A stretch of DNA of 38,082 nucleotides from an uncultured Anaeromyxobacter sp. (GCA_903855945.1 CAIOAK010000138.1:1-38082), one strand, 5' to 3'. Positions 1 to 38,082 are shown, counted from the stretch's first letter. Translations and numbers: made by a program. Notes: generated from the sequence alone by a model not told the origin.

Positions 1-71
1 CCACGGAAACCACCGGAGCTGGGTACCCGAGGCCGAGCACCGCCAGCACGACCGTCAAGAGGTACACGATG

Positions 72-242
72 AGCGGTACCGACTACCACCGGGTGACGAC
101 GCGCGCGCTCCTGGGCTGGCTACCTGACGGAGCCCGAGGGGCAGTAATTCCCGACGCAGGGCACATGTCCTACGCCGACAATCCGGATGCGTTCGCCGCC
201 GCGGTGCTGGAGTTCGTTGCTACGGTCGAACCGGTCTCTCAG
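72..242 (+). pseudogene. alpha/beta hydrolase C-terminal fragment
   Basis: Only the last 50 or so codons of an alpha/beta hydrolase are recognisable. The translated stretch contains GWLP followed by IPDAGHMSYADNPDAFAAAV, the usual C-terminal signature carrying the catalytic histidine (GHM) and the helix after it. Upstream, where the acid residue and core strands should be, the frame does not resemble a hydrolase. Downstream, the same frame runs without a stop into the antisense of the next genes, so it has no stop of its own. The nucleophile and oxyanion parts are absent, so it cannot be a working enzyme. It is most likely a remnant left by rearrangement. Confidence 0.5.
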
Positions 243-289
243 GCCACCTCTACAGCATCGTCCGCACCGGGACGTACGTTCGCTTCCCC

Positions 290-674
290 ACGCACCCGAC
301 TCTGCCAGGCTGCCGAACACGCCGCCCTGCTTCTTGGCCTGCTCCTCCACCGCCTTCGCGGCGACGAACTTGAGCGCGCCACGGATGACCGCCCGCGTCT
401 TGATGGCGCCGTAGTTGTCCTGGAGGATGTTGAACGCCATGCCGGAGAGGTCCTCCGCGATCGGGTCGGAGACCTCCTTCGGGAGCCCGGCCAAAAACGG
501 GAGGACCTTGCCGAACGCCATCTCCTCGTGAACCGAGTCGATGCGCGCACCGGGGCCGTTGTAGTGGACGAGGATGATCTCGCCCTCGTTCGGTCCCATG
601 GGGGCCTCGAACACGGCCGGGTCCAGGGTGGTCTTCAGGGCCTTCGTCGTGGTCGGGGCGGCGGGGTTGGGCAC
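290..674 (-). pseudogene. C-terminal fragment of a COG3014-like protein
   Basis: A frame opening with ATG at 674 encodes about 127 plausible residues (MPNPAAPTTTKALKTT, then GEIILVHYNGPGARIDSVHE and TRAVIRGALKFVAAKAVEEQ). It then degenerates into arginine/cysteine-rich sequence that reads like an out-of-frame shadow as far as a stop at 120. The GE-I-LVHYNG strand followed by an AIxTRAxIR helix recalls the C-terminal half of COG3014-type envelope proteins, which normally carry a TPR-rich N-terminal half of about 250 residues. That half and any signal peptide are missing. I judge it a truncated remnant. The family assignment is tentative. Confidence 0.4.
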
Positions 675-689
675 GATGGCCTGGGCTCC

Positions 690-1652
690 TCAGGCGTACA
701 TCCGCGCCAGCTCGCCCACCCGCGCCCGCATCATCTCCCTCGCATCCGCCGGCGCCTCGATCACCGCTTCCCCCCCGTGTCCGAGCACCCAGCCCAGGAG
801 GAAGTTACCGGGAGTCAACTTGGCCTTCAACGTCACCGACCCGTCCGCCTGCCGCGTCGCACGCTCCGGCCAGTTCTCGAGAGCCTGGCCTGCGGAGGTG
901 TCGCGGAACCGGATGGTCACATCCCGCTCGGCGCCCGACTCGAAGTAGAGGTGCTTGCGCCGGTAGCGCGCCACCGGCGGCCCCTTGTGCTCCCCGAACA
1001 CTCGCGTGCCGACGGTGACCGACGCGATCCGGTCGAGGCGGAAGAGGTGCTCCTCTCCCTTCGCGACGTTCCAGGCGGCCAGGTACCAGTGGCCGTTCTG
1101 GTGGAAGATGGCGCGCGGCTCGATCGTCCTGGGCGCCGCAACGCCGGTGACCTCCGCCCGGTACTCGATGGCCGCCTCGAGCCGACCGTCGATGGCCTCC
1201 ACGAGGCTCTCGGCGAATGGCCCCGGAGGGCCAACGGGGAAGTCGGTGACCCGGGCCAGCTCGTCGGCTGTGGCGCGAAGCGGACCGGGAACCGCCCGAC
1301 GTAGCTTCCGGATGGCCGACGCCACCGTGGGGCCGCCACCCTTCTCGAAGGGGCGCAGCGCGGCGACCAGGGCCGCTCCCTCCCGGAGCGAGAGCGGGAG
1401 GGGCTCGATGAACCGGAGCACGCTTCCCACCAGGACCCGGTCGTTCTCGATCTCCACCCAGAGGCAATCGTCCGGCATGGACGGCCCCATCTCGAGATAG
1501 CCGATGGAGGTGATGATCTCCTCGACCTCGGCGCGACTCCGCGCCCCGGTGATCTTCACGGCCTTCTCGATGGGAAGTCCCGCCGGGCCGGCCTTCCAGG
1601 CTGCCGGGATGAGGAGCAGCATCTTCCGGAGCTGTGCGAGAGGCTTGCTCAT
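690..1652 (-). CDS. WYL-domain transcriptional regulator (PafC-like)
   Basis: A 320-residue protein with the PafB/PafC build: an N-terminal winged-helix-like segment (PAAWKAGPAGLPIEKAVKIT), a central WYL domain and a C-terminal WCX-type extension. The WYL core is visible near residues 190-215 as GHWYLAAWNVAKGEEHLFRL followed by DRIASV. WYL domains are known as ligand or nucleic-acid sensing modules in bacterial regulators. PafBC of mycobacteria activates DNA-damage genes, and BrxR/CapW-type WYL proteins repress defence operons. Its ATG overlaps the stop of the upstream WYL gene (ATGA, 1649-1652), so the two are translationally coupled and probably act as a heterodimer. It is the last gene of the leftward operon that starts at 5549. 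Which operator it binds cannot be told from sequence. Confidence 0.85.
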   Translation of the reverse strand: MSKPLAQLRKMLLLIPAAWKAGPAGLPIEKAVKITGARSRAEVEEIITSIGYLEMGPSMPDDCLWVEIENDRVLVGSVLRFIEPLPLSLREGAALVAALRPFEKGGGPTVASAIRKLRRAVPGPLRATADELARVTDFPVGPPGPFAESLVEAIDGRLEAAIEYRAEVTGVAAPRTIEPRAIFHQNGHWYLAAWNVAKGEEHLFRLDRIASVTVGTRVFGEHKGPPVARYRRKHLYFESGAERDVTIRFRDTSAGQALENWPERATRQADGSVTLKAKLTPGNFLLGWVLGHGGEAVIEAPADAREMMRARVGELARMYA

Positions 1653-2671
1653 GGCGTCGTCCCCTCGGTGAGCTGCGCTTCGAGCTTCGCGAGCATCTCG
1701 CGAGCCATGACCCGACCCGCCGCCGGCTCGACCAGCTCCGCCTCGGGACCCCAGGAGAGCGCCTGGCGGACGAGTCCACGAAGATTGCGAACCGGAAAGC
1801 GAGCCACCCGGGAGCCGTCGGGCCCGCTGGACAGGCGCGCCGAGGGGAGGATCTGGGAGGCGATCTTCGCGAGCGATCCCCGGAATGCGACGACCGCCTC
1901 GATGGGATCGTGGACGAGGTAGTCCCAGGTTTCCTGCCTTGACCAGGCGTGAATGTTGAAGCCCTTCGGGATCTCGTAGTCGGGGCGCTTCTTGTCAGCG
2001 GGATCCAGCTCGAGCTCCTGGACCCGCTCGAGCAGGAAGAGCCGGACGGCGTCTCTCGCGTGGCAGTGCCCCACGAAGATCCACTGTCCCCGGCGCCAGG
2101 CGTAGCCGTAGACGTTCACGTGGCGTTTGGACACCGAACCGTCGGCGCGCCGGTAGACGAGCTTCACGCGCTTTCGCCGCTCCACGGCATCGGTGAGCGT
2201 CTCGAGCCAGTTGCGGACCTTCTCGCGCTCCAGCTCGGTGGTGTCGGTCTCGAGCGAGGAGGCCCGGGGCGGCAGACCCTTCGCGCCGACGATCAGCTTT
2301 CGCAGCGCGAGCTCGAGATCGTCGTGGAGCGGGTGGTCGTGGGTCCGGAGCGCAGCCTGTCCCGCCGTCCAGAGGACGGTTGCCTCCTGCGGCGTGAACT
2401 CGAGCTTGGGCAGGGCGCAGGCCGACGGGTCCACCAGGTAGGCGCCGTTCTCTCCCTCCTCGTCGAGGAAGCTGAGCGGGATGCCGAGCTTCTTCAGATC
2501 GCCCTTGTCGCGCGTCCACTTCTTCTCGCGCGCGTCGGGCTTGCCCTTGTAGTCGTCGGGGAAGGCCTCGTAGATCTCTTCACGAGTGACGGGCTCTTGC
2601 CGGCCTTGCAGCCAGGCGGCGAGCTTGAGGAGTCGGGCATCCGCGCTGGGGCGACCTGTACCGGTAGTCAT
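1649..2671 (-). CDS. WYL-domain transcriptional regulator (PafB-like)
   Basis: About 340 residues. The N-terminal winged helix is seen in ADARLLKLAAWLQGRQEPVT followed by REEIYEAFPDDY. The DKGDLKKLGIPLSF segment is typical of the second helix pair of PafB-type regulators. The central WYL domain has the variant core GQWIFVGHCHARDAVRLFLL, so the aromatic pair is W-I-F rather than W-Y-L. A WCX-like tail follows. The frame is open upstream with ATGs at 2710 and 2692. I chose 2671 because MTTGTGRPSADARLLKL starts right before the helix-turn-helix and avoids overlapping the DUF6508 stop (2700). None of the three starts has a clear Shine-Dalgarno site. The next WYL gene overlaps by 4 nt. The two proteins likely act together on the operon or on the divergent sbcDC promoter (inference). 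Confidence 0.82.
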   Translation of the reverse strand: MTTGTGRPSADARLLKLAAWLQGRQEPVTREEIYEAFPDDYKGKPDAREKKWTRDKGDLKKLGIPLSFLDEEGENGAYLVDPSACALPKLEFTPQEATVLWTAGQAALRTHDHPLHDDLELALRKLIVGAKGLPPRASSLETDTTELEREKVRNWLETLTDAVERRKRVKLVYRRADGSVSKRHVNVYGYAWRRGQWIFVGHCHARDAVRLFLLERVQELELDPADKKRPDYEIPKGFNIHAWSRQETWDYLVHDPIEAVVAFRGSLAKIASQILPSARLSSGPDGSRVARFPVRNLRGLVRQALSWGPEAELVEPAAGRVMAREMLAKLEAQLTEGTTP

Positions 2672-2699
2672 GAGCGAAGGGAACTCTACCATGCGCCCG

Positions 2700-3077
2700 T
2701 CAGGATTCATGGAGGCTGCGCAGACGCCTCAGGATGGCCTGCATGTGCCCGGTCTGGAACATCGAGAGCAGGTGGCCATCGGCGAAGCGGTCCTTCCGGA
2801 CGTGCAGGGTGAGGAGTCTCCGGAGGGTGTCGAGATCGGCCGTGTCCAGGCGGTCCGGCTTCTCGAAGTACTCCTCGGCCTGGGCCTGGAACGACCCCCC
2901 CTCGAACGGAGCCACCCAGCCGTTGTCGTAGAGCGCGTCCACGAAGTCGTCCACGTCGGTTGCCATGGCCACATGGCCCCACGCTCCCGGCGGCGCGACC
3001 ACCTGGCCGAAGATGAAGCCGGGGGACTCGAACAGCTGCTGGAAGCGCAGGATCTCCGCGACCGGATCCGCGGCCAT
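2700..3077 (-). CDS. DUF6508 family protein
   Basis: 125 residues matching the DUF6508 pattern as I know it: an N-terminal helix plus PGFIFG, then DVDDFVDALYDNGWV, the DTLRRLLTLHVRKDRFADGH block and the terminal FQTGHMQAILRRL. The function of the family is unknown; members are small soluble proteins. The ATG at 3077 has no well-placed ribosome site (an AGGA abuts the start codon, and an AGGAGG lies about 20 nt upstream). The gene lies wholly inside the open frame of the preceding gene in another phase. It may therefore be translated by coupling, or be the second half of one protein split by a frameshift near 3080. The WYL regulator gene follows. Confidence 0.7.
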   Translation of the reverse strand: MAADPVAEILRFQQLFESPGFIFGQVVAPPGAWGHVAMATDVDDFVDALYDNGWVAPFEGGSFQAQAEEYFEKPDRLDTADLDTLRRLLTLHVRKDRFADGHLLSMFQTGHMQAILRRLRSLHES

Positions 3078-3471
3078 TTCCTGCCAGCCGCGCCGCCTCC
3101 TGCCCCGCGGCGCGCCTCGGCTTCCTCAGCGACCGCAGGTACTTGGTGATGCGCTTCGCGGCCTTCTCGGTGACCTCCTCCGGCTTCTCGGCCCCGCCCA
3201 GGTCCTCCATCGCCTTGTCGGCGAACTGGGCCAGCAACGTCACGGCCTGTGTGAGGTGCTCGGCGCGGAAGGGGACGGCCGGGAAGTCGATCCCCAGGAA
3301 GACGCTCTGGTCGGAGTAGATGATCCGCCGGACGTACCAGGGGTTCTCGTTGGGGCGAATCCAGCCGGTGCGGCTGCCGATGGGGATCTGCAGCCAGCCG
3401 TCCTTGTCGTAGGCGGAGGCCAGGGCTGCTGCAGGCCTACTGTTCACTACCTCGGTGGTCCGTTCGTTCAT
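3078..3471 (-). CDS. hypothetical protein, N-terminal coding part, no stop of its own nearby
   Basis: Starts at ATG 3471 with a strong ribosome site (GGAGGTGA, 3 nt before ATG). About 130 residues look like real protein: YDKDGWLQIPIGSRTGWIRP, NPWYVRRIIYSDQSVFLGID, then a helical AEHLTQAVTLLAQFADKAME and a lysine/arginine-rich end. I do not recognise the family. Past about 3078 the same frame stays open to 2707 but reads as Gly/Arg/Pro-rich shadow, while the DUF6508 protein is encoded in a different phase. Either the reading frame shifted here, joining this domain to DUF6508 in an ancestor, or the protein carries a long meaningless tail. An intergenic GTACC-GAG-GGTAC inverted repeat (3492-3504) lies about 20 nt upstream of the start. 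Confidence 0.55.
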
Positions 3472-3516
3472 CGCTCACCTCCGATGAACGGCGTACCGAG
3501 GGTACGGACATGGGCG

Positions 3517-4416
3517 CTACGTCCGATAGATGAACGACTGGACGTCGATCATGTCCCGGCACCCGAGTTCCGCCAGCTCGGCCTTGAGCCTCTCGGCCAT
3601 CGACAGGGCGGATGCATAGGTGACCCAGTTGGGTGCCGACTCGTACTTCAGGTCGTGCTGAAGGCGAGCGGCCTCGTTGCGGGTCGATTCCGGCTTCAGG
3701 AACAGGTACTGGCCCGGGGAGGCGAGGAACGGGAACACCGTCACGATGGGCCAGGTGAAGACCCGTCCCTTGGTGGCCGGGAGCGCCTCGACGGCCCTGG
3801 CGAGCGTCTCGAAGCTGCCGGCGGAAGGAGCGGGGGAGTCGATGAGCGCCGAGAGCGCACCGAAGAAGGTGAGCGCCGCCTGCGGGTCCTTCAGGCCGTC
3901 GCGGAATGCGGCCTTCTCGAACGGAGAGATGAGGGCCGTCGAGCCATCGATCTGAAGGGCCGCCTCCACGAGCGCGTCCACACGCTGCTCGCGGATGCAC
4001 TCCATCCGGATCTCCGGGGAGAGCAGCTTCGCGAACAGGGCGGAGGCCTCGAGCTTGTAGTTCCGCTCCTCGGCCAGGTAGGTCGGGTCGTTGAACCCAC
4101 CCGGGAACAGCGCCAGGAAGCGGTCGAGCGCCTCCTGCTGCGTGCCGACCTCGCGTCGAGGCGCCTTCTTCCCCGGCTTCGAGCTGCGCCTCGCTGCCCT
4201 CGGTGGCGCCTCCAGATAGGCCTTGAGCTTCTCGGTCGGCGCGACGTTCGCGATCTCGAGCATGGCGGGATCGATCTTCAGGCGCACCACCCTGTTCGAC
4301 GGGTGGCTCTCGAAGAACACATCCACCTTGGTCTCCGCCGGGACGGCGAACACGATGCCCAGTCCCCATTCGGGAAGCTTCCGATGCTGGACACAATTTC
4401 CCACTGCGAGTTTCAT
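3517..4416 (-). CDS. hypothetical protein with DUF3553-like N-terminal domain
   Basis: 299 residues from ATG 4416, preceded by GAAAGGG at a usable distance. The first 60 residues form a small beta-barrel-like unit (VGNCVQHRKLPEWGLGIVFA, then KVDVFFE and NRVVRLKI) resembling the DUF3553 'RH..WGxG' fold seen at the ends of some helicases and regulators. A basic linker (SSKPGKKAPRREV) leads to a helical domain: QEALDRFLALFPGGFNDPTY, EERNYKLEASALFAKLL, then FEKAAFRDGLKD and FFGALSALID. The last part has a strand-rich WPIVTVFPFLASPGQYLFLK block. The helical domain appears conserved in unannotated bacterial proteins, but I cannot name it. The frame is open upstream to 4860, so a fusion with the decayed ARPP-1/phosphatase stretch is formally possible; the internal start is more natural. 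Confidence 0.65.
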   Translation of the reverse strand: MKLAVGNCVQHRKLPEWGLGIVFAVPAETKVDVFFESHPSNRVVRLKIDPAMLEIANVAPTEKLKAYLEAPPRAARRSSKPGKKAPRREVGTQQEALDRFLALFPGGFNDPTYLAEERNYKLEASALFAKLLSPEIRMECIREQRVDALVEAALQIDGSTALISPFEKAAFRDGLKDPQAALTFFGALSALIDSPAPSAGSFETLARAVEALPATKGRVFTWPIVTVFPFLASPGQYLFLKPESTRNEAARLQHDLKYESAPNWVTYASALSMAERLKAELAELGCRDMIDVQSFIYRT

Positions 4417-4860
4417 TTTCGACCCTTTCGCCAGGAGCGGCAGGGCCACCATCTCACAATCCCGGGCTGCGAGGCAGCAGGCGGCGATGGTCCCGCTGCG
4501 CCCCAGGCCGCCGCGACCGTGGACGATGACCGTCTCTCCCGTATCTCGAACTCCTCGAGAAGGGTCACGAGGACCGTTGCGCCCAGGGTATCGCGCAGGT
4601 CGAGCAGGTCGTCCTGGGGGAGGAAGTTTACGCGGATCACGGTCAGCCCTCCGTTCCTCGCTCGTGAAGTGGGCCGAGCGGGAGTGCCAGCGGCCGCGCT
4701 CCACGCAGGAGACCGGAATGACGATCTTCTGGTTGGGCCCGACCAGGATGGTGATGTTGAGGACGCGCTTCGGGGACGGGTTGTCGGGCAGCAGCTCGGT
4801 GTCGGAGAAGAGCGGGAAGAGGGTGACGTTCTTCAGGGTTGCTTCGATTGCGTTTGGCAT
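4417..4860 (-). pseudogene. collapsed ARPP-1 plus dual-specificity-phosphatase remnant
   Basis: From ATG 4860 (GGAG just upstream) the frame begins like an ARPP-1 (DUF6569) protein: VTLFPLFSD, then KRVLNITILVG and VIPVSCVERGRW. The 40 or so residues normally between the first two blocks are missing, and the domain ends soon after. A second frame (4640 downward) carries a phosphatase start, VNFLPQDDLLDLRDTLGATV followed by LVTLLEEFEI. The original frame then resumes with VIVHGRGGLGRSGTIAACCL. That is the phosphatase P-loop HCxxGxGR(S/T), but with the catalytic Cys replaced by Gly. Everything after the P-loop helix is gone. ARPP-1 and these phosphatases are known neighbours in ADP-ribose-related gene sets. 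Deletions, a phase change and the lost Cys indicate a decayed module, although an in-frame path to 3517 survives. Confidence 0.6.
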
Positions 4861-5120
4861 GACTCCACTCCACGGAGGGGACGAACACGCATCGTGAAGG
4901 GGGTCATCGTCTGGCGCTCGTCAGGCGTGTGGACGCGCACGACGATGACCGGGGTGCCCTCCTGCATCTCCACGGCGATGCCCGCGAGCCAGGGGGGCTC
5001 GTGGAGGAGGCCCAGCAGGACGTTCGCGGCGTGGCGAGCAGCCCTGTACGTGGCGAGGGGCACGACGGGGTTCACTCGCGATCTCGCATGGGGTCCGTCA
5101 GGCGTCGGGGTCCGAGGCAT
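4833..5120 (-). CDS. small conserved hypothetical protein
   Basis: 95 residues from ATG 5120, which has a good ribosome site (GGAGGGTGAAG-ATG). The frame is open far upstream, but residues before this Met look non-coding and would overlap the preceding gene. Content: a basic N-terminus (MPRTPTPDGPHARSRV), a helix TYRAARHAANVLLGLL, then a beta-hairpin GIAVEMQEGTPVIVVRVHTP. This helix-plus-strand layout recalls small proteins, or N-terminal parts of Nal1-like proteins, in which the strand reads 'G(V/I)GV...VVRV'. I do not assign a function. It overlaps the preceding gene by 23 nt and the ARPP-1 remnant start by 28 nt, as in a compact operon or mobile module. Confidence 0.6.
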   Translation of the reverse strand: MPRTPTPDGPHARSRVNPVVPLATYRAARHAANVLLGLLHEPPWLAGIAVEMQEGTPVIVVRVHTPDERQTMTPFTMRVRPLRGVESCQTQSKQP

Positions 5121-5391
5121 CTTCACCCTCCAGTTCGATTCGCAACGATTCGGCCTCCTGCTGCTTTCGAAGTCGCCGAAGCACGCCCTTCCACCACCTG
5201 TCCGAGCCCCGCCAGGTGATGCGCCGGGACGCCAGGTGGCTGACAAAGAGGTGTAACTCCTCGGCGTTGATGGCACGGAACGGTTGCCACGAGTGCCCGT
5301 TGCGAAGGGCACCCACGAACCTTGCCCAGCGCGTCTGCGTGAGACGCATCATGCGCCGCCGCTCCGCACGATCCGTGGGGTGCGTCGCCAT
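5098..5391 (-). CDS. small basic hypothetical protein
   Basis: 97 residues, strongly basic and tryptophan-rich in the middle (RLTQTRWARFVGALRNGHSW, HLASRRITWRGSDRWWKGVL) with an acidic end (LEGEDASDPDA). No family recognised. A small nucleic-acid-binding protein is a fair guess from charge alone. It sits second in the leftward operon, 11 nt after the 48-residue ORF, and its last 23 nt overlap the next gene. No clear ribosome site precedes ATG 5391; an internal Met (5349) is an alternative start. Confidence 0.5.
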   Translation of the reverse strand: MATHPTDRAERRRMMRLTQTRWARFVGALRNGHSWQPFRAINAEELHLFVSHLASRRITWRGSDRWWKGVLRRLRKQQEAESLRIELEGEDASDPDA

Positions 5392-5402
5392 TGCTCACGG
5401 CT

Positions 5403-5549
5403 TCAAGCGCGCGCCGCTCCGGGAATGGCGAACGGGTCGTCGATGGCGCGCTCGGGCGAGGCGAGCGCCTCCGATGGGTTCTTCTCGTCCAGCAGCGCAA
5501 ATCCCCGCTTCGCTCCGGCGAAGAGGTGCTTCGTCCGCTTGTCGATCAT
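5403..5549 (-). CDS. 48-residue small ORF, first gene of the leftward operon
   Basis: ATG 5549 has a good ribosome site (GAAAGG, 8 nt spacing), and the ORF ends with TGA at 5403-5405. The product begins MIDKRTKHLFAGAKRGFALL and ends IDDPFAIPGAARA. Codon third positions are G/C rich as in neighbouring real genes. No family is recognised. It is the first gene after the divergent control region and may act as a leader for the small-gene operon. Confidence 0.5.
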   Translation of the reverse strand: MIDKRTKHLFAGAKRGFALLDEKNPSEALASPERAIDDPFAIPGAARA

Positions 5550-5577
5550 GTGCGATTGCCTTTCTGGAAGGTGTGTC

Positions 5578-5614
5578 CGGGACGTGCGGTCCCGTCCGGT
5601 GACGGGGTCACCGG
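5578..5614. promoter_or_regulatory. two adjacent perfect inverted repeats in front of the leftward operon
   Basis: CGGGAC-GTGCG-GTCCCG (5578-5594) is followed after one base by CCGGTGAC-GGG-GTCACCGG (5596-5614). They lie 29-65 nt upstream of ATG 5549, where operators for the leftward operon would be expected. Neither is followed by a T-run on either strand, so they are not ordinary terminators. They could bind the WYL proteins encoded at the end of the operon (inference). Confidence 0.5.
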
Positions 5615-5677
5615 TGGAGGGAGTGGGTCGAGTTGGGGCGGGGGTGCGGGAATTGCGGTGGATTCGACTCTACCGGG

Positions 5678-5705
5678 GGGACGGACATGGAACCATGTCC
5701 GTCCC
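5678..5705. promoter_or_regulatory. 13-bp perfect inverted repeat in front of sbcD
   Basis: GGGACGGACATGG, AA, CCATGTCCGTCCC: both arms match perfectly, and the repeat ends 20 nt before the sbcD ATG. There is no T-run after it. The position suits an operator over the sbcDC promoter, or a hairpin in a short 5' leader. The core ACGGACATGG recurs at 3504-3513, upstream of the gene that starts at 3471. Confidence 0.55.
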
Positions 5706-5725
5706 ATGCGTAGACTCACCCGACC

Positions 5726-6871
5726 ATGCCGTTCCGCGTCTTCCACAGCTCCGACTGGCACCTGGGCCGGACGTTCCTCGAGGCATCCCTCCTGGAGGAC
5801 CAGGCCTGGGTCCTCGACCGGCTCATCGAGGCCCTGCGCGACACCCGCCCCGACGTTCTCGTCGTCGCGGGCGACATCTACGACCGGGCCGTCCCTGCCA
5901 AGGATGCCGTCGAGCTCCTGGATGACGTCCTCTGGCGGATCGCCGACCTGGGCATCCCGGTCGTCGCCATCGCCGGCAACCACGACTCCCCCGAGCGGCT
6001 CTCCTTCGGCGCCCGCCTGCTCGAGAGGAGCCAGGTCCACCTCCGCGGGACCCTCGGCGCAGAGTCGAAGCCCGTCGTCATCCCGGGCAAGGGATACGTC
6101 TACGCGGCGCCCTTCGTCGATCCCGACGTGGTCCGGACCACGCTGGCCGATGACACGCTCCGTGGACACGCCGCGGCGACCGAGCGGGTCGTCTCTGCCG
6201 CCCGCCGGGACGCAGCCGGCCGGGATCTCCCCACGGTTCTCGTCGCACACGCCTTCGTTCAGGGCGCACGGACGACGCCCGACAGCGAGCGGCCCATCTC
6301 CGTCGGGACGGCCGGGTCTGTCCCTGCCGCCGCCTTCTCCGGCTTCGACTACGCAGCACTCGGCCACCTGCACGGGCCACAAGAAGTAGCACCGGGCATC
6401 CGTTACTCGGGGTCGCTCCTCAAGTACTCCTTCTCGGAGGCTACACACGAGAAGGCGGCCTTCCTCGTGGAGGTGGACCGCGGCAGCTCGCGCGCGGAGC
6501 CGATCCTCCTGGGGCAGAAGCGTGACGTGGTCCGGATCCGGGGGACCATGAAGGAACTCCTCCACCGCGACGACCTCGCCCGGTACGCCGGCGACTACGT
6601 GGAGGCGACGCTCACCGACGACGGGTACGTCGTCGATGCGATGCACACGCTGCGGAGTCGGTTTCCCCACATCCTCAACGTCCGTCGCGATCCATCTACT
6701 CCGGGTGAAGCCGGAACCTTCGCGAGCCGGGTCGCCGGCACGGCCGGAGACGACCAGGCGCTCTTCAAGGCCTTCCTCGAGGACGTGACCTCCACCGCAC
6801 CCACCGAGGCCCAGGCGGCCTGCTTCGCCGACGCCGTCGAGTCGGTGGCGCGGGAGGAGCGCGATTCATGA
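5726..6871 (+). CDS. sbcD: exonuclease SbcCD subunit D (Mre11-type nuclease)
   Basis: 381 residues with all calcineurin-like phosphoesterase motifs of SbcD/Mre11 in order: HSSDWHLGRTF (residues 6-16), VVAGDIYDRAVPA (about 50), IAGNHDSPERLSFGARL (about 88-104), VLVAHAFVQGA (about 171) and ALGHLHGPQ (about 212). The two-metal D-H-D-N-H-H-H set is intact. A capping domain follows. With SbcC it forms the ATP-dependent nuclease that opens hairpins and trims protein-blocked DNA ends. The start at 5726 gives the canonical N-terminus, though no clear ribosome site precedes it. Its stop overlaps the sbcC start (ATGA, 6868-6871). Confidence 0.95.
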   Translation: MPFRVFHSSDWHLGRTFLEASLLEDQAWVLDRLIEALRDTRPDVLVVAGDIYDRAVPAKDAVELLDDVLWRIADLGIPVVAIAGNHDSPERLSFGARLLERSQVHLRGTLGAESKPVVIPGKGYVYAAPFVDPDVVRTTLADDTLRGHAAATERVVSAARRDAAGRDLPTVLVAHAFVQGARTTPDSERPISVGTAGSVPAAAFSGFDYAALGHLHGPQEVAPGIRYSGSLLKYSFSEATHEKAAFLVEVDRGSSRAEPILLGQKRDVVRIRGTMKELLHRDDLARYAGDYVEATLTDDGYVVDAMHTLRSRFPHILNVRRDPSTPGEAGTFASRVAGTAGDDQALFKAFLEDVTSTAPTEAQAACFADAVESVAREERDS

Positions 6872-9800
6872 GGCCCCTCCAGCTCGAGCTGACCGCGTTC
6901 GGTCCGTATCCGAAGCACCAGGCCATCGACTTCACCGCGCTCGGTGGAAGCGATCTCTTCCTCATCCACGGCCCCACCGGTTCGGGCAAGACCTCCATCT
7001 TCGACGGGCTCACCTACGCACTCTTCGGCGACCTGGCCGGGAGCCGCCGCCCCGATCGCATCCGCGCCGACCGCGCCGACAAGGACCTGCAGACCAGGGT
7101 GGTCTTCCGGTTCCGGATGGGGGACGCGGTCTACTCGGTCGAGCGCACCCCCGAGTGGGAACGCCCCAAGAAGCGCGGAGGCGGCACCACCACCGACCCC
7201 GCCAGGGCCACGCTGGTGCGCGAGGGGGAGGCCGCGGCGGTGGCGACCGGAGCCTCCGACGTGACCAGGGCGGTCGTCGCCATCCTCGGCATGGACGTGA
7301 ACCAGTTCACCCAGGTGGCGCTCCTGCCTCAAGGTGAATTCAAGCGGCTCCTGTGCGCCGATTCGAAGGAGCGGGAGGAGCTCCTGAAGCGGCTCTTCGC
7401 CACCGACCGCTACGTGGACATCGAGAATCTCCTCATCGGGCGGCACAGGAAGCTCGAGACCTCCTACGAGAAGCTGAAGACGCAGCGAGCCGAGGTTCTC
7501 GGACCGTTGACGGCCGAGGAGCTCGTCGCGCGCCTCACGGGCGTGCGCGCGGACGTGGTTGCAGCGGCGAGCCGTGCGGAGGAGTTGCGCCAGAAGGACC
7601 TGGTCGCGCTCGATCTGCTCGCCAAGGCCAGGGAGCTCTCGGGCCGATTCGACGAGCGGGACGACGCAACGAAGGCCGAGGCGGGCACGCGCGCCGCGGC
7701 CGAACTGGCCAAGGCCGATCGAAAGACGCTCGACCGCGCCCGCTCCGCCGAGCGGGTCCGGGACCGGCTCGACCGGGCCCAGCAGGCCGAGGCGGAGAGT
7801 GCTCTCCGCGTCCGGAACGAAGAGGAGGCGGCGGAGGCGGAGCAGGGGTCGAAGGAGCGCCACGCGAAGGCGGAGGCGAGCGCCAGAGCGGCCGAGGCCG
7901 AGACGCCCGAGATGCGCCGGATCGAGAGGCGCGTCAGCGAGCTCGACCGGGCCCTGCCCGACCTCCAGCGCCTCTCCCAGCTCGACGCACTCCTCGCGGA
8001 CGAGAAGAGGAAGGCGGCCGACGCCCGCGGGAAGCAGGAGAAGGCCGGCAAGAGCGTGGAGGGCGCAGAGGCCCAGATCGCGGCGCTCACGGTCGAGCGC
8101 ACGGGGGCCGGGCCGCTCGCCGCGGAGGTTCCGGCGCGCCAGGATGTCGCGCGATCGCTCGACGAGGCGCTGCGGGCGGCCCGCGAGAGGGAGAAGCTGC
8201 GCGGCGAGATGTCGGCGCAGGCGAAGGCCCAGGAGGAAGCGATCCGGACGGCGAAGAACTCCCGGGAGGCCGCGGACCTCGCCCTGAAGGCGGCGAAGAA
8301 GGTCCACGCCCTGCGCGAGGAGCGGCTCGCCGCCTGGCTCGCCCGCACCGCACTGAATGAAGGGGAGGCCTGCCCCGTCTGCGGTTCCATCGACCACCCG
8401 GCTCCGGCGCATGCGGACGGGCACATCCCCGACGAGCAGGAGGTCGCCACCGCGCAGGCGAGGGGCGAGACGCTCGGTCGTTCGGCCGGCGAGGCCGAGT
8501 CGAACCTGTCCCTTGCGAAGGGCAGGCTCGATGACCTGACCCGGAGGCTCGCCGAGGCGACGACCCAGGAAGCGAGGCCGGTCGGCGAGCTTCATGCGGC
8601 GCACACCGCCGCAACGAAGGCCCTCGCAGAGGCAAAGGCAGCCGCTGAGCGCCTTGCGACGCTGGACGAGCAGCTCGGCAAGGCACGCGCGGCTCTCGAG
8701 GCCGCCCGGAAGGCCCACGGCGAGACGGCGCTCGCGGTCACCGCTGCCCAGGAGGCCACGGTCAAGACCGAGGCGTCGCGCGCCGAGATCCAGCAGAGGC
8801 TCACGGCCATCGGCGCGGGGGCAGAGGCCGCGGACGAGATCCGGAAGCTGCGAGCCGACCTCCAGTCGCGGGAGAAGCGCGCCAGGGATGCGAGGGACGA
8901 GCAGCAGGCTGCGGTGGCCGCCGCCGCGCAGGCCACCACGCGACTCACACTCGCGGTGAAGGCCAGGGAAGAGGCCGCCCGGTCGCTCGTGGAGGCCCGT
9001 GCCTCCGCAGACGCTGCGTGTACCGAGGAGGGGTTCTCGGGCATCGCGGCCTGCCGGGAAGCGCTGCTTCCGGTGGCGCAGCAGGGCGCGCTCGACACCT
9101 CGATCCAGCAGCGCATCTCGGCCCATCTCGCCGAGAAGAAGCGGCTCGAGCGGGTGGAAGCCGAGCTATCGAACCTCGCACGCCCCGACGTCGCGGCCCT
9201 CGAAGCAGCGCGGGCCGAGGCGGAGAAGGCAGCCCGCGCGGCCGATGGAGAGTGGGTGTCCCTCGGAGCCGAGGAGAATCGGCTCTCGGGCCTCGTGAGC
9301 CGGATCGCCCAGCTCCAGGGGCAGTCGGACCAGGTCACCGAGGAGCTCGCGGTCGTCGGAAAGGTCGCGGAGCTGGTGCGAGGGCACAATCCCAAGGGGA
9401 TGAGCCTGCACCGGTTCGTCCTGGCGGCGCGGCTCGAGGAGGTGGCGGAGGCGGCGAGCGAGCGGCTCGTTCTCATGACGAACGGTCGCTTCCGGCTTCG
9501 GCACGACACGTCGCTCGCGCGCAAGAACGCCGCGGCCGGCCTCTCGCTGGTGGTCGAGGACACGCACACGGGAACGCTCGACCGGCCGGTGGGGGCGCTC
9601 TCCGGTGGCGAGAGCTTCCTCGCGAGCCTGTCGCTCGCCCTGGGGCTCTCCGACGTGGTTCTCCGTCACTCCGGAGGGCGCAGGCTCGACGCACTCTTCG
9701 TGGACGAGGGGTTCGGTACGCTCGACGAGGCGACGCTCGACGTGGCCATCCAGGCGCTCGAGACGCTGCCCCAGGCGGGACGGCTCGTGGGGGTCATCTC

Positions 9801-9891
9801 CCACGTGGCGGAACTGCGGCGCCGCATCCCCGCGCGCATCGAGGTGACGTCCACGGAGGCGGGGGCGGTGGCGACGGTCAGGCCGGCGTGA
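6868..9891 (+). CDS. sbcC: exonuclease SbcCD subunit C (Rad50/SMC-type ATPase)
   Basis: 1007 residues, the usual size. The N-terminal lobe has the P-loop GPTGSGKTSIFDGLTYALFG (about 35-54). Two very long Glu/Lys/Arg/Ala coiled coils flank a zinc hook, CPVCGSIDHPAP, at about residue 501, the exact centre. The C-terminal lobe has the signature LSGGESFLASLSLALGLSDV (about 910-930) and Walker B LFVDEGFGTLDE (about 943-954). This is a complete Rad50-type clamp that tethers and processes DNA ends with SbcD. It is cotranscribed with sbcD. Its 3' end overlaps the convergent addA by 14 nt with no terminator between them. Confidence 0.95.
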   Translation: MRPLQLELTAFGPYPKHQAIDFTALGGSDLFLIHGPTGSGKTSIFDGLTYALFGDLAGSRRPDRIRADRADKDLQTRVVFRFRMGDAVYSVERTPEWERPKKRGGGTTTDPARATLVREGEAAAVATGASDVTRAVVAILGMDVNQFTQVALLPQGEFKRLLCADSKEREELLKRLFATDRYVDIENLLIGRHRKLETSYEKLKTQRAEVLGPLTAEELVARLTGVRADVVAAASRAEELRQKDLVALDLLAKARELSGRFDERDDATKAEAGTRAAAELAKADRKTLDRARSAERVRDRLDRAQQAEAESALRVRNEEEAAEAEQGSKERHAKAEASARAAEAETPEMRRIERRVSELDRALPDLQRLSQLDALLADEKRKAADARGKQEKAGKSVEGAEAQIAALTVERTGAGPLAAEVPARQDVARSLDEALRAAREREKLRGEMSAQAKAQEEAIRTAKNSREAADLALKAAKKVHALREERLAAWLARTALNEGEACPVCGSIDHPAPAHADGHIPDEQEVATAQARGETLGRSAGEAESNLSLAKGRLDDLTRRLAEATTQEARPVGELHAAHTAATKALAEAKAAAERLATLDEQLGKARAALEAARKAHGETALAVTAAQEATVKTEASRAEIQQRLTAIGAGAEAADEIRKLRADLQSREKRARDARDEQQAAVAAAAQATTRLTLAVKAREEAARSLVEARASADAACTEEGFSGIAACREALLPVAQQGALDTSIQQRISAHLAEKKRLERVEAELSNLARPDVAALEAARAEAEKAARAADGEWVSLGAEENRLSGLVSRIAQLQGQSDQVTEELAVVGKVAELVRGHNPKGMSLHRFVLAARLEEVAEAASERLVLMTNGRFRLRHDTSLARKNAAAGLSLVVEDTHTGTLDRPVGALSGGESFLASLSLALGLSDVVLRHSGGRRLDALFVDEGFGTLDEATLDVAIQALETLPQAGRLVGVISHVAELRRRIPARIEVTSTEAGAVATVRPA

Positions 9892-12800
9892 GGACGGGGG
9901 TCGCCGTGTCCTGGGCGGCCACGTCGTCCTCGACCTCCGCCATCTCCCCGCGGATCGGCAGATGGACGAACGCGGCCCGGAGCGGCTTCTTCAGCGCGGT
10001 GGCGAGCACCCTGGCGTACCACCCCAGCTGCGGCGCGTACTCCTCCAGGAGCTTGCGGTCCCGCTCCTTCTCGGTGCCCGGGAAGGACTTGTGGTCCACC
10101 AGGACGAACCCGTCGGGAAGCTCGAGGAAGAGGTCCACCTCGCCGACGAGGAGGCGCGGCGCGGCACCCTCCAGGCGCGCGCGGACCGGCCACTCCCGGT
10201 ACCAGGTTGCTCCGGGGTAGCGGGCGTCGAGCCAGGACCGGAGCGCATCGGAGGCGGAGAGGAGCGTCTCCGGGGCCACGGCCCCCACGACCCCGAACGC
10301 CTTCAGGATGCGGGTCGCCATGAGCTTGCGAGCCTCGGCCGGTCCCGGCCGGTCGGCGGCCAAAAACCCGTGGATCGCGTCGCCGACCTGCCCGGCCTGC
10401 TCGGGCTTCGCGTCGAGCGGCTTGCGGCCGCCCAGTCGCGCGACGTTCACTATACGTGAAGTAAGCGCCAGGGGCTCCACGGAGGGGTTGAGCCGCTCGG
10501 CGGGCCGCTCCAGGCGCGGGGCAGCCGCGTACCAGAGCGTGGAGGCGCGCGTGGGAGCGGTGGCCGCGGGGGGAAGCCCGGAGACCGCCCGGGCCCGGCA
10601 GGGCCACCTGGCCTTGCCCACGCCGATGGTGTGCATCCCGGCCGCGCTCTCGAAGGGCGCCTCCAGGAGCGTCGCGCCGTCGGGCCCGACGAGCAGGTCG
10701 AGCGTCGCGGTCGCGATGCCGCCCCGCTCGCTGTTGCGGGCGATGAGCACGAGCAGGTCGCGGGGTCGCGTGAAGCCGACGTAGAGGAGACGGAGCCGCT
10801 CCCGGCGGTCGGCGTCGGAGGCCCGCTGCGCCTCGGGGGTCAGGGCGGCCTTGTCGGCGAGCGCCAGCCCCTTCACCTTCTTGCCGTAGGGCCAGGGCCA
10901 CCACCGCACCCAGCGCCCGTCGAGCGGCCGGGTGAAGTCGAACGCCGGCGCCCCCTCCACGGCCACCTCGAACACCCCGCGCTCCCGCGCGAAGTCGAGG
11001 TGGGAGAGGACGACCACCGGCCACTCGAGCCCCTTCGCCTTGTGCCAGGTGCAGACGGTGACCGCGTCCTCGGAGGTGGGCGCAGCCTGCTTTCCCGCCT
11101 CGTCGTCCGCGCCCAGCGCCGCCAGGTGGGTCACGAGCCCCAGGACGGTGGCCGCGCTCTTCTGGGCGTCGCAGAGCTGCTCGTAGGCGAGCGCCTCGCC
11201 GCGGAGGGCCTCCAGGTTGGCGAGCCGCTGGCCAGGCTCGGACCAGGCGCGGACGAGGTCGGGGATGCCGGCCGTCCGCAGGGCCAGGTCGAGCGCCTGC
11301 GCCGGGCTGAGACGCTCGGCCGCGGGCACCGCCTTGCGCAGGGCGGCCACCCGCGAATCGTCCTCGAACGGGGGCGGCGCCGCGGGCCTCGGCTCGCCCT
11401 TCCCCTCGGCCTCCTCCGCGGCTGCACGCCAGCGGGTGACCTCGAGGAGCCGCCGCGAGAGCCAGCCGTCCGGATCTCCCGTGGCGGCCCCGCCGAGCCA
11501 GCAGACCTCGAGCGCGGCGACGCCGTCCCGCGGGTCGGCGAGGAGCGCCAGCGCGGCACGCGCCAGCACGCCTTCCGGGGTCAGGGTCACGCCGGCGAGC
11601 GACACCTTGGCCGGGATGCCGCGGGCGCGCAGCGCCTCGGCGATCTGCTGGCATCGCTTGTTGGACCTGGCGAGGATGGCGACGTCCCGCGGCGTCGCCG
11701 GGCGGAGCGGTTCCACCTCGCCGGTGCCCCGCTCGCGCACGAGGGGCGCCTTCTCGAGCAGCTCGGCCACGCCCGCTGCGAGCGCGTTCGCCTCGGTGGC
11801 CGGCACGTTCTTGCCGTTCCGCTCGGCCGACTCCTTCTCCCAGCGCCAGCACTCGAAGGACGGCTGGCCGGCGAGCTTGGCGGGGTCCTTCTTCTTCGCC
11901 TCGAGCCGGACCTGCTCCGGAGGGAATCCGTGAGGCGCGAGCGCCGCGCTGAAGAGGTCGGAGACCAGCCCGACCAGGTCCTTCCGGGAGCGCCACGACT
12001 CCCCGAGGATGTCTGGCGCACGTCCCCCGAGCGCCACGTTCGTGGCGGCGGTCATGAGCTCGGGGTCGGACCCCTGGAAGCCGAAGATGGCCTGCTTGCG
12101 ATCGCCCACCCAGATGGAGCGCTTCGCGAGCCGCGCCAGCTCCCCCACCACCGCGAGCTGAAGCGGGGAGGTGTCCTGGAACTCGTCCACCAGGACCAGG
12201 TCGAGCCGCGTCCTCAGCGCCTCCTGGACCGCGGGGCGCGCGAGCACGTCCCGCGCCTGGGCCAGCATGTCGCCGAAGTCCACGACCCCGGCCGCGCCCT
12301 TCTCCGCGACGAACACCGCCAGGGTTTCGCCCGCGAGTGCGAAGAGCTCCCGCTGCATGCCGAGCACGTCGTCGTGGAAGGTGGCGCAGGAGGTGTGCTC
12401 CTGGACGATCTCCACGAGCTCGCCGGACCACGTCAGGAGCTTCGCCATGTCCACCGAGTCGGCGAACTGGAACTGGGCCTTCCACGACGGCAGGAGCCCC
12501 CGGGCGAAGACCGAGGCGAGCCTCTTCCCGGCGGCGGCCCGGTTCTTCGCTGCGGCCACGGTTCCGTTGGCGAGCTCGTCCAGCTTGGGCTGGAGACGGG
12601 CGTGGGCCGCCTTCAGGCGGGCCAGGTAGGTGGGGCCGTCCACGGTGGGCTTGCCGAGCAGATTCCCGAGCCCGGCCCGGCTCGCTGCGGCCGAGACCTT
12701 CACGGCCGCCTCGTCCATGCCGTTCGCGCGGGCGGCATCGACGATCTGGAGGAGCTTCGCCTTCCAGTCCTCGAGATCGAGCCGTGCGGCGAGCTCGTTC

Positions 12801-13174
12801 AGCCGGGCCTCGCGCCCGGTCAGCACCGAGGAGAGGGCGACGTCGAAGAGCCGCTCCCGCTCGATCTCCGGAATGGGCTCCAGGTAGGGGGAGATCCCGG
12901 CCTCGAGGGAGAACTCGCGCAGGAGCCGCTGACACACGGAGTGAATGGTGCCGATGTACCCGTCCCGGACACGGGCGGCGAGATCGGGGCGCCCCTTCTC
13001 GAGCAGGCGGGCCCGGATGCGGCTCTCCAGCTCGCCGGCCGCCTTCACCGTGTAGGTGATGGCGACGACCCCTTCCGGGCGAGCCTCGCCCTCGAGGAGC
13101 GCCTTGGCGAGGTCGCCGGTGAGGCGGAAGGTCTTGCCCGTACCGGCGCTGGCGCTGACGACGTCGATCTTCAT
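9878..13174 (-). CDS. addA: AddA-type UvrD/RecB-like helicase-nuclease
   Basis: 1098 residues from ATG 13174. Superfamily 1A motifs: Walker A SASAGTGKTF (7-16), motif Ia AITYTVKAAGELESRI, Walker B VLVDEFQDTSP (about 325), motif III VGDRKQAIFGFQG, motif V CTWHKAKGLEWPVVVL and motif VI LYVGFTRPRDLLVL. A C-terminal RecB-type nuclease domain shows GEVDLFLELPDG, LVDHKSFPG (about 1026) and a final YAPQLGWYARVL helix, so the D-(D)HK nuclease centre is intact. With AddB it unwinds and resects double-strand breaks for RecA. The frame stays open upstream to 14695 but is shadow there. The start overlaps the addB stop (ATGA), fixing the choice. Confidence 0.9.
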   Translation of the reverse strand: MKIDVVSASAGTGKTFRLTGDLAKALLEGEARPEGVVAITYTVKAAGELESRIRARLLEKGRPDLAARVRDGYIGTIHSVCQRLLREFSLEAGISPYLEPIPEIERERLFDVALSSVLTGREARLNELAARLDLEDWKAKLLQIVDAARANGMDEAAVKVSAAASRAGLGNLLGKPTVDGPTYLARLKAAHARLQPKLDELANGTVAAAKNRAAAGKRLASVFARGLLPSWKAQFQFADSVDMAKLLTWSGELVEIVQEHTSCATFHDDVLGMQRELFALAGETLAVFVAEKGAAGVVDFGDMLAQARDVLARPAVQEALRTRLDLVLVDEFQDTSPLQLAVVGELARLAKRSIWVGDRKQAIFGFQGSDPELMTAATNVALGGRAPDILGESWRSRKDLVGLVSDLFSAALAPHGFPPEQVRLEAKKKDPAKLAGQPSFECWRWEKESAERNGKNVPATEANALAAGVAELLEKAPLVRERGTGEVEPLRPATPRDVAILARSNKRCQQIAEALRARGIPAKVSLAGVTLTPEGVLARAALALLADPRDGVAALEVCWLGGAATGDPDGWLSRRLLEVTRWRAAAEEAEGKGEPRPAAPPPFEDDSRVAALRKAVPAAERLSPAQALDLALRTAGIPDLVRAWSEPGQRLANLEALRGEALAYEQLCDAQKSAATVLGLVTHLAALGADDEAGKQAAPTSEDAVTVCTWHKAKGLEWPVVVLSHLDFARERGVFEVAVEGAPAFDFTRPLDGRWVRWWPWPYGKKVKGLALADKAALTPEAQRASDADRRERLRLLYVGFTRPRDLLVLIARNSERGGIATATLDLLVGPDGATLLEAPFESAAGMHTIGVGKARWPCRARAVSGLPPAATAPTRASTLWYAAAPRLERPAERLNPSVEPLALTSRIVNVARLGGRKPLDAKPEQAGQVGDAIHGFLAADRPGPAEARKLMATRILKAFGVVGAVAPETLLSASDALRSWLDARYPGATWYREWPVRARLEGAAPRLLVGEVDLFLELPDGFVLVDHKSFPGTEKERDRKLLEEYAPQLGWYARVLATALKKPLRAAFVHLPIRGEMAEVEDDVAAQDTATPVLTPA

Positions 13175-15921
13175 GGCGCCACCTCCTCGTCCTCGAACTC
13201 GGGTGGCACGCAGACGGCCTGGTAGTCGCAGAAGCGGCAGGGAGGCTCGCGCCGCGCCGGCGAATCGGCGTCGGGCGGAGCGCCCACCGCAGCCGTGACG
13301 GGCTCCTCCCAGGGCAGGTCCTCGTGGAGCACGGGCAACAGCCCCTTCTCGAGCACCTTCTTCCAGAAGCGGAACCCTTCCGCCGATCCCTCGAGCGTGG
13401 CCTGCGGCCCCGGCCCCTCGACCAAGGTGGCGCCCGGGAAGGCGAGCGGCTCGGTGGTGAGCATCTGCCCGTCCTCGAGGACGAAGAAGCCGGAGGGCGG
13501 GAGCTTCTGGCCGCTCTTCCCGAGCAGGGAGGCGTAGAGGGCCGTCTGGAGCGCGCGCCCCTGCTCGAGCTCCTTCTGCCGGTACTTCAGGCCGGAGAGC
13601 TTGAGATCGACGAGGGCCTCGCGCCCGCCCTTCTCGACGACCAGGTCCACGAACCCGTGCGCCGGCTGCCCGGCGAAGGAGCCGGTCACCTCGCGCTCGG
13701 CGTCCACCGGGTTCCAGCCGGTGGCCTTCAGGAACTCGACGAGGGCGGCGGCGGCATTCGCCACGAGTGAACGGGCCCGGTCGAGCTCGACCTCCCGGCC
13801 GCGCCGGACGAGCGGCGCCGCCTGCACGCCTACACGGTCGGTGAATGCCTGGGTGGCCCACGCCCTCGCGTCGGCGGCGGTCGCCGTCGCCACCGAGAGC
13901 TTCTCCGGTCCGCACAGCATGTCCTGCAGGATCCGGTGGGCGAACGTGCCGAGCAGTTGATTCCCCTCGGGGAGGGTCACGCCGGCGCCCCGGGACAGCC
14001 TGGCCTTGTACTGGAGTGCCCAGCGGAACGGGCAGCCCAGGTAGCTCTCGAGGGCGGAAGCGGAGAGGGCGGCGGTGAACGCGACCGTCTCCGGGGGCAC
14101 GGTCCAGGTCGCGCGCTGCGGCAGGAGCGACCTCGGAGCGACGGTGCGGGTGGCCGCGCTCCAGTGCGCCGGCGTCGTTCGACCACCCAGGACGCGGTCC
14201 GAGGCCACGGTACACGCGGAGAGCGAGTCGGCCGCGACCCGCGTGGAGATCTCGTCGAGCAGGGCGTGTGGAGCGATGGGCTCGGTTCCGGCGAGGCGCC
14301 ACCGGACCAGCACCAGCCGCTCCCGGGCCGCCAGCACGGGGCGGCGCCACCCCTCGGCCTCGACGTCGCGCCGCTCGCCCGGTGCGGGGAGGGTCACGCC
14401 GGCCTCGAGGAGCGCATCGCGTTCCGCGCCGGTCCACGGCTCGGGCGACGGGCCCGGGTCGGCGCCCAGGACGAAGCCCCACCAGACCACCTCTGCGCTC
14501 GGAGTGGTCACGGCGCCCGGCGACGGCGCCAGGGCGGGACGCCCCGACTCGCCCACGAAGGCGGCGAGGTCGGAGCCGCTGCCCACGGCCATCTCGTGGA
14601 GCTGCAGCAGGGCCTGCTCCGTCAGCTTCTCGCCGGGCGGACGGGCGATGAGGAGCTGTTCCAGTGTCCGTGCGACCGCGCCGGCATGGGCCCACAGGGC
14701 GGAGTCGTCGTCGGCACCTCCCTCGGGGTCGGCTTCCGATTCATCCAGCGCGCCCCGCACGCGCCCCCCGGTCCAGGTGGCCACGGCGGAGCAGAGGAGC
14801 GCCGCCTTGGCGGCCGGGATGCCCTCGACCGGGTCGAAGAGCTCGCCGCCGAACCAGGTCTCGATGCGCCCGAGCAGCTCGGGGTCGCCAGCCTCGGCGA
14901 CCGCCTCCTCCACGGCCTCCTGCCAGGCCGGACTCCGGATGCCCGGCATCTGGTCGAGTGCCTCGAGGAGGGTTCGCCGGGTTCGTCCCGGGAGCGGCGC
15001 GCCGGGAAGCAGAAGCAGCTCGGCGGCGCGGAAGGGATCCTGGGGCTTGAAGGCGAGGGCGAGGCGAAGTGGGAGCACCTGAAGGTGGGGCCGGAGGTGG
15101 GACGAGGACCGGAGGCCGACGGTGGGGAGCCCCTGCCGCGCCAGGGCGGCGTCGAGGGTGACGGGCTCGGCGGCCACCACGAAGGTGGCCTGGTCGAGGG
15201 GGCGCGTGCGGGCGAAGGAGGCGGCGAGCTCGGCCGCCTCGAGCGGCGTGTCGGCCTCCAGGAGGAGGAGGGAACCGTCGCCGGAGAGCTCCGCCCGCGG
15301 TGACGTGTGGTCGAGGAGCGCGCGCTGGAGGCGCCCCAGGTCGGTGGAGGGCTTGGCGATGGCCGTCGCAGCGGCGGGATCGGTCACCGTGGCTCCCGCG
15401 TCGGCGAGGGCGTTGAGGAGATTCCGGAAGAGGGGAGGGAAGGAGCGCCGGGAGGCGGTGAGGGTGATGGTCACGGGGAAGGGGAGCGTGCCCGCTTCCT
15501 TCAGCCCCGCGATGAGATCGGCCACGACGTCGGGGATGCCCGGCGGGAGCGGCAGAGCGACCTTCTCCAGCTCCGACAGGTCGCGCAGCCTGGCGCTGCC
15601 ACCGAGCGCCCTGCCGTCCCAGCCGGAGAGACGGAGGTCGTCCCGGAGCGAGAGCAGGTAGCGGGCCACGCCGAAGGGATCCTTCTCGCGGGAGGCCGAG
15701 TAGGAGCGCGACTTGTCGTCGTGCTGGTCGAGACGCTGCGTGAAGGAGGCGAGCCGCTCGGGGGCGCTGGCCGTCTCGCCCGGGATGCCCAGGATGCGAC
15801 CGATGCGCCGGACGAGGCCGAGCGGGCCGGCGGGCTCGAAGCCGGAGATCGCCTGGCCGGGGGCGAGGAGGTGGCGCCAGGTCGTGCCGCCGTCGGAGGG
15901 ACTCAGGAGGATCGAGAGCAT
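13171..15921 (-). CDS. addB: AddB-like PD-(D/E)XK nuclease/inactive helicase subunit
   Basis: 916 residues. The N-terminal region (LLSPSDGGTTWRHLLAPGQA) sits where a P-loop would be but lacks GxGKT, as expected for AddB-type subunits with degenerate helicase domains. The C-terminal third is a nuclease with an iron-sulphur cluster: the first Cys in SYLGCPFRWALQYKARL (about 629), then HGFVDLVVE, ALVDLKLSG (about 772, D-x-K), QTALYASLLG, and the cluster CRFCDYQAVC (about 890-900). All four Cys are present. It precedes addA with a 4-nt overlap. A GGACGGACGT motif lies 24 nt upstream of ATG 15921 and resembles half of the sbcD inverted repeat. No strong ribosome site is visible. Confidence 0.85.
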   Translation of the reverse strand: MLSILLSPSDGGTTWRHLLAPGQAISGFEPAGPLGLVRRIGRILGIPGETASAPERLASFTQRLDQHDDKSRSYSASREKDPFGVARYLLSLRDDLRLSGWDGRALGGSARLRDLSELEKVALPLPPGIPDVVADLIAGLKEAGTLPFPVTITLTASRRSFPPLFRNLLNALADAGATVTDPAAATAIAKPSTDLGRLQRALLDHTSPRAELSGDGSLLLLEADTPLEAAELAASFARTRPLDQATFVVAAEPVTLDAALARQGLPTVGLRSSSHLRPHLQVLPLRLALAFKPQDPFRAAELLLLPGAPLPGRTRRTLLEALDQMPGIRSPAWQEAVEEAVAEAGDPELLGRIETWFGGELFDPVEGIPAAKAALLCSAVATWTGGRVRGALDESEADPEGGADDDSALWAHAGAVARTLEQLLIARPPGEKLTEQALLQLHEMAVGSGSDLAAFVGESGRPALAPSPGAVTTPSAEVVWWGFVLGADPGPSPEPWTGAERDALLEAGVTLPAPGERRDVEAEGWRRPVLAARERLVLVRWRLAGTEPIAPHALLDEISTRVAADSLSACTVASDRVLGGRTTPAHWSAATRTVAPRSLLPQRATWTVPPETVAFTAALSASALESYLGCPFRWALQYKARLSRGAGVTLPEGNQLLGTFAHRILQDMLCGPEKLSVATATAADARAWATQAFTDRVGVQAAPLVRRGREVELDRARSLVANAAAALVEFLKATGWNPVDAEREVTGSFAGQPAHGFVDLVVEKGGREALVDLKLSGLKYRQKELEQGRALQTALYASLLGKSGQKLPPSGFFVLEDGQMLTTEPLAFPGATLVEGPGPQATLEGSAEGFRFWKKVLEKGLLPVLHEDLPWEEPVTAAVGAPPDADSPARREPPCRFCDYQAVCVPPEFEDEEVAP

Positions 15922-15990
15922 GGCGTCATCGGAGCATACGCTGCGGACGGACGTGAGGAGCGAGACGATTCATGATCGGAAACCTGACAC

Positions 15991-16200
15991 TCGAAGGTCC
16001 ACCTCGTCACCTCGGAGTTCCCCGTCCCGAAGGTGATGTTCCCGGGAAAGAAGCTGCGCAAGAACGGGAAGGAGGAGAAGGGAAACGTCCTGGCGGACTT
16101 CCTGCTCCTCCGGCACAAGCCCGACACAGCCTGGATCCTTCTCGAGTTCAAGACCGACATGGGGTCGAGGACCGACGGAGGAACAAGGGGCGAGGCGTAA
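15991..16200 (+). pseudogene. PD-(D/E)XK nuclease-like fragment
   Basis: Seventy codons without a proper start: an in-frame TGA lies just before, and the only Met is internal at about 16036. The stretch ends at TAA 16200. It reads VHLVTSEFPVPKVMFPGKKL, then NVLADFLLLRHKP and AWILLEFKTDMGSRT. The order ADFLLL, then LLEFKTD, is the D...ExK strand pair of PD-(D/E)XK nucleases. Both flanks of the domain are absent. The rest of this roughly 375-nt gap between addB and the ATPase gene holds no other recognisable coding sequence. Confidence 0.45.
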
Positions 16201-16296
16201 GGCCAGGTAGCTGCCCGGGCGTTCACCGCTTCGGCCTGATCTGGCACCCCCGCTTCCTCCGTCTCTTCTCCACCTTCAGCACCGCCGTGGGCGATC

Positions 16297-17403
16297 GTGG
16301 CGCTCGCGGTGCTCGCCAGGGCGGAGCAGGCCTCGTCACTCATCGTCGCGGAAGCCGATAGCTCCGCCGGCCGGTTTGCTCGCGCCCTCGGTCTGTTCGA
16401 CGTGGCCGAGGGACGGGAAGTGGCCTGGCAGGGCGATGCGGGTCGCACCGTGCTGGTCCAGCGCTTTTCGAGCTTCGAGGGCATCGAGTCCACCGCGTCC
16501 AAGATTTCGAAGATGGTGCTGGGGGATCCGGAGACCGAGGACACGAGAAAGGCCATCTACTACGTGCTCGTGGAGTTGCTCAGGAACGTGGTCCAGCACA
16601 GTCGCGACCCCCTGGGGGGAGTGGTGGGCGCGCAGCTCATGAATGAGCGGCAGGGTTACAAGCGGCCCACCGTTCAGGTCACCGTCGGCGATGCGGGGAT
16701 CGGAGTCTTCGAAGCGCTCAAGCGGATGCACCCCACGCTTTCTGGCCCGCAGGAGGGGCTCGAGAAGGCGCTCTGGCCCCACTACTCGGGTACGTTCGAG
16801 GAAGGCCGAACCGGGGCGGGTCAGAATGCCGGGCTCGGTCTGTTCTTCATCGCAGAGATGGCGAAGCTCGTGGGAGGCAGGCTGCTTCTCGCATCGCGCG
16901 GTGCCGCCATTCAGTTCTGGGTAGACCCCGACAACTGGGAGAAGCACACCCTGGAGGTCCTGAGCCCGTCCGGCGTGGGCTTCCCGGGGACGCTCGTCAC
17001 CTTCGAACTGCCCCTCGACTCATTCCAGGACTACGAGGGGCTCATCGGTACCATCCAGGACCGAGCTCGAGAGCGGACGCCCAACCGTGTGCTGCATCGG
17101 TGGGTTCAATTCGTCGATGTTCTTCCCGCGGACGTTCATCGCATCAAGGTGACCGTTGGTGCGGAAGACACCGTCGCGGCGAAGGAACTATCGGATCGGA
17201 TCGTCGAGAAGGTGTTTCGCAAGATACCGATGGCACTGGACTTCAGCGGCCTGTCCATCTGCACGCAGAGCTACCTGCACGCGCTGCTCTTCGAGACCGT
17301 TCGCACGGCCTGGGCGCGCCAGACACCCTTGTACGTCGTGGGAGCCAAGCCCGGGGTGAAGAGCGGGGTCGAGCTCCTGGAGAACTACGCTCTCGGCGGA
17401 TGA
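16297..17403 (+). CDS. GHKL-type ATP-binding protein with C-terminal STAS-like (DUF4325) domain
   Basis: 368 residues. The centre has the Bergerat fold: N-box VELLRNVVQHS (about 93), G1 VGDAGIGVFEAL (about 128) and G2 NAGLGLFFIAEMAKLVGGR (about 183). The C-terminal 80 residues, with AAKELSDRIVEKVFRKIP, then MALDFSGLSICTQSYLHALL, resemble the STAS-like DUF4325 module. No dimerisation/phosphoacceptor histidine domain is evident, so it is not a classical sensor kinase; an anti-sigma-like or conformational ATPase switch is more likely (inference). The start used is GTG 16297. The frame is open back to 16240 without an ATG, so the N-terminus is uncertain. It stands alone between a nuclease fragment and a helicase pseudogene, so partner genes may have been lost. 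Confidence 0.75.
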   Translation: MALAVLARAEQASSLIVAEADSSAGRFARALGLFDVAEGREVAWQGDAGRTVLVQRFSSFEGIESTASKISKMVLGDPETEDTRKAIYYVLVELLRNVVQHSRDPLGGVVGAQLMNERQGYKRPTVQVTVGDAGIGVFEALKRMHPTLSGPQEGLEKALWPHYSGTFEEGRTGAGQNAGLGLFFIAEMAKLVGGRLLLASRGAAIQFWVDPDNWEKHTLEVLSPSGVGFPGTLVTFELPLDSFQDYEGLIGTIQDRARERTPNRVLHRWVQFVDVLPADVHRIKVTVGAEDTVAAKELSDRIVEKVFRKIPMALDFSGLSICTQSYLHALLFETVRTAWARQTPLYVVGAKPGVKSGVELLENYALGG

Positions 17404-17429
17404 CCGGCGAAGGACGGGTGGGTGTCACG

Positions 17430-18105
17430 TCAGGCTGAGGCCCCCACAAACCTCACGAACGCCATCGCCCGCGTCACCGCGATGTTCAACCTGATCTCCA
17501 CCCTGCCCAGCTCCCCCTCGGGCAGGTCCACCACGATGATGGCCGGGTCGTCGGCGCGGACCACCGCGTGCCTTCCCATCTGCGTACGCCCGTGGATCAC
17601 GCTCTCCGCCCCCTGACCGCGGAGCGACACGATCCCGATCTGGCCAGGTTCCAGCCCCGCCGACAGCAACCGGTCCACCTCCGCGCCCACCTTGTCCGGT
17701 CCCAGTCGCGGGTGCAGAGGTCGGCGGCCTTCGCGAAGACCTCACCCCAGGCCTCGACACCGGTGAGGACCGTACCCGACGGGCTCCCCGCGCCATCGGC
17801 GAGCCGCCTCGGCCGCGATGAGGGTCTTGCCGGAACCGGCGCCTCCCTGGACGAGCACGCGGTCGTTCTCGAGGAGGCCGTCGAGCACCTCGAGCTGCGT
17901 CGGCCAGGTAGGGCAGCTCCCCCTTGCCGACGACGAGGCCGGTGAGGTTGTCCTGGGAGGTCTGGACTCCCCACGTAGGTGTCGGGGAAGCAGACGGCGG
18001 CGCCGTAGGCGGGGGGCGAACAGTCGTCGTCGCGGAGGCGCAGCGAGTGCCAGGCGTGGAAGCCGGGGGGAGGCTGCGTCAACAAGGGTGTCGAAGTCGA
18101 TCTCC
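17430..18105 (-). pseudogene. NERD-domain/UvrD-like helicase, multiply deleted and frameshifted
   Basis: Pieces of one helicase appear in the right order but different phases. First comes a NERD-domain end (WHSLRLRDDD, then YGAAVCFPDTYVG, about 18065-17985). Next is an intact P-loop (LEVLDGLLENDRVLVQGGAG, then SGKTLIAAEAAR, about 17905-17815). Last is the C-terminus (VGAEVDRLLSAGLEPGQIGI, RHAVVRADDP, IIVVDLPEGELGRVEIRLNI, AVTRAMAFVRFVG) ending in TGA at 17430-17432. Full-length relatives are about 550-650 residues. Here the core between the P-loop and the C-terminal domain is missing, and a further stretch appears lost between RADDP and AIIVVDLPEG, where family members carry the 'F..FKGLE' motif. 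It abuts the 3' end of the DUF3427 helicase gene with no gap. Confidence 0.7.
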
Positions 18106-21100
18106 TCAAGCCGCCGGTCCCCATCGCCGCACCCATTCCGGCAGCAGCGGGGTCCCGAGCTTCCATTCGATGGTGATGGGCCGCTCGCCCGAGTGCGTTG
18201 CCGGGATCACCGGTCCCAGATAGCGAAATGCCTGCGTCAGGCCGCGCGCATCCCTCTTGGCGTCGCGAACGAAGAGAAGCGGGGTCGTCCCCTGGTCGCC
18301 TGGCCGGATGAGGCGAAGCCCCGCGGGCTCATCCGCTCGCGTGCTCGCCTTCGACTGCCACTGGAAGAGGGTCTCGCCCAGCGGGAAGTCCCGGTACTGA
18401 AGGTGCGCGTGCTTCTGGTCCGTCTTGTCGAGGGTGGTCAGGAGCAGGTCGTAGCGACCGTCGCACGCCTTCTCGACGCCCGTGTAGAAGCGGCGGTAGC
18501 GCCCGTCGGTGGCGGCCACCACGTGCAGTGCAGCCGCGAGCTCCACGTCCAGGTACCGTCCGTGCACCACGAGAGGGACGTTCGGATCCACGGTCTCCCG
18601 GCGATGGAGGGAATCGGCGCGCTTCTCCAGCACGGGGAGCAGCTGGCGCAACTCCTCGCGCAATGCCGCCTGCGAGCGCCATGCGGCGAGGCGTTCGTCG
18701 AACCGGTCCGCCTCGTACGGGCCGTAAAGAACCACGAACAGCATGGCTGCCAGGCGCCTCTCGATCTCGTTCAGCGCCTCCCGCAGGTCGAGCATCCCCT
18801 TCCACGCTTCCAGGCGCAGGGGGTCCGAGACGTGCAGCAGGTTCTGTACGTTCTCCAGCGCCGACCGCTCCTCCTCGTCGGTGGGCATCGCCCCGAGTCC
18901 GACGTCCGCGCGCACGGAGGTCCAGGACCGCTTCCCCCGGTAGAGGTCCATCAGATCCACGTCGGTTTCCTCGAGGAACTGGTCGAGGGTCCATCCGGCC
19001 TCCCGATGCGCGGAGAGGAGTGCCCGGATGCCCGTCACGTCCGACGGCATGGCGTGCGCGACTCGCTCGAGGATGTCCCTCTGGGCCCGTTCCTCGAACT
19101 GCAGGACACAGCCCGAAGGCAGGCGTCCCGAGCCCGTCTGGATGAACAGCCGCAGCTCGCGAGGCGTCTGGCCCAGGAGCTCCCGGAGATGCCGGTCGAA
19201 GCGGAAGCTCGGGTGCTGGCGTCCCGTGACGTCGAGGACGGTCAGGATGCTCTTGTCCCGCGCCCTCCGGAGTCCGCGGCCGAGCTGTTGCAGGAACACG
19301 GTCGTGCTCTCCGTCGGCCGGAACAGGAAGAGGGTGTTCACGTCCGGGATGTCCACGCCCTCGTTGAAGAGATCCACCACGCACAGGACCTGGATGCGTC
19401 GTGCCGTGAGGTCGTCCTTCGCCCGCCGTCGCTCCTCGTCGGGGGTGTCGGAGGTCAACGCACGAGCCGAAAGTCCAAGCTTGGTCAGTTCCTCGGCGAC
19501 GACCCGGGCGTGTGCCTTGTCCACGCAGAAGGCGAGCGCCCGAACCTCCTCCCGGCGGCCGACGTGCTCCGCGATGGCCCGCGAAACCGCCCGGACCCAG
19601 AAGTCACGGGCAGTGATGAGCCGCTGCGAGAGCTCGGAGTCGACGTAGCCGCCCGCGACCCATCGAGCATCCGACAGGTCCACTCCTTCCACGTCGAGCA
19701 CGAAGTACCGGAACGGGACGAGCACCTGCTGCTGGATGGCGTCCCACACGCGGAGGTTCCCGATGTACGGGCGGGGGAAATGGGCCTCGAAGACCCTGCC
19801 GTCGGCCCGCTCCGGCGTCGCCGTGAGACCGACGAGCTCCCGCGGCTTCAGCCGGGTCAGCAGTCGGTCGTACGTCGCGGCGGCGGCGTGGTGTACCTCG
19901 TCCACGATGACGTGATGGAAGTGGTCGGGCGCGAGCGCATCGGCATGGTCGAGGGACTGGACCGATGCGAAGACGTGCCGTCCGTCCGTGGGGCGCAGGC
20001 CATCCACCCAGAGCTCGCCGAAGCCCGGAAGTCCCAGGACCTCGCGGAAAACCCTCCGCGACTGCTCGAGGATCTCCCGTCGATGCGCGACGAACAGGAG
20101 GGAATCGACCTCTCCGCGATCGCGGAGCCGTTGATGGTCGAACGCCGCGACGAGCGTCTTGCCGGTGCCCGTGGCCGAGACGACGAGGTTCTTCCTGCGT
20201 CCCAGCGCACGGGCCTCGTCGAGCTCCCGGAGCAGGGGCTTCTGCCACTCCTTCGGCTCGAGTTGCAGCCCAAGGTAGGTCCCATCCCGATCCGGCTCCG
20301 TCAGGGCTCGCGCGAGGCGCTGCGACGCGGCGTCGGTTCCGTCGAACGGCTCGAATCGATCGGCGTCCACCCAGTAGCTCTCGAAGACGTTCGCCATCTC
20401 CTGGAGCAGGTCCGGCTGGTCCACCTGAGAGATCCGGACGTTCCACTCCAGCCCCTCCGTCTGGGCCGCGTGGGAGAGGTTCGAGGACCCGACGTAGCCC
20501 GTGGAATAGCCGTTCTCGCGATGGAAGAGCCACGCCTTGGCATGGAGCCGCGTGGTCCCTTCGTCGTAGGAGATGCGGACCTCGGCTCCCAGCTTCTGGA
20601 GCAGCTCGACGGCCTTCACCTCCGTGGCGCGCATGTACGTGGTCGTGAGCACCCGTATCGAGCGACCGCGATGGACGTGTCGCTCGATCTGGCGCCGAAA
20701 GGCGTCGAGACCGCTCAGCTTGATGAACGAGAGAAGGAGGTCGACCCGGTCGGCACTCTCGAACTCGCTTGCCAGATGGACAAGTACGCTCTCGCCGTGG
20801 GCGTTGGTGACCAGGCTGGAGGAGAGGAGGGAGCCGCGAGGGGGAGCCGACCTGCCGACGGGAAGGCCGGGCGTGATGGCCGTGATGCCACGCAGGATGC
20901 GGTCGCGGAGCTCGGTCTCGCCAGCCCGAAATCCCTCCAGATCCCGGAGGACTGTGAGCATCGCCTTGGCGGTGGCGATCTTCCGAACGGCGCTCGCTTC
21001 CGACCCGATGGCGATGCGAGCCGCGTCCCGGACCAGGGTGACGAGCTGTTCATCCACATCCGAGTCCCTGGCGACGTCCTGCAGTTCGAATTCGTGGGTG

Positions 21101-21213
21101 CGGGCGAGTTCGAGCAGGCGGCGCTCCAGCGCCTCCGAGACGATCTCGTCGTACACGCCGGGGCGGAGGGAGGCCTGGGTTCGACGCCAGATTCGAACGC
21201 GCCTGCAGTACAC
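18106..21213 (-). CDS. PLD-phosphodiesterase/SF2 helicase/DUF3427 protein
   Basis: 1035 residues in four parts: an N-terminal helical region; a PLD-type nuclease (about 140-290) with the HKD motif TTRLHAKAWLFH followed by TGYVGSSNLSHA; an SF2 helicase with Walker A VSATGTGKTLVAAFDHQRL (about 347), DEVHH (about 439), SAT-equivalent VGLTATPERADGR and motif VI QQLGRGLRRA (about 643); and a C-terminal third that fits DUF3427 (LQYRDFPLGETLFQWQSKA, then TTPLLFVRDAK). Proteins of this build are widespread and thought to act in DNA defence or repair; the mechanism is not established to my knowledge. GTG 21213 is used as start; GTG 21156 (VYDEIVSEALERRL) aligns better with relatives. Only 56 nt separate it from the divergent PLD-HIT-HNH operon, suggesting a shared promoter region. 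Confidence 0.85.
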   Translation of the reverse strand: MYCRRVRIWRRTQASLRPGVYDEIVSEALERRLLELARTHEFELQDVARDSDVDEQLVTLVRDAARIAIGSEASAVRKIATAKAMLTVLRDLEGFRAGETELRDRILRGITAITPGLPVGRSAPPRGSLLSSSLVTNAHGESVLVHLASEFESADRVDLLLSFIKLSGLDAFRRQIERHVHRGRSIRVLTTTYMRATEVKAVELLQKLGAEVRISYDEGTTRLHAKAWLFHRENGYSTGYVGSSNLSHAAQTEGLEWNVRISQVDQPDLLQEMANVFESYWVDADRFEPFDGTDAASQRLARALTEPDRDGTYLGLQLEPKEWQKPLLRELDEARALGRRKNLVVSATGTGKTLVAAFDHQRLRDRGEVDSLLFVAHRREILEQSRRVFREVLGLPGFGELWVDGLRPTDGRHVFASVQSLDHADALAPDHFHHVIVDEVHHAAAATYDRLLTRLKPRELVGLTATPERADGRVFEAHFPRPYIGNLRVWDAIQQQVLVPFRYFVLDVEGVDLSDARWVAGGYVDSELSQRLITARDFWVRAVSRAIAEHVGRREEVRALAFCVDKAHARVVAEELTKLGLSARALTSDTPDEERRRAKDDLTARRIQVLCVVDLFNEGVDIPDVNTLFLFRPTESTTVFLQQLGRGLRRARDKSILTVLDVTGRQHPSFRFDRHLRELLGQTPRELRLFIQTGSGRLPSGCVLQFEERAQRDILERVAHAMPSDVTGIRALLSAHREAGWTLDQFLEETDVDLMDLYRGKRSWTSVRADVGLGAMPTDEEERSALENVQNLLHVSDPLRLEAWKGMLDLREALNEIERRLAAMLFVVLYGPYEADRFDERLAAWRSQAALREELRQLLPVLEKRADSLHRRETVDPNVPLVVHGRYLDVELAAALHVVAATDGRYRRFYTGVEKACDGRYDLLLTTLDKTDQKHAHLQYRDFPLGETLFQWQSKASTRADEPAGLRLIRPGDQGTTPLLFVRDAKRDARGLTQAFRYLGPVIPATHSGERPITIEWKLGTPLLPEWVRRWGPAA

Positions 21214-21269
21214 GGTACCAGGCCGGCGGACGTGGCCGTGAGCAAAGTCGAGGCGAATTCAGACTCGTC

Positions 21270-22145
21270 GTGAAACGTGTACCATTCCGTGCCGTGAACG
21301 TCTCCACCGTCACCACCTCCGATCGGACCCTCCTCCCCGCCGTGCGCTCGACGCTCGACGGTTCGGACGAGGCCTTCCTCTGCGTGGCGTTCGTCCACTC
21401 CCGAGGTCTCCACCTGCTGGAGAAGGAGCTCGACGGCCTGAAGCGCAGGGACGTGCCCGCGCGCATGCTCGTGACCACCACCTTCCAGGAGGACGGCTCC
21501 GCCCTCTCGCTGGCGAGCAGCCTCGGCCTCCGGGTCCACGTCCTGAACCCCGGTGGGGGAAAGACCTTCCATCCGAAGATCTACCTGGGCAGGCGAGGGG
21601 ACGAGGTTCGAGCGGTCATCGGGTCCGCCAATCTCACCGGAGGTCTCGCGACCAATCTCGAGGCCGCAGTCTCGCTCGTCGGCACCCTCCGCGACGAGCC
21701 GATCGCTCGCGCCTGGAACTGGGCCTCGGAGCTCTGGTCGGACGAGCGGGTCGCGCCATGGATGGCGCGAGCGGGCGAGAAGGTGGAGGACCCGTTCGAG
21801 CCGAGCCTCCTCAAGGCGATGCGCGCCGAGGTGAAGCGGGACCCGATCTTCCGGACCCTCTCGCAAGGACGGCCGAATCGCGTCGTCGAGCTGACCCCGG
21901 TGGAGGCGTTCGTCGTGACCGAGCGGTCGCTGCAGAAGACGCGCGGCCCCGAGTCGATCCCCGCCTGGATGTTCAACCTGGCGTGGGATCGCCTGCGATC
22001 CTTCGGCACGCTCACGAACCGTGAACTCCTCGACGACATGCGCGTGCACCGCTCCAGCGCGGTCTGCGCCATGCTCGCACGGGTCCCCGGCGTGGAGAGG
22101 ATGCCGGGAAGGGAGATCGCGCTGCGATGGGATCGACAGCCATGA
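21270..22145 (+). CDS. phospholipase D-like (HKD) nuclease
   Basis: 291 residues with a single PLD half: an early strand-helix unit (DEAFLCVAFVHSRGLHLLEK), then THP-type motif FHPKIYLGRRGDEVRAVIGS followed by ANLTGG (about 100-123). His-Lys and the GSANLT strand are intact; a single HKD usually means the active site forms in a dimer. The C-terminal 120 residues are unassigned. Start codon GTG 21270 is used; GTG 21294 (VNVSTVTTSDRTLL) is equally possible and neither has a clear ribosome site. Its stop overlaps the HIT gene start (ATGA, 22142-22145). A second PLD domain is carried by the divergently encoded helicase, so the cluster has two PLD units. Confidence 0.8.
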   Translation: MKRVPFRAVNVSTVTTSDRTLLPAVRSTLDGSDEAFLCVAFVHSRGLHLLEKELDGLKRRDVPARMLVTTTFQEDGSALSLASSLGLRVHVLNPGGGKTFHPKIYLGRRGDEVRAVIGSANLTGGLATNLEAAVSLVGTLRDEPIARAWNWASELWSDERVAPWMARAGEKVEDPFEPSLLKAMRAEVKRDPIFRTLSQGRPNRVVELTPVEAFVVTERSLQKTRGPESIPAWMFNLAWDRLRSFGTLTNRELLDDMRVHRSSAVCAMLARVPGVERMPGREIALRWDRQP

Positions 22146-22531
22146 CCGCCTGCCCCTTCTGCACCCGGATCGCCTCCGGCGCCTCCGTCCAGACCGAGGG
22201 CACCGCTGTCGCCTTCCCCGACGGCTTCCCGCTCAACCCCGGTCACACCCTCGTCGTCCCCCGCCGACATGTCAGCGACCTCTTCGATCTCGCTCCGGGT
22301 GAACAGGCCGACATCTGGCGCCTCGTCGCGGCCGTCCGGGAGCGCCTGCTGGCCGAACACCGACCCGACGGCTTCAACATCGGCCTCAACGTCGGGGCCG
22401 CCGGCGGCCAGACGATGGGACACGCACACGTCCACGTGATCCCGCGGTTCCAGGGGGACGTTCCCGATCCTCGGGGCGGCGTCCGCTGGGTCATCTCCGC
22501 CCGCGCTGCCTACTGGAAGGACCGGCCGTGA
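22142..22531 (+). CDS. HIT family hydrolase
   Basis: 129 residues from ATG 22142, chosen because it overlaps the PLD stop as ATGA; an in-frame ATG at 22127 would add five residues. The N-terminal zinc-type motif CPFCTRIASG, the core GFPLNPGHTLVVPRRHVSDL and the catalytic triad GHAHVHVIPRF (His-x-His-x-His, about 93-103) are intact. HIT proteins hydrolyse or transfer nucleoside monophosphates from dinucleoside polyphosphates, nucleotidyl-amines or adenylated substrates. Its place between two nucleases, overlapping both, means it is made with them in fixed ratio. A role in reversing or reading a nucleotide or adenylyl signal is inference. Confidence 0.9.
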   Translation: MTACPFCTRIASGASVQTEGTAVAFPDGFPLNPGHTLVVPRRHVSDLFDLAPGEQADIWRLVAAVRERLLAEHRPDGFNIGLNVGAAGGQTMGHAHVHVIPRFQGDVPDPRGGVRWVISARAAYWKDRP

Positions 22532-23706
22532 ACGGGGACCGCGACGCGCTCACACTCGCCGAGAAGGTGCTCGCCATCCTGGAACTGGGCAGCTTCTCCG
22601 CCACCTACAAGTACGCACTCTTCACGGCCATCCTCGACCTGTGCATGGAGAAGGGGCTCAAGGGGCTCAGCGATCCGACGGTCCTCACCACCACCGAGCT
22701 GGCGGAGAAGGTCATCGAGCTCTACTGGCCCCACGCCATGCCGTACGAGGGCAAGGTCGTCCTCCGGCAGGGCGGTGGCCGGGCGGGAAGCCAGGCCGAG
22801 ATCCTCCGAGCCATCGAAGGGTTTCGGTCCGATCCCAGGAACGCTTCCGGTGAGATCCTCCACCGCGCACGCACCGCCCACCCGGTAGCCTGGAAGCGGC
22901 TCGTGCACGAGGTGGAGTGGAAGCTCATCGAGATGCCCATTCCCCGCCTCCAGGTATCCGGAAGTGGCGAGGACCGGTTTCTCTATGAGTACAGCTGGAA
23001 TCAGGACATCAAGCGGAGCACCGTCCGGGAGCATCAGAAGGACGTCCGCGACAGGTTCGACAACCGGCTCACGCTTCAGCCGGGCGTCGCCGAGGGTCTC
23101 CAGGCGCTGAACGGCATCCTCCGCCCCCTTCTCCGTCGCGAGTGGGCAGGGATGGTCGCTGCCATGAACGGCCTCCCTGAATCCCGCCTCGAGGAGTTCC
23201 TCTTCGGGGCCTCGCGCATCTCGCTGGACGAGGTGCGCGGACCGCTCATCGAGATCCAGGGAAGCCAATGCCTCTATTGCCGCAAGGCTCTCCAGGGTGC
23301 GATCGACGTGGACCACTTCATCCCCTGGGCCCGCTACCCCGACAACGGCCTCGACAACCTGGTGGCCGCGCACCAGCGCTGCAACAACCCGAAGCGGGAC
23401 TTCCTCGCAGCGGCCGAGCACGTCGAGCGCTGGGCGCTGCGGAACGTCGAGCGGGCAGGGGATCTCAGGGATGTGGCCAGCCGGATCGCCTGGCAACGGG
23501 AGCCGGGACGGACGCGCGCCGTCGCCGTGGCGACCTACTCGCGACTCGGCGAGGGAGCGAAGGTGTGGAGCGCGGGGACGAGTCTCGTCGGCCTGGAGAA
23601 GGGCAGGGTAGACGCGGCGCTCTCCGCCTGGACCTGGCTACCCCTCACAACCCCACGCGCTTCTCCCCCGCATCCACCGCCTTCAGCCACTTCACGAGCC
23701 CCGTGA
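22528..23706 (+). CDS. HNH endonuclease
   Basis: 392 residues from GTG 22528 (GTGA overlap with the HIT stop). The N-terminal half (EKVLAILELGSFSATYKYAL, then ELAEKVIELYWPHAMPY) is helical and probably a binding domain. A middle section has FLYEYSWNQDIKRSTV. The HNH domain lies at about 248-292: CLYCRKAL, IDVDHFIPWARYPDNGLDNL, HQRCNNPKRDFL, giving two CxxC-like half-sites (CLYC and HQRC) and the D-H...N...H core. The last 20 codons overlap the convergent proline iminopeptidase gene by 62 nt and are low-complexity (Pro/Ser), so the true C-terminus may have been changed by a small indel. It is the third gene of the PLD-HIT-HNH operon. Confidence 0.85.
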   Translation: MNGDRDALTLAEKVLAILELGSFSATYKYALFTAILDLCMEKGLKGLSDPTVLTTTELAEKVIELYWPHAMPYEGKVVLRQGGGRAGSQAEILRAIEGFRSDPRNASGEILHRARTAHPVAWKRLVHEVEWKLIEMPIPRLQVSGSGEDRFLYEYSWNQDIKRSTVREHQKDVRDRFDNRLTLQPGVAEGLQALNGILRPLLRREWAGMVAAMNGLPESRLEEFLFGASRISLDEVRGPLIEIQGSQCLYCRKALQGAIDVDHFIPWARYPDNGLDNLVAAHQRCNNPKRDFLAAAEHVERWALRNVERAGDLRDVASRIAWQREPGRTRAVAVATYSRLGEGAKVWSAGTSLVGLEKGRVDAALSAWTWLPLTTPRASPPHPPPSATSRAP

Positions 23707-24553
23707 AGTAGGCCTCCTGGTCGTCCCACATCGCCATGTGGCTGCCCACGGGGCAGAGGAGGAAGCTGCCGTTCTTCGCCTGGTCGGCCACCCACTTCAT
23801 GTGGGCCGGGTCCATCGTGTCGTTCACGGCGCCGATGACGAGCGTCGGGACCTCCAGCTTCGGCAGGTCCTTCTTCCGGTCCCACTTCTCGATCCGCCCG
23901 GACGAGCGGAACTCGCTCGGACCCTGCATGAGCGTGTAGACCTCCGCGTTCATGTTCTTGAAGGAGCGCTTCACCGCGTCGGGCCACTCGGGCAGCCGGC
24001 AGATGTGCTTCGCGTAGAAGTTCGGCAGGAGCAGCTCCATGTAGCGCGGGTTCTCGTACTGCCCCTTCGCCTCGAGCTCGTCGATCTCCTTCAGGACGGC
24101 GGGGGGCATCTGCTTCGCGAGCACGTCGTTCGCGTACCGGACGTAGTCGGGGATGCTCATCATCATGTTGGAGATGACGAGCCCCTTCACGTTCTTCCCG
24201 TACTCGAGCGCGTACTCCACCGCGAGGATCCCGCCCCACGAGTGGCCGAGCAGGTAGAAGTTCGTCCGGTCGAGGCCGAGCGCCACGCGCACCTGCTCCA
24301 CCTCCTCGACGAAGCGCTCCACCGTCCAGAGGTCCTTGTCCTTGGGCTGGTCGGAGCGCCCCGAGCCGAGCTGGTCGTAGTAGATGAACTCGATCCCCTC
24401 GCGGGGGAGGAAGCCCTCGAACGACTCGAAGTACTCGTGGGTGCCGCCGGGCCCGCCGTGCAGGAGGAGCACCTTGATGCGCGGGTTCTCGCCGAAGCGC
24501 TTCGTCCAGACCTTGAAGTCGCCTTTCGGGGTGTGGATCGGGAGTCGGGGCAT
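23645..24553 (-). CDS. pip: proline iminopeptidase (S33 family alpha/beta hydrolase)
   Basis: 302 residues from ATG 24553 (MPRLPIHTPKGDFKVW); an upstream in-frame ATG at 24577 would add a low-complexity octapeptide. Motifs: oxyanion HGGPGG (about 33), YYDQLGSGRSDQP, nucleophile elbow GHSWGGILAVEYAL (about 108) and a helical cap (RYMELLLPNFYAKHICRLPE). The acid residue is in VIGAVNDTMDP and the catalytic His in CPVGSHMAMWDDQ. The enzyme removes N-terminal proline from peptides in the cytoplasm. It converges with the HNH gene and diverges from the Fic gene, so it is a single-gene unit and appears unrelated to the nuclease operon. Confidence 0.88.
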   Translation of the reverse strand: MPRLPIHTPKGDFKVWTKRFGENPRIKVLLLHGGPGGTHEYFESFEGFLPREGIEFIYYDQLGSGRSDQPKDKDLWTVERFVEEVEQVRVALGLDRTNFYLLGHSWGGILAVEYALEYGKNVKGLVISNMMMSIPDYVRYANDVLAKQMPPAVLKEIDELEAKGQYENPRYMELLLPNFYAKHICRLPEWPDAVKRSFKNMNAEVYTLMQGPSEFRSSGRIEKWDRKKDLPKLEVPTLVIGAVNDTMDPAHMKWVADQAKNGSFLLCPVGSHMAMWDDQEAYFTGLVKWLKAVDAGEKRVGL

Positions 24554-24602
24554 GGTCACCGAGGGGGGGGCTGCCACGTAATAGATTTGTAAGCCAACTG
24601 GC

Positions 24603-24647
24603 GAATTCTAACAATTCTGGTAGACCCGTAACAGTTTTTCCCGTTAC
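24603..24647. promoter_or_regulatory. AT-rich Fic promoter region with two inverted repeats
   Basis: The gap between pip and fic is unusually AT-rich. It contains GAATT-CTAAC-AATTC (24603-24617) and GTAAC-N10-GTTAC (24628-24647), the latter ending 4 nt before the Fic ATG. No Shine-Dalgarno sequence is visible, so the Fic mRNA could be leaderless or depend on the second repeat. The repeats look like operator half-sites for an autoregulated pair (inference). Confidence 0.35.
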
Positions 24648-24651
24648 CCGC

Positions 24652-26196
24652 ATGGTTCCAGCCCGTCCACCACCACCCTCTCCCGTCCCGTTGTACCCGA
24701 TCGGGTACGCCAGGCTCATCTCGGAGTTCTCGCTGGAGGTGATGCCGCTCCACCGGGTGACCTACGTCGCTCCGTCCGCGCAGCGGAGGGAGCGGGTCGA
24801 GAGCGGTCGTGAGGTGGTCGTCCTCCCGGCATCGCGCCATCGGGGAGGGGACGGCCTCGTGGACCACCTCGAGTTCGCGCTCAAGCACGAGGGAGTGAAC
24901 CTCGAGGTGCTCGCCGCCCTCTTCCGCGGCGTCGATGAAGCCCGGATCGAGGGGGAACTCGGGGCGGCGGTGCGCGACCGCCCCACCGGCCGCTACACCC
25001 GGATCCTCTGGTTCCTCTACGAGTGGATCACGGGCCGCGTGCTCGCCGTGCCGGACGCGGCCACCGGAAACTACGTTCCCGTCCTGGACCCAGAGGCCTA
25101 CTTCGCCGCCAAGGGTCGAAAGAGCCGGCGCCATCACGTCCTCGACAACCTGCTCGGCACCCGCGACTACAGCCCGGTGGTCCGGAGGACCCCGGAGCTC
25201 CGGCGATTCCAGTCGATGGATCTCGCCGGGGAGGCCGCGAGCCTCGTCCGGCAATTCGACGAGGACGCCCTACGCCGGGCGGTCAGCTCCCTCTACACGA
25301 AGGAGACCCGGGCCTCGTTCGACATCGAGGGTGAGCATCCGTCCACGGGAAGGACGGAGCGCTTCGTCTCGCTTCTCCGGGCGTTGCCCGGCATGGCGAG
25401 CATCGACCGGGCGCGGCTGATCGACATCCAGAACCAGACCGTCGATCCGCGGTTCGCCGACCGGGACTACCGCCTCGAGCAGGTCTACGTCGGCGAGCCG
25501 ATCGACATGACCCGCCAGCAGATCCACTACGTGGCCCCGCGTCCCGAGGACGTGGCGCCGATGATGGAGGGATGGCGGGCCCTGCTCGAAGCGATGCGCG
25601 AATCGGGCATCGACCCCGTCGTGTCCGCGGCCGTGGCCTCCTTCGGGTTCGTATTCATCCACCCGTTCTCGGACGGCAACGGGCGGATCCACCGTGCCCT
25701 CGTGCACTACGTACTCTCCGTGAACGGGTTCTCCCCCCAGGGAGTGATCTTCCCCGTGTCCGCCGTGATGCTGGCGCGCCGGAACGAGTACGACGCCTGC
25801 CTCGAGTCCTTCTCCGTTCCGCTCCTGGAGCGTGTCGATTACGACGAGTCCGAGGACGGAACGATCGCCGTCCGGAACGACACGGCCGGGTTCTACCGCT
25901 ACTTCGATGCCACCCTCATGGCCGAGGCCCTGTACCGCTGGGTCGAGGAGACGGTCCGCAAGGAGTTCCGGCACGAGCTGGAGGTGGTCGTCGCGATGCG
26001 GGACGTCCGGGAGGGCCTGCGACGCATCGTGGACCTGCCGGACAGGCAGGCGAACCTCTTCATCCGGCTCGTCGCGCAGAACCGCGGCCAGCTGTCCGCG
26101 GCCAGGCGGCGAAAGCACTTCTCGGCCCTCACGGACGAGGAGGTCCGGAGGATGGAGCAGGTGGTCCGGGAGAGGCTTGCGGCTGTCGCGGGGTGA
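24652..26196 (+). CDS. class II Fic protein (AMP-transferase)
   Basis: 514 residues. N-terminal Fic_N-like region (YPIGYARLISEFSLEVMPLH, then LVDHLEFALKHEGVNLEVLA). The inhibitory helix motif (S/T)xxxE(G/N) is present as SFDIEG near residue 222, upstream of the Fic core, which makes it class II: self-inhibited from within. The catalytic loop HPFSDGNGRIHR (about 337-348) has every residue of HxFx(D/E)GNGRxxR. The target-binding flap lies before it. The C-terminal 130 residues end in a winged-helix-like KHFSALTDEEVRRMEQVV. Such proteins transfer AMP from ATP to protein targets. The start fits the family N-terminus although no ribosome site is seen. A TPR gene follows after 14 nt. Confidence 0.9.
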   Translation: MVPARPPPPSPVPLYPIGYARLISEFSLEVMPLHRVTYVAPSAQRRERVESGREVVVLPASRHRGGDGLVDHLEFALKHEGVNLEVLAALFRGVDEARIEGELGAAVRDRPTGRYTRILWFLYEWITGRVLAVPDAATGNYVPVLDPEAYFAAKGRKSRRHHVLDNLLGTRDYSPVVRRTPELRRFQSMDLAGEAASLVRQFDEDALRRAVSSLYTKETRASFDIEGEHPSTGRTERFVSLLRALPGMASIDRARLIDIQNQTVDPRFADRDYRLEQVYVGEPIDMTRQQIHYVAPRPEDVAPMMEGWRALLEAMRESGIDPVVSAAVASFGFVFIHPFSDGNGRIHRALVHYVLSVNGFSPQGVIFPVSAVMLARRNEYDACLESFSVPLLERVDYDESEDGTIAVRNDTAGFYRYFDATLMAEALYRWVEETVRKEFRHELEVVVAMRDVREGLRRIVDLPDRQANLFIRLVAQNRGQLSAARRRKHFSALTDEEVRRMEQVVRERLAAVAG

Positions 26197-26210
26197 CGGG
26201 GGGGGGCACG

Positions 26211-27299
26211 ATGGGCCATTCACACGATCCAGGACTCGACACACTCCTCGCCGAGGCGGCGGAAGCCCTCGCCGCCCCGCTCCCGGCTCGGGTCGTCGGA
26301 GAACCGGTGAAGGTCGTCGCGGTGGAACGCCAGGGGAACGACCGCCGGGGGCTCGTCGCCCAGGTTCGACGCCGCTCCCGCACCCACGCCGTCTCCCTCG
26401 CCGACCTGGAGGTCGAGCCCGATTCTCCGCTCGCGAACGTCGTGGACGGCTACCGGGCCTGGCTCGGCCTCGAGCCCGCGGCGCGGGGCGGGGGAACGGA
26501 CGCCATCGAGCCCGGGGCCCCGATCGAGCTGGTCGTACTTGCAGTGAAAGAATCGGCAGCCTCGTGCCGGACGCTCGACGGCGGCGAGCCCATCACGCTC
26601 CGCACGACCGGCATCTGGAAACTCGTGCCGGGCGAGATCGCGACCGTCCGCGCGAAGAAGCGCTGGCGGCACGCCGGGACCGTCTACCTCTCCGGAAAGG
26701 TGGAGTCGTCGCGGCTCGACGTCGTGCGGCTGGGGCTGAAGCCGCTCGGGCTGGAACCGCGGGACGCAGAGGGGCCCCGCCCCGCCTTCGAGATGAAGCA
26801 GATCATCCCCGGCGCCGACCCCGCCAGCGATGAAACCGATCCGATCGTCGAGGCAGGGGCGTTGTACGAAGTCGGCGACCCCGTCGGCGCACGTACCCTC
26901 CTCATGCGGGAGCTTCGCGAGGACCTCCGCTGCGTGGACGCCCACGCCCACCTCGGCAACCACGTCCTCGAATACCGCGCCGCCGACGCGCTCCGTCACT
27001 ACGAGGCCGGGCTGCGGATCGGGGAACTCTCGCTCGGCCCGGGATTCGACGGCGTCCTCCCCTGGAAATGGATGGACAACCGCCCGTTCCTTCGCTGCCT
27101 GCACGGCCACGGCCTCGCCCTCTGGAAGCTCGGCCGGATGGAGGAAGCCGAGGCGACCTTCCGTCGGATGCTGCGACTGAACCCGTCCGACCAGCAGGGC
27201 GCGCGCGTCCTCCTCGACGCGGTCGAGGACCGGATGACCTACGAGGCGTTCGCCGCCGCGGAGGAGGAGGCGGAGCGAGGGCGAAGCGACTCCTGGTGA
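26211..27299 (+). CDS. TPR-containing cytoplasmic protein
   Basis: 362 residues from ATG 26211, 14 nt after the Fic stop and so in one operon; the G-run before it can serve as a ribosome site. Three parts: an N-terminal unit (LDTLLAEAAEALAAPLPARV); a beta-rich central domain (GAPIELVVLAVKESAASCRT, GIWKLVPGEIATVRAKKRWR, YLSGKVESS); and a TPR-type C-terminus (DPIVEAGALYEVGDPVGART, LRCVDAHAHLGNHVLEY, GPGFDGVLPWKWMDNRPFLR, KLGRMEEAEATFRRMLRLNP). The last segment is well conserved among proteins annotated only as 'cytoplasmic protein/TPR protein'. Function unknown; being cotranscribed with Fic it could be its target or regulator, which is inference only. Confidence 0.75.
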   Translation: MGHSHDPGLDTLLAEAAEALAAPLPARVVGEPVKVVAVERQGNDRRGLVAQVRRRSRTHAVSLADLEVEPDSPLANVVDGYRAWLGLEPAARGGGTDAIEPGAPIELVVLAVKESAASCRTLDGGEPITLRTTGIWKLVPGEIATVRAKKRWRHAGTVYLSGKVESSRLDVVRLGLKPLGLEPRDAEGPRPAFEMKQIIPGADPASDETDPIVEAGALYEVGDPVGARTLLMRELREDLRCVDAHAHLGNHVLEYRAADALRHYEAGLRIGELSLGPGFDGVLPWKWMDNRPFLRCLHGHGLALWKLGRMEEAEATFRRMLRLNPSDQQGARVLLDAVEDRMTYEAFAAAEEEAERGRSDSW

Positions 27300-27364
27300 A
27301 CATGCAGGACCTCGACCTCGCCCTGCGGGAGCGCGCCGGAGGACGGAGCCGGGTGAACGGGGCC

Positions 27365-27640
27365 TCACGCAACCTCGTACCACTCGCCGAGGCGCTTCTC
27401 CCCGCGGTCGAGCGTTCCCTGGGCGCGGCGCAGCGTCCGGTGGGAGTCGTCCTCGCTCTCCTCGATGACGCGCTCCAGCGAGCTGAACGGCGCGTACGCG
27501 TAGCCCGCGCGCAGGAGGAGCAAGGTCGTGAGAATGCGCGAGAGGCGGCCGTTCCCGTCCTGGAAGGGATGGATGGCGAGGAAACGGACAGTGAACACTC
27601 CGATGACGACCCCCAGGCTCTTCCCGTCCGGCCCGAACAC
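27365..27640 (-). pseudogene. truncated Fic protein
   Basis: An open frame of 91 codons contains VIGVFTVRFLAIHPFQDGNG followed by RLSRILTTLLLLRAGYAY and SLERVIEESEDD. The Fic loop HPFQDGNGRLSR is perfect, but everything before the preceding helix (inhibitory motif, flap) and the C-terminal winged helix are missing. The usual 'YY.AL..AQ.T' is altered to DDSHRTLRRAQGTL, and a stop follows soon after. It differs clearly from the full Fic at 24652 (LSR versus IHR, different helix), so it is not a recent duplicate. A small solo Fic core is conceivable but without the flap it should be inactive. Confidence 0.6.
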
Positions 27641-27693
27641 CCCGACGGAACGAGCGGACGTCGAGCCGGGGAGTGATGGAGAGGTGTGCGAGC

Positions 27694-27797
27694 GGGTTCA
27701 CGGATACCCGTAAGGAACCCATTTATACCCGTTTCGGAAAAGCCGGGTGAACTGGGCCTAGTGATTCCGGTGGGTTGCGCGATTCACCCGGGTGAAC
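27694..27797. repeat. cluster of GTTCAC/GTGAAC sites with a 14-bp palindrome
   Basis: GGGTTCAC at 27694-27701, CCGGGTGAAC at 27743-27752, and the palindrome TTCACCCGGGTGAA at 27783-27796. Two TACCCGT copies lie between the first two. The stretch from 27641 to 27960 holds no gene I can support. The spacing (about 50 and 40 nt) suggests repeated operator sites, or leftovers of a mobile element. The same GTTCACC core recurs in the repeat at 30832. Confidence 0.35.
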
Positions 27798-27959
27798 TTT
27801 CGGGTCCGCGGCACGGACCTACGCGGCACGTGACCGCCTCGGCGAGGATGGCCTCGCGGATCTCGGGTTGACCTCTCCGCCGCCCCCCATCCAGCCCTCC
27901 GACCTGGCCGCGTCTACCGAACCCGAGACCTCTCACGGTGCGCGGGATCGACCGCGTGA

Positions 27960-28250
27960 GGCCAAATCCTGATCTCAGCCTGGCTCCCTTCTCGGGAGCA
28001 AAGGCGGGTCAGTTCCCGTGAGCGGCGAAGACACTTCGAGGACGCTGCGAGGATCGCCATTCGAGAGGAGGAGCTGCCCCCCCTGGAAGGCTTTCGGGAC
28101 GCGAGGGCACTCGCCGGCGAGGGTGCCCGCTTCGCGGAGATCCGGCAGGCCCATGAAACTGTCGCTCCCATGTTCCGGGGGCCGCGCCTGAGCGGAGAGA
28201 AGGCCTGCTCCGTGATCCGCGAGTGGATCGAGCGGTACGCCTCCCCCCTC
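27960..28250 (+). pseudogene. start-less coding remnant of unknown type
   Basis: After an in-frame TGA (27957-27959) the frame is open with protein-like, charged helical content: HFEDAARIAIREEELPPLEG, RDARALAGEGARFAEIRQAH, then SGEKACSVIREWIERYA. There is no ATG or GTG before the last third. It then runs into the antisense of the ABC lipoprotein gene and stops at 28301. It is probably the tail of a lost gene. I do not recognise the family. Confidence 0.25.
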
Positions 28251-29232
28251 ACTCCCCCACGAACACGCCCTTCAGGTCCGGCGCGCGCGCGATCGCCTTG
28301 ATCTCCACCAGCTGCCGGGCGAGCTCCGCCCAGCGCGACTCCTCCATCGCCCCCAGCCCTGCACGGCGAGTGAACTGGGTCTCGATGAAGGGACGATCCA
28401 GCTCCGCGGCGCGGTTCATCGCGGCGAGCGACATGGCCGGGTTCTGCGCGGCGATGGCCGGGTTGAAGGCGCCCGGGTCGGCGAGGTAGTCGGTCCATCC
28501 CTTGCGCAGGGCCCGCACGAGCGCCCGCACCGCCTCGGGGTGCTCCGCCTGGAACGCCTCGGAGACCGCCACCACGCCGAGGTAGGGGGAGAAGCCCGAG
28601 GCCGCGACCGGGAAGGTCCGCACCTTCTTGCCGAGAAGCTCCATGTCCACCGGCTCGGCCGAGATGAAGCACTGCTGCGCGAGCAGCGGGCTGCCCTCGA
28701 AGATCGCGAGCGCGCCCTGGTACGGCACGGTGGGCGGCGTCGTCCCGTACCGCGCCGTGAGCCAGCGCACGTAGGACTGTCCCGGCTCGACCGCCACCGG
28801 GTTCTGGCCACGCCACACCTCCTCGAGCGACCGCGCCGGGTTCGCGTCGTGGACCATGAGCGCTCGCGGGCTCACCTGGTAGGTGGCGTACACGGCCACG
28901 AGCCGCCCGCCCTTGACCCGGACGGCGAGCAGCTGGTCGGCGCCCATGACCCCCGCCTCCACCTTGTCGTTCGCCACCAGTTGCGGCACCGCCACGCTGG
29001 CGCCGCCCTTCAGGACCTGCACGTCGAGCCCCTCGGCCGCGAAGTACCCGCGCGCCAGCCCGGCGTAGAGTCCCCCGAACTCGGGCTGCGGCACCCAGTC
29101 GAGCTGAAACCGGATCCGGGTCTTCGTCGAGGCCGGCTCCTTCGCCGACGCGCTCCGGCCGCGGTCGCTGCATCCGGCGAGGGCGAGGGCGAGGGCAGCG
29201 GCGAGGACGGTGACGGCGGCGGACGGGCGCAT
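28249..29232 (-). CDS. ABC transporter substrate-binding lipoprotein (NMT1/SsuA-like)
   Basis: 327 residues from ATG 29232, which gives a lipoprotein signal (MRPSAAVTVLAAALALALAG followed by Cys at +21); the upstream ATG at 29277 would add 15 residues lacking this layout. The mature part starts RIRFQLDWVPQPEFGGLYAG, then LARGYFAAEGLDVQVLKGG. This is the NMT1-type pattern seen in binding proteins for thiamine pyrimidine precursors, sulfonates and nitrate. GADQLLAVRVKGG and YLGVVAVSEAF are typical later blocks. It delivers a small ligand to the permease encoded just upstream (14 nt gap). The ligand cannot be read from sequence; 'WFPQ/WVPQ' proteins often bind pyrimidine-like compounds. Confidence 0.85.
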   Translation of the reverse strand: MRPSAAVTVLAAALALALAGCSDRGRSASAKEPASTKTRIRFQLDWVPQPEFGGLYAGLARGYFAAEGLDVQVLKGGASVAVPQLVANDKVEAGVMGADQLLAVRVKGGRLVAVYATYQVSPRALMVHDANPARSLEEVWRGQNPVAVEPGQSYVRWLTARYGTTPPTVPYQGALAIFEGSPLLAQQCFISAEPVDMELLGKKVRTFPVAASGFSPYLGVVAVSEAFQAEHPEAVRALVRALRKGWTDYLADPGAFNPAIAAQNPAMSLAAMNRAAELDRPFIETQFTRRAGLGAMEESRWAELARQLVEIKAIARAPDLKGVFVGE

Positions 29233-29246
29233 CGGAACGGCGAAGC

Positions 29247-30029
29247 CTACGCGTGCCAGCGCCTCAAGGCCAGCCATCCGAGGCTCGACACCGCGCCGAA
29301 GAGCAGGAATCCCACCGCCGCGGACAGGCCGACGGCCGCGAAGACGAGATCGGTCCGCGACTCACGGAGCGCCGACAGGATGACGATCCCGAGCGGCGCC
29401 TCCTCCCCGCCGAAGCCGGAGACGAACTCGCCCACCACCGCGCCGATGACGGCGAGCCCCGCGGCCACCCGCGTGCCGGTCACGATGGCCGGCGCCGCCG
29501 ACGGCAAACCGAGCTTCCAGTAGCGTGCGAGCGGCCCGGCCCGGTAGACGCGGAAGAGCTCCCGCAGCCCCGGATCGGTGGACTGCAGCCCGTCGATGGT
29601 GGCGGCCAGGATGGGAAAGACCGCCACGATCACCGCGCTCGCCACCGTGGCCCGCTGCCCGTACCCGAACCAGATGACGAGGAGCGGCGCGAGCGCGACG
29701 AGCGGGACCATCTGGAGGAGCGAGGCGAGCGGGTAGACGCCGCGGCGCAGGAAGCGGCTCGCGGAGAGGACGCTGCCGCCTATCACTCCGAGTGAAAAGG
29801 CAGCCGCCAGGCCGACGACCGCCGCGAGCCCGGTCCGCGCCGTGGCCGCGAGCAGGCGGGGCGCGTCGTTCAGGAAGGCCCGGTGGATCTCGATGGGCCC
29901 CGGGAGCAGGTAGGCGGGGGGATCGAAGATCGTGTCGGCGGCCTGCCAGGCGACGAGCACGAAGACCACCACCGTGAGTGGAGGTCCCACCGTGGAGAGG
30001 AGCCGCCTCCCGCCGGTCGGGCCGGTCAC
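29247..30029 (-). CDS. ABC transporter permease (NitT/TauT type)
   Basis: 260 residues from GTG 30029, which overlaps the ATPase stop as GTGA. About six membrane segments: LTVVVFVLVAWQAADTI, GLAAVVGLAAAFSLGVIGG, YPLASLLQMVPLVALAPLLV, ATVASAVIVAVFPILAATID, VAAGLAVIGAVVGEFVSGFG and a last FAAVGLSAAVGFLLFGAV. The coupling EAA loop is seen as ELFRVYRAGPLARYWKLGLP followed by SAAPAIVTG, matching the BinPDT (SsuC/TauC/ThiX) pattern. It forms the channel of the importer with the neighbouring ATPase and lipoprotein. Confidence 0.88.
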   Translation of the reverse strand: MTGPTGGRRLLSTVGPPLTVVVFVLVAWQAADTIFDPPAYLLPGPIEIHRAFLNDAPRLLAATARTGLAAVVGLAAAFSLGVIGGSVLSASRFLRRGVYPLASLLQMVPLVALAPLLVIWFGYGQRATVASAVIVAVFPILAATIDGLQSTDPGLRELFRVYRAGPLARYWKLGLPSAAPAIVTGTRVAAGLAVIGAVVGEFVSGFGGEEAPLGIVILSALRESRTDLVFAAVGLSAAVGFLLFGAVSSLGWLALRRWHA

Positions 30030-30805
30030 GCCGGCACCCCGGGATGGGCCGCATGGTCGAGCGCCGTCTGCAGCGCCGCCACCTCGGCCTGGAACCTCGC
30101 CGACTGGCGCGCCGCCGCTCCGTGCCCGACGTGGGACAGGTCCCGCCTCGCCGCCACCCGTCCCGGTGCGCGGGAGAGGACCACCACCTCGTCGGAGAGC
30201 GAGACCGCCTCGGCGATGGAGTGGGTGACGAGCAGCGCCGTGAATCCGTGCGCCTCCTGGAGCGCCCGGAGCATGTCGTCGAGCTCCTGCCGGGTGATCT
30301 CGTCGAGGGCGCCGAACGGCTCGTCGAGGAGCAGCAGGCGCGGATCGGTGACGAGCGCGCGGGCCAGCGCCACGCGCATCCTCATGCCGCCCGAGAGGGT
30401 CGCGGGCAGGGCGCCGCCGCTGTCGGGGAGCTGGACCCGGGCGAGCGCCTCCTGGGCCCGGGCGCGCCGCTCGGCGCGGGGCACGCCGGCGAGCTCGAGG
30501 GGCAGGGCCACGTTGGCGCTCGCCGTCCGCCACGGGAGCAGGCGCGGCTCCTGGAAGCACAGGCTGACGCCCGCGGTGCCGGGGGCGGGGTCCACGGAGC
30601 CGGTGTCGGGTGGGAGCAGCCCGGCGGCGATGCGGAGCAGCGTGGTCTTCCCGCAACCCGATGGCCCGACCAGCGCGGTGAAGGAGCCGGGCGCGAGGTG
30701 GAGGGTCACGTCGTCCACCGCCAGGGATTCCTCGAAGCGTTTCGAGACCTTCTCGAGACGGAGGGGGAGCCCGGGCGACGGGTCGGGAGGGGCGCGATGT
30801 TCCAT
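30026..30805 (-). CDS. ABC transporter ATP-binding protein (NitT/TauT type)
   Basis: 259 residues from ATG 30805 (MEHRAPPDPSPGLPLRLEKV). Walker A LVGPSGCGKTTLLRIAAGLL, Q-loop SLCFQEPRLLPWRTASANVA, signature LSGGMRMRVALARALVTDPR, Walker B LLLLDEPFGALDEITRQEL, switch VTHSIAEAV: all intact and of the SsuB/TauB/ThiZ kind. An upstream ATG at 30925 lies inside the PAS gene and gives non-protein-like residues. First gene of the three-gene importer operon, 55 nt after the PAS gene, with an inverted repeat in that gap. Confidence 0.92.
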   Translation of the reverse strand: MEHRAPPDPSPGLPLRLEKVSKRFEESLAVDDVTLHLAPGSFTALVGPSGCGKTTLLRIAAGLLPPDTGSVDPAPGTAGVSLCFQEPRLLPWRTASANVALPLELAGVPRAERRARAQEALARVQLPDSGGALPATLSGGMRMRVALARALVTDPRLLLLDEPFGALDEITRQELDDMLRALQEAHGFTALLVTHSIAEAVSLSDEVVVLSRAPGRVAARRDLSHVGHGAAARQSARFQAEVAALQTALDHAAHPGVPA

Positions 30806-30831
30806 GTCGTCGATAGTATTAGGTGAGCACT

Positions 30832-30852
30832 CGAGTTCACCCGATGAACTCG
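30832..30852. promoter_or_regulatory. perfect inverted repeat between the PAS gene and the ABC operon
   Basis: CGAGTTCA-CCCGA-TGAACTCG: 8-bp arms with a 5-nt loop, beginning 27 nt upstream of the ATPase start and ending 9 nt past the PAS stop. There is no T-run on the minus strand, so an operator is as likely as a terminator. An overlapping GGTGA...TCACC pair extends it leftward, and the GTTCACC core matches sites at 27694-27797 near the other end of the importer operon. Confidence 0.45.
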
Positions 30853-30860
30853 AACGCCTC

Positions 30861-31655
30861 TCACCCCATCCTTCGCTCTGCCTCGGCGTAGCACTTGTCG
30901 CACACGCCGTGGCTGAAGCGCGCATCGGTGTGGGACGAGATGTAGCGCTCGACCTCCTTCCAGTACCCCTGGCTGTCCCGGATCTTCTTGCAGTACATGC
31001 AGAACGGGAGGAGTCCGGAGAGCTTCTTCACCTCCTGGAGGGCCTTGCGCAGCTCGGCGACCAGCACGTCCTTCTCGCCAATGGAGGTATGGAGCGCGTC
31101 GGCCGCGACCCGGGCAGCCGTGACGTCGGTGATCGCGATCCGGATGTCCGGTGCGGCGCCTCCATCACCCAGGCGATGGCAGACGAGCTGGGCGTCGAAT
31201 TCCGGACCGTCCGCCCGGCGGAGCAGGAGGTTGCAGGAACTCCGGTCGGACTTCTTCTCGACCAGGTGCGCGAAGAAACGGTGCCAGCTGTCGGTGGAGC
31301 CGCTGCAGATGAAGGCCGAGAGGCGCCGCCCCTTCAGCTTTTCGCGCTCGAGTCCCAGGAGCGAGGCCCCGAGGAGGTTGGCCTCCCGGATCACGCCCCC
31401 GCGGGAGAGGGTGAGGTAGCCGACGGGGGCGAAGTCGTAGAGGTTCACGAAGCGGTCGCGGGACATCTCCAGCTCGAGCTGCGTCCGGCGCAGCTCCTCG
31501 TTCTGCATCTCCAGCTCGATCTGGTGGACCTGCAGCTCGTGGAGGAGCTCCTGCGAGGCGAGCTTCGAGGCGCGCGGCGGACGGGCCCGGGCGAACTTCG
31601 CCTCGGCCTTCTTCCTCAACTTCTTGAGGTCGGCGGTGGTGGGCTTCGTGGGCAG
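30861..31655 (-). CDS. PAS-domain protein with C-terminal CxxC...CxxC module
   Basis: About 264 residues. A basic N-terminus is followed by a coiled coil (ELLHELQVHQIELEMQNEEL, then RRTQLELEMSR) and a PAS domain (FVNLYDFAPVGYLTLSRGGV, IREANLLGASLLGLEREKL). A second coiled coil (IGEKDVLVAELRKALQEVKK) leads to a small Cys module, FCMYCKKIRDSQGYWKEVER, then FSHGVCDKCYAE, familiar from the ends of many PAS or receiver proteins. There is no kinase, cyclase or DNA-binding domain, so it senses and passes the signal by contact (inference). The frame is open to 31904 with no ATG near the natural N-terminus. I placed the start at CTG 31655 (PTKPTTADLKKLRKK); TTG 31619 is the other option. Confidence 0.75.
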   Translation of the reverse strand: MPTKPTTADLKKLRKKAEAKFARARPPRASKLASQELLHELQVHQIELEMQNEELRRTQLELEMSRDRFVNLYDFAPVGYLTLSRGGVIREANLLGASLLGLEREKLKGRRLSAFICSGSTDSWHRFFAHLVEKKSDRSSCNLLLRRADGPEFDAQLVCHRLGDGGAAPDIRIAITDVTAARVAADALHTSIGEKDVLVAELRKALQEVKKLSGLLPFCMYCKKIRDSQGYWKEVERYISSHTDARFSHGVCDKCYAEAERRMG

Positions 31656-31668
31656 GGGGCAACCTTCC

Positions 31669-31680
31669 GTTCCATGGAAC
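31669..31680. promoter_or_regulatory. 12-bp palindrome upstream of the PAS gene
   Basis: GTTCCATGGAAC, a perfect palindrome in the 97-nt gap between eutBC and the PAS gene, about 14 nt before the likely PAS start. It could be an operator. Its ATG opens only a shadow frame. Confidence 0.3.
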
Positions 31681-31752
31681 AGAATGACGCCTTTCGGGGG
31701 CGAGCGGAAGACCTGGTGGGGGTGGCAAGCCCCGTCGCGACTTGAGCGTTCC

Positions 31753-34020
31753 TTACGCCGTCCGCGAATCCTTCCACATCTCCCGCAGGATCCGGTTTCC
31801 CGCCTCGGCGCCCAGCTTCGGCGAGAGCGCGGTGTTGGCGATGCCGGCGACCACCTTGGTGACGTCGTGGTCCACGACGCCCCGCTTTCCCCAGCGCTCG
31901 CCATCGGGGCAGGTCATGTAGATCGAGAAGGTGTCGTGCCCGGTGCCGGGCCGCTCGCCGATGACGTGCAGGATGGCGCGACGACCGGGGAGCCCGCCGA
32001 AGAGCTGCTCGCCGATGCGGTAGCCCGCCCGCACGCGACCGCCGGTGACCACGAGGTCCACCGGCGCGACGCCGTGGCCGTCCCGCACGAGCCCCGCGCG
32101 CAGCAGGCGCAGGAAGGGGGCGAGCTGGGCCTGGTCCGTGATCGAGAGCGCGTTCAGGCCGTCGGAGACGACGATCTGCACGTCGTACTTCCCCGCCTGC
32201 CGGGCGCGCAGGTCCGCCACCGCGGTGACCGCCGCGGCGTCGAGTTCCTCGCCGGTGGTGGGGTGGAGGATGTAGTCCTCCCGGTTGGCGGAGCGCGTGG
32301 AGAGGAAGGTGGAGCCCGCCATGGCCTTGCGGAACTTCGGATCGAACTCGGCCCAGATGCTCTTCTTGCCCGAGTCGTAGATGCTCCGGACCTGCTTCGC
32401 GAGCTTCGGCTCGAGGTCGCCGCGGGTGGCGCCGTAGCCCTCGGCGAGGAACACCCCGTGCTTGCGGACCGCGGCCATCTCCCGCTTGCCCTCGGCCCGG
32501 ATGACCGCCTCGGTGCGCTCGTCCCCCTTGCGCCGCTTGTACTGGAGGTGAACCCATCCCGGATCGCCGAAGTGGCGGGTGGGCTTCCCCTGCGCGTCCA
32601 CGACGCCGAGCTCCTGGAAGAAGGCCCACATCCGGTCGTCCACGCGCAGTCCGTGCCGCTCGCGCAGCCGGACGTGGTCCTGGAACGCGGTGGTCAGGTA
32701 CCCGAGCATCGGGTCGATCTTGGTGGGGAGCGCGATGAGGTAGGCGGGCTGGGCCGGCGCCACGGCCTCCAGGCACCAGTCGAGGTCGTCGAGCGAGACG
32801 TCCATGTGCAGGGTCGAGCAGACGTCGAGCCCGATGCACAGGCCGTGAAGCTTGCCCATGACGAGATCCTCGAGGCAGCAGCGCACGAGCTGATCCCGCG
32901 TGCGGAACACCTCCGGGCCGATGAAGCCGGCCACGTCGTTCACGTGCACCCAGGGCGGGCCGCCGCGGGCCGCGGCCACGCGCCTCGAGAGCAGGCGGGC
33001 GAGCCCGTACTTGCGGGACTCGTGCACCACCATGTCGGTTCCCTGCGCGTGACCGTTGGTGAAATCAGCGCCCTGGCCGGTCTCGAAGTAGAGGCCGTAG
33101 CGCCCCTTGCGCTCCTCGGCGCGGGCCAGCAGGCCGTCCAGGGTGACGTTGAAGGTGGCGTTGGCCGCGTCGCTGCCGGCGATGCTCTGGAACCAGAGAG
33201 CCGTGCTGCCCGGCCAGCGACGTTCCACCTCGGCCTGGACGTCGATGTGGGCCAGGACGCAGAAGGGGATGGTGTTGGCGAGACCGAACGTGGTCTGCAC
33301 GTCCTGCAGCATCGCCTCGACGGCGTGGACCGTGTCGGGCTCGCTGCTCACGGGATTCGTGCCGAGGAGCAGGTCGCCCACCCCGTAGGACCAGCCGTCG
33401 AAGACCTGCCAGCGGATGTCCTCCGGATCGTCGGTGGGGGAGTTGGGCTGGAGCCGGGCGGAGAGGTAGCCGCGCGCGCCGAGGTGGGTGCCCGGGAGCG
33501 GGTGGAAGACCTTGGCCGAGATGGTGGTGAGCTCGGCGTTCGTGAGGGTCTTCACGACGCAGGCGATGACGTCGCTCGAGAGGCCGGGCAGGACGGCCTG
33601 GATCTCGGGCTCGGGGCGCTCGAGCAGGAAGGTCCTGAACTGGGCGAAGGTCCAGCCGGCGGTGCGCGCCTGCGCGTCCCTGTCGAGGTCGGCGCGGAGC
33701 GTCCGGTACATCCCGTCCTCGAAGAGCGGATGGGAGTCGATGTCGGAGAGGCGGGTGGCCTCGAGCAGGCGGCGCGCGTGGGCCCGTTCGGCCTCGGACG
33801 ACGCGGCGAGGCCCACGCTGACGTCGCCCTCCTTGAAGGCGTTGGCCGCCCCGAGAAGCCGGGCGTAGAGCTTCTGGTCCCAGCTTCCCGAGGTCGCCGT
33901 GACGTACTCGACGATCCCCTGGGCACGGGGCGTCGCACCGGGCTCTGCCGCTGCGGAAACGGGTACGGCCATGGCTGCCGCGCCTCCCAAGACCGTCTTC
34001 ACGAAGTCCCTCCGGTCCAT
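31753..34020 (-). CDS. Tat-exported ethanolamine ammonia-lyase EutB-EutC fusion
   Basis: 755 residues from ATG 34020 with an ideal ribosome site (AGGAGG, 4 nt spacing). The N-terminus is a twin-arginine signal: DRRDFVKTVLGGAAAMAVPV, then SAAAE, a plausible cleavage site. The EutB part covers about 40-540 (NPVSSEPDTVHAVEAMLQDV, then QTTFGLANTIPFCVLAHIDV; FETGQGADFTNGH; LCIGLDVCSTLHMDV). The EutC part is the last 200 residues (YDVQIVVSDGLNALSI, then GYRIGEQLFGGLPGRRA, ILHVIGERPGTGHDTFSIYM). Normally the two are separate cytoplasmic subunits of the adenosylcobalamin enzyme that splits ethanolamine into acetaldehyde and ammonia. Here they are joined and exported. No other eut gene or microcompartment gene is nearby. 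The PAS gene and ABC importer follow on the same strand. Confidence 0.88.
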   Translation of the reverse strand: MDRRDFVKTVLGGAAAMAVPVSAAAEPGATPRAQGIVEYVTATSGSWDQKLYARLLGAANAFKEGDVSVGLAASSEAERAHARRLLEATRLSDIDSHPLFEDGMYRTLRADLDRDAQARTAGWTFAQFRTFLLERPEPEIQAVLPGLSSDVIACVVKTLTNAELTTISAKVFHPLPGTHLGARGYLSARLQPNSPTDDPEDIRWQVFDGWSYGVGDLLLGTNPVSSEPDTVHAVEAMLQDVQTTFGLANTIPFCVLAHIDVQAEVERRWPGSTALWFQSIAGSDAANATFNVTLDGLLARAEERKGRYGLYFETGQGADFTNGHAQGTDMVVHESRKYGLARLLSRRVAAARGGPPWVHVNDVAGFIGPEVFRTRDQLVRCCLEDLVMGKLHGLCIGLDVCSTLHMDVSLDDLDWCLEAVAPAQPAYLIALPTKIDPMLGYLTTAFQDHVRLRERHGLRVDDRMWAFFQELGVVDAQGKPTRHFGDPGWVHLQYKRRKGDERTEAVIRAEGKREMAAVRKHGVFLAEGYGATRGDLEPKLAKQVRSIYDSGKKSIWAEFDPKFRKAMAGSTFLSTRSANREDYILHPTTGEELDAAAVTAVADLRARQAGKYDVQIVVSDGLNALSITDQAQLAPFLRLLRAGLVRDGHGVAPVDLVVTGGRVRAGYRIGEQLFGGLPGRRAILHVIGERPGTGHDTFSIYMTCPDGERWGKRGVVDHDVTKVVAGIANTALSPKLGAEAGNRILREMWKDSRTA

Positions 34021-34041
34021 GGAGCCTCCTGGCTGGGGCGA

Positions 34042-34063
34042 GTATCCTACAGGGTATCCTACA
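34042..34063. repeat. tandem GTATCCTACA direct repeat before the tRNA promoter
   Basis: Two exact GTATCCTACA copies, 34042-34051 and 34054-34063, with a 12-nt period. They lie between the divergent eutBC start and the -35 box of the tRNA promoter. About one helical turn apart, they could be a binding site or an upstream element. Confidence 0.35.
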
Positions 34064-34067
34064 ACCC

Positions 34068-34096
34068 TTGATCCGTCGGCGGCGGTGCCGTATACA
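34068..34096 (+). promoter_or_regulatory. sigma70-type promoter of tRNA-Arg
   Basis: TTGATC (34068-34073), 17-nt spacer, TATACA (34091-34096). The tRNA begins 24 nt further on, a normal distance for a tRNA leader. Confidence 0.5.
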
Positions 34097-34120
34097 CGGG
34101 CGCAGTTTCGACCCGCTTAC

Positions 34121-34197
34121 GCGCCCTTAGCTCAGTTGGATAGAGCGTCGGACTACGAATCCGAAGGCCACTGGTTCAAATCCAGTAGGGCGCGCCA
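34121..34197 (+). tRNA. tRNA-Arg (anticodon ACG)
   Basis: A complete cloverleaf. Acceptor GCGCCCT (34121-34127) pairs with AGGGCGC (34187-34193). D stem GCTC/GAGC. Anticodon stem TCGGA/TCCGA around loop CTACGAA, with anticodon ACG at 34155-34157. Variable AGGCC. T stem ACTGG/CCAGT with loop TTCAAAT. Discriminator G 34194 and encoded CCA 34195-34197. It reads CGN arginine codons after A34-to-inosine editing. The 3' half is the likely attachment site for the element whose integrase gene runs into it from the right. Confidence 0.95.
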
Positions 34198-35581
34198 GTT
34201 GAAGGGCCGGGTTTTCCTTGGAGATTTCCCGGGAGCCCGGCCCTTCGTTTTTCGTGTTTTTCGCGCCGTCCAGCAAGGATCCAGCAAACGGAACCGGGTT
34301 GGTGCGCGGAAGGATGTTCGTGACCGCGCGAAGATCGTCCACGTTGGTGTGCACGTAGCGGGCGGTCATCTTGAAGTCGCGGTGGCGCATTGCCCGCTGC
34401 AACCGGACGCCGTCGAAGCCACCCTGGGCGAGCAGCGTTCCGAAGGTGTGCCGGGTGTCGTGGAACCGCATCGGCCTCGGAATGGCCTTCGGCCACAGCC
34501 TCATCTTGCACCGCTTGCATCGGCGTTCGGCGTCGTCGGGGAAGCGCTCGGTGTGGTCTTCCCTCCCCTTCGCCTTGCAGCGGCGGCAGACGTGGTCGTA
34601 CCCATCGACGATCCCCGCCCGCCCAAGGATCCTGCGGGTGAGCACCGCCAGGTTGGTGGAGGAGGGATGCCGCTTGCCGTCCTCCGACGGGAAGACGAAC
34701 TCCGAGCCCGACTTCTCCACCGCATACTTCAGGAAGGGTACGAGCTGGTCGGGGATGGGCAGCGTGTCCACGTGGCCGCCCTTCGTCGTCGCGCGCTCGT
34801 GGGAGCTGTGGATCGTGACCGTCCTGGCGTCGAAGTCGATGTCCGACTTCCGAAGGGCGAAGAGCTCCCCCTTGCGAAGCCCGAGGAAGAGGGCCATCGC
34901 GAAGAGCGCCCTCCACTGCTCGGGAACGTTCACGAGGAACAGGGCGATTTCGTTCAGCTTGAGCGTCACGTAGGCGCGCTCGTGCTCCCGGCGCACCTCG
35001 ACATCGACCACAGGGTTCGGCCCGGTCCACACCCCGGCCTTCCCCGCGCGCCGGAAGACCGTGGATAGCCGACGCCGGAGGTGGTTGACCGTGTTGGGGC
35101 TCAGCCCGGCGACCTCCATGTCCCGGAGGCGCTCGTCGATCCGCGCGGTGGTGAGCCGCTGGACGAGGAGCTGGCCTATGGGGTCGCCGATGACGTGCTT
35201 GCGAAGCCTGCTCTTCTCGCGGCTCAGGCTTGCAGCCGGGCACTTGTGCTTCAGCCACCACTCGCAGAGCTCCCCGAGCGTGAGGGTCTGGAGGCCAGGC
35301 ATCGGTTCGAGCCCGTGCCGCTGCCGCTCCGCCTTGCGGTCGAGGTCGTCGGCGAGCCGCTGGGCCTCGGTCTTTGTCCGGGCGAGGCAGCGCTCGTCAC
35401 GCCAGGCGCCGGTGGCGTCCCGGTAACGGACGTGCCAGCGCTCGTCCGTGACCTCTTCGACTGCCTGGCCGGCCTTGCGGAGGCGGGTGGCCTCGGCAGC
35501 GGACACGCGGCGCTTCGCGGAACCGCCGCCTGGGGCGGTCACGCGGACGTAGTGGAGGGTCCTCCTGTAGACGCTGGCCAT
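34127..35581 (-). CDS. int: tyrosine recombinase/integrase with zinc-ribbon insertion
   Basis: 484 residues. N-terminal arm and SAM-like core-binding domain (TLGELCEWWLKHKC, RIDERLRDMEVAGLSPNTVN). Catalytic domain: box I Arg in FLGLRKGELFALRKSDIDF, beta-hairpin Lys in ATTKGGHVDTLPIP, box II HDTRHTFGTLLAQGG, a third His in RAMRHRDFKMTARYVHT and its Tyr as nucleophile. Between the Lys hairpin and box II is an insertion with HVCRRCKAKG and RRCKRCKMRLWPK, two CxxC pairs forming a probable zinc ribbon. The last 40 or so residues are read through the tRNA terminator and then antisense to tRNA-Arg, and the TAA stop (34127-34129) lies in the tRNA acceptor/D region. This places an element junction at the tRNA 3' end. 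The xis gene precedes it by 8 nt. Confidence 0.92.
   Translation of the reverse strand: MASVYRRTLHYVRVTAPGGGSAKRRVSAAEATRLRKAGQAVEEVTDERWHVRYRDATGAWRDERCLARTKTEAQRLADDLDRKAERQRHGLEPMPGLQTLTLGELCEWWLKHKCPAASLSREKSRLRKHVIGDPIGQLLVQRLTTARIDERLRDMEVAGLSPNTVNHLRRRLSTVFRRAGKAGVWTGPNPVVDVEVRREHERAYVTLKLNEIALFLVNVPEQWRALFAMALFLGLRKGELFALRKSDIDFDARTVTIHSSHERATTKGGHVDTLPIPDQLVPFLKYAVEKSGSEFVFPSEDGKRHPSSTNLAVLTRRILGRAGIVDGYDHVCRRCKAKGREDHTERFPDDAERRCKRCKMRLWPKAIPRPMRFHDTRHTFGTLLAQGGFDGVRLQRAMRHRDFKMTARYVHTNVDDLRAVTNILPRTNPVPFAGSLLDGAKNTKNEGPGSREISKENPALQLARPTGFEPVAFGFVVRRSIQLS
34170..34197. other. probable attachment (att) core at the tRNA 3' end
   Basis: The T arm, acceptor 3' strand and CCA of tRNA-Arg form the boundary between backbone (left) and the integrase gene (right). 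Integrases of this type commonly recombine in this part of a tRNA. A second copy would mark the far end of the element; I saw none up to 38082, so the element should continue beyond the window. Confidence 0.45.
34201..34252 (+). terminator. Rho-independent terminator of tRNA-Arg
   Basis: GAAGGGCCGGG (34201-34211) pairs perfectly with CCCGGCCCTTC (34236-34246), followed by GTTTTT. It starts 3 nt after the tRNA CCA end. The same DNA is read on the other strand as part of the integrase C-terminus. Confidence 0.75.
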
Positions 35582-35589
35582 GGTCGATC

Positions 35590-35784
35590 CTATCCGGTGC
35601 CTGTGACAGGCCCCTTCTCGACGAGGTCACGGATCGCCGTGGGGTCGAACCGGAGGAGTCCTCCGATTTTGAGGTACGGCAGCTTGCCCGCGTTGGCGGC
35701 GTGGCGGACCCAGCTCTCGGACGCCTGGAGGTAGCGGGCGACGTCTTTGGCCGTCCAGAAGCGGTCATCGATGGGCCAGTGCAT
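35590..35784 (-). CDS. xis: excisionase-like helix-turn-helix protein
   Basis: 64 residues from ATG 35784 (MHWPIDDRFWTAKDVARYLQ). The rest reads ASESWVRHAANAGKLPYLKI followed by GGLLRFDPTAIRDLV: the MerR/excisionase winged helix with a YLKIGGLLRF wing. Proteins like this bend DNA at attachment sites and favour excision, and often repress the int promoter. It sits 8 nt before the integrase start, behind a strong promoter. The frame is open to 35895, but residues before Met 35784 lie upstream of the promoter and would not be transcribed from it. Confidence 0.82.
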   Translation of the reverse strand: MHWPIDDRFWTAKDVARYLQASESWVRHAANAGKLPYLKIGGLLRFDPTAIRDLVEKGPVTGTG

Positions 35785-35815
35785 GGGGCGGGTCCTATGC
35801 GGGTCTCTGGCTGTT

Positions 35816-35844
35816 AGTCTATGTGACAGTCCTTCGTATGTCAA
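35816..35844 (-). promoter_or_regulatory. sigma70-type promoter of the xis-int operon
   Basis: On the minus strand: TTGACA (35844-35839), 17-nt spacer, TAGACT (35821-35816), 31 nt before the xis ATG. The -35 box is perfect. A TGACA-N10-TGTCA inverted repeat (35824-35843) covers the spacer and -35 box and is a fair operator candidate. The rest of the gap up to 36036 holds no gene I can support. Confidence 0.65.
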
Positions 35845-36036
35845 CTCGCGTTCGGCCCCAAGTAGACTGGCTCCAGGGGTTTCAGTCTCCGGCAAGTGGG
35901 CAGTGGGAGGGACACGCTCCGCGATTCATGCGGGATCGCGGACATCGGAGCATCAGTTGGAGTCCTCAACTCCTGATCCGGCAAGGGGCATTTGCGTCGA
36001 TTGTGCGCGGAAGGGGTGGCAAATCCCTTGCACCAC

Positions 36037-37134
36037 TCAAATTAGGACGATGCCGTGTTCAGGGAGAAGGTCTCGGAGCACGAACCAGCGATGGCGAGTG
36101 GCGGCCTGGTAGAAACGAAAGGCGGGCTGCACGACCGCCTCGTCTCCGCGCCTCCACTCAGCCAGCGCGTTCCGGCTAGCGTCCATTCCGGCTACCGAAT
36201 ACTCCGGGACGGACCCAATGTTGCCGAACCTGTTGGCAGCCGCCGCCGCCTTCCATGCCGCCGCCCGGGCCGCGGGGTCACCAACGTGTGCAAGTACTTG
36301 CCGAACGGCCCCGCTAATGCTGTCAAATGCGACACCGGTAACGCATGCGGGATCGACGATTCTCTCCCGGACCGAAACGAAGAAGGCGTGCAACTTCTCG
36401 GCGGCGGCTAGGTAATCGAGGGGGTTTAGGCGATCCTGGGCGCGGGTGGGAATATCTGGGAAAGGCTCGTACTCGAAGCTCCAGGCCAAGAATGGCTGGT
36501 CGGGGCTCGTGGCCACCGCCGCGTGGCCGAGTGCCCCGAGATTAGCGGCGCCCGTGACCGCAGAGCGGAAGTTAGGGATGAGATTACCTTGCCGGACATC
36601 GACCGCGGCGAGGAGCCTCTGCAGCAGCGGCGTAAAGAAGACGGATGCCTTCGAACTTTCGTTGGCGAGGGCTACTGATCCTGGCCGCACCCGGTTCCAC
36701 CTGGAACTCACGCCAGAGAAGCCCCAGTGTGCAAAGGTATCGGCGTAGGCGTGAGCGGTGATGCCGACGAGTTCAAGGCCGAACGGCTTTCGGCACTCCT
36801 CGATTGCGTGGCGAACCACCGCCTGCGCCACAACACTGTCCTTTCTGCATATCAGCCGCTCGGACTGCGTGTCCCCCTGTCCGCCCGGCAGAAAGTGGAA
36901 GGGTACCCACACCCGGCGCTGGTCCTCGGTGTCGGTGTTTTCAATGAGGTCGCTGATTCGATGCGCCGTGACGTCGGGAAGGATCCCGAACCCTTGTGGA
37001 GGGCGCGGCAGATCACGTTCCACCGCCTCGTCGACGTACTGAGAACAAGTCGCAATGGTAAGGCTGGCGCTTGGGGAAAGTCCGGCGCACCGGGACAGAA
37101 CGTAGATCGCGTCGTAGTGGAAGTCAGCTTGCAC
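36037..37134 (-). CDS. DUF6765-like protein
   Basis: 365 residues from GTG 37134, with a good ribosome site (GGGAGG, 6-7 nt spacing). It begins ADFHYDAIYVLSRCAGLSPS, then LTIATCSQYVDEAVE. Further blocks are VWVPFHFLPGG, LELVGITAHAYADTFAHWGF and RDDEAVVQ-like C-terminal sequence before FRFYQAATRHRWFVL. The FHYDAIY, ASQYVD, FHFLP and H-x-x-ADTFAHxGFSG series fits DUF6765. Those His/Asp residues look like a buried metal site similar in layout to zinc-dependent phospholipase C/nuclease P1 folds (inference). GC content is lower than in the backbone genes. It is element cargo, transcribed divergently from the Abi-like gene. Confidence 0.75.
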   Translation of the reverse strand: MQADFHYDAIYVLSRCAGLSPSASLTIATCSQYVDEAVERDLPRPPQGFGILPDVTAHRISDLIENTDTEDQRRVWVPFHFLPGGQGDTQSERLICRKDSVVAQAVVRHAIEECRKPFGLELVGITAHAYADTFAHWGFSGVSSRWNRVRPGSVALANESSKASVFFTPLLQRLLAAVDVRQGNLIPNFRSAVTGAANLGALGHAAVATSPDQPFLAWSFEYEPFPDIPTRAQDRLNPLDYLAAAEKLHAFFVSVRERIVDPACVTGVAFDSISGAVRQVLAHVGDPAARAAAWKAAAAANRFGNIGSVPEYSVAGMDASRNALAEWRRGDEAVVQPAFRFYQAATRHRWFVLRDLLPEHGIVLI

Positions 37135-37327
37135 GGAATTCCTCCCGCCCAGACATTAGCCGCGACCTCCGACCGCAAGTTCCGGCGCGACCGAGAAGGT
37201 GCACCGAAGCGGGCGGTAGAGAATGAACAGTGCAGCTCTCTGACCTGGGTGCGGCGCCTTCTGAAGTGCGCGTCAGATCCCAGCGATACCCTTGGTCAGT
37301 CACACTCCTAACGTGAGCGGGAGACGA

Positions 37328-38035
37328 ATGATGAGCCAGATTACGGTCCCCTCCGACACGGACGACATTAGCTGCCATCTGCAGCAGGTCGGAATGGGAT
37401 CGCTCATCTGCAGGGCTGCGAGGCAGACCGGAGAGAAGAGCACAAACGAGGTGGACCCGACGATCTGCTTCAACTGTGAAGCCGGCAAGATCTTCCGTGA
37501 AGTGGGTTGCGACGCTGCCCTCCCGAAGCTCCGGATCCTCCCATACATCGGGGGTGCTCACTTTGACGTATGTTCGCTCCTCTGCAAGATCCGTAAACGC
37601 GAGACGACACTCGAATACTGCCGATCGTGTGCCCTCGCTAACGCGGAGACAACCAAGGCGATCCTGTCCGCGGCACGCGGGCTCTTCACCGCGCAGGGGT
37701 TCCACGAGGCCTACAAGGAGTTGGAGAAGGCCCGGGAGCGGATCCGGGACGGCGAGTTCGACGCGGCCATCACCAGCAGCATCTCGTGCCTGGAGAGCGT
37801 GCTTCGCGAGTGCCACCACCGTCTCGCCCAGCCACTACCGGACGCCCGGCAACTGACGGATCTCTGGAAGTCTGCGAGGGCCCTCCTCAGGTTCGAGGAT
37901 CTAGATGGCTCCGGTCGCACGGTCACAGTCCTGAACGCTCTGGGCGGCCTCGTCACGAACCTCGGCGTGTCACCACCGGGGAAGTGGGGCCCCCGGATCA
38001 CCGGAATCACCGGGCACCCGTGCCCCCTCCGGTGA
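37328..38035 (+). CDS. abortive-infection-like protein (zinc fingers plus Abi_C-type domain), 3' end altered
   Basis: Starts at ATG 37328 (or the adjacent ATG 37331) after GGGAG. The N-terminal half has metal-binding pairs: ICFNCEAGKIFREVGC, then HFDVCSLLC and EYCRSC. The C-terminal half, ARGLFTAQGFHEAYKELEKA, RERIRDGEFDAAITSSISCL, ESVLRECHHRLAQPLP, then LTDLWKSARALLRFEDLD and LNALGGLVTNLG, matches the Abi_C/HEPN-like pattern. Relatives end in a 'R...R...HG' motif, which is absent here. From about 37968 the frame becomes a short unrelated tail (SPPGKWGPRITGITGHP) that lies in repeat-rich DNA. The gene was probably cut near its 3' end by an insertion. Cargo of the tRNA-Arg element; a phage-defence role is inferred from the family. 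Confidence 0.65.
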   Translation: MMSQITVPSDTDDISCHLQQVGMGSLICRAARQTGEKSTNEVDPTICFNCEAGKIFREVGCDAALPKLRILPYIGGAHFDVCSLLCKIRKRETTLEYCRSCALANAETTKAILSAARGLFTAQGFHEAYKELEKARERIRDGEFDAAITSSISCLESVLRECHHRLAQPLPDARQLTDLWKSARALLRFEDLDGSGRTVTVLNALGGLVTNLGVSPPGKWGPRITGITGHPCPLR

Positions 38036-38082
38036 TTTGGAGGCGGTTCTTCGCCCCAGCCGTCAGCGCATGAGGGACGCAG
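37968..38082. mobile_element. possible insertion-sequence end
   Basis: Starting about TGTCACC (37968), the sequence no longer fits the Abi-like gene and shows an ATCACCGGA/ATCACCGG direct repeat (37997-38013). It also has an AATCACCGG (38005-38013)...CCGGTGATT (38029-38037) inverted repeat with an inner GGCA-CCCG-TGCC hairpin. Such CACCGG-rich repeat ends are common in IS21-type elements. No transposase lies within the window; it would be to the right. Confidence 0.35.

What the first reader, a model, noticed from the sequence alone, without database searches (positions are those of the whole stretch)
18106..23706. Divergent PLD-helicase-DUF3427 / PLD / HIT / HNH cluster: candidate undescribed defence system
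A 1035-residue PLD-SF2 helicase-DUF3427 protein faces, across 56 nt, an operon of PLD nuclease, HIT hydrolase and HNH nuclease whose genes overlap by 4 nt each. Seen directly: intact HKD, Walker, HIT triad and HNH motifs in all four. Known: helicase plus nuclease sets of this kind are typical of defence islands. Inference: the helicase loads on foreign DNA, the two PLD units and HNH cut it, and HIT handles a nucleotide signal or adenylated intermediate. I know of no named system with this exact set.
Basis: partly seen in the sequence, partly recalled or inferred. Interest (0 to 1): 0.75.

Follow-up and report, generated by a model that had tools for sequence, protein, structure and literature searches.

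The report
Stacked restriction genes with portable HIT-HNH pair
This stretch of a soil-type bacterium's genome is a modular DNA-restriction (anti-virus) locus in which a known type of DNA-cutting motor protein sits beside a small, independently mobile pair of genes, a HIT enzyme and an HNH nuclease; that pair recurs across bacteria, and a different enzyme often takes the HIT gene's place.

Summary
The four genes are real and lie where stated. The 1035-aa protein is not an unknown. It is a relative of SauUSI, the type IV PLD-helicase-DUF3427 restriction enzyme (PDB 7clg, E 4e-66; PADLOC mREase_IV, 630 bits), and 35 aligned orthologues keep its catalytic residues.

The four genes together are not a conserved system. 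I found the full set in only three species of one genus. It is built from parts that also occur apart: (a) the SauUSI-like enzyme, usually solo; (b) the PLD gene, normally paired with an HNH_2 nuclease gene that the window lacks; (c) the HIT-HNH pair.

The HNH gene is the interesting part. It has a Cas9/IscB-like HNH domain behind a confidently predicted N-terminal region with no match in the PDB. Among 67 other loci, its neighbour is a HIT gene (29), a SAM methyltransferase (23) or neither (15), never both. Partner type changed repeatedly on the tree. The pair occurs on plasmids and beside BREX, McrBC, type I R-M and SauUSI-like genes.

So this is a composite restriction locus carrying a possibly undescribed portable nuclease module. 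No function was tested experimentally.

The parts
18106..21213 (-). SauUSI-like PLD nuclease - SF2 helicase - DUF3427 protein (1035 aa), putative ATP-dependent modification-dependent restriction enzyme
   Evidence: Pfam, PADLOC mREase_IV 630 bits, PDB 7clg SauUSI 227 bits over residues 132-716, invariant catalytic residues in 35 orthologues
21214..21269 (.). 56-nt divergent intergenic region between helicase and PLD-HIT-HNH operon
   Evidence: sequence; in same-genus genome G027 an additional HNH_2 nuclease gene lies between the two
21270..22145 (+). Single-HxK PLD-family nuclease (291 aa) with own C-terminal region
   Evidence: PLDc_2 sub-threshold, similarity to the PLD region of mREase_IV/SauUSI; 13 of 195 Myxococcota genomes, 8 of them next to the HNH_2 gene
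22142..22531 (+). HIT-family nucleotide hydrolase/transferase (129 aa), histidine triad HAHVHV intact
   Evidence: Pfam HIT 1.5e-20; Ap4A phosphorylase/HIT structures; 4-nt overlap with both neighbours
22528..23706 (+). HNH nuclease (392 aa): helical N-terminal region (about 1-230) of no recognised family + Cas9/IscB-like HNH domain (about 234-295) + C-terminal helices
   Evidence: Pfam HNH_4/HNH; AlphaFold2 pLDDT 89, pTM 0.88; family profile hits only the HNH domains of Cas9 and others in PDB; no whole-fold match

Best explanation
The locus is a composite, modular restriction locus and not one dedicated machine. Module 1 is a SauUSI-like enzyme. By analogy with SauUSI it recognises modified DNA with its C-terminal domain, uses ATP to translocate, and cuts with dimeric PLD nuclease domains (inferred from homology). 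Module 2 is a small PLD nuclease that in relatives is paired with an HNH_2 nuclease and often with module 1. The window's lineage apparently lost the HNH_2 partner. Module 3 is a portable two-gene unit, HIT + HNH, that also travels alone; its family sits beside BREX, McrBC, type I R-M or SauUSI-like enzymes. Its HNH protein is most likely a DNA nuclease whose N-terminal region senses a ligand or DNA state. The HIT partner, replaceable by a SAM-dependent methyltransferase and in one locus by a Nudix hydrolase plus methyltransferase, most likely makes, removes or edits a small nucleotide or adenylate that governs or follows HNH cutting. Shown here: the anatomy, modularity, partner exchange and restriction-rich neighbourhoods. 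Inferred: every enzymatic activity and the control step. My confidence in the modular-restriction reading is about 0.72; in the specific HIT/HNH control step about 0.25.
For: SauUSI relationship; SauUSI mechanism from PMC7913695. Helicase usually lacks HIT/HNH neighbours among Myxococcota orthologues. PLD paired with HNH_2 gene in 8 of 13 genomes; helicase + HNH_2 + PLD together in L076, L134, L137, L138. HNH partner census, 29 HIT / 23 methyltransferase / 15 neither / 0 both in 67 loci. Partner changes on the tree (HIT at least 5, methyltransferase at least 4 forced by well-supported branches). HIT-HNH pair among insertion sequences on Aromatoleum plasmid 2 and on Polaromonas pPNAP03. Beside BREX. 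Beside McrC and type I R-M genes; beside an ATPase/McrC-like gene pair in Clostridia. Neighbours: 94 proteins match 176 PADLOC families, including type I R-M, mREase_IV, HEC-06 and HNH, against 63, mostly kinase and RtcR models, for 94 control proteins. SauUSI-like gene beside the HNH gene in distant lineages.
Against: The association with SauUSI-like genes (3 of 47 loci outside the genus in the main scan, with 0.02 expected at uniform gene density) is stronger than simple independence. Only a roughly 30-fold higher local density in defence islands brings it near chance, P about 0.03. In L064 the SauUSI-like gene, Nudix, HNH and methyltransferase genes are head-to-tail within 15 nt, and in L030 the HNH frame overlaps the helicase start, so some functional coupling is likely. 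No activity is demonstrated. DUF3427 is matched only in its C-terminal part.
Confidence: 0.72

Rival explanations
1. A dedicated four-component defence system: the helicase loads on foreign DNA, PLD units and HNH cut it, and HIT handles a nucleotide signal.
For: Tight spacing and overlaps; same four genes in three species of the genus; recurrent SauUSI-HNH proximity elsewhere.
Against: Full set confined to one genus; HIT-HNH without helicase in most loci; helicase without HIT/HNH in most orthologues; PLD normally partners a gene absent from the window.
Confidence: 0.12
2. HIT-HNH (and methyltransferase-HNH) is a toxin-antitoxin-like or abortive-infection pair: a small upstream enzyme restrains a self-damaging HNH nuclease, and the pair merely shares an island with the SauUSI-like gene.
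For: Small gene first, large nuclease second, 4-nt overlap; mobile on plasmids next to insertion sequences; partner is an enzyme, as in enzymatic antitoxins (inference).
Against: 15 of 67 loci have neither partner nearby; partner identity is not fixed (HIT or methyltransferase), unusual for an antitoxin; neighbourhoods are restriction-rich.
Confidence: 0.22
3. HIT/Nudix/methyltransferase partners are DNA-end or nucleotide-pool clean-up enzymes (aprataxin-like removal of 5'-AMP, MutT-like sanitation) that protect the host after HNH or SauUSI cutting.
For: SauUSI homologues in Streptococcus are reported beside MutT homologues (PMC7641849); the Nudix in L064 is PADLOC candidate PDC-S07 and MutT-like; HIT proteins include Ap4A and AMP-removing enzymes (and general knowledge).
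Against: A TehB-like SAM methyltransferase as the exchange partner does not fit simple clean-up; the HIT protein resembles Ap4A phosphorylase/HIT proteins rather than long aprataxins.
Confidence: 0.15
4. Pure bystander clustering: unrelated defence genes piled into a hotspot by the addAB locus with no functional link.
For: Different cassettes near addAB in G017 and G025; adjacent Fic PDC-S24.
Against: Repeated proximity to SauUSI-like genes in distant phyla, with operon-like packing in L064 and L030.
Confidence: 0.3

Closest known systems
[quoted passage not shown]
   Same: Single-chain PLD nuclease, SF2 ATPase with Walker A, D-E-x-H box and motif VI, DUF3427/SRA C-terminus
   Different: Longer N-terminus; acidic PLD residue replaced by His; DUF3427 similarity partial; specificity unknown; divergent nuclease operon alongside
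PADLOC candidate PDC-S07 (Nudix) and the SauUSI-MutT neighbourhoods of PMC7641849
   Same: Small nucleotide hydrolase beside a SauUSI-like gene
   Different: HIT instead of Nudix in the window, and coupled to an HNH gene; Nudix seen with this HNH family only in L064
Thoeris type II ThsC (HIT)
   Same: HIT-family protein in a defence locus (37.5 bits)
   Different: No ThsA/ThsB partner; the partner is an HNH nuclease
Cas9 / IscB HNH domains; Septu PtuB HNH
   Same: HNH domain similarity, confined to about 60-90 residues
   Different: No RuvC or RNA-guide parts, no PtuA ATPase; own N-terminal helical region
DISARM DrmC and other PLD nucleases
   Same: Single-HxK PLD-like nuclease
   Different: 18 bits against a 133-bit cut-off; no DISARM core genes
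VcaM4I (EVE-HNH) and PT-DNA restriction HNH enzymes
   Same: HNH region of the HNH_2 partner gene found in relatives
   Different: That gene is absent from the window; its N-terminal domain had no Pfam match

Membership tests
SauUSI-like type IV restriction enzyme | N-terminal PLD nuclease with HxK and GSxN | tested here: met
   PLDc_2 2.4e-9; (invariant in 35 orthologues; acidic residue is His)
SauUSI-like type IV restriction enzyme | SF2 helicase-like ATPase motifs | tested here: met
SauUSI-like type IV restriction enzyme | C-terminal DUF3427/SRA target-recognition domain | tested here: inconclusive
   DUF3427 2.8e-10 but only profile positions 165-271 of 280; the SRA fold itself was not modelled
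SauUSI-like type IV restriction enzyme | Cleaves only modified DNA (m5C/hm5C) with ATP | not testable with these tools
   needs biochemistry
Dedicated four-gene helicase/PLD/HIT/HNH system | The four genes co-occur across genomes beyond one genus | tested here: not met
HIT/methyltransferase-HNH two-gene unit (defined here) | HNH gene beside a HIT or SAM-methyltransferase gene, not both | tested here: met
   52 of 67 loci have one, 0 both; window has HIT with 4-nt overlap
Thoeris type II | ThsC HIT together with ThsA and ThsB | tested here: not met
   ThsC-like HIT 37.5 bits; no TIR/SIR2 gene among the window genes scanned
DISARM | DrmC above cut-off plus DrmA/DrmB/methylase | tested here: not met
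   DrmC 18.4 vs 133 bits; core genes absent among scanned neighbours
Septu | PtuA ATPase + PtuB HNH | tested here: not met
   PtuB 24 bits, HNH region only; no PtuA among scanned neighbours
Cas9/IscB RNA-guided nuclease | RuvC domain with HNH | tested here: not met
   only HNH matched

The most novel reading that the evidence does not exclude
The HNH family found here (invariant YK and VDHFIPWA motifs, unmatched N-terminal region), with its exchangeable HIT or SAM-methyltransferase partner, is an undescribed mobile anti-phage module that attaches to different restriction engines (SauUSI-like, BREX, McrBC, type I). Its partner enzymes share one task: processing a nucleotide or adenylate ligand that controls the HNH nuclease.
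Probability: 0.35. Interest if true: 0.65.

Novelty: new variant of a known kind. Interest (0 to 1): 0.45.

Why it matters
The SauUSI-like part is a new member of a known kind. The HIT/methyltransferase-HNH pair is a small, portable, testable unit that I did not find described in PADLOC 2023 or in the open-access papers searched. If two unrelated enzymes fill the same slot beside one nuclease, whatever chemistry they share would point to the nuclease's trigger, a question that can be answered with two-gene constructs.

Tried and rejected
Single four-gene system: rejected on distribution. DISARM, Septu, Thoeris II and Cas9/IscB membership: rejected, defining parts absent. Phage origin of the HNH family: no match in 50,697 phage records and only three full-length relatives in 2.9 million viral contigs, so not a common phage gene family. 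A structure for the small PLD protein from two sequences failed (pLDDT 36) and was not used. Foldseek matches of the HNH model to whole Cas9 (TM about 0.2) are not meaningful beyond the HNH domain. Literature searches for HIT-HNH or SauUSI with HIT gave no prior description; Thoeris ThsC (PMC8565338) and SauUSI-MutT (PMC7641849) were the nearest. The N-terminus of the extra HNH_2 gene in relatives looked PUA-like to me from memory only; no Pfam match supports that.

Full report
OBSERVATION. The window holds four open genes as described: 18106-21213(-), 21270-22145(+), 22142-22531(+) and 22528-23706(+). The first two diverge across 56 nt; the last three overlap by 4 nt each. Pfam identifies ResIII, Helicase_C, DUF3427 and PLDc_2 in the first, HIT in the third and HNH in the fourth. 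The second is a weak PLDc_2 match with a clear HPK...GSAN motif. The genome is a 4.07-Mb assembly in 213 contigs; a same-genus relative is labelled Anaeromyxobacter sp. (L033).

THE HELICASE IS A SauUSI RELATIVE. It matches the SauUSI crystal-structure sequence (7clg) with E 3.9e-66 across PLD and ATPase domains and PADLOC mREase_IV with 630 bits. SauUSI is a dimeric, ATP-driven, translocating enzyme with a PLD nuclease and an SRA-fold target-recognition domain that cuts 5mC/5hmC DNA (PMC7913695; PMC3874153). I infer the same working principle; the specificity is unknown, and only part of the DUF3427 profile is matched.

THE SET OF FOUR IS NOT CONSERVED. Of 195 Myxococcota genomes, 69 have a relative of the helicase. 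In about 30 neighbourhoods of its fuller-length orthologues fetched from other genera, the HIT/HNH genes are absent, L030 (HNH only) being the exception. All four genes together were found in the window, G028/L033 and G027/L076, all one genus. G027 carries a fifth gene between helicase and PLD, an HNH_2 nuclease. That HNH_2 gene is the usual partner of the small PLD: 8 of 13 genomes with the PLD have it adjacent (L076, L078, L134, L137, L138, L160-L162), four of them with the helicase. The window and G028 therefore look like derivatives that lost it (inference).

THE HIT-HNH PAIR. Relatives of the HNH protein occur in Myxococcota, Acidobacteriota, Planctomycetota, Gemmatimonadota, Pseudomonadota, Actinomycetota and Bacillota. 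They share 16 invariant columns, among them YK (27-28) and VDHFIPWA (261-268). In 67 loci other than the window, the gene within about 1.6 kb is a HIT gene in 29, a TehB-like SAM methyltransferase in 23 and neither in 15; none has both, and one (L064) has a methyltransferase plus a MutT-like Nudix. Partner type is clustered on the tree but changed several times: at least five changes for HIT and four for methyltransferase are forced by well-supported branches. Many of these loci are related, so the zero for 'both' should not be read as 67 independent trials. The HNH model is confident (pLDDT 89, pTM 0.88). Only its HNH domain has relatives in the PDB (Cas9 and others), and the N-terminal region has no recognised match.

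CONTEXT. HIT-HNH pairs sit on plasmids (Polaromonas pPNAP03; Aromatoleum plasmid 2, between insertion sequences). The methyltransferase version lies beside a WYL gene and BREX on an Acinetobacter plasmid, beside McrC and type I R-M genes on a Marinomonas plasmid, and beside an ATPase/McrC-like pair in Clostridia (L192; the McrC call is by sequence inspection, and PADLOC matched the ATPase only to generic restriction and PDC-S02 models). L194 has the HNH gene directly after pglZ-brxL. A scan of 94 neighbouring proteins matched 176 PADLOC families, led by restriction genes; 94 proteins from control segments matched 63, mostly kinase and RtcR models. The control segments were hand-picked positions, so this is a rough comparison, and models of one family are counted separately. 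SauUSI-like genes adjoin the HNH gene outside the genus in L030, L059, L064 and L193. Three of 47 loci in the main scan is far above 0.02 expected at uniform density, but with 30-fold denser islands P is about 0.03, so some coupling is likely and not proven.

MECHANISM. Most likely the SauUSI-like enzyme restricts modified invading DNA on its own, and the HIT-HNH pair is a separate nuclease module whose partner enzyme handles a nucleotide or adenylate linked to HNH control or to repair after cutting. The anatomy, modularity and partner exchange are shown; all activities are inferred. Rivals are a toxin-antitoxin-like pair, clean-up enzymes, and mere hotspot clustering. The rival confidences overlap because the modular reading leaves open whether the modules cooperate. 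The addAB locus beside the window's cluster carries other cassettes in G017 and G025, which favours a hotspot.

NOVELTY. The helicase is a new member of a known kind. The HIT/methyltransferase-HNH pair is not in PADLOC 2023 beyond weak HNH-domain hits, and I found no description in the papers searched. Subscription journals, most preprints and DefenseFinder were not available, so it may be described elsewhere. Overall: a new variant of a known kind, with one component that deserves a two-gene test.

Noticed in passing
window 24652-26196 (+): Fic-family gene matching PADLOC candidate defence family PDC-S24 with 571 bits, right after the cluster.
   Followed up: no
window 17430-17900 (-): Apparent relic of a UvrD/NERD-type helicase: a Walker A fragment (GGAGSGKT, similar to the NERD-UvrD helicase of L062) and a 'LNIAVTRA' C-terminal fragment, interrupted by a stop.
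   Followed up: partly
window 6868-15921: SbcC-like and AddA/AddB-like repair genes; the addAB locus carries other defence cassettes in G025 (L077) and G017 (L118), suggesting an integration hotspot.
   Followed up: partly
window 27365-27640 (-): Truncated second Fic domain fragment.
   Followed up: no
G000 contig C40:98-289 (L002): Fragment 67% identical to the C-terminal part of the HNH protein at a contig end: a second, incomplete copy in the same genome.
   Followed up: no
L030:7962-9158: HNH gene in the Polyangiaceae MAG is interrupted by an in-frame stop codon although its reading frame overlaps the SauUSI-like gene start.
   Followed up: partly
L013/L084:1-1236: HNH-family protein with methyltransferase-like sequence in the same open frame at its N-terminus, possibly a methyltransferase-HNH fusion; judged by eye only.
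   Followed up: no
L194:7923-8858: Gene resembling an ADP-ribosylglycohydrolase (by sequence inspection only) directly after pglZ-brxL-HNH, possibly another small-molecule enzyme next to this HNH family.
   Followed up: no
window 16297-17403 (+): HATPase-like protein (weak HATPase_c match) beside the cluster.
   Followed up: no
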